This document shows, one piece after another, positions 1-64,000 of a stretch of DNA of 64,000 nucleotides. The notes under the pieces were generated by a model. The model searched no databases. It was not told the DNA's origin and saw only the letters and a list, made by a program, of their open reading frames with translations. Both the position numbers and the translations under genes were made by a program. The stretch is from positions 372,001 through 436,000 of the forward strand of contig JBAIAA010000510.1 in NCBI GenBank assembly GCA_037893245.1, given 5' to 3'. The stretch's first letter is position 1; every line of letters begins with the position of its first letter. This DNA comes from Crossaster papposus (taxonomy: Eukaryota > Echinodermata > Asteroidea > Velatida > Solasteridae).

Positions 1-781
1 GTTTGACCCCAATCGGACATGTACTTTCAGAGATAAAGGGTCCCAAAAACTGCACCTTTAATGTGACGTCACATGACCAACAATGACGTCATAATTACGT
101 CATCCTAATTTCGTATATAACTCATCCTGGAATACATGAATACCAAGTTTGACCACAATCGGACCTGTATTTCTAGAGATAGAGGGTCTTAAAAACTGCA
201 CCTTTAATGTGATGTCACATGACCCCTGATGACGTCATCATGACGATTTTCTTCTTGGCCCTACTGGGGATGGTGTTCGAGGTCTGTGCTAAGTCTCAAG
301 TCAATTGGATGTACAGAAGTGTCAAATTTAATATTCTGAATAAAAACGTGTACAAATCCTATGGGGAAAACTTGAACCTTTAACGTGACGTCACGTGACC
401 ACGAATGACGTAATCGTGACAAATTTCTTCTAGGATCATCTGTGGGTGGTGGTCTAAGTGTATGCCAAGCCTCAAGTCGATCGGATTTACCAAAGTGCCA
501 AAGTGCTATGCCAGAACAAAAAACGTGTACAAACCCTATGGAGAAAAGTCTGAAGGAGAAAAAAAAAAAAAAAAAAAAAAAAAACTAGAGATGTGTTTGT
601 GGACAAACACAGAGCTGTTTCGATTGTCTTACTTTCAATATGTGTGTGTGGTGGTCTATGTGTGTGCCAAGTCTGAAGTCGATTGGATTTACAAGTGCCA
701 AAGATATATTAGTTGAACAAAACGTGTACAAATCCTATGGGGAAAATTGTACCTTAGACCTATGAAAAACATACTGCTGCT
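1..781. repeat. TGACGTCA-rich satellite block
   Basis: This is a run of degenerate copies of a unit of about 330 bp. Each unit contains, in order, a CCAAGTTTGACCCCAATCGG segment, an AGAGATAGAGGGTC segment, GTGACGTCACATGACC, GATGACGTCATCATGACG, a CAAGTCGATCGGATTTACC segment and AACGTGTACAAA.CCTATGG. The first 600 bases recur nearly unchanged from about 3259 and again from about 20860. Short open frames run through it but share no codon constraint and shift between copies, so I treat them as chance. The block ends in a poly(A) stretch (about 560-585) and a GTGTTTGTGGACAAACAC mini-palindrome. Confidence 0.9.
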
Positions 782-1640
782 GAGATACAATTTATAATGT
801 TTTAATGCAGGGTCAAAGACCTTTGACCCTCAGAAAGGGAATTTCCCCTCCTTCTTTGCTCTTGGAATAAATAATAACCCCCATACCCGCCACAATAAGT
901 TGAAATTAGCCTCTTAGATTTGTTTTTGTTCATGGTAATTTTCCTGTTATTTTACTAATATGACATTTTAGTAATACGTCTATTTTTGACCTTTGACCTT
1001 TTTCTGTAAGGGGCCAGTAGTTATTCTATGTCATCTTCTTTCATAATCCTGTGCATTTTGACACCAATATCATCTATATACTATATTTTGTTGCTATAAA
1101 TATGACATTTTAGTAATAAAATTGTTTTGTGACCTTTGACCTTATTTTCGGAGGTCAGGATTTGGTCCCAAGGGTCAATAATTATTTGATGTCATCTTCT
1201 ATTGTAATTCTGTGCATTTTGACACCAAGATCATCTATATACCATATTTTGTTGCTAAAATATAATTTTTAGTGATTTGGGCAGGGGTCAATGACCTTTG
1301 ACCTCTAATAAAAAAATCACCAACCCCTATCCCTCCTTCCTTTTTGTTGGTAGTTGTCCATACCCATACCTACCCAAATCAGTTGAAATTAGCTTCTTTT
1401 AAATTTGTTCACAGATGAACCTTAAGTTAGGGATATGCACACTGCAAGAAACGATTGAAATCAACCAAAATCCTACAATTTTCATCGTGCATAAGTACCA
1501 GTGCATGCGGTCGCATGATGTTTGCAAGTACAAACGCCCAATTATTCTGCGCGTGCGCATAATAACCGACAACAAAAACCTAGCTTGCTGGAAAAAAAAT
1601 CAGGTCAAAATGTATGACCGGTCGTGAAATTGGATGTCAA
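782..1640. repeat. Spacer with TGACCTTTGACC motifs
   Basis: This non-coding spacer contains a tandem duplication of about 145 bp, anchored by CATTTTGACACCAA.ATCATCTATATA at about 1055 and 1210. TGACCTTTGACC or GGTCAAAG-type motifs occur near 810-830, 985-1000, 1127-1142 and 1287-1302; this is a direct repeat spaced by one base, the shape bound by RXR/HNF4/COUP-TF-type nuclear receptors in animals. The whole spacer is repeated at about 18383-19232 with only scattered differences. Binding is inference. No gene is visible. Confidence 0.85.
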
Positions 1641-2188
1641 TATTTACGTAGATATTCAAGATTTTTGAGGCAAGTCGTGAAATTTGTTGCGAATATCGAC
1701 GTCAAATTTGACGTAAATATTCGCGACTTATTGGGAAACTCTTGAAATTTGACGTCAATATTGATGTCAATGTTCGCGACCTTGGGAAAAGTCGTAAAAT
1801 TTTACGTCAATATTTACGACGATATTCAAGACTTTGGGAGCAAGTCGTAAAATTTGTTGCGAATATCGACGTCAAATTTGACGTAAATATTCGCGACTTT
1901 CGGAGAAACTCTTAAAATTTGACGTCAAGATTGATGTCAATATTGGTGTCAATATTGATGTCAATATTCGCGACTTTGGAGAAAGTCGTGAAATTTGACG
2001 TCAATATTGACGTCAATATTAGCAACTTTTGGGGGAAATAAGTCGTAACATTTGACGTCAATATTGACGTCAATATTAGCAACTTTTTGGGGAAAGTCAT
2101 AACATTTGACGTCAATATTGACGTCAATATTCGCGACTTTGTAAAAAGTCGTAACATTTGTTGCAAATATTGATGTCAATATTCACAC
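1641..2188. repeat. TTGACGTCAATATT tandem array, copy 1
   Basis: This is a higher-order array of TTGACGTCAATATTGACGTC blocks alternating with CGACTTT(G)GGGAAAGTCG-type hairpins in periods of roughly 50-75 bp. It combines three palindromes: GACGTC, AATATT, and the CGCGACTTT/AAAGTCGCG arms. Apparent ORFs on both strands (DINIDVKF-type repeats) simply translate the repeat and are not supported as genes. Confidence 0.9.
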
Positions 2189-2404
2189 TCTGTGTAGTCC
2201 CTCCAAGGCCACCATAATTATGGCTTAAAGGTCACAAAACACAACATTTCATATACAAATCACACGGTGACGTCATCACGACATCATCAAAAACTGCTCC
2301 TTAAAGGCGACGTCACATGTTCCACAATGTTGTCATCATGACGTCACCTACATTTCGTCTATAACACATCCCAGAATACCTGTATGTACCAAGTTTGACC
2401 CCAA
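2189..2404. repeat. Link segment between arrays
   Basis: This segment begins at CACTCTGTGTAGTCCCTCCA and continues into a degenerate satellite unit. It is nearly identical to 3058-3270, 19890-20112 and 20650-20880, so it is part of the higher-order unit. Confidence 0.85.
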
Positions 2405-3057
2405 TCGGACATTTATCTATTTACGTAGATATTCAAGATTTTGGAGGTAATTGTCGTGAAATTTGTTGCGAATATCGACGTCAAATTTGACGTCAATATT
2501 CGCGACTTTTGGGGAAACTCTTGAAATTTGACGTCAATATTGACGTCAATATTCGCGACTTTGGGGAAAGTCGCGAATATTGCCGTCAAATTTTACGTAA
2601 ATATTTGCAACTTTTTGGGAAACTCTTGAAATTTGACGTCAATATTGATGTCAATGTTCGCGACCTTGGGGAAAGTTGTGAAATTTGACGTCAATATTGA
2701 CGTCAATATTCGCAACTTTTGGGGAAAGTTATAAAATTTGACGTCAATATTTACGACGATATTCAAGACTTTGGGAGCAAGTCGTGAAATTTGTTGCGAA
2801 TATCGACGTCAAATTTGACGTAAATATTCGCGACTTTCGGAGAAACTCTTAAAATTGACGTCAATATTGACGTCAATATTGGTGTCAATATTGATGTCAA
2901 TATTCACTACTTTGGAGAAAGTCGTGAAATTTGACGTCAATATTGACGTCAATATTAGCAACTTTTTGGGGAAAGTCATAACATTTGACGTCAATATTGA
3001 CGACTTTGGGAAAAGTCGTAACATTTGTTGCAAATATTGATGTCAATATTCACACTC
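2405..3057. repeat. TTGACGTCAATATT tandem array, copy 2
   Basis: This is a second array of the same composition as 1641-2188. At 2551-2578 it holds a clean 12-bp-arm hairpin (ATTCGCGACTTT, four Gs, AAAGTCGCGAAT). Its end joins the same CACTCTGTGTAGTCCC link. Confidence 0.9.
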
Positions 3058-3817
3058 TGTGTAGTCCCTCCAAGGCCACCATAATTATGGCTTAAAGGTC
3101 ACAAAACACAACATTTCATATACAAATCACACGGTGACGTCATCACGACATCATCAAAAACTGCTCCTTAAAGGCGACGTCACATGTTCCACAATGTTGT
3201 CATCATGACGTCACCTACATTTCGTCCATAACACATCCCAGAATACCTGTATGTACCAAGTTTGACCCCAATCGGACATGTACTTTCAGAGATAAAGGGT
3301 CCCAAAAACTGCACCTTTAATGTGACGTCACATGACCAACAATGACGTCATAATTACGTCATCCTAATTTCGTATATAACTCATCCTGGAATACATGAAT
3401 ACCAAGTTTGACCACAATCGGACCTGTATTTCTAGAGATAGAGGGTCTTAAAAACTGCACCTTTAATGTGATGTCACATGACCCCTGATGACGTCATCAT
3501 GACGATTTTCTTCTTGGCCCTACTGGGGATGGTGTTCGAGGTCTGTGCTAAGTCTCAAGTCAATTGGATGTACAGAAGTGTCAAATTTAATATTCTGAAT
3601 AAAAACGTGTACAAATCCTATGGGGAAAATTTGAGCCTTTAACGTGACGTCACGTGACCACGAATGACGTAATCGTGACAAATTTCTTCTAGGATCATCT
3701 GTGGGTGGTGGTCTAAGTGTATGCCAAGTCTCAAGTCGATCGGATTTACCAAAGTACCAAAGTGCTATGCCAGAACAAAAAACGTGTACAAACCCTATGG
3801 AGAAAAGTCTGAAGGAG

Positions 3818-3820
<3 letters not shown>
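3058..3820. repeat. Link plus satellite block, second copy
   Basis: From about 3259 this repeats bases 1-560 with few differences, showing that the satellite and arrays form a tandem higher-order unit of about 3.26 kb. The same block recurs at about 20650-21420. Confidence 0.9.
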
Positions 3821-3853
<33 letters not shown>

Positions 3854-4087
3854 GAAGGAATACAATAGCTGTTTCGGCTGTAGTGCCGAAACAGCTAAAA
3901 AACAAAAACAAAAATCTGAAGGAATACAATAGCTGTTTCGGCTGTAGTGCCGAAACAGCTAAAAAAACTTTAACGAAAACAAAAGCTGTTTCGGTGAAAA
4001 ACCGAAACAGCTAAAAAAAAAACTTTAACGAAAACAAAAGCTGTTTCGGTGAAAAACCGAAACAGCTAAAAAAAAAAAAAAAAAAAA
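3821..4087. repeat. Hairpin-poly(A) cassettes (4 hairpins)
   Basis: Poly(A) tracts alternate with four hairpins at 3867-3896, 3931-3960, 3984-4012 and 4039-4067. Stems are 12-13 bp (AGCTGTTTCGGT with ACCGAAACAGCT, or AGCTGTTTCGGC with GCCGAAACAGCT) with loops of about 4-5 bases. The last two lie in a repeated AACTTTAACGAAAACAAA context. Confidence 0.9.
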
Positions 4088-7000
4088 TAGACATGTGTTT
4101 GTGGACAAACACAGAGCTGTTTCGAGTGTCTAAAATTACTTTCAATATGTGTGTGGTGGTCTTTTGTGTGTGCCAAGTCTCAAGTCGATCAGATTTACTA
4201 AAGTGTCAAAGGCAATAGTCTAAAGAAAAACGTGTACAAAACCTATGGGACAAAAATTGAAACTTTAACGTGACGCCCCGTGACCTTGAATGACGTAATC
4301 GTGCCGAATTTCTTCTAGGGCCGTCTGTTGATGGTGGTCTAAGTGTGTGCCAAGTCTCAAGTCGATCGGATTTACTAAAGTGTCAAAGGCAATAGTCTAA
4401 AGAAAAACGTGTACAAAACCAATGGGAGTAAAATGTGAACCTTTAATGTGACGTCACGTGACCTTGAATGACGCAATCGTGCCGAATTTCTTTCAGAAAC
4501 ATCTGGGGGTGGTGTTCTAAGTGTATGCCAAGTTTCAAGTCGGTCGGATTTACCGAAGTGCCAAAGTCAATAGTCTAAAGAAAAACGTGTACAAACCCTA
4601 TGGGGAAAATTAAACTTTTAACGTGACGTCACGTGACCTTGAATGACGCAATCGAGCCAAATTTTTTCTAGGACCATCTGTGGGTGGAGGTCTAAGTGTA
4701 TACCAAGTCTCAAGTCGATTGGATTTACCAAAGTGCCAAAGTGTATTGGCAGAACAAACGTGTGTAAATCCTATGGGTAAAAACACTGAAAGTGGAAAAA
4801 AAAAAAAAGAAAGAACACTAGACATGTGTTTGTGGACAAACACAGAGCTGTTTCGAGTGTCTAAAATTAATTTCAATATGTGTGTGGTGGTCTTTTGTGT
4901 CTGCCAAGTCTCAAGTCGATCAGATTTACTAAAGTGTCAAAGGCAATAGTCTAAAGAAAAACGTGTACAAAACCTATGGGAAAAAAATTGAAACTTTAAC
5001 GTGACGCCCCGTGACCTTGAATGACGTAATCGTGCCGAATTTCTTCTAGGGCCGTCTGTGGATGGTGGTCTAAGTGTGTGCCAAGTCTCAAGTCGATTGG
5101 ATTGACTAAAGTGTCAAAGGCAATAGTCTAAACAAAAACGTGTACAAAACCAATGGGAGAAAAATGTAAACCTTTAATGTGACGTCACGTGACCTTGATT
5201 GACGCAATCGTGCCATATTTATTTCAGAAACATCTGGGGGTGGTATTCTAAGTGTATGCCAAGTTTCAAGTCGGTCGGATTTACCGAAGTGCCAAAGTCA
5301 ATAGTCTGAAGAAAAACGTGTACAAAACCTATGGGGAAAATTAAACCTTTAACGTGACGTCACGTGACCTTGAATGACGCAATCGAGCCAAATTTCTTCT
5401 AGGACCATCTGTGGGTGGAGGTCTAAGTGTATACCAAGTCTCAAGTCGATTGGATTTAGCAAAGTGCCAAAGTGTATTGGCAGAACAAACGTGTGTAAAT
5501 CCTATGGGTAAAAACACTGAAAGTGGAAAAAAAAAAAAAAGGAAAAAACTAGAAATGTGTTTGTGGACAAACACAGAGCTGTTTCGGGTGTCTAAGATGA
5601 CCTTTATTATGTGTGTGCCGAGTATGAAACCGATCGGATTTACCAAGTTAATTGGTTGAAAAATACGTGTACAAATCCTATTGGGAAAGCTACACCTTTA
5701 ATGTGACGTCACATGACACCTGGGAATTTCATCATGATGTCATCTTAATGTTCGCCTATAACACATTCTGGAATACTTGCATACCAAGTTTGACCCCAAT
5801 CAGACTTGTACTTCCAGAGATAGAGGGTCCTAAAATCTGCCCCTTTAATGTGACGTCACATGACCCACAATGATGTCATCATGACGATTTTCCCCTTGGC
5901 CCCCATGGATATGGTGGTCGAGGTGTGTGCTAAGTCTGAAGTCGATCGGATGTACCAAAGTGTCAAAGATATATTAGTTGAAAAAAACGTGTTCAAATCC
6001 TATGGGGAAAACTGCACCTTTAATGTGACGTCACATGGCCCACGATGACGTCGTCATGCCGTCATCTTAATTTTCGTCTATAACTCATCCTGGAATACCT
6101 GAATAGCAAGTTTGACCCCAATCGGACATGTACTTCCAGAGATAGAGGGTCTTAAAAACTACACCTTTAAAGTGACGTCACATGACCCACGATGACGTCA
6201 TCATGACGATTATCCTTGTGGACCTCCTAGAGATTGTGGTCGAGGTGTGTACTAATTCTCGAGTCGATTGGATTTACCAAAGTGTCAAATTCAATAGTCT
6301 GACGAAAAACGTGTACAACACCTATAGGAAAAACTGCACCTTTAATGTGACGTCACATGACACCCGATGATGTCATCATGATGTCATCTTAATTTTCGTC
6401 TATAACACATTCTGGAATACTTGCATACCAAGTTTAGCCCCAATCAGACATGTACTTCCAGAGATAGAGGGTCCTAAAATCTGCCCCTTTAATGTGACGT
6501 CACATGACCCACGATGACGTTATCCTGACGATTTTCCCCTTGGCCCTCCTGGGTATGGTGGTCGAGGTGTGTGCTAAGTCTGAAGTCGATCGGATTTACC
6601 AAATTGTCAAATTCAATAGTCTGAAGAAAAACGTGTACAAAACCTATGGAGAAAATTGAACCTTTAATGTGACGTCACATGACACCCGATGATGTCATAA
6701 TTACGTCATCTTAATTTTCGTCTATAACACATCCTCGAATACTTGCAAACCAAGTTTGACCCCAACCGGACTTGTACTTTTAGAGTTAGAGGGTCTTAAA
6801 AACTACACCTTTAATGTGACGTCACATGACCCGCGATGACGTCATATTGATTATTTTTCTCTTGGCCCTCCTAAGGATGGCGGTCGAGGTCTGTGCTAAG
6901 TCTCAAGTCGATCAAGTCTACGAAAGTGTCAAAGTCAATAGTCTGAAGAAAAACGTGTACAAACCCTATGGGGAACAAAAATTGCACCTTTAACGTCACG

Positions 7001-10000
7001 TCACGTGACCTTGAATGACGCAATCGTACCGAATTTCTTCAAGAGCCATCTGTGGGTGGTGTTCTAAGTGTATACCCAGTTTCAAGTCGGTCGGATATAC
7101 CAAAGTGTCAAAGTCAAGAGTCTAAAGAAAAACGTGTACAAAACCTATGGGGAAAATTTTACCTTTAACATGACGTCACGTGACCTTGAATGACGTAATC
7201 GCGACGAATTTCTTCTAGGACCGTCCTTGGGTGGTTGTCTAAATGTATGCCAAGTCTCAAGTCGATCGCATTTACTAAAGTGTCAAAGTGCTATGCCAGA
7301 AAAAACGTGTACAAATCCTATGGGGAAAAGTCTGAAAGAGAAAAAAAAACAACAAAAAAAACTAGACATGTGTTTGTGGACAAACACAGAGCTGTTTCGA
7401 TTGTATAACGTTACTTTCAATATATGTGTGTGTGTGTGGTCTATGTGTGTACCAAGTCTGAAGTCGATTGGATTTACACAAATGCCAAATATATATTAGC
7501 AAAAAACGCAATTTAATTATTGTAAAATATCAACACATAGACACTAGGAACATCGGGCTGACCCCTTAATTTGTAGGTTGGCCAAATTCTTTGGGCTATT
7601 TGTGGGTGGTGGACTAACTGCGTGCCAAGTCTCAAGTCAATCGAAATTACCAAAGTGTAACAAATCTACTGTCTGAAGAAAAACGTTTAAAAACCCTATA
7701 GGGAAAAACATAACGTGACGTCACATGACACTCAATAACGTCATCGTGGCGAATTTCTTTTAGGACTATCTATGAGCGGTGGTCTAGGAGAGTGCCAAGT
7801 CTGAAAATACTCGCATGTACCAAGTTTGACCCCAATCGGGCCTGTACTTCCAGAGATTGTGGGTCCTAAAAACTACACCTTTAATGTGACGTCACATGTC
7901 CAACAATGACGTCATCCTGACGATGTTCCCCTTGGCCCTCCTGGGGATGGTGGTCGAGGTGTGTACTAAGTCCCGAGTTGATCCGATTGACCAAAGTGTC
8001 AAATTCAATAGTCTAAATAAAAACATGTACAAAACCAATGGGGAACGTTCAACCTTTAATGAGACGTTACATGACCAACGATGACGTCATCGGGATGTTA
8101 TTTTAATTTGTGTCTATAACACACACTTGAATACTTGCATGCCAAGTTTGACCCCAATCAGACCTTTACTTCCAGAGATAGAGGGTATTAAAAACTACAC
8201 CTTTAAAGTGACGTCACATGACCCACAATGACGTCATCATGACGATTTCCCTTGTGGCCCTCCTAGGGATGGTGGTCGAGGTGTGTACTAAGTCTCGAGT
8301 CGATGGGATTTACGAAAGTGTAAAAATCAATAGTCTGAGGGAAAACGTGTACAAAACCTATAGGGAAAACTGCGCCTTTAATGTGACGTCACATGACACC
8401 CGATGACGTCATCGTGATGTCATCTTAATTTTCGTCTATAACACATCTCAGGATACTTGCATATCAAGTTTGTCCGCAATCGGACATGTACTTCCAGAGA
8501 TAGAGGGTCCCAAAAACTGCACCTTTAATTTGACGTCACATGACCCACGATGACGTCATCATGACGATTTTTCTCTTGGACCTCCTGGGGATGGTGGTCG
8601 AGGTGTGTGCTAAGTTTCAAGTCAATCGCATTCACCAAAGTATTAAAGTCAATAGTCTGAAGAAAAACGTGTACAAACCCTATGGGGAAAAATTGAACCT
8701 TTAACGTGACGTCACGTGACCACGAATGACGTAATCGTGACAAATTTCTTCTAGGATCATCTGTGGGTGGTGGTCTGAGTGTATGCCAAGTTTCAAGTCG
8801 ATCGGATTTACCAAAGTGCCAAAGTGTATTGTCCGAACAAAAAACGTGTACAAACCCTATGGAGAAGAGTCTGAAGGAGAAAAAAAAACAAAAAAAAAAA
8901 CAAAAAAAAAAAAAATCAGAACGAATACAATAGCTGTTTCGGCTGAAGTGCCGAAACAGCTAAAAAGAAAAAAAAAAAGAAACTAGACATGTGTTTGTGG
9001 ACAAACACAGAGCTGTTTCGCATGTCTAAAATGCCTTTCAATATTTGTGTGGTGGTCTAAGTGTGTGCCAAGTCTAAAGTCGATCGAACTTAGTGCAAAA
9101 GATAAATTGGTTGAAAAAAACGTGTACAAATCCTATGGGGAAAATTAAACCTTTAATGTGACGTCACATGACACCCGATGATATCATCACAATGTCATCC
9201 TAATTTTCGTCTATAACACATCCCGGAATACCCGAATACAAAGTTTGCCCCTAATTGGACTTGTACTTCCAGAGATAGAGGGTCCGAAAACTACACCTTT
9301 AATGTGACGTCACATGACCCACGATGATGTCATCATGACCATTTTTCCCTTGGCCCTCCTGGGGATGGTGGTTGAGGTGTGTGCTAAGTATCAAGTCGAT
9401 CAAATGTACGAAAGTGTCAAAGTCAATAGTCTGAAGACAAACGTGTACAAACCCTATGGGCAAATAAATTACACCTTTAACGTCACGTCACGTGACCTTG
9501 AATGACGCAATCGTGCCGAATTTCGTCCAGGACTATCTTTGAGTGGTGTTCTAAGTGTATGCTAAGTCTCAAGTCGATCAAATTCATTAAAGTGTCAAAG
9601 TCAACAGTTTGAAGAAAAACGTGTACAAAACCTATGGGGAAAATGTTACCTTTAACATGACGTCACGTGACCTTGAATGACGGAATCGCGACGAATTTCT
9701 TCTAGGACCGTCCTTGGGTGGTTGTCTAAATGTATGCCAAGTCTCAGGTCGATCGGATTTACCAAAGTGTCAAAGTGTATTGGCAGAAAAAACGTGTACA
9801 AATCCTATGGGAAAAAGTGACAAATAAAAAAAAGAAAAACTAGAAATGTGTTTGTGGACAAACACAGAGCTGTTTCGCATGTCTAAAATGACTTTCAATA
9901 ATTAGGTGGTGGTCTAAGTGTGTGCCAAGTCTAAAGTCGATCAAATTTAGTGCCAAAGATATATTGGTTGAAAAAAACGTTATGGGGAAAATTAAACCTT

Positions 10001-10830
10001 TAATGTGACGTCACATGACACCCGATGATATCATCACAATGTCATCTTAATTTTCGTCTATAACACATCCCGGAATACCTGAATACCAAGTTTGACATAA
10101 ATTGGACTTTTACTTCCAGAGATAGAGGGTCTTAAAAACTACACCTTTAATGTGACGTCACATGACCCACGATGATGTCATCATGACGTCACCCTGATTT
10201 TCGTCTATAACACATCCTGGAATACTTGCATACCAAGTTTGACCCCAATCGGGCCTGTACTTCCAGAGATAGAGGGGCCTAAAAAATGAACCTTTAATGT
10301 GAAGTCACATGACCCATGATGACGTCATCATGACGATTTTTCCCTTGGCCCTCCTGGGGATGGTGGTTAAGGTGTGTGCTAAGTCTGAAGTCGATCAAAT
10401 TTACGAAAGTGTCAAAGTTAATAGTCTAAAGAAAAACGTGTACAAAACCTATGGGGGAATAATTTGCACATTTAACGTGACGTCACGTGACCTTGAAAGA
10501 CGCAATCGTGCCGAATTTCTTTCAATATCATTTGTGGGTGGTGTTCTAAGTGTATGCCAAGTCTCAAGTCGGTCGGATTCACCAAAGTGTCAAATACAAT
10601 AGTCTGAAAAAAACCGTGTACAAAACCTATGGGAAAAATTTCACCTTTAACGCGAAGTCACGTGACCTTGAGTGACGTAATCACGACGAATTTCTTCTAG
10701 GACCGTCCTTGGGTGGTTGTCTAAATGTATGCCAAGTCTCAGGTCGATCGGATTTACCAAAGTGTCAAAGTGTATTGGCAGAAAAAACGTGTACAAATCC
10801 TATGGGAAAAAGTGACAAATAAAAAAAATA
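4088..10830. repeat. TGACGTCA-rich satellite, main block
   Basis: This is about 6.7 kb of degenerate satellite units as in 1-781, with the variable segments shuffled and several poly(A) stops, for example near 4796, 5528, 7340 and 8880-8915. One hairpin cassette lies at 8932-8961. Two sub-classes alternate: one with GTGACGTCACATGAC (units near 5.7-6.8 and 7.8-8.6 kb) and one with GTGACGTCACGTGACC (4.2-5.4, 6.9-7.2 and 9.4-9.8 kb). Stretches recur elsewhere: 6410-6740 resembles 17400-17730, and 9850-10130 resembles 16144-16430. No gene is supported. Confidence 0.9.
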
Positions 10831-10967
10831 ACTAGAGATATGTCTGTTCAAGGAACAGAGCATATGGCTTTTTCGCATTTTTTTTTTGTATTGTTCATTA
10901 CATTTATGATTTCATTTAATAAATTTCTGTATTTAATTTTTTCAAAACTGCAAATTTTAAATTATTA
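10831..10967. other. AT-rich junction, nothing recognised
   Basis: AT-rich transition between the satellite and the first R2 repeat; no coding or structural signal is seen. Confidence 0.6.
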
Positions 10968-11535
10968 ATTGGATTATATCTCTCGCGGTTAATTTTTAGA
11001 AAGGTTTAAAGGTCTTTTAATTGTAATTTCCGGTCTAGTGACGTCATATTATTTTGTTTTTATCCGCCAACTTGTTCCTAACAAGATGCTGATTATAAAT
11101 ACCAATTATAAAGCGATTTGAGCAAACTGATCGCCACGAAAATGAACTGATTATTCATTTTAAACATTTTTCAACCTGCCACTAGAGGGCGTTATAACAA
11201 TTTATGACGTCACCGGTAACTTTGTTTGTAGAGTGCAGGCTACCTAGAGACTATCATCGTTGAAAGTAAATTCATATCATTTTCAACTTTCAAATTATAA
11301 GGCACTTCCGGTTTGGACCGGAAGGAAGGGTCAGGTCATTTTGCATGTAATACGAATATGAAGACCCTGGATTATTCTATCAATTCCCGTTAAAATCTAA
11401 ATCAGATCTGTTACATTTGATTTGATATTGATTTTCAAAGATTAAATCTACAAATCATTAGTTGCTTGCAATCTGATACTTGATGACGTCACCGTGACGT
11501 CATTAACATACAGCTCGAGAGCTGTCTGAACTTGT
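10968..11535 (+). repeat. R2 repeat, copy a
   Basis: This is a dispersed repeat of about 550 bp running from TATATCTCTCGCGGTTAATT to a terminal TGACGTCACCGTGACGTCAT block. It contains a CTTCCGGT-TTGG-ACCGGAAG mini-hairpin (about 11305-11325) and a CCACTAGAGGGCG motif. Related copies lie at 11556-12370 and 15367-15865. The family is not recognised. Confidence 0.85.
11179..11192 (+). promoter_or_regulatory. CTCF-core-like motif in R2a
   Basis: CCACTAGAGGGCGT matches the vertebrate/insect CTCF core (CCASYAGRKGGCRS) at 13 of 14 positions by eye. It sits at the equivalent place in all three R2 copies. Binding is inferred from the motif only. Confidence 0.45.
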
Positions 11536-11733
11536 ATATTTAAAGCAAAAAAAAGAATTATATCTATCGCGGTTGATTTTTCAGCAATTATTTAAGGTTT
11601 AAAGGTCTTTTCATTGTAACTTTCGGTCTAGTGACGTCATATTTGTTTGTCTTCGCCAACTTGTTCCTAACAAGATGTTGATTATATAAACCAGTTATAC
11701 AGTGATTTGAGCAAACTTCGCAAAACAAATCAA

Positions 11734-12011
11734 CTGGGCCCAATTTCATAGCGCTGCTTATCAGTTAGCGGAAAAGTTGTGCTAACTTTAGCAGAAAAAT
11801 TTGCTAACCTTAAGCGCTATTTCACGGCGTTTTTGTGCTAACGTTTGCGCGCGCATGGAGATTCTATTGTTACGTCACTGATTTAAGCAAATTTTTCCGC
11901 TAGGTTAAGCGTGCCTTTTGCTGTGCTTACTGCTTACGGTCCCCATGAAATAGACGGAGGCTCGGTTAGCAGAAAAGCGTGTGCTTAGCAGCGCTATGAA
12001 ATTGGGCCCAG
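11734..12011. mobile_element. Foldback/MITE with GGGCCCAATTTCATAGCG ends
   Basis: A 278-bp non-coding element has perfect 25-bp terminal inverted repeats starting CTGGGCCCAATTTCATAGCG (11734-11758 and 11987-12011). The interior carries further inverted GCTAAC/TTAGC pieces. Comparison with R2a around 11140-11165 gives the empty site, which shows it is an insertion. The GGGCCC ends make the target-site duplication ambiguous. It is related to the shorter element at 40437-40547. Confidence 0.85.
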
Positions 12012-12040
12012 GTTATTCATTGTTAACAGTTTTCAAACTG

Positions 12041-12054
12041 CCGCTAGAGGGCGC
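12041..12054 (+). promoter_or_regulatory. CTCF-core-like motif in R2b
   Basis: CCGCTAGAGGGCGC, at the same place in the repeat as the motifs at 11179 and 15530; one base from the usual core. Confidence 0.4.
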
Positions 12055-12370
12055 TGTAACATGTTATGGTGTTACCGGTATTTTTGTGTGAAAAGCACTA
12101 CTAGCCAGAGACTAACATCGTTGAAACTAAGTTCACATTATGGTCCACTTTATAAGCCACTTCCGGTTTCGACCGGAAAGAAGGGTCACGAGATTTCACG
12201 CACACGAGATAAAATGAAGATCATGGATTTAATATTATATCAATTCCCACAAACTTCAAGTTCCGATCATACGCGGTTGATTTTTTTATTAATTTTTAAA
12301 CATTAAATCTATTGCACGTTTAAGACGACGTCACGTGACCCATGGTAACGTCATCACGACGTCTGTCCGC

Positions 12371-12879
12371 AAGGCACGAGTGCACTATAGAGTATTTACG
12401 GAGGTTAAGTTTGATGGGAATACCAATTTGTTTTCTGTTAAAAGTACTTGTGCAAAAGTTCGCGTACATCTATTATATGGTACAGTCAGTCCGCAGCGCA
12501 CTGAAAAGCCGTTTCTTTTATGTGCGATTTATGCATGGCACTTTGTGCGTGACCTCGTTTTTGAATACTTAATGAGCTGGCGACAACGCCTGGAATTTGG
12601 TCCGAAACATCCGTTTTATTCACTGGCCGTCAATATTATGTATATTTTCTTTTGGATAAGGAAACATTTTGTTATATTATCAAATCAGATTGGAAATTAT
12701 ATGACATTTAGAGGGTGAAATTTATAACGTAAAAAAAGATCCCGAACCAACAAATTGACCTTTAAAAAAAGACGAATTTTGTCCATCTTCTGGCAGCGGC
12801 CACAACCCAATTTCACACTGATGTTAAAGATAATTTCATATTCTATCACAAAACTGTAGTTTTGGGGTTGATTTAACTT
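12371..12879. other. No gene recognised; unsupported ORF
   Basis: An open frame runs 12335-12718 (127 codons), starting inside the R2 tail. Its composition and lack of recognisable motifs give no reason to call it a gene. Nothing else is seen. Confidence 0.5.
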
Positions 12880-14708
12880 AGTCCAGTCAGGGCGCAGAAA
12901 ATTATAACGTTCTCAATAAATTAACAAACGGAACATCCCGCCATGACAGTCCATAGTCTTCCTGCGCCCTCATTGGTCGAAAATGACGTCATTGAAAAAG
13001 GCTTCGTGGTAACGTGTAGTTCATGCACATTTCAATACGCAGTTGTTTTTTGTGTATTTTTTTAATTGTAAGCTCGAGCGAAAAGGATTTATCTGCTATT
13101 CAGGTTTTTTTTCTTTTTAACAGTGGACTGATTAAAAAATAATAATATTGCCTGCATAATACAATGTATACAGCCAAATAAACAAAAAACAAGCGACAAA
13201 TGAAGTCGTTGTTTAAAATGTATTGATAACAATAACATTGAGAAATACAAATGTTTACAACAATTTATATCTGTATTGTGAGGTTGGTTTATAAAAGAAA
13301 CTGCACTTTTTATCTGAAACTTGAATTTTATCGCTTACATTAACATACCCTGTTGATGTTATATGGCTTGAATAAAATTGTTAAATTAAACCCTGAAATT
13401 GTTAAAACTTATTCATCTTTGGCATAATGTTCAATGTGCAAACCATTGAGATTTATTATAAAAGTAAATAAAGCTTGTTTTATCTTTGCTTGATGTTTTT
13501 GGCATAGTTTCTTTGGCATTAAATTATTGTAAATATTAAATTACAATGTATGCCCGCTTCTAACATTGCAAAAACAAAATATTTTAAATAAGACATAAAT
13601 TTTGCTAATATAAATGTTAATGCACATAAATTATATCACTGATAATAGAAATAATACAATCTGCATTAATAAAGTTATATGCCGTTTGTGTCAAATTTAC
13701 ATTGTAGCTCAAAACTTTGTTGGCATAGTTTGGGGCATTATTCCTAGATGTTTTGACAAACTGACCCGACTCGGCCAGACTCGGTTTTGATCTGTTTTAG
13801 CTGCATTGCGTTTGCACAACACTGACACAAAGTCATGTATATTATTTAAAACTAAAATACAAAACCTTTAAATCTACATGTACAAAGCACGTGCTGCATA
13901 TCCACCAGTACATTTAAATCTTCAACTATTTTCAACACTTCTTTGGAAACCCAACTCTAGATCATTTGTCCCAACATGAATCATTACAAATACAATGTCA
14001 GGCCATGGAGGAATAAGTGCAGATGTCATGCTGATGAAGCAGATACTTTTTAAGGTCAGAAATTGTAGTACCGCGATGAGTCACTACCTGCAAATCAACC
14101 AACTTTAGTAGTGATGTTCTCTTTGAGATACTTTGTGAGAGAATATCCAAGGACAAGAGTTGCCTTTGGCCTTCTGTGAGAGGCTCCTAACATGCTGGCA
14201 ATGGCTGCGATGGCTGCGGTGGGCATGGTGGTGGGCATGGCCATGGTGGTGGACGAGTGCTACCTAGTATAAGAAACATATTGGAAGACAGAAATAGGAA
14301 CTATGAAGTTTAGCACAATAATAGTAGTAACTAAATGTATTATTATTAAACAATTTGTTATAATTTTGAACAAAAACAAAGGCCTAAGTCGTTTTTATAC
14401 ATGAAAGAAACCTAACTTTATCATATAAATAAGGCTACTGTGCAATCACCATCGCATCTAGTGCATATCCAGCACATGTACACATGTGCTTGTGTGTATA
14501 ATGAAATACATGTTCTGCGTACATGTATGTAAAGCCGAAAGACATGGCCAAAAAAGTTGAAATCGCGCGCACGAAAATCGTCGCAAAATACATGAACAAA
14601 ATGTCGCCACAGGCTAAATTGTATATCAAACGAAAGATCATTGCTTCTTTTATCAATGTGTAGTGATCATTTTGGGTAATATTTGTTAGTCCAGTCAGGG
14701 CGCAGAAA
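12880..14708. other. Segment bounded by 21-bp direct repeats
   Basis: AGTCCAGTCAGGGCGCAGAA is present at 12880-12900 and again at 14688-14708, enclosing AT-rich DNA. The only coding trace inside is the SGNH-hydrolase-like fragment at 13935-14244. 12901-13930 shows no gene. The direct repeats could be a long target duplication or the ends of a retroposed or duplicated block. Confidence 0.5.
13935..14244 (-). pseudogene. Decayed SGNH/GDSL-hydrolase-like fragment
   Basis: Reading the minus strand gives an open stretch from an ATG at 14244 containing RRPKATLVLGYSLTKYL, the position of the block-I GDS motif, here GYS. In other frames it is followed by GTTISDLKKYLLHQHD and then PDIVFVMIHVGTNDLELGF, which is the GxND block of SGNH hydrolases. 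The order block I, TISDL, GTND is that of the family. The reading frame changes at least twice within 300 bp and the catalytic serine of GDS would be retained in S of GYS, but no DxxH block is seen. It may be a dead esterase gene or an esterase domain from a LINE; the fragment is too short to decide. Confidence 0.6.
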
Positions 14709-15366
14709 CTAAACACACGACAAAAACATTTCTTGAAATTATACTCTAACTTCGAGTGAACAAAATTCTGCCAAAAACACACTGAATCTCGTCATATTTT
14801 ATATCATTCGATTCAGAAAATCGTTCGCTTTCAACTTACCACGCCATCTTGGAAAATTACTGCTTCGTTTGCAACGTGTAGCTCGTGAAAACAAAGCGGT
14901 CGAACTCCTGCAATTACTCGCGTAAATCTCGTGGCCGATTTGCGACGCCGGCCCTGCAAATAAAGTTCGGGATATGACCTTATTAACGCGTGCGCTGCGG
15001 ACTGACTGTGGTACGTGTATAATTCACGCGTAGTTCTGCGTTGCCGAAGGCACGTTTACCTACCTGCCATAAGCGGCGCCCTTCCTCGTGGCCTATGTTG
15101 ATGACTCTCGTGTTTCACATGTCACCGTACAAATGGATACCAGTGTCCCGCCTTCCCTTCTCTATTGTACAATGTATGGAGCGTACTGACATCGTACGTG
15201 CAAGTACGCTCAATACAATGTACACGTATACTGGCGCCGTGCAATCAAGGACATAAAACATGAAATTTCAAGGGTGTCTCAGGGTATGTCCAAGTTCGCC
15301 TTTTGCTACAAAACACAGGGAAGTTTGACAAGTACTTTTACATTAACCTTTAGAGCAAAAAACAAG
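14709..15366. other. No gene recognised
   Basis: The stretch is moderately CpG-containing around 14870-15030 and otherwise unremarkable; an open frame at 15041-15256 has no recognisable content. Confidence 0.5.
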
Positions 15367-15865
15367 ATTATATCTGTCTGGGTTAATTTTTTAGGAATTT
15401 TTAAAGGAAAAGAGGTAATTTCATTATAACTTCCGGTCTGGTGACGTCATATTTTTTTCTTTCCGTCAACCTGTTCCTATCATGAAGCTGATTATTATAA
15501 AGTGATTTGAACAAACTTTTTTGAACCTGCCGCTAGAGGGCGCTAAAACAATTTATGATGTCACCGATCACTTTTTTGTAGAGTGCAGCCTAGCTAGAGA
15601 CTAACATCGTTGAAAGTAAGTTCAAATCATTTTCCACATTTAAATTATAAGCCACTTCCGGTTTGGACCGGAAGGAAGGGTCACGTGATTTTACGCACAC
15701 GAGATAAAATGAAGATCCTTAATTATTCTATCGATTCCCACAAACATCTAGTTACGGTCATTCGCGGTTGATTTTGTATTGATTTTCAAAGATTAAATTA
15801 TTAAAACTTTAAGATGACGTCACGTGTCACGTGATGACGTCATGATGACATCCGAGTTTTAGGCA
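15367..15865 (+). repeat. R2 repeat, copy c
   Basis: This third R2 copy has TATATCTGTCTGGGTTAATT, the CTTCCGGTTTGGACCGGAAG hairpin (about 15655-15675) and a terminal TGACGTCACGTGTCACGTGATGACGTCAT block. It runs straight into a hairpin-poly(A) cassette and then the TGACGTCA satellite. Confidence 0.85.
15530..15543 (+). promoter_or_regulatory. CTCF-core-like motif in R2c
   Basis: CCGCTAGAGGGCGC at the same relative position as in R2a and R2b. Confidence 0.4.
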
Positions 15866-15984
15866 CTAGCTCAGTATGAGTTCTGACTCTGTGCAAAGTT
15901 TCATTGACATTGAAGTCTGTTTAATGACAAAAGTGACCTCCAGAATGAAACGTGTACAAAGTCTATGCGATGTATGGCCGAATA

Positions 15985-16057
15985 ACAAGAAGAAGAAGAA
16001 GAAGAATAAAAACAAACAGAAGAAACACAAAGGCTTTTTCGCTGAAAGCGAAAAAGC

Positions 16058-16096
<39 letters not shown>

Positions 16097-16140
16097 TAAC
16101 GAAAACAAAAGCTGTTTCGGCTGAAATGCCGAAACAGCTA
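15985..16140. repeat. Hairpin-poly(A) cassettes with a variant stem
   Basis: There are two hairpins. At 16032-16058 GGCTTTTTCGC pairs with GCGAAAAAGCC around a TGAAA loop. At 16110-16139 the common AGCTGTTTCGGC/GCCGAAACAGCT stem is present. A poly(A) run of about 33 bases lies between them. The first stem differs from the common one on both arms while keeping base pairing. Confidence 0.9.
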
Positions 16141-17052
16141 AGTGTTTGTGGACAAACACAGAGCTGTTTCGCATGTCTAAAATGACTTTCAATAATTAGG
16201 TGGTGGTCTAAGTGTGTGCCAAGTCTAAAGTCGATCAAATTTAGTGCCAAAGATATATTGGTTGAAAAAAACGTTATGGGGAAAATTAAACCTTTAATGT
16301 GACGTCACATGACACCCGATGATATCATCACAATGTCATCTTAATTTTCGTCTATAACACATCCCGGAATACCTGAATACCAAGTTTGACATAAATTGGA
16401 CTTTTACTTCCAGAGATAGAGGGTCCTAAAAACTCCACCTTTAATGTGACGTCACATGACCCACGATGACGTTATTATGACGATTTTTCCCTTGGCCCTC
16501 CTGGGGATGGTGGTCGAGATGTGTGCTAAGTCTCGAGTCGATCAAATGTACGAAAGTGTCAAAGTCAATAGTCTGAAGACAAACGTGTACAAACCCTATG
16601 GGGAAATTAATTACACCTTTAACGTCACGTCACGTGACCTTGAATGACGCAATCGTGCCGAATTTTGTCCAGGACTATCTGTGAGTGGTGTTCTAAGTGT
16701 ATGCTAGGTCTCAAGTCGATCGAATTCATTAAAGTGTCAAAGTCAACAGTTTGAAGAAAAACGTGTACAAAACCTATGGGGAAAATGTTACCTTTAACAT
16801 GACGTCACGTGACCTTGAATGACGGAATCGCGACGAATTTCTTCTAGGACCGTCCTTGGGTGGTTGTCTTAATGTATGCCAAGTCTCAGGTCGATCGGAT
16901 TTACCAAAGTGTCAAAGTGTATTGGCAGAAAAAACGTGTACAAATCCTATGGGAAAAAAGTGACCAAAAAAAAAAAAAAAAAGAAAAAAAAAAAAAAGAA
17001 AAAAAAAAACTTTAACGAAAACAAAAGCTGTTTCGGTGAAAAACCGAAACAG

Positions 17053-17085
<33 letters not shown>

Positions 17086-18382
17086 TTAACGAAAACAAAA
17101 GCTGTTTCGGCTGAAATGCCGAAACAGCTAAAAAAAAAAAAAAAAGGAAAAAAAAAAAAAAAAAAAAAACTAGACATGTGTTTGTGGACAAACACAGAGC
17201 TGTTTCGGATGTCTAAGATAACTTTCATTATGTGTGTGCCAAGTCTGAAATCGATTGGATTTGTCAATTTTCCCAAGATATATAAGTTGAAAAATACGTG
17301 TACAAATCCTATGGGAAAAACTGCACCTTTAAAGTGACGTCACATGACACCCGATGATGTCATCATGATGTCATCTTAATTTTCGTCTATTACACATTCT
17401 GGAATACTTGCATACCAAGTTTAGCCCCAATCAGACATGTACTTCCAGAGATAGAGGGTCCTAAAATCTGCCCCTTTAATGTGACGTCATATGACCCACG
17501 ATGACGTCATCCTGACGATTTCCCCCTTGGCCCTCCTGGGTATGGTGGTCGAGGTGTGTTCCAAGTCTGAAGTCGATCGGATTTACCAAATTGTCAAATT
17601 CAATAGTCTGAAGAAAAACGTGTACAAAACCTATGGAGAAAATTGAACCTTTAATGTGACGTCACATGACACCCGATGATGTCATAATTACGTCATCTTA
17701 AATTTCGTCTATAACACATCCTCGAATACTTGCAAACCAAATTTGACCCCAATCGGACGTGTACTTCCAGAGATAGAGGGTCTTAAAAACTGCACCTTTT
17801 GTGTAACGTCACATGACCCACGATGACGTCATCATGACGATTTTTCTCCTGGACCTCCTGGGGATGGTGGTCGAGGTGTGTGCTAAGTTTCAAGTCAATC
17901 GGATTCACCAAACTGTCAAATTAAATAGTCTGAAGAAAAACGTGTACAAAACCTATGGGGGAAAATTGCACCTTTAACGTGACGTCACGTGACCAAGAAT
18001 TATGTAATCGCGACGAATTTGTTCTAGGACCGTCCTTGGGTGGTTGTCTAAATGTATGCCAAGTCTCAAGTCGATCGGATTTACCAAAGTGCCAAAGTGT
18101 ATTGGCAGAACAAACGTGTGTAAATCCTATGGGTAAAAACACTGAAAGTGGAAAAAAAAAAAAAAAGGAAAAAAAAGAAAAACTAGATATGTGTTTGTGG
18201 ACAAACACAGAGCTGTTTCGATTGTCTTACTTTCAATATGTGTGTGAGGTGGTCTATGTGTGTGCCAAGTCTGAAGTCGATTGGATTTACACAAGTGCCA
18301 AAGATATATTAGTTGAAAAAAAACGTGTACAAATCCTATGGGGAAAATTGTACCTTAGACCTATGAAAAACATACTGCTGCT
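16141..18382. repeat. TGACGTCA-rich satellite, second block
   Basis: Satellite units as in 4088-10830. 16144-16430 matches 9850-10130, then the match jumps to 9296-9820, then around 17400-17730 to 6410-6740, so this is a mosaic of the first block. Hairpin cassettes with long A-tracts lie at 16965-17170, with stems at about 17026-17054 and 17100-17129. No gene is seen. Confidence 0.9.
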
Positions 18383-21300
18383 GAGATACAATTTATAATG
18401 TTTTAATGCAGGGTCAAAGACCTTTGACCCTCAGAAAGGGAATTTCCCCTCCTTCTTTGCTCTTGGAATAAATAATAACCCCCATACCCGCCACAATAAG
18501 TTGAAATTAGCCTCTTAGATTTGTTTTTGTTCATGGTAATTTTCCTGTTATTTTACTAATATGACATTTTAGTAATACGTCTATTTTTGACCTTTGACCT
18601 TTTTCTGTAAGGGGCCAGTAGTTATTCTATGTCATCTTCTTTCATAATCCTGTGCATTTTGACACCAATATCATCTATATACTATATTTTGTTGCTATAA
18701 ATATGACATTTTAGTAATAAAATTGTTTTGTGACCTTTGACCTCATTTTCGGAGGTCAGGATTTGGTCCCAAGGGTCAATAATTATTTGATGTCATCTTC
18801 TATTGTAATTCTGTGCATTTTGACACCAAGATCATCTATATACCATATTTTGTTGCTAAAATATAATTTTTAATGATTTGGGCAGGGGTCAATGAACTTT
18901 GACCTCTAATAAAAAAAATAACCAACCCCTATCCCTCCTTCCTTTTTGTTGGTAGTTGTCCATACCCATACCTACCCAAATCAGTTGAAATTAGCTTCTT
19001 TTAAATTTGTTCACAGATGAACCTTAAGTTAGGGATACTATGCACACTGCGAGAAACGATTGAAATCAACAAAAATCCTACAATGTTCATCGTGCATAAG
19101 TACCAGTGCATGCGGTCGCATGATGTTTGCAAGTACAAACGCCCAATTATTCTGCGCGTGCACATAATAACCGACAACAAAAACCTAGCTTGCTGGAAAA
19201 AAAATCAGGTCAAAATGTATGACCGGTCGTGAAATTTGATGTCAATATTTACGTAGATATTCAAGATTTTTGAGGCAAGTCGTGAAATTTGTTGCGAATA
19301 TCGACGTCAAATTTGACGTCAATATTCGCGACTTTTTGGGAAACTCTTGAAATTTGACGTCAATATTGACGTCAATATTCGCGACTTTGGGGAAAGTCGC
19401 GAATATCGCCGTCAAATTTGACGTCAATATTTGCAACTTTTTGGGAAACTCTTGAAATTTGACGTCAATATTGATGTCAATGTTCGCGACCTTGGGGAAA
19501 GTCGTGAAATTTGACGTCAATACGACGATATTCAAGACTTTGGGAGCAAGTCGTAAAATTTGTTGCGAATATCGACGTCAAATTTGACGTAAATATTCGC
19601 GACTTTCGGAGAAACTCTTAAAATTTGACGTCAATATTGATGTCAATATTGGTGTCAATATTGATGTCAATATTCGCGACTTTGGAGAAAGTCGTGAAAT
19701 TTGACGTCAATATTGACGTCAATATTAGCAACTTTTGGGGGAAAGTCATAACATTTGACGTCAATATTGACGTCAATATTAGCAACTTTTAGGGGAAAGT
19801 CATAACATTTGACGTCAATATTGACGTCAATATTCGCGACTTTGGAAAAAGTCGTAACATTTGTTGCAAATATTGATGTCAATATTCACACTCTGTGTAG
19901 TCCCTCCAAGGCCACCATAATTATGGCTTAAAGGTCACAAAACACAACATTTCATATACAAATCACACGGTGACGTCATCACGACATCATCAAAAACTGC
20001 TCCTTAAAGGCGACGTCACATGTTCCACAATGTTGTCATCATGACGTCACCTACATTTCGTCTATAACACATCTCAGAATACCTGTATGTACCAAGTTTG
20101 ACCCCAATCGGACATTTATCTATTTACGTAGACTTTTATTCAAGATTTTGGAGGCAAGTCGTGAAATTTGTTGCGAATATCGACGTCAAATTTGACGTCA
20201 ATATTCGCGACTTTTTGGGAAACTCTTGAAATTTGACGTCAATATTGACGTCAATATTCGCGACTTTGGGGAAAGTCGTGAAATTTGACGTCAATATTGA
20301 CGTCAATATTCGCAACTTTTGGGGAAAGTTATAAAATTTGACGTCAATATTTACGACGATATTCAAGACTTTGGGAGCAAGTCGTAAAATTTGTTGCGAA
20401 TATCGACGTCAAATTTGACGTAAATATTTGCGACTTTCGGAGAAACTCTTAAAATTTGACGTCAATATTGACGTCAATATTGACGTCAATATTAATGTCA
20501 ATATTCGCTACTTTGGAGAAAGTCGTGAAATTTGACGTCAATATTGACGTCAATATTAGCAACTTTTGGGGGAAAGTCATAACATTTGACGTCAATATTG
20601 ACGACTTTGGGAAAAATCGTAACATTTGTTGCAAATATTGATGTCAATATTCACACTCTGTGTAGTCCCTCCAAGGCCACCATAATTATGGCTTAAAGGT
20701 CACAAAACACAACATTTCATATACAAATCACACAGTGACGTCTTCACGACATCATCAAAAACTGCTCCTTAAAGGCGACTTCACATGTTCCACAATGTTG
20801 TCATCATGACGTCACCTACATTTCGTCCATAACACATCCCAGAATACCTGTATGTACCAAGTTTGACCCCAATCGGACATGTACTTTCAGAGATAAAGGG
20901 TCCCAAAAACTACACCTTTAATGTGACGTCACATGACCAACAATGACGTCATAATTACGTCATCCTAATTTCGTATATAACTCATCCTGGAATACATGAA
21001 TACCAAGTTTGACCACAATCGGACCTGTATTTCTAGAGATAGAGGGTCTTAAAAACTGCACCTTTAATGTGATGTCACATGACCCCTGATGACGTCATCA
21101 TGACGATTTTCTTCTTGGCCCTACTGGGGATGGTGTTCGAGGTCTGTGCTAAGTCTCAAGTCAATTGGATGTACAGAAGTGTCAAATTTAATATTCTGAA
21201 TAAAAACGTGTACAAATCCTATGGGAAAAAATTGTACCTTTAACGTGACGTCACGTGACCACGAATGACGTAATCGTGACAAATTTCTTCTAGGATCATC

Positions 21301-21418
21301 TGTGGGTGGTGGTCTAAGTGTATGTCAAGTCTCAAGTCGATCGGATTTACCAAAGTGCCAAAGTGCTATGCCAGAACAAAAAACGTGTACAAACCCTATG
21401 GAGAAGAGTCTGAAGGAG

Positions 21419-21420
<2 letters not shown>
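18383..21420. repeat. Second copy of the 3-kb higher-order unit
   Basis: This is a duplicate of about 780-3815 in the same order: TGACCTTTGACC spacer (18383-19232), GACGTCAATATT arrays (19233-19885 and 20115-20650), link segments and satellite. The offset is about 17.6 kb. The spacer differs from its partner by only scattered substitutions and small indels; the arrays differ in the number of sub-repeats. Confidence 0.9.
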
Positions 21421-21473
<53 letters not shown>

Positions 21474-21887
21474 GAACGAATACAATAGCTGTTTCGGCTG
21501 AAGTGCCGAAACAGCTAAAAAAAACTTTAACGAAAACAAAAGCTGTTTCGGTGAAAAACCGAAACAGCTAAAAAAAACTTTAACGAAAACAAAAGCTGTT
21601 TCGGTGAAAAACCGAAACAGCTAAAAAAAAACTTTAACGAAAACAAAAGCTGTTTCGGTGAAAAACCGAAACAGCTAAAAAAAAAAAAAAACTTTAACGA
21701 AAACAAAAGCTGTTTCGGTGAAAAACCGAAACAGCAAAAAAAAAGAAAAAAAAAAATTTAACGAAAACAAAAGCTGTTTCGGTGAAAAACCAAAACAGCT
21801 AAAAAAAAATAAAAAAAAAAAAAAAAAATCTTAACGATTACAATAGTTGTTTCGGCTGAGTTGCCGAAACAGCTAAAAAAAAAAAAA
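21421..21887. repeat. Array of seven hairpin-poly(A) cassettes
   Basis: After about 50 A residues comes a hairpin at 21487-21516. At least five units of about 55-65 bp follow (hairpins starting near 21541, 21595, 21650, 21710 and 21773), each with AACTTTAACGAAAACAAA, an AGCTGTTTCGG hairpin and an A-tract. A final variant hairpin lies near 21845-21875, where the left arm has one base changed (AGTTG). The cassette ends at the start of repeat R3. Confidence 0.9.
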
Positions 21888-22037
21888 GAGGTAGGGCCAA
21901 CCCCACCTCTTATTTTCTCCAGAAATTAATGTAACTGCGCTTTAATTTCGTCCGCTAACATCGTCGAGCTCAATTCTTGATTCTCAATTAAACAAATTAC
22001 AAAGGGATTTTTATTAAAGTTGTAGTATAATTTTAAT
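21888..22037 (+). repeat. R3 repeat copy 1, left part
   Basis: GTAGGGCCAACCCCACCTCT through AGTTGTAGTATAATTTTAAT matches 59939-60085. The match to the second copy then stops and resumes at about 27712, so bases 22038-27711 are an insertion. Confidence 0.85.
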
Positions 22038-22068
22038 CTAGGGTGACGCGGGAGCGTCACGCCCAACG

Positions 22069-22303
22069 GGTTCGCCCGGCTGGGAGTGGCAGCGCCGCGG
22101 CACCCTTACTTTGCCAGTGCACCGATTTTGCGTTAATTTTGTTATTATTCTTCTTTCTTCAGTCCGACTGGAATAACTCGCGATCGCTCCACGGAATCGA
22201 AAAGAACCCAATAACGAAAATGATCAGGAGATCAAGGGCATGAGTTCTATTGGGACAGAATTTTGATTTTCGACTTCTCAGAGGGGGTTGTCATACGAAT
22301 CTG
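22069..22303 (+). repeat. Direct repeat, left copy
   Basis: GTTCGCCCGGCTGGGAGTGG through GACTTCTCAGAGGGGGTTGT is repeated at 22907-23145 with a few differences. The two copies flank the foldback at 22304-22795. Confidence 0.85.
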
Positions 22304-22795
22304 ATATCACAATTGACCAATTGTGTGTATATCACAATTTAAGAAACTGTACATGCGCAGTAATACCGGCAAAACGGAGGTTGGTCTTGAAAGAGTGAAT
22401 AAACAAGTGTATTGAAAACAAGTGTATGATGTTCTTATTACTTGAATTAGTTGGTTTAAGTTCATTACTTTGTTTTGGGGTAGAATAAGGGAAAAGTCGG
22501 GTTAGGGTACAGAAAGAAAAACAAAACTTGAGATACAATGCAATTAAACTTGCGTCAAATAATAACAATAATAAGAATTGCTGTTAATGCGGTAATATGA
22601 ATTGTTTTTTTCTTGTACCCTAACCCGACTTTTTCCTTTTCCAATCCCAAACTTAAACAACTACTGCAACTAATAAGAACATCATACACTTGTTTATTCA
22701 CTCTTTGAGGGCCAACCTCCGTTTTGCCAGCATTACTGCGCATGTACAGTTTCTTAAATTGTGATATACACACAATTGTTGGTCAATTGTGATAT
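22304..22795. mobile_element. Foldback element with ATATCACAATTGACCAA ends
   Basis: Two arms of about 200 bp are near-complementary (TIR start ATATCACAATTGACCAA; AACTGTACATGCGCAGTAAT in the left arm mirrors the right arm), with a centre near 22560. It is non-coding and lies between the two 235-bp direct repeats. Confidence 0.8.
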
Positions 22796-22906
22796 GTACA
22801 CAATTTAAGAAGGAGACTGGGTTGCAACTGACATGTGAATGAATTTCCTCAGTTCGACGACAGAGGGGGTTGTCATACAAATCTGACCATCTGACATGTG
22901 AGGAGG

Positions 22907-23145
22907 TTCGCCCGGCTGGGAGTGGCAGCGCCGCGGCACCCTTACTTTGCCAGTGAACCGATTTTGCGTTAATTTTCTTCTTCTTTCTTTCTTCTTCAGT
23001 CCGACTGGAATAACTCGCGATCGCTCCACGGAATCGAAAAGAACCCATATAACGAAAATGATCAGGAGATCAAGGGCATGAGTTCTATTGGGACAGAATT
23101 TTGATTTTCGACTTCTCAGAGGAGGTTGTCATACGAATCTGACCA
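22907..23145 (+). repeat. Direct repeat, right copy
   Basis: Second copy of 22069-22303, followed by a TGACATGTGAATTTCCTCAG segment that also precedes it at about 22830. Confidence 0.85.
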
Positions 23146-24124
23146 TCTGACATGTGAATTTCCTCAGTTCGACGAAAACGGCACTAAAAGCATATGTGAA
23201 TGAATGCATTCCTAAGTGAAACTCGGTGCAAGAATGTGTGATATTTCTTGCGTTTTTGTGAGTTTCGGGCGTTTTAGCATTTGCTAGTGTCAGTGCGCAT
23301 GTACTGCGCAATTGTGCGGCGTTGTTTGCAAGTGTGCGCTGCGCAAATGCCGCCAAAACGCTTGCGCACACAACCACAAATTTCAGCTCTGGTAATAATT
23401 TTCGCTGTCTGAATCGCTTCAAATTATCGGCAATTTCGGTCAATTCTGTGTTTCTGTCTAACTTTCTTGCTTCTGCCGCAATTTTGTTTCATTTCCTGCT
23501 GAAAATTGTCAAACTATTTCGCTTTTTTGCAGCAGTCACAGTGTGCCCTTTGTAGTGAAACACAACGGCAACTTGACGCTGGGCAATATCATCACAATCG
23601 CAGACGTTCGCCGATGACAACGACGACGCCGACTCGCAGGAGGGGGGGGGGGAGGTTACAAAAAGTAACAAAACATCCGAAATAACGAAGCTAAAACGTA
23701 TTTTGGCTTCAAAAGTGACCAATTTAGACAATTAAGACAGAAACAACGAAGTAGCAGCTGCTATTGACTAGTGCTATCTCCTCACAGGGTAGGAGCTAAT
23801 GGGTATACGGAGAACAATGTAATGGTGTACAGTACTATATAGTATATACATACTAGTAGCCCGTAGGTCTGTGGCAAGACGCAACACCGTAGGTCTGACG
23901 GCAAAGTAGGCTGATTGGTTTATTTAGAGTCGGGTAGGTTAGTGGCTCGACTAACTGTAACGGGTGGTTCTGTTCTGTGTGGGAACAACGTGTACCGAGG
24001 TGTCAACTTGCATCTATACTCAACAACCGTTTGCTGTTTGTTCGCACATCGGCAAACTTACATCATTTATGTGTTTTTTTGCAGGTTTCCTTCGCTCAAA
24101 CAAAACACAAAACTAAACAAAATA

Positions 24125-24574
24125 ATGGCGCGCAGTGCGGCCGACAAGCGACGGCCACCCAAGGCGTCGCCGCGTCGCCGACTGCGTCGCAAACCCTACG
24201 GGGCGCGGGAGAGTGAGCTGCCACTCGTCGACAGCAGCCAGTCGCAGTACACTAGCGACGCGCACGAGATACAAGCGCACATGCCCAAGTCGCCCTGCGG
24301 CGACAACACCGGGCCGCAGGCGGCGCATCGCGCGCGGGCGCACTCGTGCTCGCGCGATAGGGCGCATAAGATCAATCGGCGTCGGCGCAGTCACTCCGCG
24401 CAGCCACGCGACGACACGCGTCCGGCCCAGCACGTGCAGCTGCTCGATCTACACGCAGTTCATGCACATATGGCTGGACGCGCGTCGCGACCGCATGGCG
24501 CGCATTCCGCATCGAAAGCGACGCCCCAAGTTCCATGCGCCGGCGCCGCTCACCATCACCAAGCGAGAGAGTGA
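24125..24574 (+). CDS. Unrecognised basic GC-rich ORF, 149 aa
   Basis: The start is the ATG at 24125, just downstream of a strong 3' splice-site-like TTTTTTTGCAG at about 24074-24084 and a short A-rich leader, which suggests a 5'-leader intron. The product is rich in Arg, Ser, His and Ala (MARSAADKRRPPKASPRRRL at the N-terminus), with no membrane segment and no motif I recognise. A RESELPLVDSSQSQY segment at residues 30-45 has a relative in the neighbouring short ORF at 24495 (RESELTLCNNSPPQY). The codon third positions are GC-rich, unlike the surrounding DNA. It could be a mobile-element protein; no function is assigned. Confidence 0.35.
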   Translation: MARSAADKRRPPKASPRRRLRRKPYGARESELPLVDSSQSQYTSDAHEIQAHMPKSPCGDNTGPQAAHRARAHSCSRDRAHKINRRRRSHSAQPRDDTRPAQHVQLLDLHAVHAHMAGRASRPHGAHSASKATPQVPCAGAAHHHQARE

Positions 24575-24674
24575 GCTGACACTCTGCAACAACAGCCCGC
24601 CGCAGTACAAGGGCACCTCACTGCCGCACAAACAGAAGTGTGCCGGCAAGTGCAGCCAGCTGCCCTCCGAGTAG
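24495..24674 (+). CDS. Unrecognised short basic ORF, 59 aa
   Basis: An ATG at 24495 opens a 59-residue frame beginning MARIPHRKRR and containing RESELTLCNNSPPQY and two cysteines (KCAGKC). Its layout (MAR start, basic stretch, RESEL..QY, Pro/Lys/Cys tail) parallels the N-terminus of the ORF at 24125, so the two look like diverged repeats. It overlaps the end of that ORF in another frame. No family is recognised. Confidence 0.3.
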   Translation: MARIPHRKRRPKFHAPAPLTITKRESELTLCNNSPPQYKGTSLPHKQKCAGKCSQLPSE

Positions 24675-25519
24675 ACTTGATCCAAGTCGGGATTATGTGG
24701 TAACATTGCTCATGGTCATCCACACTGTGCGCCTCGCGTCACGTCCACGCTTATCAGTAGCGCGCCCTCATGCGCCACCCATGCTCATGTGTGGTTCAGA
24801 AATCCCGACTTGACGGATCTGCCACACGTTTGTACACAACCTATGGGCTCATCTACCGAAAACGGTAGCGGCCAATCAAATTGCAGAATTGTATAAATTA
24901 GCATATATCTGTAATAATATGAACTTTGACCCAGTTGTGTGACGGACATACGTGGACATTGTGATGTACAATGTACATACACATGTGCATAGTGTACATT
25001 ATGTGTAAATGTACAAACGGTTTAATAGTCTTGCTATCGTGTACATTGTCCGGCCGTTAAGTTTGCACTATACCATACTCTAACTAAATAAACGAAGTAT
25101 GGACGCAGTTATTTAATTTGAAAAAGGCATCTAGTGACAGTACTGCCTACCATTCCTCCATAGTCCGTTAGCGGTCTAGCGAGTCCGTACCGATTGGCGG
25201 ACTTATTTGGCATACATCGCCATAACCATGTGATGCGTATGCAAATAATTTATGAATAACTACATATCACCGCGGGGGGTTTGATTGGCCGATCCGTCAA
25301 GTCGGATTTACTGCACTGACATGATGACATCGCGTTGATGCCGATAGCGGAACGACAACCAGATGACGGCGCCTTTTTTCTAAGGCCAACAAAGCACATA
25401 ACTATTCGGCCGGGTTGACGAAAGCAAATTGGTAGTCTTAACTCCATGGTAAGTCCGACTTGGGTCAAGTCTTCCCCTCCGAGTACATTTGCGCGCGCCT
25501 CTACGCGGCATACGAGAAA

Positions 25520-26131
25520 ATGCGCCGACTGCGCACGCACAAGCGGCGTATCGCCCGCCTCTTCAAAGAGGATGCGCAGTGGTGGGCGCACACGGGCGTC
25601 AAAGCGCTGCTGCCGCCGTCGCCGGCCACCATCATCGAGCTCCTCTTCAAAGAGGATGCGCAGTGGTGGGCGCAAACGGGCGCAAAAGCGCTGCTGGCGC
25701 CGCCCGTGACTGTCGAGCAGACGTCGCTCCCAACGCCTGCCATGCAAATCGTACAGTCGCCCGGCGCCGACATGACGATGCTCGGTCACGTCGCTGGCGC
25801 TCGTACGGCGAAAGCCAAAAAGAAGCGCGCGAGCGTTGCAGTGAAAAATCTGCCCAAGCGCGCCGCCACCAGCACATCCGTGCAGCCAAGCAGCGCAGCG
25901 CAGCCACCGCAAAAGCGGGCGCAACCGAAGCGCAAAGAGCAGCGCGAGCGTCTGCGGCAGTTGCTGTCGGCCGCTGTCGACGCCGAGTTTGCCGCTTACG
26001 ACAGTCGCGCCGACAACCGTGACGCGCTCGAAGCGCGCTTGCGTGAGCTTGTTGCCCTGGCGGCGGACGGTGACTGCATTCTGTCGGCGTGCGAAAAACT
26101 TCTTACTGTTCAAACACAAGCTACTAAATAA
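25520..26131 (+). CDS. Unrecognised Lys/Ala-rich ORF, 203 aa
   Basis: The frame is open upstream to 25460 without an ATG; the first ATG is at 25520. A strong donor-like ATG|GTAAGT lies at about 25446-25453. Residues about 14-65 hold a duplicated LFKEDAQWWA.TG.KALL block encoded by an 83-bp tandem repeat. A Lys/Ala/Gln/Pro-rich low-complexity segment (about residues 90-150) is followed by a predicted helical C-terminus (RERLRQLLSAAVDAEFAAYD). Codon third positions are GC-rich. The stop at 26131 is followed at once by AAAAGGAAGTGG and the 26142 inverted repeat. The function is unknown; it may belong to the mobile element that carries it. Confidence 0.4.
   Translation: MRRLRTHKRRIARLFKEDAQWWAHTGVKALLPPSPATIIELLFKEDAQWWAQTGAKALLAPPVTVEQTSLPTPAMQIVQSPGADMTMLGHVAGARTAKAKKKRASVAVKNLPKRAATSTSVQPSSAAQPPQKRAQPKRKEQRERLRQLLSAAVDAEFAAYDSRADNRDALEARLRELVALAADGDCILSACEKLLTVQTQATK
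25557..25710 (+). repeat. 83-bp tandem duplication inside the ORF
   Basis: TCTTCAAAGAGGATGCGCAG begins at about 25560 and again 83 bp on; the two units differ at a handful of positions. The unit length is not a multiple of three, yet both copies are read in the same frame: the aligned homologous part is shorter than the full period and the 16-18 bp linker differs. Confidence 0.75.
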
Positions 26132-26141
26132 AAGGAAGTGG

Positions 26142-26307
26142 ACAAGTCAAAGGTAAAATGCTCTGAGAGCATAATAAAAGGGCCAACGGGTTTCCAGTTA
26201 AAGTAAAATGCTGTGCGAGCATTCCAGCTAAAGTAAAATGCTGTCTCAGCACTGCACTCGCGTCAAAAAGGAAGTGGACAAGAGAATGCCAACGGGTTTT
26301 ACCTCTT

Positions 26308-26341
<34 letters not shown>

Positions 26342-27711
26342 CAAGCGCAGACCGAGCGAAAGGTCAGCAGGTGTGGGCCACTAGTTCGGTGTGGGCGGGT
26401 CGAAACCGTTGCCCTCCCACCGAGCAGTAGATGTTAACTGGTTAGCACCGTACCGTAATCACTGCATTTATTTGCATACACTAATGCTGGTGGGTCATCG
26501 TAAGATAGCCATTACGGCTTGGATGGAGTTCAATTTTGGTTTTGCGTTGCTATAAAGAGTACTATCACCAATGTTCGATATACGCTGCGCGCTCTCCTGC
26601 ACTGACGACACTGTCTGAGAGGTCCTAGGTGCCGCTATGCACGCTCTTCTACTCTGGCGCATACTAGCTACGCCCATAATTCTAACCTACACCCTCCAGC
26701 TAGCCCAAGACACTTGACAGCCTTCGCTCCTCTTTGCATGCACATCTGCGCCGGCGTACTTTCAGCATCTGTCACTACACCTAATGCATGAGCGCCTGTG
26801 CCTGCATAGGGTTGCACTTCATACACTGCAACAGGTCATCACGTCAGTTGACAATGACAATTCTACTTAGCACCGCCTTCTTCCCCCGCCTTTAGACCAC
26901 CGTACGTAGCTGTGCCTTGCGCGCATTTGTCTCACAAACGCTCGCAAATACACAGCGAACGCACGCTTTCTCTAATTCATCCGACACGTGTGCCGGATTA
27001 AAAAAAAAACGATGTCACCTTGCTTCAATACTCAACAACTTTTGCACGGAAACATGTGAGCGCCAACAGCAGCATACTTACTACTTGATACACAGCGCGC
27101 ACAGAGCGGGTAAGAAGTGAACTTCACCGTGGGCCCACAGCGCGCGTCGAGATTATCCGTTAATAAGCCCATTATAAGCTTATTTATAAGCTCGTGCTCA
27201 TCCGCCCTATCGCGCGAGCACGAGTTATTGTTTACGCGCCGTCCATTTCGTGCCAGTTATTCAGCTACGTGACCACCGACCGCGTTACATAGCCGGTGAT
27301 CGCCTTCCCATTCTCTTGCGTTGCGGCCTTCTCTCTCTCGCAGAGAGTGCAGCGCTTTCCCCTCCAATGCGTGTGTCTTTCTCTCATTGGCTCATTGAGT
27401 CGGTGCTTTAGACTACCCGATTGTGAGTCCATGCTGCTATGGGAGGAGGGGGCGAGGTGGGAGGGCAACGGTTTCGACCCGCCCACACCGAACTAGTGGC
27501 CCACACCTGCTGACCTTTCGCTCGGTCTGCGCTTGTTGGGGGGGTAAGAGGTAAAACCCGTTGGCATTCTCTTGTCCACTTCCTTTTTGACGCGAGTGCA
27601 GTGCTGAGACAGCATTTTACTTTAGCTGGAATGCTCGCACAGCATTTTACTTTAACTGGAAACCCGTTGGCCCTTTTATTATGCTCTCAGAGCATTTTAC
27701 CTTTGACTTGT
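26142..27711. mobile_element. 1.57-kb foldback with arms of about 270 bp
   Basis: ACAAGTCAAAGGTAAAATGC at 26142 is mirrored by the right end at 27711. The arms run inward through GGGCCAACGGGTTT, GCGTCAAAAAGGAAGTGG, GCGCAGACCGAGCGAAAGG and GGTGTGGGCGGGTCGAAACC to about 26430 and 27460. A 30-base C run (about 26310-26339) in the left arm faces only about 7 Gs in the right arm. The interior is non-coding, but about 26985-27085 resembles 23985-24060. Confidence 0.85.
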
Positions 27712-29500
27712 TAGAGCATTGCGATTCGTCATAAATTAATGTGTGGTTTTGGGTATTTTTTTATTTTTTTATTTTAATAGATTTAGACGCTGTTGTCATT
27801 GCATTTTATTCTGTTCAATATCAAACGTTATGGTTAATTGTTTTATTTAAATAACCAAGAGTGTTAAAACAAACAACAACAAAAACCCAAATTTGTGTTT
27901 TTTAATTCAATTTCGAACGCCCCGTGAAACGAATTTTACGATTTTAGGAGGAATCAGAACGGTATACAAATTGCAATAATACTTGATCTCGAATAGAATT
28001 CATTGCTAACTATTTTTTTTAATTGAGAAATGAGCTAGGCGATGTTCGGGGACCAAAAGTAAAGTGTCGTTATAAGAATGTGTAAGGCAAGTGTTAAAAT
28101 AACTGGGGAAGATATAATATCCTGAATGAAAAACTATGTAAATATGGTAATATTTAAGAATTTGTCTCCCTGATTGTTCAGCTATAGCTTAACGTCAATG
28201 GTCTTGTGGCGATGTTCAAAAATATAACGTTACATGTATTTGTTTTTTTGTTTTTAATACAGTAAGGCCTACCTTGAAGTAGTGTTCTTAGTCAGAGCTC
28301 AACCGAAGTAGAAATCTTAGTGACTGAAGTTGAATGTCACCTAAAAATAATACAAAGACAACTTTAAGTCATTTGTTGTAACAAAGATGGTGACAAAATG
28401 GGGGGAAACAAGACGAGTCCGTGGATGCAAAGAAGAAATATAGTACGTTCGACTTTTGCCCCTACCGTTTTAAATAAGACTTAAGAGTTTGCATGGTGGA
28501 AAAATCAATAGGATGGGAGGTTTGCGGTAACACCATATGGGTTGTGGATGGTGCTGAGTTCAGTGGACCATTGAGGTATGCGATTCTGGAATAGGATACG
28601 CGGCAGATTTTGACAGGATGCTAACAGTAACAGATGCTTGGTAGGATGCTGGGGTAGGCTGTTTGTGCTCATTAAAGCATGTCAGAAGAATGGTGGAACA
28701 GCTTGAACATCAAGCACAGTACCAAGGGTATACATGTATAGGGGACCCTAAGTACGTGAACAGCCTCTTACAACCATTTACGTGGACAGCGGAGCAGAGA
28801 GTTTAATATACTCTGACACAACCTACTCTATTCACGAGTTTTGTTTAAAACATACTTTTGTAAGAACCACTAATCAAGAAGGAGTACAAACATTAATTTC
28901 ACGTCAAGACTTGAAAAGCCATCTGTCATAGAACCTTACCTTGTAAATCTCGTTCTTGCGTTCAGGTCTCTCTCTGGCTGTCCTGTCGAAGGCGAAGATG
29001 AGTTGCGGTCGTTGTGAGGAATGAAGCGCGCGCTTCTGCCTTAAAACTTGCCAGTGATTTCCTAAGCAGTGACTGAGGAACGTTGCCCGGTTTCTGATTG
29101 GCCCCTAGTGCGCTGTCAATTACACACCACTGACTCGTTTAATATTCATGAACGGGAGTTAATGTTAATGTAGTTGCAGTCACCGACACTGTGAAATGAA
29201 CACATCTTATTAGTGGACATTTTATAGACGTCGATGACATGTTCAAACGCGTGTCCCCTAGTGCGCTGTCAATCACGCACCACTGACTCGTTTGAAATTT
29301 ATGAACGGGAGTTATGTAAATGAAACTTTCAGTCACCGACACTGTGAAATGAACACATCTTATTGGTGGACGTTTTATAGACGTTGATGACGCGTTCAAA
29401 CGCGTGCTTTGTGATTGACACTCACAACTGACCAATGAAAGGAAGACAGATGAGATTCGATGGTTTGCATGGCGAAAAGGCAATGGAGGTTCGAACTTAG
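27712..29500 (+). repeat. R3 repeat copy 1, right part
   Basis: It resumes the match to the second copy: 27721-28465 parallels 60101-60835 and 28466-29290 parallels 63195-64000. Landmarks are GATTCGTCATAAATTAATGT, AGTAAGGCCTACCTTGA, GGTAACACCATATGGGTTGT and GAAGCGCGCGCT. There is no convincing open frame. The type is not recognised; it could be a transposon body or a duplicated non-coding segment. Confidence 0.85.
29105..29405 (+). repeat. Tandem duplication of about 155 bp
   Basis: Two units start at TAGTGCGCTGTCAAT..CAC (about 29108 and 29258), each running through AGTCACCGACACTGTGAAAT to GTTCAAACGCGTG. The same tandem begins at about 63807 in R3 copy 2. Confidence 0.85.
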
Positions 29501-29640
29501 ACCACGTGTACGTGTAGCGGTTTGCATTTTTGTCTTCGGCAGTCAGCTATGCGTAAACGAATATTCATAGTAAACAACAATGGCAACTAATCTATTATTA
29601 CAAAAATAAAAAATAACCCCTGTCGTTAACTAACTCGCCA

Positions 29641-29700
29641 ATAGCCTATTTGGTCGAGAGGTGAGCTATGGATCGAAAGGTCTGTGGTTCGAGTCCGACT
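29641..29700 (+). other. tRNA-like sequence (SINE head or tRNA relic)
   Basis: An A-box-like TAGCCTATTTGG at 29642 and a perfect B box GGTTCGAGTCC at 29686-29696 sit 33 bp apart, as in tRNA-derived promoters. I could not fold a full cloverleaf. Confidence 0.45.
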
Positions 29701-30330
29701 GTTGTTAACGTTTATCGTTTTCTTCGCCAATTTTCTTGTGGAATATCTTAACCAGAGAGCAAGGCTAAAGGAAAAACCGGGTTAGATAGATAAGTGCCTT
29801 GACAAATATTTTATTGTGACTTCCCCAATGAAAGACCACTCGAACCACTGACTTGTTGGGTGACCAACTATGATTGGTGGATAGAAACATGACGTAAACC
29901 GGTCGTGATTTGTTCAGTGTTCAGTTTGTGTTGTATGTAGAGCCCCTTTATGAAACAAACACTAGCCACGATATTATTAAAGGGAACCTATTACCAAAAG
30001 ATTAAGAAAACAAATTGTCGAGTTCCATGATCTCTACGCTCTATATTAAGTTTTAAAAATACTATTTTGCGAATGTTTTGAAATGTTGTTAATTTAATGT
30101 TGATGGTAACGCATTTATGGGGTTTAATGTCAAAGCCGCTATAACACTAAAGTTATCATAATGTGTTTCTACTGATTTGTAGTTCACTGCATTATTATTA
30201 TGTTACTTACTTAATTCAGCACAAGAGATGCATACAATTATAAATGGTTTAGCCTCAGGTATAATGTTTAACTGTTTGGGAGGCGCCCAGGAAAAAAACA
30301 CGGGCTTCTAAACTGGTAACCTTTTTAACT
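29701..30330. other. No gene recognised
   Basis: AT-rich, with no repeat or coding signal that I can support. Confidence 0.5.
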
Positions 30331-30717
30331 GAGCAAGGCATTTTTGTGCAAAGCCAAAGTTGTGCTTAGCAGCTCAATGAAACTGGCCCCTAGAGCTTTG
30401 GAGGAAATACAGACCATAAATGAAGTCACGTACCAGACAAAATAACATGAACTTGATGAACTCTGGGCATGCGGGCCCTGCAAACCCGGGTCACTTTAAT
30501 ATTGACTCTAACTGGTTCGTCGCGAAACTCGGCGGTTGTCGAGCTCAAACGCGACCCAAGAACACACCACCTATAATATTATAAAATATACGTATTTTTG
30601 TGCAAAGCCAAAGTTGTGCTTAACAGCTCAATGAAAATGGCCCCTAGAGCTTTGGAGGAAATACAGACCGGAAATGAAGTCACGTACCACCTATAATATT
30701 ATAAAATATACGTATTG
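30331..30717. repeat. Duplicated fragments with a half MITE end
   Basis: TTTTTGTGCAAAGCCAAAGT..CTTAGCAGCTCAATGAAACTGGCCCC appears at about 30342-30445 and again at about 30596-30690. CACCTATAATATTATAAAAT is at about 30566 and 30687. The TTAGCAGCTC.ATGAAA.TGGCCCC part is one end of the same foldback family as 40437-40547, without its partner arm. Confidence 0.75.
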
Positions 30718-33700
30718 ACCTATCTCTTCTCAGCCACGATAACCAACCACACATGTACATGTACTTGCAACAGACTTGCAACAACCAAAATATATTTACA
30801 TATTACATTTTTACCTGTTTTTATTCTTGCTGGTTTACGGTCACACACGCCCGGATTCACCGCTTGAAAAATAGCTATATATACAATACAATTCTTATAC
30901 TTTTAGCTTGTCTATGTTTATGACTATGTTTATGTTTGAATATTATCATATGTTTTGATATTTGATTCAATTCAATTCGCCTTACAAACTTAAATAATTA
31001 TGCATATTATGCATCTTATGCATATTGTACATTACAATATGCATAACGTGGTGATGTACACTTCAGTATTTAAACTTTTACTTCCGTTTTGATTGGAAGC
31101 GTATTCACCACAAACCATCATAATAAGATACTACAATCTTAACAAGTTTAGTTAGCATTTTTCTCTATCACTGTGAAAATAGAAATAAACTGTAAAAAAA
31201 CCTGGAAAATTCCTTCTTTAACTCCTAAACCAGGACATTTAACATAAACATGGTATGCCCTATTGACCGTCTTATACGATGAACACTTCAAATCATTAAC
31301 CGATGCGTATTGGCAATCATCCCAACAAATATCTTTATTTTTTACAGCGTTTGCTGCTATCCCTGAAGAAATTTTATGAACATTTTGCACGATTGGAACA
31401 ATTTGGGATTGATCAATATTTAATTATTGTCATGGTTAATTTTAATCGCCTTGGAATTTGAAAACGAAACAACCAGGTATGAAAGCATTTTTATTTTACC
31501 GACCTTGAGACAGGCGAAAAACAGAGATCAAAACCTGGGATTGATTTGGGTTCAGAAAAAAGATGCTCTGAACATTCCTGTCTGACTCCCGAAGGCGATC
31601 GAGCGCTTGAAAAGCGAACAAGCTCCAAGATCAAATAATAAATGATCCAAAATAAGTACTTCCAATGCTTAGAATTTAAATCCCAATCGTAGTTTGGGAT
31701 TTTTATTCGTTTTTGTTAACACAAATTATTAACTTGTTTTCTTCCGAGATTAAAAACGGATGACGCATAAACACGCCACGAGCTAGGCCAGAAATGTCTG
31801 TCAGCAGCGAGCAAGGGCGGAAATGTCATGGGTGTGCTTCCCGATAGATTCGGCCTGAACCTGCGTCGGGTCGAGTTTCGTTATTAAAAATAACCCCGCG
31901 CCTCGGCTCGGTGAATGTTACAATAATCCCGGCGCGAACTGGTTAAGTCGTTGGAAACTGTTTCTTTTATTAATTTGTGGTTTGGAGGTTTTTTGTGTTG
32001 CCCCTAAGGGAAAACAAAAACAACCAAACTTGCAACTCAATGTGCTTTAAGGTGCAAAGTGGAACTGGGCACAGGGCATAGTGGAGACAACTGCAAAATA
32101 TTAGATAATGGGTGATTTATTTTTTTCAGATTTATTGATATTTGTAATCTTTGCTATGCCTAATAACTACATTTGATTAAGAAATATTATGGAAATAGTC
32201 GAATGAAAGTGCTTTCACTGGGAAAACAATTGACAATTTTTCATATCATGTTCAAAACTCAAAATTTCAAAGTCCTTTTTCTCAACATTTTACTTTTGCG
32301 ACATATTGATAAATGTGAACTTTAAACATCCATAACTTGTTCACGGAATGTCCGATTGAAGCACAACATACAGTATTGTAAGGAGAATTTCATTCTCTTT
32401 TCTGATACCCGAAAACCCTCATTTCAACCTCTGCCCAGTTCTGTCTCATTTTGCCAGAACCCCTCACCAATGAGCCCATAACAAATGTGCGGTATAATGG
32501 CATCCCAGCTGCTGTGGACTGGGGGTGAGTGTGGGGTAGATACTTCTGCAGGGAATTGGTTATCATGATGTTGTCATGATTGATCATAACATCATGACTA
32601 TCGATATGCACCCTCGCATCTATCTATCAGTAGATTTGTCACAGTATTAAGTACCTTTTATTAACATGCGATTTGACTAACAATTTCATTAATTGTTTTT
32701 TATTGTATCGTTGTGAACATTCATGTTGATATGTTTTTATTGCTTTCGAAGAATAATGGGAAACTGGGTAACAAACAAAATTGAAGGAGCGTTTTTTTGT
32801 GGTAACAGCCGATGTATGCAGTAACACGTTAAGCTGCTCACCATACGAAAGAAGAAGAGGCATCGGTTAAATCTGAAGCATTCAAATTTACAAAAAGGTG
32901 AATAATAAATTGTGTAAAATTCTTTTTTTTGCAGATGTTCAATCTGAAGTAGTCTGTGTCAGGAGAGTGCAGTCGGTATTACCCACTGTTGTCTCGACAC
33001 CAGACTTCAGGCTAGACTTTATTTGTACATCTTAGAAAACAATTCAAATTACTTTTGCAGTCATCACTGACGCCACATTGTGAACAATGCTCTAAAATGC
33101 CATTTTACCAGCAATTTTTTGTTTAACCTTTCGAATTACTTAATTCTAGAAAAAATGAGACTGTCAAGGATAATGCCCGATTTAGTTTCTTCCAGATACA
33201 CTCTTTGTTTTTCTTTCTGTTTTATATATTTCCCCCGTTGTACAAAGTTTGTCCTTTTAGGCCTATGCTTGTTCGACATAAAATTTGAATAAGCTGTGGA
33301 AACTCTCGTCTTGTATTGTGTTATTTACTGATCCTAGTTTGCTGAATAAATTGTGCCGTAGTCAGACGATGGAAAGATATATATCCCCGCGAAATTAAAA
33401 AAACAGAGATTGTTAATCGAGAAAACACAGGTCCGTGATCCGGGTGTCAGGTGCCAGGAGCCAACAAGGTGCAAGAGGGTGTGGACAGCGATTGACCGCC
33501 GTTGCATTGATGCAAGCAAAGCGTGACCGTCCATCACCAGTCACCAAGGGCGATAGCCGTCACAAACAGGGATCACGAGAGCCAAGTAGGCGCAGGGCAT
33601 TCGTCCGACAAACCGCGGTGGGCCCACAGTAATTTAAACATATTCCGGAATATAGTTGTGTATAGTTAGCCACGTTTAGTTTTGGCTATTGTTCTTCCTT

Positions 33701-34104
33701 TGTGTTTTGTTATTGTTATTTATTAGTCAGAGTAATTATATATTTGGTTTACATATAAACAAACATATCTCTATCTAGAGCGGTATACATATATAGATTT
33801 AAGGCTAATAAGGTTAATAACCAGGAGTTAGTTTCAGTTTTGTAACGACTTGTGATCATTGTAAATAAATTGATGTAAATGATTTTGTAAATATACAAGC
33901 TTTTTAAGAGCTTCTCTTATTGTCCTATGTGAGTGGTTTAGGGTTTGCAAACGGGGATCGCTTTAAATTTAATCAATATTTTCATCCGGTTGTGACAGGG
34001 ACGTTTTAGGTATAAACTCTGGGGGAAAAGGACCTTATTTGGTTTCATCTTGTGTTTTTCCGATAATAATAAATTTCTCATTGATTTCAGATATCACATG
34101 CAGT
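30718..34104. other. Long stretch without a recognised gene
   Basis: AT-rich DNA with only short open frames. The frame at 33435-33632 is Arg/Gly/Gln-rich by composition and has no recognisable motif. Nothing here supports a gene or a known RNA. Confidence 0.5.
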
Positions 34105-34190
34105 CAATTCGTCGCATATCTGACGAACCGGCGAATACGCGCACAACCTAAATGGCCCATTCGTCACTTCGCCAGACATGCGACGAATTG
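34105..34190. other. 86-nt near-perfect hairpin
   Basis: CAATTCGTCGCATATCTG..CGAA pairs with TTCGCCAGACATGCGACGAATTG across a loop of about 20 bases. The stem is about 30 bp with a few mismatches. The size fits a microRNA precursor or a very short foldback element; the sequence alone does not decide. Confidence 0.6.
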
Positions 34191-34746
34191 TTTCATTTGT
34201 AATTTATGACCATTTGGTAAAATAAAATAAAGTCAAAATTTTGTCAATTTTTATAAAAATGAATATTATGTCGCAAAAAAATAGTTATATACATGGCTGC
34301 AAAGCCCACAGCTTTCAATTATATATAATAGAGCTCCATAGCCCCTCTGGTTCTGGAGATTATGACATGTTTGCATATTGATTAATTCCTTACACAACTT
34401 AGAAAACGGCGCTCTATGCAGCGCGCGTAGGCCGCCAATGCGGGCGCCCTCTGATGTACGCCGTAGACCACGCGCGCTATGACCACGCTTACTCACATCG
34501 GCCTAATAATCTCTCGGAAAATTCTAAACAGAATTGTGTCGAATTGCATGCGATTATGCGAGTTAGCCAAGACGACCTATTCGAAGGTCATGGCTAACCC
34601 CTTAAAATTTAAAAATGTTCCATATTGTTAATTTTGGCCAATTTTTTAAATAAAAATGCAAAGCTATAACCCATTACAATTGTTTGTGGTTTTTTTAAGT
34701 ACATTTTTGGTCATTTTAAATAAAATTGAAAGTAAACAAAGAAATT

Positions 34747-34820
34747 GGCAAGGCAGGACTCGAACCTGCGCCTTCCAGAATTCTGGTCCGGCGCTCTACC
34801 AACTGCGGAGCTATCTTGCC
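34747..34820 (-). pseudogene. tRNA-like pseudogene
   Basis: On the minus strand GGCAAGATAGCTC..GTTGGTAGAGC forms the acceptor and D arm with an A box, CCGGA/TCTGG an anticodon stem, and GCAGGTTCGAGTCCTGC a perfect T arm with the B box. The acceptor pairs over only six bases, position 33 is C rather than U, and the loop CCAGAAT would read AGA (Ser) although there is no long variable arm. It is therefore a decayed tRNA or tRNA-derived SINE head rather than a working gene. Confidence 0.65.
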
Positions 34821-35613
34821 CTATACCGGTGGTTTCCTAAATTGATATCTTTGTTCGAGGGCATTAGTCAGAAGTCATAAATACCAGAATGCCGTGTAGC
34901 CAGGGATCACACCTAATTTTACGATACAACCTTGGAAGTGACATTGTGGGGATTACTCATTGAGGATACGACTTTTTATCTAATAATACACAACTAAACC
35001 ATAAGGGAAACTGAATTTGCATATTTTTTAATATGCATATTTACATAGTCAGTTTCTCTTGTGGTTTATTTGTACATTGATTTTACTTTTTTTCTTCTAG
35101 ACGACAAGCCAGATGAAATAAACAAGGGGGGACCGGTACAATCTTTAATCCGTGTAAGCTTTTTATAAGGTCAAATAAAGAATATATCGTTTCTCATCCT
35201 CATGTGGATCAATTATTTGCTGCAACAAAGGTTTTTAAACAAATAAAAATTGTCAAATATCTTCACATCGGCACTTTTCTACTAATCCTACCAATTCGGA
35301 GGGGTGGGGTTAGGGGAGGGGCGGAGGGTTGAGGAGGGATGGGGGAGAGAGTTTTAGGGTGGCCACGTAACCAGAAATGTTTTCCTGTTTTGATTAACCC
35401 ATTTTCACGGTCCCAATTTGGCTTTCATCAGTGTCCCAATTTTGCTTTTTAAATCTCCATCGCGTTGCAATCTACAACTGTGCACTCCCTGGCTATAAAG
35501 TCACCGATATATGAATTGAGTAACATGGCATACAATAGAAGACTGACGGGTTTCTGAAGACAGTATAACACCCATCTATAGGTAGTGATTTGTAAATAGC
35601 GTAGCCATGTAAC
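34821..35613. other. No gene; one 74-nt hairpin at 34995-35068
   Basis: TAAACCATAAGGGAAACTGA at 34995 pairs with TCAGTTTCTCTTGTGGTTTA at 35049-35068 (18 of 20 positions), around a TATGCATA-containing loop. A G-rich stretch (GGGGTGGGGTTAGGGG) lies at about 35300-35345. No coding signal. Confidence 0.6.
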
Positions 35614-35814
35614 TTAGATGTGATCTACAATTAGTTTCCTCTGCAGAAACACAGCCCAACCAAAGTACATCTGTGCTAGGTTGGCTTCTGATATAGCTTC
35701 TTGTATCAGGTAATGGACGTGGCCCTCGATGGATAGAGGCAGCCCTCGCGTCTTGTTCTTGTTCTTCAGGATTCCCTGCATGCGTTGCTCGATGTCTTTG
35801 ACGTGAGTCAGGAC
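35614..35814 (-). CDS. ATR: Isolated ATR-type FATC-domain terminal exon
   Basis: The frame from 35814 down to a TAA at 35614-35616 reads 66 residues. THVKDIEQRMQGILKNKNK is followed by RGLPLSIEGHVHYLIQEA and LAQMYFGWAVFL, which closely matches the C-terminus of the checkpoint kinase ATR, as I recall it, including the invariant GW near the end. In the PIKK family FATC is the C-terminal ~33 residues packing against the kinase domain. An acceptor-like sequence (CTTATTCCAAG) precedes the exon in phase 0. Two oddities stand out. The normal protein stops about three residues after GW, while this one continues QRKLIVDHI. No other ATR exon is recognisable at higher coordinates, where it should lie. 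It may be a duplicated, orphaned exon or a pseudogene; identity is firm, status is not. Confidence 0.75.
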   Translation of the reverse strand, partial: VLTHVKDIEQRMQGILKNKNKTRGLPLSIEGHVHYLIQEAISEANLAQMYFGWAVFLQRKLIVDHI

Positions 35815-36074
35815 CTTGGAATAAGACGGGATTGACAGGGAACGAACACAAAATTTAGTTTGTTTCAGTTGGATGATCAGATCACAGACAATCTCTTTTG
35901 TGTCGTTATAATTGTACTCGGGTGTGTCTTTCCTCAGGTGATCTTATTTGTTCCCACTCGCCCGATTACCTGTTCAATGAATTCACTAATGCGTTTCACT
36001 ATACATGTACATGTATATACATTACGGGCTACAGACGACAGTTCATGTCTCACACTTTGAGCCGAGTGCCACAA

Positions 36075-36560
36075 CGATTAATGCAATGGCTCACGGAGAC
36101 CATTCTACTTCAATTAACACAGATGCACTATTCGACAAGTTTAAAGAATATGTCGACAATAAGTTTAACAACAGTTCTAATGAAAAATCGGTCGAGTAAA
36201 GACTAAAAGAGATCAAAAACAAGCTTGCGGCCAAAGATTTAAACAGACTAGAAAACTCGGCACAGTATGAATTTTGTGGCCAACTTGAAATATATTTAGG
36301 CAAAATCAAAGTTTCTATGTTTCAGACAGGGAACACGGACACAGCCATCGAGGCAATAAGACTCAATAAAAGACAGAAAACAAAAAATCCGCATCACAGA
36401 CAACAGCAAAGCCGGCTGGGGTACCGTCCAGCACATGGAAAAGGACGGTCCTGACGACCTATCGGCAGACCAAAGGAAAAGAGTCCAAGCAGCTGAGGAA
36501 GCAGCACTGAAGGATTTCGAGTCTAGGAAGAGGGCAAGGATTTCACAAAATGATGCTGTT
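36075..36560 (+). mobile_element. Fossil retroelement ORF1-like fragment
   Basis: This is a broken coding relic of an accessory/gag-like protein of the kind seen beside tyrosine-recombinase (DIRS-like) retroelements in marine invertebrates. It is recognised by the ITDNSKAGWGTVQHMEKDG segment and the basic tail after it. It carries a few breaks; no polymerase, recombinase or terminal repeat is visible nearby, so only a piece is left. The family assignment is from memory of similar proteins and is tentative. Confidence 0.5.
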
Positions 36561-38081
36561 TAGCGATTACTTCCTGCTGACCGTAGTCTTTTTCGAGGTA
36601 AAGCATTTCTTTCAGACCTGTTCTTCGTCAATGTTCATTGTAGCCGCAATGTGACGGCCCCTTTTCCCATGCTTTTTTCAATAAAACATCTGAGATTCAA
36701 AAAATTAGTGTTTAATTTTCTTTCATTCTGTAAGTTTCATCCATTAGTAATAAACTGTTTTTCATGCGTATGAGCGCAGCGAAGTAGCATGACAAAATCA
36801 TTTTGGCTAGGGGAATATTTTTTAGAGGGGATTATAAGGTAGATGAACCATCTTGGTAGACAAATCTTCTGGTTTAAGGGGATATTTTTTGAAAGGAAAT
36901 ATAAAGAGAACAGGACATTTCGGTTAGGGGAATTATTAATTAAAGAAATTTAATATGTACATGTACCGGTATCTTTTATATTAAAATAATGACAAAGGCC
37001 ACTATAACAGTGTAAAACTTTAAAATTAAAAATGGGTGGTATTAATATACTATTTAGGATAAGTGATGATAAACAATAAAGTATACAGAAGTAATTAGTA
37101 ATGGGATGCAATGAGTTATTTTGTGTGTGTCCTAAATAACGACTATCTATTACTTTTCTGCGTTTGGATCGTAGTACTCTGATGAATGATTATGTACAAG
37201 TTAAATGTGTTCTCAAAAATTAAATTTAAAGCTTTAACATATACGTGTCTATGTATGATCAATATCTTCTGTTGACTATTAATTAACATCTAGCTTCAGA
37301 AGTCTGATGGATTGTGTCTTTCAATTCTAGGGTTATTGTTTTCTAGATTCTATTAAAATGAATCAAGTATATAAACATAGATACGGATATACAGAATACG
37401 AAAATAGGATTTAAAACTGGTTAGTGTCCTTACAAATTGTTTAAAGGAAAAATATATATATATATATTTTAATTAGTGGAATGCGGCTTAATGAGTGCAG
37501 ATCTGTTTCTGGAGAAAGCAAAGATGTCAAATTGGAGTGGCGCCTATATCTAGAGGTATTATTATTAACACTGTTAGTCGTCGTAAAGTTCTAAAAGGAA
37601 TAGAGAAACATTGACTATCATTGTATGACAATTTGATCACATTTTAATCAAAATGCAAGGCTAGCCCTCTTACAGTTTAAATGTTTTGCAAAAAGTCAAA
37701 TGTTAGCCAATTAAAAACAAAAATGCAACACTAAACCCTTATAATGTTACCTCTATTTCCAATATACCGGACTTGTGCCAACCAGTAGTATTAGGTTTGT
37801 AAAAACGGAGTTTTAACTGCAGACTTCAATCACACTTAATAATAAAAAGATACACACAATAATTCAGTTTCATGACAAGTTCTTTAATTGTCAACATGTC
37901 TTGTGCATACAATAATTTACAATCGAAACCAAAAAAAATCAAAAATCAGCTCAATGGCTGAATGCTTATCCATAGTACATGTACAATGTTATATAAAGGT
38001 ATACAATACAAATACATGTACACAAAAAAATGAGAAAATTGCACATCAGTTTGTAGTCTTAGTTGCAAGACGTCTAATCGC
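36561..38081. other. No gene recognised
   Basis: AT-rich DNA with a short (TA)n tract near 37450; no supported open frame. Confidence 0.55.
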
Positions 38082-40006
38082 GGTCCGCCACCGGCTCGGT
38101 CCGCCACCGGCTCGGTCCGCCACCGGCTCGGTCCGCCACCGGCTCGGTCCGCCACCGGCTCGGTCCGCCACCGGCTCGGTCCGCCACCGGCTCGGTCCGC
38201 CACCGGCTCGGTCCGCCACCGGCTCGGTCCGCCACCGGCTCGGTCCGCCACCGGCTCGGTCCGCCACCGGCTCGGTCCGCCACCGGCTCGGTCCGCCACC
38301 GGCTCGGTCCGCCACCGGCTCGGTCCGCCACCGGCTCGGTCCGCCACCGGCTCGGTCCGCCACCGGCTCGGTCCGCCACCGGCTCGGTCCGCCACCGGCT
38401 CGGTCCGCCACCGGCTCGGTCCGCCACCGGCTCGGTCCGCCACCGGCTCGGTCCGCCACCGGCTCGGTCCGCCACCGGCTCGGTCCGCCACCGGCTCGGT
38501 CCGCCACCGGCTCGGTCCGCCACCGGCTCGGTCCGCCACCGGCTCGGTCCGCCACCGGCTCGGTCCGCCACCGGCTCGGTCCGCCACCGGCTCGGTCCGC
38601 CACCGGCTCGGTCCGCCACCGGCTCGGTCCGCCACCGGCTCGGTCCGCCACCGGCTCGGTCCGCCACCGGCTCGGTCCGCCACCGGCTCGGTCCGCCACC
38701 GGCTCGGTCCGCCACCGGCTCGGTCCGCCACCGGCTCGGTCCGCCACCGGCTCGGTCCGCCACCGGCTCGGTCCGCCACCGGCTCGGTCCGCCACCGGCT
38801 CGGTCCGCCACCGGCTCGGTCCGCCACCGGCTCGGTCCGCCACCGGCTCGGTCCGCCACCGGCTCGGTCCGCCACCGGCTCGGTCCGCCACCGGCTCGGT
38901 CCGCCACCGGCTCGGTCCGCCACCGGCTCGGTCCGCCACCGGCTCGGTCCGCCACCGGCTCGGTCCGCCACCGGCTCGGTCCGCCACCGGCTCGGTCCGC
39001 CACCGGCTCGGTCCGCCACCGGCTCGGTCCGCCACCGGCTCGGTCCGCCACCGGCTCGGTCCGCCACCGGCTCGGTCCGCCACCGGCTCGGTCCGCCACC
39101 GGCTCGGTCCGCCACCGGCTCGGTCCGCCACCGGCTCGGTCCGCCACCGGCTCGGTCCGCCACCGGCTCGGTCCGCCACCGGCTCGGTCCGCCACCGGCT
39201 CGGTCCGCCACCGGCTCGGTCCGCCACCGGCTCGGTCCGCCACCGGCTCGGTCCGCCACCGGCTCGGTCCGCCACCGGCTCGGTCCGCCACCGGCTCGGT
39301 CCGCCACCGGCTCGGTCCGCCACCGGCTCGGTCCGCCACCGGCTCGGTCCGCCACCGGCTCGGTCCGCCACCGGCTCGGTCCGCCACCGGCTCGGTCCGC
39401 CACCGGCTCGGTCCGCCACCGGCTCGGTCCGCCACCGGCTCGGTCCGCCACCGGCTCGGTCCGCCACCGGCTCGGTCCGCCACCGGCTCGGTCCGCCACC
39501 GGCTCGGTCCGCCACCGGCTCGGTCCGCCACCGGCTCGGTCCGCCACCGGCTCGGTCCGCCACCGGCTCGGTCCGCCACCGGCTCGGTCCGCCACCGGCT
39601 CGGTCCGCCACCGGCTCGGTCCGCCACCGGCTCGGTCCGCCACCGGCTCGGTCCGCCACCGGCTCGGTCCGCCACCGGCTCGGTCCGCCACCGGCTCGGT
39701 CCGCCACCGGCTCGGTCCGCCACCGGCTCGGTCCGCCACCGGCTCGGTCCGCCACCGGCTCGGTCCGCCACCGGCTCGGTCCGCCACCGGCTCGGTCCGC
39801 CACCGGCTCGGTCCGCCACCGGCTCGGTCCGCCACCGGCTCGGTCCGCCACCGGCTCGGTCCGCCACCGGCTCGGTCCGCCACCGGCTCGGTCCGCCACC
39901 GGCTCGGTCCGCCACCGGCTCGGTCCGCCACCGGCTCGGTCCGCCACCGGCTCGGTCCGCCACCGGCTCGGTCCGCCACCGGCTCGGTCCGCCACCGGCT
40001 CGGTCC
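38082..40006. repeat. 16-bp minisatellite, about 120 perfect copies
   Basis: The unit GGTCCGCCACCGGCTC repeats for about 1.92 kb with no variant unit that I can find. Each unit has three CpGs and about 81% G+C, inside AT-rich DNA. Because 16 is one more than a multiple of three and no frame holds a stop, all six frames stay open: plus frames read RHRLGPPPARSATGSV in rotation, minus frames RWRTEPVADRAGGGPS. The four long ORFs over the array (up to 719 codons) are products of this arithmetic and not genes. Confidence 0.97.
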
Positions 40007-40354
40007 CTATGGGAAATTGTACACAAAAAGGTTACATTTTCTTGTAACTGGCGATCCCATCCCGATTGGATTTTAATAGCAGTGGCGTCGTGCGTGAAAC
40101 ATTTTTTGTTTTTTCAAAGTTCAGTCTTATTTTTATTTAAGCTCCAAAAGCTCTCCCAGGCCCGAGCCGTCCACATGCTGCCTAGAAATTGAGGCAACAG
40201 AAACTTTTAAGTGCGTACCTCAAGTAAAAAAAACACGCGCTTAAATCTTAAGTGCGCAGACTTGGGTCTCCCCAACATACTATAATCTATGATTGAACTT
40301 GTACATGTATGTATGGGAGGAGGTTTCCTATTATGGGTGAATGCATGTTAATAC

Positions 40355-40440
40355 CCCAGGCATTTGGAGCAAAGAGCTAGATCACCAGCTGGCATGATGA
40401 TATATAACTGTTAGCTCCTTGCTCCAAATGCCACCAGGGG
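40355..40440. other. Precursor-like hairpin, about 85 nt
   Basis: GGCATTTGGAGCAAAGAGCTA pairs with TAGCTCCTTGCTCCAAATGCC with one mismatch, and CCCC/GGGG extend the base. The loop is about 32 nt. It abuts the MITE at 40437. It may be a microRNA-like precursor or a small foldback. Confidence 0.6.
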
Positions 40441-40547
40441 CCAATTTCATGGAGCTGCTAAGCACACAAATTTGCTTAGCACAAAACAATCTTGCTCAGT
40501 AATGCTAAGCAAATGTTTGTGCTTAGCAGCTCCATGAAATTGGCCCC
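40437..40547. mobile_element. 111-bp foldback MITE
   Basis: GGGGCCAATTTCATGGAGCT and its complement form the ends; the arms run through GCTAAGCACA.AAATTTGCTTAGCA almost to the centre. The right end runs into a C run (to 40560). It shares its terminal sequence with 11734-12011 and the half ends near 30385 and 30640. Confidence 0.85.
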
Positions 40548-40859
40548 CCCCCCCCCCCCCCAACAAAAAAATGCAAATTTGAAAATGCAACATAAACAAG
40601 ATAAAAAATATTCAATCAAAATAATTATAATGGGATAAGATATTCAATCATCCTACTTTATTTTTGAGATAGATTCGCGGTTTTATCCCTGATTTATCCC
40701 CGTTTTATCCCTGACTATTCTGGTGCAGTTTTTCCTGTAACTGAGGCGGAGGGCAACTGCAGCCAGTTTATCTCAGGTAGATAACCTGTAGAGAAGCTGT
40801 ACAGTTGATAGTTGACTAGAGTCAGTCAATCTTTCATTATTTCTTTATTTCCTCACCAG

Positions 40860-41076
40860 AGTATTTTACCCGAGGGTTACACCTACCATGCCTGCCACAT
40901 ACATGTAGATAACTTCTCGCAGAATGATGAAGCCTCTTTTTCAGCGACCATTCGCCTCAATCTCAGTTCCCACCAAGACTTCAACAAGTGGCTAGATAGT
41001 TTTCAAGAGGCTTCATCCACCACTTGGCGAGTGAAGCGCACATTTCCTTCAAATGGATTGAAAATCGTTTTTTAAG
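40860..41076 (+). CDS. MULE-SWIM gene, first visible exon
   Basis: It opens after TTCCTCACCAG and codes SILPEGYTYHACHIHVDNFS..WLDSFQEASSTTWRVKRTFPS, ending at TTAAG|GTATGA. The run of six Ts at 41068-41073 places a TAA stop just before the donor. With five Ts the exon would end IVFK in phase 0 and join the next exon's KAYRCHHNT in frame, so either an error in the homopolymer or a real one-base insertion is present. Confidence 0.75.
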
Positions 41077-44000
41077 GTATGACTTAGGAAGGTAGACTGC
41101 CAAGAAGTTGAGTATGCCACAGAGTTCTAGATTGGGCAAGCAAAATTAGGACAAAACTAAAAGTCTGCATTGTTTAGGGGTTCACTATTACGCCAATGTT
41201 TTTCATACAATACCACCTCACAACCTTTCTGCAATACTGGAACGTATCTCTTTCAGGTGGTATTGTATGAAAAGGGTATTTTAATAAAATTGATAATCGA
41301 TTTGGACTTTGGTCTTAGATCATCAAAGAGAACACATTTCCCGGAATCTCTGACCTTGACCAAACTGTAATCTATCAAACTACATGATTAGATTTTCGAA
41401 ATATACTTGTAATCATTTGGAATGAACTATATGTTCCATGTATTATAGTCACATTGTAGGGCAGGTAAAAGAAAAGGGTTGTAATTACTTAGTTTGTATG
41501 ATTTAAAAAAACAAAACAAAAAGAAATAAACGAACAATACGTTTTGTCTTATATTATGAGTTTATGGTAGGTTACTGGTACCAACAAAATTCAAAATTAT
41601 CATCTCTGATAATTAACATGGATTATGAGCAAGTAGCAAATGAATAAAGGAAAATATAAAACTCTGACTGTAATTTTCTGAAATATTTCTCTCGCTCGCT
41701 TCTAGAAAGCGTATCGTTGCCATCACAACACCAGGCCAGAAAAGCAGTCCACCAATTCAGGTCGTCGTGTGGCATCAAAACACACCAACTGCCCAGCTGA
41801 TATGGTTGTCTTGATCAAGAAATCAGTGTACGAAGGGCGCACCCTCAGCAGGTACTATTTAACAGTTATTTGGAAAGAAGCAGGGGGATACTATAACGTG
41901 AAGATATTAAATGTGATATCCCTTGAAGGAGCTATGTGACACATCATCAATAGCTGCGTTTATACCAGTACCACAATATTGCCAAGGCACGTTAGTAAGC
42001 AGTTCTTTCTGGACCATCAGAAAAAACCCTGTACAGCAATTTTGCGGTATTTTATGGAACTTATGAAATTCCAGGTATTAACCTCATTAATGCTACAGCT
42101 GTAGAACAACTACATGTAGAGATATGAGGTAATATATGTTGATTTGCCGTGAATTTTAATGTTGCGGAGGAAAGAAGAGCCAAATTGGAAGCATGTGGAT
42201 AAATTTACACGCAGTTTTAGCATTATTCAGCATCTACATGTTCTTAGTCGCCTTTATGAGTAATATTATTGTTATTTCCAACAGGGGCAAGGATGTCCAT
42301 CTCCCTCTGTACCCTGCTGAGATTACATTGACCTACCGGCACAATCACCAGGTAAAGTGCGCTGATGCGCTAAAATTCCGGGATGTCTCGGAGGAGGCGA
42401 AGAAGCATCTCATTGCACTTTTTAAGCGGAAGTATGGCCCGACCCAGGCGGTGGATATCCTGAAGTATGAGCTCCAGATGCTGCACGGCGACGAGTACCA
42501 CATCAAGGCTGCAGACAGGGCAGTTTGTCCTGACATCCAGTTTGCCCACAGGTTGTTCATAAACTTTTAGTTACTAGAAGGAGACTTCTTGTGATACTCA
42601 AACTTCCAACATGAAGTAAATCAGGAGAGGCCAAATTATTTAATTTACATTTATTTCTCATGAAGGAAAAAAGAGCGAATGAGACAATGAATTAGAAAAA
42701 ATATGAATTTATAATTATTTTGAAAGTCAAGATCCATAATGACATGAATATCCTCGCATTGTCAATGCGATCATGATGTGTGATGTCATACTTAACGACT
42801 TTCCCGTTTCTTTTGCAAATATTTTACAAAAATCATCTCTTTTCTCAATTTTAATGGTAGAGCAGAGTTTCTTTTTATGGGAAGACATGTAAATATATGT
42901 TACATATATATTTTGGACAAACTGTTCTTTTGTATTATAACAGGGAAATTAATAAATGATCATATTTTGAACCTTTTTTGTACACACCTTATAAAAAAAT
43001 TGTTTAGGTATGACACCACACATCATGGCCACATTGCCAATGCGAGGATCTACATATAATTAGTGGTCACAACTTTTAAAAATACATATCTTGTTGATTT
43101 ATTGTCTGATTGTGCTGAAACTTCCACTGTAAATTCTTTTGCATTTTTCAAATTTTCTCTGAAGAGTTCATTTCCCTTTAAAATAAGTGGACTGTCTCAC
43201 TCGCAACAAATTGCTGAAAGTAAATTGAATGTACTTTTGTTACACATTGCCCCCAAGCGCTAACCAAGTTTGGTTACAAATGGAGCTTAAAAGTGAAAGT
43301 TTCCCATTGACTAGATGTTGTATGGAGAAATCAACAGACGGACTGACAGAAAAACCTCTCTTACGGACAGACAGATGGATTGAGACAAGCAGACAGACAG
43401 ATTTTGGCTGCCGCAGTCTTGCTTCCTTTTTCATGGAGTAGGAAAACCACCATATCATCGGCCTTCAATTAAATGAAACATTTGTTCTTTTCAGATTGTA
43501 CCGAAAGGTATTTAAGGAGGAGTTTGGCGAGGCTACGGGGGAGGGGATGCTGGAGAGCCTGGGGGACTACGTGAGTACCTACAACATTGAGGCAGGCTCC
43601 AAGTGTATGGCCATGGACATCACAAGTGGCGATAAACTGGTGATGGCCATTTGTACGCCACTCATGAAGCGGGTCCATGAAGAGATCCGGCATGCATCAG
43701 AGCTTGTCTTCATGGATGCCTCTTCAAACATGGACAGACACGGATGCAGTGTTTTTCTCCTGCTTACACATAGTTGTGTGGGAGGACTACCCCTAGGTGT
43801 CCTCATCACCACAAGTGAAAGTGAGGCCGTGAGGGAGGCAGCCCTCAAGCTCTACTGCTCCATCCTTCCCCAGAGCTGCTTTGGAGGTAGAGGGGTACAA
43901 CGCCCTATGCTTTTCATGACGGATGACAGTGCAGTGGAACAAAATGCCATTCGTCATGTATTCCCTACTAGTCAGGTTCTGCTGTGCGTGTTTCATGTAC

Positions 44001-47000
44001 TGCAAGCCACATGGAGGTGGCTGTGGAATGGAAAGAACCAAATCCCCAAAGAGCAGCGTGCCAATCATCTTCAACATCTGAAGCGACTGATCTATGCCAG
44101 AACTGTAGAGGAGCTGGAGCAGCTTTACCAGCAGAGTCTGCAAGATTCAACTCTCTCTGAGTAAGTTGACTACGCTATAGAGGGACTTGCATACTGTTTT
44201 CAAACTCTATGCACACTTTACGAACCAAGGTTGATATTTACGACCTGGGAACTGTGTTATGTTGTACACACAATAACTGTCCATAGCTTTGAGGGAGGAC
44301 AGCCAAATTCATACCTTCATAAATTCAAAGGTACATCTCTAAAAGACTCGGGTCAAGTTTGAATAGGCCCATAGGGGTCAAATTAGACAGCGGTCAATGA
44401 ACTTTTTATGAAAAGTTGTTATTGCGTTATAAAGTAGTATTCCTACCCCAGATAAGTTGCTTAAAGCGGAACAATGAGAGAAACATAGCCAAACAAATTT
44501 GAGGAAAATCTAAGAAGAAAGTTATGAATGACCTAATGAAATAAACAGTGAAAATCACTGTCATTTTTAGACACATTGAAAATGACGCCATGGGTCTGTG
44601 ACGTCACATCCCCACTATTCACCAATTGTCTTGTATATTATGATATGCAAAATTTCCAATTTTACCTCAGGAAACTCTTAATCCCTTTGCCCAAGTTCTA
44701 TTGATGTTAACATGTTTTTGCATGTGTGAACTAATATGAAATAAGTCCCTTTCTTTGATAAATATGAAAAGGTGACTTTTTGATAACAATTTGTATTCAA
44801 AATAAATAGTTATTATATATACAATAACAAACTTATCAATTTTTTTTTTTTTTAAGTTTGTGAAAGAAAAGGACTGATTCCATGAAGTGGAGATGAAGCA
44901 TAATGTTGACACTGATTGCAACTTTTTTCACTTAAAACAGGAAATTCAAGAAGCATCTGAGGGCCTATTATGGAAGGAAGGAACAATGGGCAATTGCCTG
45001 TCGCCAGGAACTACAAGTACGCGGGAATAACACCAACAATTTCTGTGAGGCGGCCATGCGTGTGCTGAAGGATAAAATCCTGGAACGCACAAAGGCGTTT
45101 AGTATCCCACAGCTGGCAGACTATTTGTCCACCTTTCTGCAGGACTATTACCAACAGAGGCTTATTGATGTAGCCAACGGACGTCTGCAGAATGTCATCA
45201 CTTCTAGATATATGCCCCAGGACAAATCAATCAGGCATCAGGACATCAGACAGGTAATCAAAGCAAACATTCTCGATGACTTCTGACAAGTTAAAAGCAC
45301 TTTGACAAGTTAGAAAAGTACAGTATGAATTCTTCTGACATGCTTTTGATAAGGGGTCAGTATTTGAAAATCGAAAGCTGATATATCGATGTAAAAATAA
45401 TTTGTTCCATGTATAACTGAAGAAGTGTTCATTGAATCAACGTCAAACCGGAGTAGATCTGAACATTGTATTACACATTTGTATTTTATTGCTTTACAAT
45501 ATGTTTTAATTACAGCTTTCAACCAGCCAGTTCATGGTGACCAGTCAGACATCAAAAGACATAGAGTATGATGTTGACATGGAATTAGGCCATTGCTCTT
45601 GTTATGCTGGCAAGACAGGAGGCCCATGCAAACATCAGGGAGCAGTGGTAAAACATTTCAATGTTGCATCTACAAATTTCATCCCGGTTAATGACCCACA
45701 GAAAAGACTTCTTCTCTTCAAGATTGCAACAGGTACATTACATGTTTTGAAGGTACAACATTACATTTTTAGATGGTGCGGAGGCATCATGTATTTGGGA
45801 TGTCCATTCGTCCGTTCATGCCACTTTCGTAATCACCATATCTCAAGAACCGTTTAATATTTGGACATCAAACTTGGTACTAGTGTGCGTCACTGGGAGG
45901 AGATGACCAGATCAGATTTGAGGATATGTTGGTCAAAGGTCAAAGGGGGAAAAATACATAATAACAATAGCTCTCATGGCAAGGCGGAATGCACTGAAGG
46001 ATACTTGTGCGGAGGATGGTGGCGTACCATTCGACTGTGCAGTGTGCAGTCGGATGGTGGCGTACCATTCGACTGTGCAGTGTGCAGTCGGATGGTGGCG
46101 TACCATTCGACTGCGCAGTGTGCAGCAGTCAAATAACTCTAGTTTCTTGAATTTTGATTTGTAGCAGAGTCCAGGCAAGTAGAAGTGTCGCAGTCAAGTG
46201 GTCTAATCACTTGACTGTAAATGTTGTGGGTTTGATCCCCAGCACGGCACTTATGTCCTAAAGCAAGGCATTTTATCTACATTGCTTCACCCCACCCAGG
46301 TGTTATGGGTACCCAGTAGGATGTTCATCATTGTGGCTGGATTAGCTTATGTGCGCCAAATGGGTTGCCTCACTTGCCTGGCTGGAATGCTCCATTGTGG
46401 AGTGGAGAGTGTGCACTTTGAATCCAACGACAGTTATTATTATTATTATTATTAATACCATCCTAATGCAAACATGTTGTTTATCAAAGATGGGCTGTCT
46501 GTTACTCATTATTTTCGTGATGCACAGGCCCAAGACTTGTCCTTACATATTTAAGACCTATTATTAGCCAACATGCAATTGTTAAATGACCCCAATATTC
46601 CTTCTATAATTTTCCACAAAAGGAAAAAGTAGTGTTCCATCAGGATTCTTTGATGGATTAATGACCCATCCCTCATCTACCTCGAGAGATGAGATTTCCA
46701 TGGATGCTGACTCAGTAGAACACGTAATTGACGAGGTGGAACCTATTCCCACAAGCCAAACTGATCCTAATCCTGCTGTTGCAAGTCTGCGTGCACAGGC
46801 ATCTGCTCAGATTTTGATCTACGAGGCTCAACAAGACCATCACAAGCATCTGCCAGCACCAATGTCCTTATTTGTTTTTAAATAGTCCCATCATTGTTTT
46901 GCTGGCTTTAGTCGCATGTTTGCCGGTCCTTTTTGCATGCTTTCAATTTCATAACATGCCATCCATGAACTGTATACGCTTGTTACTAATTGCATTTTTT

Positions 47001-48642
47001 CAGCATGATTTTATATTACTTTTGACATTACTGCAGAGCACATGCTCACCAAGGATAGGCACATGATGGTGTGAATCCTCTCGTCCAGCAGGCCAGAATG
47101 ATGGGATCATGTGAAGAAGTGACTTAAAACAATTTCATATATTTCAAGTACTTGGAGTACATGTATGCAACGGATTGTAAAAAGTTGTGTGAGTCGGAAG
47201 GCCCTTTTGTTTTCTCCTCAGTATTTTGAGTTATGTTTCCTATTTGATTAACTTCACTTTAATTCATACTTTTAATAATATCGTACTAATGTGGGGGTAT
47301 GCTCGCTATTTATAAGGACCGCTATTCATTTAGCCACGCGTTATGGATAGCGGTCCTTGAGAATGGCGGTCCTTATGACTAGCGAGGTTACCCCCTAATT
47401 TTGGCCTGAACATGTTCAGAGTAATGTAATCATGATTTATATGTATCAATTGGCACATCTATTATTTTCTACTAGTTGAAAAAATATGGCGTCAGGGTGC
47501 CCAATTTTTGAGTGTGTGAAATCCAAGCCAGTCAAATGACAAAAATAACCCTCGTAATCGATTCCTTACATGAATATTACTCAGAAAAGTGAGATCACCC
47601 AGGTTGGTAAACACCGCCAATCGTGGACGGTGCATTGTCCGACCGTCTTCCCTTCTTTTGTTTGTACTCGTTTTGTCAATCGTGGACGTACCCAATTTTG
47701 TTGTCTTACGACCACGATTGGCGGTGAATACATACGCACCTATTCATGCATGTATGATGTTTAGTTCAAAAGATATGCTAATTATAGAATGTTATCAAAA
47801 ATTCATGATGTTTATAATAACCGTTACCGGTAACCAGTTAGCCGAACATGCCTAAGCTTTACTTGAGGTACCTGTGACTAGTAACTGCCCCACTGTAATT
47901 GTAATTTGACTCTTAATAATAGTTCATGTTAAGAGAGCTTAATTAGAGGTATAGGTACTAATTTTGGTTTTACGATGTCTAGCTATTCATTGGCCGTATT
48001 CATGAATCGCTGCTTATTTTTTTGGTTTTAAAGGCAATTTGTTGTACTTTTGTGAGAAAATATTTTACATTTTCAAATCAAGTTATTATTTGAGTGTGTC
48101 TCGATTGAGTGGAAAAAATTGTAACATTAATGTTTCCCATTTCTGTTTCAGAAGATCTAAAGGAACAGTTCCAGAAAATGTGTCAAGACATGGAATCGAA
48201 ATTCGATGAATCCCCAGATATATTTAACCCAGCAATTGCAGCAATGGTCGAAGGCTACAGCAGAATAAAGACCAACACCAGTCTTGTGTCTGCCATGCAT
48301 TCATTTGGAAAGTATGCTGGGGCAGCAAGGGCACTTCAAAAGAAAGGCAAAAAGGCGGGGCATGTGAAGCGTGTTCGCTTGAGTGGCAGCAAGCACATCG
48401 GTGTCCAACCGACAGCCACTGCAAGACGAAGAAGCCACGTGGGAAGAGGAGGGTCAAGGCTTCATGCTGGGCGGCCATCAAAATCCTCCAACATTCCTGA
48501 GCACGGATATTCCCACCCCCAATCATCCCAGTCTTCTGCCGTACTCCCTGTTCCACGCAGACGAAGAGTGCCAGCACCGCACAATCTAAGCCATGCTGTC
48601 GCTAACAACCAGTCACTTGGAAAAACGCATAGTTCCAAATAA
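40860..48642 (+). CDS. MULE-type transposase-domain gene with SWIM zinc finger (multi-exon)
   Basis: The exons are 40860-41076, 41706-41851, 42285-42551, 43495-44160, 44941-45253, 45516-45732, from 46623 (end unsure), and 48152-48642. All introns of the first seven are GT-AG and splice phases agree except at the end of the first exon, which has one T too many. The protein has a FAR1/FLYWCH-like N-terminal region, a MULE DDE core (VFMDASSN, then FMTDDS, then TNNFCEAAMR for the third acid), a CxxxH-type FHVLQ segment, and a SWIM finger (CSCYAG..GPCKH). The family includes Mutator-like transposases and host ZSWIM-type proteins derived from them. No start exon was found upstream. Introns are full of small foldbacks. 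It may be a domesticated host gene, an intron-bearing transposase relative, or a recent pseudogene. Confidence 0.75.
41200..41273. other. Perfect 19-bp-stem hairpin in intron
   Basis: TTTTCATACAATACCACCT pairs perfectly with AGGTGGTATTGTATGAAAA around a 36-nt loop, within the first intron of the MULE-SWIM gene. Confidence 0.75.
41706..41851 (+). CDS. MULE-SWIM gene, exon 2
   Basis: It starts after CGCTTCTAG in phase 0 and reads KAYRCHHNTRPEKQST..ASKHTNCPADMVVLIKKS, with the Cys/His pattern of a FAR1-like DNA-binding region; it ends in phase 2 at AGCAG|GTACTA. Confidence 0.8.
42285..42551 (+). CDS. MULE-SWIM gene, exon 3
   Basis: It starts after TTTCCAACAG and reads GKDVHLPLYPAEITLTYRHN through ADRAVCPDIQFAHR, 89 codons with no break. 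It ends in phase 2 at CACAG|GTTGTT. Confidence 0.8.
42750..43049. mobile_element. 300-bp foldback in intron 3
   Basis: ATCCTCGCATTG.CAATG and CATGATGTGTG.TGTCATAC in the left arm are mirrored in the right arm over about 40 bp (42750-42790 and 43010-43049). AT-rich, non-coding. Confidence 0.75.
43495..44160 (+). CDS. MULE-SWIM gene, exon 4 (catalytic core)
   Basis: It starts after TTCTTTTCAG, reads 222 residues and ends CTCTCTGA|GTAAGT in phase 2. It contains the first catalytic Asp in ELVFMDASSNMD, the GLPLGVLITTSESEA strand-helix segment, the second Asp in MLFMTDDSAVEQNAI and CVFHVLQATWRWLW, all in the order usual for MULE DDE domains. Confidence 0.85.
44941..45253 (+). CDS. MULE-SWIM gene, exon 5
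   Basis: It starts after TTAAAACAG; TNNFCEAAMRVLKDKILER supplies the likely third catalytic Glu (TNN..E pattern of MULE transposases). It ends in phase 0 at AGACAG|GTAATC. Confidence 0.8.
45516..45732 (+). CDS. MULE-SWIM gene, exon 6 (SWIM finger)
   Basis: It starts after TTTAATTACAG. DMELGHCSCYAGKTGGPCKH is a CxCx(n)CxH SWIM zinc finger. It ends in phase 1 at GCAACAG|GTACAT. Confidence 0.85.
46014..46127 (+). repeat. 38-bp minisatellite, three copies
   Basis: GGATGGTGGCGTACCATTCG plus ACTG.GCAGTGTGCAGTC at 46014, 46052 and 46090; the last copy has one substitution. It lies in the intron after exon 6. Confidence 0.9.
46166..46450 (+). mobile_element. tRNA-derived SINE with (TTA) tail
   Basis: The B-box-like GGGTTTGATCCCC, an AGCAAGGCATTTTATC..CACCCAGGTG body and a terminal (TTA)n run at about 46435-46453 fit a tRNA-derived SINE. 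It shares GGGTACC and TAGC-type body words with the SINEs at 54651 and 56786, so it may be a related family. Confidence 0.6.
46623..46885 (+). CDS. MULE-SWIM gene, exon 7 (3' end uncertain)
   Basis: It starts after TTCCACAAAAG in the phase left by exon 6 and reads KSSVPSGFFDGLMTHPSSTS and an acidic stretch (SVEHVIDEVEPIPTSQTDPN). The open frame stops at 46885. The donor to the last exon must be in phase 1 and I see only weak candidates, for example near 46790, so another exon may intervene. Confidence 0.55.
46886..47611. other. Intron or intergenic, nothing recognised
   Basis: AT-rich; one local inverted pair (GCGGTCCTTATGACTAGCGA mirrors GCTATTTATAAGGACCGC) at about 47308-47382. Confidence 0.5.
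47612..47726. mobile_element. 115-bp foldback
   Basis: CACCGCCAATCGTGG at 47612-47626 and its exact complement at 47712-47726; internal TCAATCGTGGACG repeats the theme. Non-coding. Confidence 0.75.
48152..48642 (+). CDS. MULE-SWIM gene, last exon
   Basis: It starts after CCATTTCTGTTTCAG; EDLKEQFQKMCQDMESKFDE and SLVSAMHSFGKYAG lead to HIGVQPTATARRR, a conserved tail motif I associate with this family. It then has a Ser/Pro/Arg-rich tail. The TAA at 48640 overlaps an AATAAA. Confidence 0.7.
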
Positions 48643-48676
48643 ATAAGTGAATTATAATAATACAAATTGTAATACC

Positions 48677-48941
48677 TCCAAATAGGCACTTGGGGAGACA
48701 ATCCCATAGAGATGTACACAAACTTAAAACAGTCCTAACTTGCCTACCCTAACCCTTTTCTCTAAGATCTTCATGCTATTTTGACCAAAATATGTCGTTC
48801 TAGAGCAAAAATAACTCCCAAATATCGTTTTTTTAGGGTAGCTAGACACTTAGGGAGACACTGAAATGTCTCCCTAAGTGCCACTGTCTCCTTATTACCT
48901 AAAAACTTACGCTAATTTGTCTCCCCAAGTGCCTATTTGGA
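48677..48941. mobile_element. 265-bp TIR element (MITE)
   Basis: Perfect 24-bp TIRs start TCCAAATAGGCACTTGGGGA (48677-48700 and 48918-48941). An inner hairpin (CACTTAGGGAGACA/TGTCTCCCTAAGTG, about 48848-48884) repeats the end sequence. It begins about 35 bp after the MULE-SWIM stop. Confidence 0.9.
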
Positions 48942-49366
48942 TAGCTGATGATAACACGGACTGATCCTGTGAGACATTTTCTCGATCTCCATAACTGTTT
49001 GTGCACAATTTGGGAAATATTATACATGTTGTGAAACAGGAATGATATACTTTAAGATCACAGAGCATAATGTGCTGACACTTTTTTCGTTAGATTTCAG
49101 ATCTGATGTTTGTTTATATATTTTGGTACCAGTTATCCGGTGAGGAAATTGGAACATATTATGATCCGAAGGGTTACCATGACAATTATTACCGAAAAAT
49201 CTCATTATAGCAAGCTCCGTCATAATGATATTCTTGACATGAGGACAATTTTTATGCTCGTTGATACATAGGCATACTCTTGGTGGCGATTTTAGCTCAT
49301 GTTTATCAAAGTCCGCTTAATAACGAAATTAGTGCTTCCATCGACATCGCTCTAGAGAGGTTGAAT

Positions 49367-50011
49367 TACCGTAAAACGTGGTGAATAGGGACAATTTTAG
49401 CAGTTAAAGCAATGCACCGTTTTAACCACACGGCCAGTGGCAAAGATTCTTGTGCTATTTATTGTCCACTCATGTTGACTTTGCATTGACAGCAAGAAGA
49501 AATCTCAGCAGTGTTGGATTAATGTTATAATTGTTTTTATTTTTATTTGACTGTTCCTATTCACCCCGACACGGGGGTGATTAGGAACAAAGTATGAAAT
49601 ACTGTAACTGCTCTTAGTCTACCCCTAGCAGGGGGGATAGGGACAACTAAGGGTTTTTTTTTTTTTAACACAATGCTTGCAGAAGCATTTTAACAATTTA
49701 TAAGAACTTTTAATGGTAAAGATCCACCTTTATACATATATAAAAGAATACAAAACTTCTTTGTGCTTTATAGTAGCTTTTGTATTATACAATTGTTTTA
49801 AAGGTAAAAATAATAGAAAATAAACTCAGCTCTGTACTTCTGACTTTGGCACAATGGTTGTAACAAAGAAATATAATGAATAAAATTAAAACTGCTGCAA
49901 ACTGCTTACTGGCTGGAATGACCTGAAATATACAAATCAAATAAGTTAAGAGGGCCTAATATTTCGATCTTAACAAGATCTTCTTCAGAGAAATAATGGA
50001 TACAAGAAACA

Positions 50012-50046
<35 letters not shown>

Positions 50047-50830
50047 CAACATACAGCATGATGCACATCATGATAGGCAAAAGAAACACAAACGAAAAAG
50101 CACCTAGTCCAGTAGAACAATCAACAAATGGAGGGACAAGGGGTGTGAATTAGGGTGGGGAACAAAAACAGAAGGGGTAAAACCACAAGGAGGGGGTCCA
50201 GGGTGAAGATCAAAAGGAAAACTAACAAAGAGGTATGAATAGGAGTAATGTGGGGGGGGGGGGGGGGGGGGGTTAGGAAAAAACAAAGGAGTGAGAACAA
50301 ACGCAAACAAACTCTGGCAAGGAAAAAATCTGTTAATAGGAGTCTTTCCGATGGCCAAGTGATTCTATGCCCTGTAGAATCATACCACAGATGTCAATCT
50401 CTATAAATCTGTATAGTCTGTCCCTATTCACCCCGCTTGTTTAGCAACAATCTGAAAAATAAAAAAAATAAAAATATAAGGACTAATGCAAATGATTTCC
50501 TTCTCCAACCTCACATGTATGACCATATTTGTGAGGTCTTGGATGTGAAATCTGATGGTTATCTCCAGTGGGTCCGAAGATATATGCAAAGTTTTGACCA
50601 CATCGCGATTTGAAACATAGGCCTATTCCAAGACGTCGGAGTTTCTTCCATGCAGGGGTAGATGTTAGTTGTTTCACGTCTGGTGAGCCATGGTTGGACA
50701 GCTGTAGGCCTATATATAGAAGAAATGAAAAGGATCTGCATTATTACTTAGAAAAGAAAAAAAATCAAACATATTTTCTGTTTGTTGTCCCTATTCACCT
50801 CTGTGTTCCTATTTGCCCCGTTTTACGGTA
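49367..50830. mobile_element. 1.46-kb TIR element with GTGAATAGGGACA motifs
   Basis: TACCGTAAAACG at the left end is mirrored by CGTTTTACGGTA at the right; GGTGAATAGGGACA follows inside both ends. Internal copies of CTATTCACCCCG occur near 49558 and 50408. It holds an (AT)n run (about 50017-50042) and a G run (about 50252-50272). TA flanks are compatible with a Tc1/mariner-like TA target. No transposase frame. Confidence 0.75.
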
Positions 50831-52138
50831 TATTATATTATTGATATTATTTTATATGGGAATTGGTTCCCATAATCAGTTTTAGACAAAGTTAAAAGGT
50901 ATAAGCATTGATGTATAACAATATTTACAGCATAATAGCATGCAAGTAGAAATCATACCTTCATTTTATGGAAGCCCTCTCCGCTTATAGCTATGACGTA
51001 ATGATTGACACACTTTATTTACCGGTACTTCATATTTATATTTTTCACATTACAGGTACATGTAGACTAACCTTGTCGAGCAGCTAAGGCATAACAAAAA
51101 GGAAACCAAAACAATAGCTTTTCTTCTACAATTAGTGTCACTAAGACTAAGAGCTTTAGATCACTAAAATCGGACCCCTGAGTAGCCCACACAGTACAAC
51201 CATAGAGTCTGTTCCTTGCTATGGTACAACAAACCTGCAAAGAGGCTGACAATAACCATTTGCAACAGCAACAGCAACTGCTATCAAGGAGGCGACCACA
51301 TTTACACAGAACATAGAACAAAAGCACCTAGAACGCATGCACATCAATAACAGAGTGGGGACGGAGGGAAGCAGTTTATATACATGTACATTACATTATG
51401 CGCGACGTTCGTACGATTCGATATCGCGCGTGGTCTCTGACCAAGTCGTTCTGCGAAATAAAATTAGCCGATCTGACGCGTTAGTGGTACGGGAAAAAAA
51501 TCCGCGCGGTCTATGTGTTGATATGTCTGTGAGTATAACTCACTACAGCACAGTGCACGAAACAGGTAACATAACAGCTGTTGACTTTGCTCAACAATGA
51601 CTACGTGCATTTGAATCGGCGAACATTGCTCCACATTTTGAGGCCTGATTTTCTCACTTTTTTGAAAGGTAAGAATACACTGATACTGTTAGTGCCTTCT
51701 GGGGACAAGCAGCATTTTTGTAAGTGGCCGTTTTCTGTGACATTTTTGGGGATAAGTTTGGGAGGTCATGCCGGGATCGATGTGCAGACATTTTGTACAG
51801 CGATCCAAAGGGCTCTTGCTTGGACCCTATATCACCTGACATGTCCACATGTTGAAAAAGGTGATTTTAGGGTCCAAGTTACTCGGACTATAGTTTGCCC
51901 AAAGCAACATCCAATTTAACCCTCAAAATGGCCACAAAAGTACTTGATTAGCCATCTGAGATGCAAGTACACATCGACGAATAAGATTGTGGTACTAAGG
52001 TTTACTTAGGATTCTGATGAAAAGTGAAATTTCAAGGTTAATTCCGCAAGCTGCAACAGACACTTTGATTTTGAAAAATAGTGCATGCCGACCGTAGGTC
52101 AAGACGCTAAAATTATTGTGATTTAGAATAATACATGG
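50831..52138. other. No gene recognised
   Basis: Several short open frames (51337-51600, 51581-51919) carry no recognisable motif. Nothing else is supported. Confidence 0.5.
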
Positions 52139-52260
52139 AGGAGTGGTTTATGACCAATCACGGTATTGCAAAGGACATTTTGTTATGAGGCGCTAGCTTC
52201 ACGCGTAATGTACGCGCCCAAACCGCTATAAAAGACGAGCCAAATCAGTGCTCGGGGTTC
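52139..52260 (+). promoter_or_regulatory. TATA promoter with CCAAT box
   Basis: GACCAATCACGG at about 52154, a CpG-containing GTAATGTACGCGCCC, and TATAAAAG at 52227-52234 are placed as in an animal core promoter. Transcription would start near 52257. The flavoenzyme ATG lies at 53169, after an acceptor-like TACTACTAG at about 53126-53134, so a 5'-leader intron is plausible. Inference from motif spacing only. Confidence 0.5.
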
Positions 52261-53335
52261 AGAGATTCAGATCGATGTTCAGGTCGTGACTGGTTCTGGC
52301 CCGGTAGACCTAGTACACAGAGCGCGTTTTACTCGACGTTCGATTGCAATACACATTGACGCTCCGTCTCATTGTTACATATACATTTGGTTTATGCGCA
52401 TTAGGCATAGTGTGTGCTTGTAGTATTGGAAGCATCGAACAGATAATAAAACTGTTATTATTCTTTGAAGCCACAGCACGATCTCTCCACTCCAGTCTCT
52501 TTAGTCATTTAGTACTCGTACCAATATTTTTAGGCCCGTTACAATATATATATATGCAAGTTTATAACACCTCACCCATGCCATGGAGGTTTCCTACCTC
52601 CATGCCTCACCCAAAGATTCGGCTTGGTTTTAATATTTTATAATTATAATCTAAATACAGTTAAAATGAACTTTTATTTTAATCCAGCTCTGTAGCGCTG
52701 GCTCTTTGGAACATTACGCGCTACGCTCAATGCGCTACGCTCAACGCGCACATCAGCATACATTTACACACAAATACCGCGCCATGGGTACTACTTTGGT
52801 TGCTAAACAAAATGGTATAGTACCATGGTTGCTGCAGGTATAGTACTTTTGGTCGTGCACAGAAAGATAGTAAACATAGAAAATACCATGTGACTAGCTC
52901 TCGGTCAATCAAGACACAGAGTCTGTGGGTATACAATATATATATATGATGGTTAAATAAATTGTTAAAAGGAACAAGATAAATTGTCAAAAATGGCCCT
53001 ATGTACAGAACACCCCGTACGTATCAATAATACTTTCCTTATCAGGACGACCTACACATTTTCCGTTTACATTTTGTATTTACCTGACCTTTTCTGTTTG
53101 TGTTTTTTATTCATGTTATTTAGTGTCATACTACTAGCTGTACGTGATAACCCCATCGTTTGTCAGTCATGTCTGCAACTGCAACCAAGGTATTTGACGT
53201 TTGCGTCGTCGGGGCAGGTTTGTGGGGCAGTGCAGCTGCCAAATATTGCTCAGAGTGGCCTGGTATCTTGGTTTGCCTTATCGGACCCAGCAAACCAGTC
53301 ACGAAGAGGTATGATTTTTGTTTCCCACTCGGGAT

Positions 53336-53699
53336 TTAAAGGTAGGGAACACCATTTGCGAAATCGCAACATTTTACTACCGAATTATTAGGAAATATTT
53401 TACTTATTGGTATGTAGGTAAATAATGATTGTAGGCATCCAGCAAAAGGATTGCGCTAGATATCCTCTAATCGTTCTGAAAAATTGAATTTTATATAATA
53501 AAAAAAAAACAGGAACAATATAAGAACTACTGCCTTGCGCCGGTTGAAAACGAGTATTGTTTTTCTTGCTTTTCTTAACATCCATGATTGTAAAACTCCG
53601 GACAAGTCAGTTAAACAATGTTTACTATAAAATACAACCCCCCAAAATTTACCCATTCTTGATAATTCCAGCAATTACCGATGGTGTATCCTACCTTTA
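53336..53699 (-). mobile_element. 364-bp TIR element, family AAGGTAGG
   Basis: It starts TA-AAGGTAGGGAACACC and ends GGTGTATCCTACCTT-TA, suggesting a TA target duplication as in Tc1/mariner-type MITEs. The interior matches the reverse strand of 56387-56784 and 58308-58665 (TTTACAATCATGGAT, CGTTTTCAACCGGCG). Non-coding, in intron 1 of the flavoenzyme gene. Confidence 0.85.
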
Positions 53700-54650
53700 A
53701 AATCTTTTGAAGGGCACATTGTCCAAATATATCCAAGACATCATAAATGTTTTACTTATTGTCAGTTGTACATTTGTATTGTTTGAAAGCAGCAAAAGTT
53801 CTCAAAAATCTAAAGAAAAGTGCTTGACAACTAACCTGACGAAGGTTTAGTTCTGTGAATGATATTTATTCCAAAAAAATTATATTCTTAGATTTTGATA
53901 TGGAACCAACTGCTTGATGGAAATTTCAAAAAATGCATCTCTGGGACACATCTTTAGACTACTTCAAAATTCTTTAAAATGACAGCATGCCAGAGAAATA
54001 ATTTCACAGGGAGTTTATAGGGTCATTAATATGTTTACATAATTTGGTGCGAGTGCTAGTACTACAACACTGGAAGAATAATTTCAATTATATTTTATGT
54101 TTTTTTTAAAGAATTATGAAAGCCGGTAATCGGTGCCCATTATGATGAGGGACGAGTATTTAGTGGAATCAGCAGAAGTTTTGAATCGGGAGAACTTGGC
54201 AGACGAGCAGATCAAAGGTTCAGTGATATCGAACGAATGACAGGTAAGAGAGAAATGCACGCACGTGTAAATGCATGTGCGGATATTTCACGCGTACTGT
54301 GAACCTGTGAACCATTGACGTCCACAGGATGCGGGAAGAGGTTACGGATTGTAGACTTGCGCACAGCCAAAGTCCGTTTTGCCATTTTTGCAAGATCTTT
54401 AGAGGAAAAATGGGGTGAGGATTATCTTTTTTTTTAAATAAAGAGGAACTCTTGAGAAGCCCAGAATCAAAATTTGAGTTTAAACCAAGTTTCTGGAAGT
54501 GAGAAAAGTGAGTATTTCGACATTTTCCCAACTACACAGATACAAAGGAATAGGTAGGACTGTGTTGTTTTTGTCGTCACTTTTTCTAAAAAATGTTGGT
54601 CATCTGAAAAATAATATCAGAGTTTTCAATTGTAGAAGACCACTTATTTA

Positions 54651-54915
54651 GGGCTGTGGAGTGGCCTCGTGGCCAGGAGCATTGAATTTGTGGTCTGCTG
54701 GTAATTCTGCAGGTTGTGGGTTCAATCTGGGGTTGTGCGTGTAACTCATTGCTTCTTCCCACCCAGGCGTAAATGGGTACCTGTGAGTGTGAGGGCAGAG
54801 ATGGTTATTGTGATTGGTTTAGCTGTTTTGCGTCGAAATGGCAGCATCGAGCTGTACACTGCCCAGGGAGCTGAAATGATATTTGGAATGTTTCACTGTA
54901 CAAGTACCCGCTAAT
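54651..54915 (+). mobile_element. tRNA-derived SINE
   Basis: GTGGCCTCGTGGCC and the B-box-like GGGTTCAATCTGG form the tRNA head. The body CACCCAGGCGTAAATGGGTA through GAGCTGTACACTGCCCAGGG matches the reverse strand of 55501-55770 and 56786-57145. Confidence 0.8.
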
Positions 54916-55368
54916 ATTATCGAGTGGAAAATGGCTGGGAACCAGTTAACAGCCATTGACATTGCATGACACCTTAGTTGGTTACCTGTCATTTTTCTCT
55001 GTATGGGTACATTTTTACAGTGACATTGGGGTGTTGTGGCTGACTGCACACGATGGTTCCCTCAGCCGTAAGCTACTCGATGGTACCAACCAGACAGGGA
55101 TCAGTGTCGATGTCCTCGATCAAACGAAACTGCGGGAATGGTTCAACTTTCTGTCCGTTGAAAAAATAACCCAAGCAACGGACACAGGCACTGTGGGCAT
55201 CTTCTAAGCGACTGACACAGGACATCTGAGCCCGCGGAAGCTCCTTTTTGCCCAGCAGACATTGGCTCAGCACCAAGGATGCAGAATATTAGACAACGTT
55301 GCGACGATCTATCACACGATCCATCCAACAGCGTATTTACACTCGCCACCGAAGCCGACAGGACCATC

Positions 55369-55497
55369 AAAGTGGGTGAGAAAGATTTGACAACAAAGGA
55401 GCAAATGAAGGCCTGGTCCTTTGGTCATGGTGATCAACCAACGTCAGAAAGACTCCTGCAGTGCCTACAAGGCATAATTCCTGGTAGGTGATCCGTT
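55369..55497 (+). repeat. Duplicated exon, copy 1
   Basis: The sequence AAGTGGGTGAGAAAGATTTG through the donor GGTAGGTGATCCGTT is almost identical to 56258-56386 (about two differences). Here it is fused directly behind the third exon piece with no intron. Confidence 0.9.
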
Positions 55498-55500
55498 GGA

Positions 55501-55770
55501 CTCCATCGATCTTATTACTGTGTTAAAACTACAGTATAGATAACAATAATAATATTTATAAAGCGTACGTATCCAACAATACTGCCGCTTGTGTCACTAT
55601 TAATATTATTACCCCTGCTCATTGGGCTCATGAAACATTCCAAATACCATCTGGGCTCCCTGGGGAGTATACAGCTCGATGTAGCCATTTCACCGCAAAG
55701 CAGCAATATATCAATCCCAGAAACCATCTCTGCCGGCCATCACAGGTACCCATTTTACTCCAGGGTGGAG
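55501..55770 (-). mobile_element. tRNA-derived SINE, truncated copy
   Basis: It is the reverse orientation of the 54651 SINE and lacks the tRNA head. It directly follows duplicated exon copy 1 and is part of the same duplicated block. Confidence 0.8.
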
Positions 55771-56228
55771 TAAATTCAAAATCACAACGGTAATGTTTGT
55801 GCGCAACCAACTTATAGATTGTAAAATGGGAATAGGCATGGAGCTATGAATGTGCAATTTTAGTAATAATGAGCTTCGATTCTTACTGAATTTGAATTCT
55901 GAATTCTTACTGAATTCTTACTATTAAAATATCTGCCAAATACCAATAAATATTGCTCAGACTCGACCATTTGACTTACGACTCAGACTCTACCTGTTTG
56001 ATTCAGGACTTGCACTCAAGACTCGACAGTGGTGACTTGGACTCTAACTCTGACTCAATGTTTGGTGACTCAAACCCAAGTCTCCCCTAACTCACTTGCT
56101 GCAACCGAGCAAGAGGAGAACTTGTGCTTGGAGTCAGATGAACATTTGTTAGTCCCAATGAAAACACCATACTATTCATATTGAATACATGTAGCTCAAT
56201 TTTGTTTCTTTCCCCATATGTTTTGCAG
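55771..56228. other. Intron sequence, nothing recognised
   Basis: It contains a run of GACTC-type words (CAGACTCGACCATTTGACTT, about 55960-56080), perhaps a degenerate minisatellite. The missing middle of the flavoenzyme is not here. Confidence 0.5.
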
Positions 56229-56372
56229 GTAAGTGGTACCTGAAAAAAGGTCACGATAAAGTGGGTGAGAAAGATTTGACAACTAAGGAGCAAATGAAGG
56301 CCTGGTCCTTTGGTCATGGTGATCAACCAACGTCAGATAGACTCCTGCAGTGCCTACAAGGCATAATTCCTG
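56229..56372 (+). pseudogene. Flavoenzyme exon, complete duplicated copy
   Basis: It starts after TTTTGCAG and reads KWYLKKGHDKVGEKDLTTKE through LLQCLQGIIPG. It ends in phase 1 at CCTG|GTAGGT, which fits the terminal exon's GT-LKPLF start, so copy 2 is the one with intact splice sites. Confidence 0.75.
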
Positions 56373-56386
56373 GTAGGTGATCCGTT

Positions 56387-56785
56387 TGAAGGTAGGATAC
56401 ACCAATGGTAATTGCTTGAAATATAATGAATGGGTGGATTTTGGGTTTTTTTTGGGGGGGTTGTATTTTATAGTAAATATCGTTTGACTGACCTGTTCGA
56501 AGTTTTACAATCATGGTTGCCAAGAAAAGTAAAAAAAACAGCGTTTGTTTTCAACCGGCGTCGGGCAGTTATTCTTATGTTATTTGTGTTGTTTTCGCCA
56601 TCGCCGTCTGGCGATCGCGAATTTTTCTTTATAGAATTTTTTTTTTTCAGAATAATTACAGGATATCTAGCGCAATAATTTTGCTGGATGCCTAGAATCA
56701 TTATTTACTTTCAGATAAGATATTTCTTGATAATTCGGTAGTAAATTTGTTCGATATCTGCAAATGGTGTATTCTACCTTTATAA
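56387..56785 (+). mobile_element. TIR element AAGGTAGG, inserted in duplicated block
   Basis: It starts GAAGGTAGGATACACC and ends GGTGTATTCTACCTTTA. It lies exactly where the first copy of the duplicated block (55497/55501) is continuous, so it inserted after the duplication. A T-rich stretch lies at about 56638-56648. Confidence 0.85.
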
Positions 56786-57145
56786 CTCCATCGATCTTAT
56801 TACTGTGTAAAAACTATAGATAACAATAATAATATGTATAAAGTGCACATATCCAACAATACTGGCGCTTGTGTCGCAACAATATTATTGCTCATTGGGC
56901 CCACGAAACATTCCAAATACCAACTCGGCTACCTGGGAAGTATACAGCTCGAGGTAGCCATTTCACCGCAAGGCAGCAATAAATCAATCTCAGAAACTAT
57001 CTCTGCCATCACAGGTACCCATTTTACTCCAGGGTGGAGAGAAGCAATGTGTGACAACAACCCCAGGCCGGACTCGAACCCACAACCTGCAGATTTACTC
57101 GAAGACCACAAATTCAATGCTTCAGACCACGAGGCCATAACACCC
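56786..57145 (-). mobile_element. tRNA-derived SINE, fuller copy
   Basis: On the minus strand the head reads TGGCCTCGTGGTCTGAAGCA with B box GGTTCGAGTCCGG, then CCTGGAGTAAAATGGGTACC and the body shared with 55501-55770. It represents the most complete copy in the window. Confidence 0.85.
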
Positions 57146-57581
57146 CATTTAGGAAATCTAGATGTGACCAGCACTCAATTTTATGATGCATTGGCGTCTT
57201 ATCCCTACGATGCATCACAGCTGCGACACGTCCTGTGAGTAATTTAACAAAACACATTAACGCGTCGTAGGTGTAATTTATAGCATAAAACTGTTTGTAT
57301 GGAATGCGAGGAATTGTAGCGCCCTGTTATATTGAGCGCCGTCACCACAAAACTAGTCAATAATCAATATTGGCAGGTTTTACAAAACGGTGAGATAAAA
57401 CAAAAGTCAATCACAAATTAGTACAAGTATATCCAGTGAAGTGGCAGACTATTGAAATGGAACGAAGCATCCATTCAAAAATGTTCGTCCTATTTTGTTG
57501 TCGCACTTTCATCAAGTTGCCGTGATTGCCTCTGAATATTAAATTGAAAAAGATGCAACACTTGTTATTACCGTTGCAGGT

Positions 57582-57818
57582 CTGAAGCCACTTTTCATTC
57601 ACATCGATACTTGCGTGACTACCACCACACCTACGCGGCTACTCTACTGCGACATGGTCGGCCCTGGGCTCGGCGTGCTCGGTAACGGGGTCGGGGCCAA
57701 GTCCTCGGATGAGATCGGCCACATGGCAGCTAACATGATACTGAAGGGAGAGTGGGACTACGACACGCCGAGAGAGAAGTTTAGAGTGAAGTGGAAACCG
57801 AAAACTGAGAGGTCATGA
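57582..57818 (+). pseudogene. Flavoenzyme terminal exon
   Basis: It starts after ACCGTTGCAG in the phase left by 56372 and reads LKPLFIHIDTCVTTTTPTRL, DMVGPGLGVLGNGVGAKSSD and an LKGEWDYDTPREKF tail, ending at TGA 57816-57818. By itself it is unbroken. Confidence 0.8.
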
Positions 57819-58307
57819 TGCTCATACTTAAAATCCTAGGAATCCTTGAATTCTGACAAAGTATCAAATGCTTTATACTTGTATAACTTGTAGTTTGCAT
57901 ACTAGTATTTGCTTAGGTTTTTTCAAGGTAGCCCCGACCCAACCTTAAAAAAAATTAAGTAAGCACTGCAAATCTTAAGCATTTACTTCTTTTAATTCAT
58001 ACCAAATGGAGCAAATGCTAATATTCTACCTTAATTTGTTATTCATACAGATGCTATTAAATGCTTAAAAATTGGCAATTGAAGCACAAAATTCAATTTT
58101 GTATTTATTCATCGACTCTAGCTGGGTTTGAACCTTGGACCTCGAGTTAAGCTGCACTGAGCTTTAAAGTATATGAACATTTTATTAAAAATGAATATTG
58201 AAAAGAGTATAAAATACGTTTGAAACAACATAAAATGGGTAAATATGTTTATTCAGTAACGATATGTTTAAATGCCAGTAGTAGTACAGCGGACATGTAT
58301 GAACATT
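57819..58307. other. Intergenic, nothing recognised
   Basis: AT-rich DNA with no repeat or coding signal that I can support. Confidence 0.5.
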
Positions 58308-58665
58308 TAAAGGTAGGATACATTGCTTAAATTATCATGAATGGGTGGATTTGGAGGGGTTGTATTTTATAGTAAATATCGTTTAACTGACCTGTTCGAA
58401 GTTTTACAATCATGGATTGGATGCCGAGAAAAGCAAGAAAAACGGCATTCTTTTTCAACCGACGTCGGGCAGTTATTCTTAAGTTGTTCTTGGTTTTTTT
58501 TTCGCATTCGCCAGCGGGCGATTGTGAATTTATTTGTACAAAATTATTTTATTTGGGAACAATTACACGATATCAACCATAATCTGCCACATGCTGGATG
58601 CCTAGAATCATTATTTTCTTTCAAGTAAGTAAGATATTTATTAGTACATCGATAGTACATTGTAC
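58308..58665 (+). mobile_element. TIR element AAGGTAGG, right end lost
   Basis: It begins TTTAAAGGTAGGATACATTG and follows the 56387 copy to about 58640 (GCCTAGAATCATTATT), but the closing CCTACCTT is not present. Confidence 0.75.
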
Positions 58666-58881
58666 AACTAATTAACTGCATTAAATCGTATTAAAACAGT
58701 CTAGAATTAAACACCAACAAATGTACTTCAGCTATTGCGACAAATATCGAGTGTGAAATAAAAAGCACATGCAACCTAAAACAAGTTCTATAAAAATATT
58801 ACTTTTGATTAAACAAATATTAATTATTATGACATTATATTATCCCTTTTTATTATTTATTATTTATTTATTATTTATTAT

Positions 58882-59709
58882 TTATTCGGGGTAAAGGAGG
58901 AAGCCACTGAATGAGGTGCGGTGATGGGTGGGATCACTATACACCCTACCGGCCATGGTAAGCCCCACCCTATCTCCTCGCTGTAGAACCAGCACCGCGC
59001 TCCCAGACACCTGCTCTAAGTGACTTGCATCACTGCTACGGCCAGTGACAACATAGTCGTCGTTCTTCCGGAGATGAACGTGCAGGCTGCTGGAAGGATA
59101 TTTGTTCACAGAAAACGTAAACACGTAAGTGCCCGGCACAGTACACGTGAACGTGCCGGTCCCGAGATCAAAGCTGGTACCCGGCAGAAGCGTCTCGGTC
59201 TGCTGGAAGGGCAAACGGGCGTCGTTACTCGTAGAGGTATCAGAGGCGCTCGTCCTCACCGCGGTGAATGCTACCCGCTGGTTGGAGTCGTCTGGTGTCT
59301 CCCCTGGCTCACCCTTCTGACCTTTGACACCAGTCTGACCAGGACTTCCGACTATACCCTGCAGACCTTTCGGACCTATCTTGCCGGGCTGGCCTATCCC
59401 ACTGTCACCTTTAGGCCCAGCGTTCCCAAGTGCTCCCCGCTCACCCATTGGACCGATCGGCCCGATATCGCCATTTTGACCCGGCTGACCTGCGTCGCCC
59501 TTTGACCCCGGCTGGCCGTAGGGTCCGACCTGACCAGGTAAACCTGGTATACCATTTGTGGCTGAAGGTCCCTGGCAGCACATCGGACACGCCCGAGACG
59601 CTGGAACATCACCGTCCGAGGCAACCGGCCCAGTGACGGAAGCTCGGAGCTTGACAGAGTTACCCAGAAAGAGGGCGATTGAAAGAACGGTTGCCACCAA
59701 GATCTTCAT
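58882..59709 (-). CDS. Secreted collagen-like C1q-domain protein
   Basis: I chose the ATG at 59709 rather than one nine codons upstream because it opens a clean signal peptide (MKILVATVLSIALFLGNSV), and a 3' splice-like TATTTTATACAG ends one base before it, pointing to an intron in the leader. The protein is 275 residues. A short Cys cluster (CPMCC) follows the signal. About 27 Gly-X-Y triplets (from GIPGLPGQVG to GEPGETPD) are interrupted once or twice. A C1q head of about 130 residues (RVAFTAVRTS, then GTFTCTVPGTYVFTFSVNK, VLVLQRGDRVGL and SFSGFLLYPE) ends the chain. C1q-like proteins trimerise and act outside the cell, often as recognition or adhesion molecules. AATAAA-type repeats follow the stop. 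It looks whole. Confidence 0.92.
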   Translation of the reverse strand: MKILVATVLSIALFLGNSVKLRASVTGPVASDGDVPASRACPMCCQGPSATNGIPGLPGQVGPYGQPGSKGDAGQPGQNGDIGPIGPMGERGALGNAGPKGDSGIGQPGKIGPKGLQGIVGSPGQTGVKGQKGEPGETPDDSNQRVAFTAVRTSASDTSTSNDARLPFQQTETLLPGTSFDLGTGTFTCTVPGTYVFTFSVNKYPSSSLHVHLRKNDDYVVTGRSSDASHLEQVSGSAVLVLQRGDRVGLTMAGRVYSDPTHHRTSFSGFLLYPE

Positions 59710-59938
59710 TCTGTATAAAATACCAACAATAGACAATATAAATCACAAAGGAACTAATTTCATTAAACAGAAAAAGAAGCAACAAAAAAGATAATTAATT
59801 AAAAGGTTCTCGGGTAGAGCGCATACAAAATAACTTCAGATGTTCGTTTTGGTCGTTTTTTATAAAGCGGCAAAACAAATTTGACGGAACAACTTTTTTG
59901 AGGGAGAGTGTCGTACGGGTTTTGAATCAAGCTATAAA
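59710..59938. other. Upstream region of the C1q gene
   Basis: AT-rich; on the minus strand a TTTATATTGTC lies about 40 bp before the ATG, but no confident promoter is seen. Confidence 0.4.
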
Positions 59939-60835
59939 GTAGGGCCAACCCCACCTCTTCTCCTCTTCTCCATAAATTCATTGTAACTGCGCTTTAATTT
60001 CGTCCGCAAACATCGTCGAGCTCATCTCTTGATTCTCAAATTCTAAAATTAAAAAGGGGTTTCATTTAAGTTGCAGTATAATTTAAATTATAGTTTGTGA
60101 TTCGTCATAAATTAATGTGTGGTTTTGGGTTTTTTGTTTTGTTTTTATTTTAGATTATAATAGATTTAGACACTGTTCTCGTTTTGTTCTGTTTACTATC
60201 AAACGTTATGGTAAATTTTTGAATTTAAGTGACCAAAGAGTGCTAAAACAAACGACCAAAAACACCAAATTATTTTTTTTTAGTTCAATTTTGAACGCCA
60301 CGTGAAACGAATTTCACGATTTTAGTAGGGATCAGAAAGGTATACAAATTGCAATAATACTTGATATCGAATGGAATTGAGAATTGAGCCTAGGCGATGT
60401 TCGGGAACGAAAGTAAAGTGTAGTTATAATAATGTGTGATACAAGTGTTAAATAACTGGGAAAGATATAATATCCTGAATGAAAAACTCTGTAATATTTA
60501 AGAATGTGTCTCGCTGGTTGTTCAGCTGTAGCTCCTCGCAAGATACGTCAATGGTTTTGTGGCGATGTTAAACAATAGAACGCTTTTTGTTTCTGAATAC
60601 AGTAAGGCCTACCTTGACTTAGAGCTCAACCGAAGTAGAAATCTTAGTGACTGAAGTTGAATGTCACCTGAAAATAATACAAATAAAGCAAATACCTTTG
60701 ATCACAACACTTTAAGTCATTATTTTGTTTGTTTGTAACAAAGAGGGTGAGAAATAGAGGGGAAACAAGACGAGTTCGTGGATGCAAAGAAGGAATATAG
60801 TACGTTCGACCGACTTTTGCTCCTACCATTTTAAC
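59939..60835 (+). repeat. R3 repeat copy 2, left part
   Basis: It matches 21888-22037 and then 27712-28465 without a break at about 60085-60100, giving the empty site for the 5.7-kb insertion. It is interrupted at 60836. Confidence 0.85.
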
Positions 60836-63194
60836 TAGTGTCCATGCGTTTTGCACGTACGTAAGACGGCCATTAAGCTCTTGGCCAATAAAAAGCTCTG
60901 CTTTGCAGGCTCCACCCCAAGCGTCACTCCCTTCGACTGTCCACGTCCTTAGAATTCCACAATTAGCCCCGCCTGCCATTGTTCGTTTTATTTCACTCCG
61001 TTGATTTGCAACGAAGGTCGTGAAGAGGACAATGCAACGCTATACGTCATCGAGTTGTTCACGGCTCAGAGGTTATAGGACTCTTTAGGGAGATAAGGCA
61101 GGCCCGTACAAAAAATTATAATAATAAATACAAATTAAAACAATTAAAAAAAATATAAAAAAATAATAATAATCAAAAAAAATATAAAATAAAAAAGGTC
61201 CACATTTGCTGGAATAAATAAAGGTATTTTGATGTAGAAATAACGGTACTGTACTACAAAAATAATAAAATGACATTGGGATCCATACTTCTCGTAGGGT
61301 ATTTGACCTATACCGTGCAGTCAGCGGCTTTAAGAGTGTTCTTTATACCCAACACGATATGTTGTAGAGGGGTATCCTCACATCTCCCTTGAAACCTAAA
61401 AAGAATTCCTATACCGGGAATTTGTATACACGACGTATCATTTGAAAAGACCCCCAATCCTTTGGGCGCGTCTTTTACTTTACATTTGTATACACGACGT
61501 ATCATTTGAAAAGACTCACAATCCTTTAGGTACGTCTTTTAGTCAGGTAGCTTAATGTTGTATTAAGGGATTACCGTTACCAGGCGGATAAAAGCACAAT
61601 ATTTGGCATAAAGACCCCTTTGGGCCTAATTAGTGTTAGCCTAGGAGGCCTCCGAAGTTTTTCAAACATATGCCCAATTTGCATAAATTGTAAATACCTT
61701 TTGTGTAACATTTTGTACACATATTGGGGTATTTTTAAAAAGATTTTATTTGTTGAAAAGTATGTTTTGGTGAATCTAGTTACATATTTTCACTTCAATA
61801 ACATTTTCTGAAATGACTGAAAAATTATGAGAACATAGTAACGATACACAATGGCTAATTATTATATTCTAAAGTTGCGCGCATTTACCCTGTTTCCATA
61901 CAATGTATATCATCAAGTAGTCTTGCCAAACTTCAGTCTTGATGAGCTTTAAAATCACCAAGTATTAAACCCTTATGGAAAATCATATGGACATTGATAA
62001 CATTTTGATAGTTAGCCCAGCAAACAAAAACAGGCAAAATGAGATGGCTGTAAATTGGGCTAAAATGTCGGTGAAGGGTTGCCTAACGTGGGAGACTTAA
62101 ACAAGTTCAAGGAAATCCCTCAAATAAGAGTATTATTGCTTATAAATATGTGAACGTCAAATGGTTTCTTACACATAATTTTAGTGATTTCCTTGAACTT
62201 TGACCACTTTTAGCCCAATTTACGGACGCCAAATTGTTCCCATTTTTGTTTGCTGGGTTAAATATTACAATGTTATCATTGTTCATATGATTTCCATTAC
62301 GTTTTAATATGGTAACTGTGCCAGTATGCAAGTTGGTAAATTTGAAGCTTATCAATACTTAGGTTTGGCAAGACTACTTGATGATAACCGGAGACAAGGT
62401 ACCAACTTAAGGGTATGATTTTTAGCCATTTCGATCGTTACTATGTTGTATGTTATCATAATTATTCAGTCAATTATATGCTTTACAAAATGTTATTGAA
62501 GTAAGGGAACTGTAAGTAAATTCACCAAAATAAATTTTGCAAACAAAATAAAAAATCTAAATATGGAAACAAATATATTACACGACAGGTATTAAAGATT
62601 TATGCAAGTTAGGCATATTTCCACTAACAATCCAGCTTGGTGACCATCATTTTCGGATTCAGCACCCCAAAATAGCTATTTTACAAACTTCTACTCAAAA
62701 GATGCCTCTTCTTGCCCTAGATGAGACCCTTTTTGAAATATCGCCTAGACTATAATAGTTCTTATTGCCGGACAACCATTGAAGTAATAGAAGCAGTTAT
62801 ACCCAGCACGATATGTGGCAGAGGGGTACCCCCCTCTTATCCCTATACTTTATACGCACTCAACACTATTGTAACCTAACCCACCCCCCCTTGAAACCTA
62901 AAAGGAATTCCTGAGATTCCGGGAACACAATGGTCAACACAAAAGAGGGGGGGGGGGGGGGTTTCTCTGCCACATATCGTGCTTCATATGGAAGCAGTGT
63001 GTTGTTAATCCCCGCTGTTGCAAATCCACGAGTGAAAAGAAATTGAACAATTGGCTACCGAACTCGTTGTGAAATTCTATAGACGTCGACGGTCGGATGG
63101 AGTTGGAGTTCGGGGCGGAGTCAGCAAAGCAGAGCTTTTCATTGGCCAAGAGCTTAATGACCGTCTTACGTACGTGCAAAACGCATGAACACTA
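60836..63194. mobile_element. 2.36-kb giant foldback element
   Basis: The ends are near-perfect inverted repeats starting TAGTGTCCATGCGTTTTGCA over at least 70 bp. Complementarity continues with gaps for most of the arms: CATAGTAACGAT, CTTCAATAACATTTT, TTTTGGTGAAT, TTGCATAAAT and TATCATCAAGTAGTCTTGCC all recur in mirror order about a centre near 62140. CACGATATGT.G.AGAGGGGTA blocks near 61345, 62800 and (inverted) 62975 are extra sub-repeats. A G run lies at about 62948-62961. R3 copy 1 at 28466 gives the empty site. No transposase frame. Confidence 0.85.
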
Positions 63195-64000
63195 ATAAGA
63201 CTTAAGAGTTTTCATGGTGGAAACATCAATAGGATGAAAGGTTTGCGGTAACACCATATGGGTTGTGGATGATGCTGAGTTCAGTGGACCATTGAGGTAG
63301 GCGATTCTGGAATAGGATACGCGGCAGATTCTGACAGGATGCTAAAAGATGCTTGGTAGGATGCTGGGGTAGGCTGTGTGTGCTCATTGAAGCATATGTC
63401 AGAGGGATGGTGGAACAGCTTGAACATCAAGCACAGTACCAAAGGTATACATGCATAGGGGACCCTAAGTACGTGAACAGCCTTTTACAACCATTTACAT
63501 GGACAGCTAGGCAGAGAGTCAAAATATAATCCGACACAACTTACTCTATTCAAGAGTTTCGTCTAAAAAATACTTTTATAAAAACATTAATTCCATCTCA
63601 AGACTTGAAGAGCCTGTTTCCATCTGTCACAGAACCTTACCTTGTAAATCTCGTTCTTGCGTTAAGGTCTCTCTTTGGCTGTCCTGTCGAAAGCGAAGAT
63701 GAGTTGCGGTCGTTGTGAGGAATGAAGCGCGCGCTCTTGCCTTAAAAACTTGCCAGTGATTTCCTAAGCAGTGACTGAGGAACGTTGCCCGGTTTCTGAT
63801 TGGCCCCTAGTGCGCTGTCAATTACACACCACTGACCGTTTAATATTCATGAACGGGAGTTATGTTAATGTAGTTGCAGTCACCGACACTGTGAAATGAA
63901 CACATCTTATTGGTGGACATTTTATAGACGTCGATGACATGTTCAAACGCGTGTCCCCTAGTGCGCTGTCAATCACGCACCACTGACTCGTTTAAAATTT
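63195..64000 (+). repeat. R3 repeat copy 2, right part
   Basis: It matches 28467-29290, including the start of the 155-bp tandem (63807 on), and runs off the window edge. Confidence 0.85.

Follow-up and report, generated by a model that had tools for sequence, protein, structure and literature searches.

A 5.7-kb insert in the genome of Crossaster papposus is very probably a non-autonomous Helitron that was amplified recently

Canonical animal Helitrons, such as the bat element Helraiser, encode a Rep and a PIF1-type helicase, begin with TC, insert between A and T with no visible target-site duplication (TSD), and end in CTRR behind a hairpin, a 16-20-nt palindrome that lies some 11 nt before the end. 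Helentrons carry an endonuclease fused to Rep/helicase and insert in TT. Helitron2 elements, as described in PMC3627910, have a hairpin at the 5' end and terminal inverted repeats that are asymmetric, their 5' member lying 0-2 bp from the end. Among the papers on Helitron2, Helentrons and FoHeli (PMC3627910, PMC4067079, PMC5148889), the one on FoHeli proposes self-insertion in opposite orientation. Helitron deubiquitinases are reported as VTD or OTU types in PMC9741609; OTU also appears in a Helentron paper. A literature search on deubiquitinases in Helitrons brought up no USP-type enzyme, although one may still be in print.

In this paper we analyse an insert in a 64,000-nucleotide stretch of the sea star Crossaster papposus (contig JBAIAA010000510.1, positions 372,001 to 436,000), hereafter the window; its features are collected in Table 1. 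The sequence-only reading of this DNA had proposed a precisely bounded, GC-rich mobile element with novel ORFs, host-like splice signals and nested foldbacks, as the window's best candidate for an undescribed type. The insert interrupts a repeat, the flanks at 21891-22037 and 27719-28277 aligning to 59939-60088 and 60095-60617, and this empty paralogue, together with other copies, confirms that the insert is precisely bounded. Its earlier limits, 22038..27711, were right as to the insert but one base off at each end, as the other copies show. The element runs from 5' TCTAGGG to GACTTG 3' and sits between A and T, an arrangement that the empty paralogue fits. GC content is 0.45-0.56 per kb across 23-28 kb, against 0.29-0.45 over most of the remaining window (the exceptions are an array at 38-40 kb and 59-60 kb), so the description as GC-rich also stands.

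Table 1. Features of the insert and of its empty paralogue, in window coordinates.
Feature	Position	Strand	Remarks
Whole copy, putative non-autonomous Helitron, 5,674 bp	22037..27710	+	16 both-end copies, empty paralogue, 455 exact 5' ends
5'-terminal hairpin GTGACGC-GGGA-GCGTCAC	22043..22060	+	DNA fold of 22036-22080
Short asymmetric inverted repeat, 5' member GCCCAACGGGTT	22061..22072	+	Read from sequence
5' subterminal unit	22069..22304	+	Repeated at 22905-23142 (96%)
Nested self-complementary foldback, MITE-like	22304..22795	.	Absent at corresponding point in L011
Putative relic frame MARSAADKRR...	24125..24574	+	4-bp insertion shifts frame
9-bp TSD CCCTCCGAG, left copy	24663..24671	+	Right copy 25475-25483
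Nested TIR transposon, TAGACTTGAYCCAAGTC ends	24672..25474	.	Interrupts frame
Putative relic frame with two LFKEDAQWWA units	25484..26131	+	In long copies the unit is upstream of Rep
3' module, starts AAACTTCTTACTG	26096..27711	+	Common to window-like copies and longer variants L011, L012, L013, L022
3' foldback, left arm (element's own 3' end inverted, from terminus on)	26142..26421	-	
3' foldback, right arm (element 3' end)	27456..27711	+	
Short asymmetric inverted repeat, partner AACCCGTTGGCCC	27661-27673		Read from sequence
3' subterminal hairpin ATGCTCTCAGAGCAT	27681..27695	+	DNA fold
Paralogous repeat without insert	59939..60617	+	Empty site near 60088-60095

The host genome (1.02 Gb) contains 455 exact copies of the 24-base 5' end, among them close doubles such as C79:720071 and 720143, and 0 of a reversed-pattern control. 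All 40 scored matches to the ORF segment, the window's own among them, are 99-100% identical. ORF segment and foldback co-occur at many loci, so the two belong to one element that recurs genome-wide, and the mobile element is real. In 16 copies both flanks were read, left and right ends being paired by position and strand and most interiors read in part; in 15 of these an A stands before TC, in 14 a T comes after GACTTG, and the 3' end is CTTG in 14 and CTT without the final G in two (L025, L026). Among the 21 5' ends read, A precedes TC in all except L066, which has g. No TSD is evident by eye at the 16 copies, nor at the empty paralogue. Because some places were fetched twice (L001/L007/L009, L002/L010, L003/L011, L004/L012, L005/L013, L006/L024, L008/L014, L016/L038, L018/L046, L020/L049, L029/window) and others have equal flanks, as duplicated places or haplotypes (L011/L013, L010/L015, L063/L064), the row counts for the shared 3' module, the 5' ends, the frameshift and nested element, and the foldback are not all independent.

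Longer copies bounded by these same termini code for a Helitron Rep and a PIF1 helicase, and the element type is therefore not an undescribed one. In Pfam searches a long copy (L059) matches PF14214 Helitron_like_N (4e-20) and PF20209 DUF6570 (1.7e-15), and L012, which has the window's 3' module and the two C79 5' ends named above upstream of it, matches PIF1 (7.6e-16) and Pif1_2B (2.3e-7). Against the PDB the long-copy protein reaches up to 4.1e-34 with PIF1 structures and 1.4e-12 with the Helitron Helraiser (7lcc), and the Rep part (L059:2-3085) gave nothing up to E 0.1. A second long copy, on contig C19, has all the parts lined up along a single strand: the 5' end at 1451380, LFKEDAQWWA units at 1452120 and 1452204, Rep at 1454823, the helicase frame (in L022) from 1457000 and the 3' end near 1461488. 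The Rep sequence is present at 18 places, against the 455 exact 5' ends, and the window copy, internally deleted relative to the longer copies, is missing the Rep/helicase region. In the single Rep region read, the HxH and Tyr motifs are in different frames and an inverted insert lies beside the helicase frame, so this copy is probably dead; no intact autonomous copy was found among those read. The 27 bases that encode the HxH motif have a single exact match in the genome, and in a PF14214 search of the genome the family's Rep was not among the 150 matches scored out of 273 candidates; other Helitrons scored higher. The Rep/helicase frame also has a weak UCH/USP-like C-terminal tail (PF00443, 0.0028, below its cut-off). 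An in-frame position with Rep/helicase is likewise described for deubiquitinase-carrying Helitrons in PMC9741609, whereas the deubiquitinase there is VTD or OTU, and AP endonuclease has no match here in the parts read.

The shared ends, the A|T insertion without visible TSD, the very high identity of copies, the internal deletion and the Rep and PIF1-type helicase of longer copies together indicate that the insert is very probably a non-autonomous Helitron (rolling-circle transposon) that was amplified recently. Against this reading count the CTTG end, the absence of the family's Rep from the scored PF14214 matches, the single HxH match, the motifs split between frames, the g before TC in L066 and the missing final G in L025 and L026. 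Canonical animal Helitrons have the same coding parts, 5' TC and A|T target, likewise with no visible TSD. They also have a 3' hairpin; the one folded here has a stem of 6 bp, lies 15 nt before the 3' terminus and has a z of only -1.25. They differ in that the family studied here ends in CTTG and not CTRR, and has an added 5' hairpin, a long 3' inverted repeat and the weak USP/UCH-like region. Because of the CTTG end we file the family in the Helitron superfamily, and neither as a canonical Helitron nor as a Helentron.

It is possible, but on the unlikely side, that the family instead belongs with the Helentrons or Helitron2. The 5' hairpin (-14 kcal/mol, z -3.06 for the DNA fold), the short asymmetric inverted repeat pair CCCAACGGGTT/AACCCGTTGG, the position of its 3' member upstream of the 3' hairpin and the non-CTRR end all recall Helitron2, Helentrons and FoHeli as described in PMC3627910, PMC4067079 and PMC5148889. 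The target, however, is A|T and not TT, the element starts with TC, the 5' repeat member lies 24 nt from the 5' end instead of 0-2, and no endonuclease family has a Pfam match in the long-copy protein parts read.

The ORFs of the insert exist as frames, but they are shifted, interrupted and without sign of selection, which counts against the claim of novel proteins. Of 44 rows read, 34 carry the 4-bp insertion in the MARS frame, after which the sequence resumes in another frame up to 24671, where the nested TIR transposon follows, with its own TIRs and 9-bp TSD; the GTAAGT at 25448, the proposed splice donor, lies inside it. Its left junction is found in 45 of 47 rows (the other two, L010 and L015, have a larger deletion) and its right junction in 46 of 46, and no empty site was seen among the rows read. 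Distinct substitutions in 30 rows number 9 synonymous, 25 non-synonymous and 0 stop, near the neutral expectation of 10.4, 22.4 and 1.2; this gives no sign of purifying selection, in a test of little power since the search picked the copies most like the window. A functional accessory protein of the element, or a captured host gene on which selection still acts, would suit the absence of stops from 25484-26128 in all 30 rows and the MARS frame of L011 and L026, which is unbroken up to the nested element. We consider it very unlikely in view of the shared frameshift and nested element, the near-neutral substitutions and the lack of matches above cut-off in Pfam (DUF7438 at 0.22 for the LFKEDAQWWA frame), PHROG, NCBIfam and, for the 25442-26128 frame only, the PDB. 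Through the long copies, a match to a known transposon family, which the sequence-only reading had itself named as a refutation, holds at family level, although the window pieces fall below every family cut-off. An IMG/VR search gave 8 stretches fitting the peptide pattern and 0 confirmed, and a viral origin is unsupported by any of these searches. With the shared frameshift, the nested element and no sign of purifying selection, the window ORFs look like leftovers. The LFKEDAQWWA half, which in long copies sits immediately upstream of Rep, would derive from that region. Of the 78 5' ends that are listed for contigs C1-C133, 59 have its DNA within 12 kb downstream on the same strand, as raw proximity. 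The MARS half, for which the LFKEDAQWWA-Rep spacing leaves no room in three of four long copies, may be an extra segment borne by the amplified lineage.

The nested foldback is present as proposed, and so is the 26142/27711 inverted repeat, with arms of 174 and 89 nt that are 100% complementary, a poly-C/G tract of unequal length lying between them. The unusual feature of the family is a long 3' inverted repeat, which all 11 regions measured, at 9 distinct places, possess with differing arm lengths; palindrome arms are about 260, 420 and 600 nt across copies, and the inter-arm loop is inverted in some. It is highly improbable, and refuted by the Rep/helicase of long copies and the shared 5' TC end that forms the far boundary, that this 1.57-kb repeat is itself a foldback or TIR transposon (FB, Galileo or MULE type) with the 5' part as unrelated cargo: its perfect arms hold internal 30-nt repeats, which may liken them to FB elements, but they lie at the 3' end only and not at both ends with a TSD as in Foldback/Galileo, no TSD is seen by eye around the foldback, no foldback standing alone between TSDs was noticed at the loci read, and the left arm adjoins 26096-26141 in the shared-3'-module loci whose upstream side was read. 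Within the Helitron family, the probable origin of the foldback is the insertion of one copy, in inverse orientation, close to the 3' end of another, with loss of its far end. The arms would later have been re-formed from one side or the other, varying by copy.

We infer that deleted copies are moved in trans by the Rep/helicase that the few long copies encode, which would nick at the 5' TC end, peel off a single strand up to the 3' hairpin and CTTG end, and insert it between A and T. That the family is a Helitron lineage with its 3' terminus in a long palindrome repeatedly re-symmetrised, as would follow from fold-back of the displaced single strand and its self-priming or self-repair in rolling-circle transposition, and with a Rep/helicase carrying a USP-type deubiquitinase in place of OTU or VTD, is a suggestion that we regard as doubtful. 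The USP/UCH-like tail, if confirmed, would be a third deubiquitinase type among those reported in Helitrons. What had been an unknown element is settled as a Helitron, in a very young family whose short and long members have common ends. The family is useful for the study of gene loss, the uptake of passengers and the ending of transposition in Helitrons, and strand fold-back may have left a natural record in its variable 3' palindrome.

On both sides of the insert the flanking sequence matches a paralogous repeat (59939-60617) from which the insert is absent, and the ends of the insert were fixed by comparison with other copies, so that the sharply bounded element proposed by the sequence-only reading is borne out. 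The same reading was right as to its GC-rich character (up to 0.45-0.56 per kb), a nested foldback and an inverted repeat, the last present at the 3' end.

Coordinates of the insert, of a long copy elsewhere in the genome, and of other window features
Feature	Position	Details
5' end of insert	22037	TCTAGGG; comparison with other copies
3' end of insert	27710	GACTTG, then T; comparison with other copies
5' direct repeat	22069-22304 / 22905-23142
Nested foldback	22304-22795
Nested TIR element	24672-25474	TSD CCCTCCGAG; ends MARS frame
Poly-C tract, left arm of 3' foldback	26309-26339	right-arm poly-G far shorter; length differs between copies
C19 copy, 5' end	C19:1451380
C19 copy, LFKEDAQWWA units	C19:1452120, 1452204
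C19 copy, Rep	C19:1454823
C19 copy, helicase frame		in locus L022
C19 copy, 3' end	near C19:1461488
A-rich arrays	3922-4077, 16984-17160, 21475-21808	recurring; hairpin unit AGCTGTTTCGGTGAAAAACCGAAACAGCT; periods ~53-75
tRNA-Ser(AGA)	34745-34821 (-)	ARAGORN and Rfam
Perfect 16-bp tandem array	38081-40006	CGGTCCGCCACCGGCT; 120 copies, 100% matches, ~80% GC, surrounding window AT-rich; its period, not divisible by 3, leaves several frames open
MULE-type region	43442-45857	transposase frame 43442-44161 (PF10551 2.5e-7); frame 45510-45857 SWIM-like by eye
Collagen-C1q protein frame	58885-59742 (-)	C1q 6.8e-23; collagen 1.7e-13; indicates an animal host

The insert is one family and not a chance mosaic. 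In the 1.02-Gb host genome there are 455 occurrences (232 + 223) of its exact 24-base 5' end and 621 (305 + 316) of an exact 23-mer of the LFKEDAQWWA unit, which the window copy has twice; each reversed control gave 0. Positions were known for the first 100 places of the 5' end; among the 78 ends listed on contigs C1-C133, 59 are followed on their own strand by a unit no more than 12 kb away and 19 by none, the distance being 2.5-4.6 kb in 41, like the window, 0.7-1.4 kb in 8 and farther in 10. The ORF segment 25484-26141 was scored in 40 of 499 first-look candidates, and all 40, including the window's own place, are 99-100% identical. Wherever the 3' part of a locus was read, the 3' module (26096-27711) comes after these segments, which upholds the predicted pairing of ORFs and inverted repeat elsewhere.

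The suggestion of an undescribed element type did not hold, as long copies on contigs C79 and C19 carry Rep and helicase sequence and, on this coding content, the family is a Helitron. In L011, a 6.6-kb copy, 2.48 kb replaces window 25544-26095 and codes the terminal part of a helicase of PIF1 type (Pif1_2B 4.5e-8, UvrD_C_2 7.3e-7). The C79 copy has exact 5' ends at 720071 and 720143, and its 3' end lies near 737011; its helicase locus, L012, matches PIF1 (7.6e-16) and, in a structure search, PIF1 entries (down to 4.1e-34) as well as the Helitron Helraiser (7lcc, 1.4e-12). Directly upstream, L059 matches Helitron_like_N (4e-20) and DUF6570 (1.7e-15) and carries, in two different frames, GALHIHMKV and ALNYYLSSYIGKGEK, which we take to be the HUH and catalytic tyrosine motifs. 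Because these motifs do not share a frame, and L011:5827-6113 recurs in inverted orientation at L012:632-918, next to the break between frames 1-804 and 870-3518, the C79 copy looks broken. The C19 copy, of ~10.1 kb, has all parts in order on a single strand.

The helicase frame extends further, and the region that follows matches UCH weakly (PF00443; 0.0028 in L012, taken over the whole frame, and 0.07 in L011, both below cut-off); this tail has what we presume to be Cys-box-like and His-box-like stretches. Deubiquitinases of the VTD and OTU types are known from Helitrons (PMC9741609). Among the papers listed on Helitron deubiquitinases, none reporting a USP type was found, which does not imply that it is unpublished.

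A Rep segment (L059:2100-2800) gave 18 first-look candidates, all scored, with 16 near full-length (94-100% identity; 15 at 98% or above) and 2 partial; set against 455 exact 5' ends, this means that most copies are without the family's Rep. The exact 27-base HxH DNA occurs once in the genome. A PF14214 search gave 273 first-look candidates, and this family's Rep was absent from the 150 that were scored and listed. The host carries additional Helitrons. Some Helitron_like_N loci lie in open frames of >3,000 aa (e.g. C890:1154973, C553:1388597) and are apparently separate families.

The ORFs of the window copy look like relics. The MARS frame, which begins at 24125, has a 4-bp insertion in 34 of the 44 rows matching the pattern there, absent in 10 (one, L017, rearranged). 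The nested TIR element, inside which the proposed splice donor at 25448 lies, is carried at its left junction by 45 of 47 rows, the other two (L010, L015) having a larger deletion, and at its right junction by 46 of 46, with no empty site among them. The ORF sequence picks up again at 25484, and distinct substitutions in 25484-26128 (9 synonymous, 25 non-synonymous, 0 stop; expected 10.4, 22.4 and 1.2) give no sign of purifying selection in 30 rows, a comparison of low power. Units are listed for four Rep-bearing copies (one on C19, two on C79, one on C114); in these the Rep query follows the first LFKEDAQWWA unit at 2.7-3.5 kb, and in two of them that unit is in Rep's reading phase by spacing arithmetic. 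The nearest unit is ~0.75 kb from the 5' end in three (C19:1451380, C114:337537, C79:618801), which therefore have no room for the ~3-kb MARS part, and 6.3-6.4 kb from it in the fourth (C79:720071). For these reasons the window ORF probably owes its second half to the beginning of the Rep/helicase gene, and its MARS part would be an added or retained segment.

Among 16 copies with both flanks read, their ends paired by position and strand, the base preceding TC is A in 15 and g in one, T follows GACTTG in 14, the final G is missing in two (L025, L026), and no TSD was seen by eye; A precedes 20 of the 21 5' ends read. The 5' hairpin folds at z -3.06 and the 3' hairpin weakly (z -1.25). Canonical Helitrons have 5' TC, 3' CTRR and insertion between A and T (PMC4067079); the family shares the first and last of these but not CTRR, and its 5' hairpin is a feature of Helitron2, which has hairpins at the 5' end together with inverted repeats of asymmetric placement (PMC3627910). 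Because of this mixture and the lack of CTRR, we place the family in the Helitron superfamily only.

Every region measured (11 regions from 9 distinct places) has the 3' inverted repeat; its best alignment spans 154-279 nt in eight regions, 420 and 418 in L011 and L013, and 599 in L012. The left arm of L011 mirrors window 27312-27711 and the right arm of L012 mirrors 26141-26747. In L041, L047 and L048 the inter-arm loop is inverted, an outcome expected of recombination between inverted arms. The element's own 3' terminus is where the left arm begins, and the base before it, at 26142, is A, which is what a copy inserted in opposite orientation would show. Such self-insertion is proposed for FoHeli elements (PMC5148889), and we infer the same origin here: the element would have inserted into itself in opposite orientation, after which the arms would have been re-symmetrised. 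The insert is confirmed as a young, non-autonomous Helitron, ordinary in kind, whose 3' palindrome is unusual.
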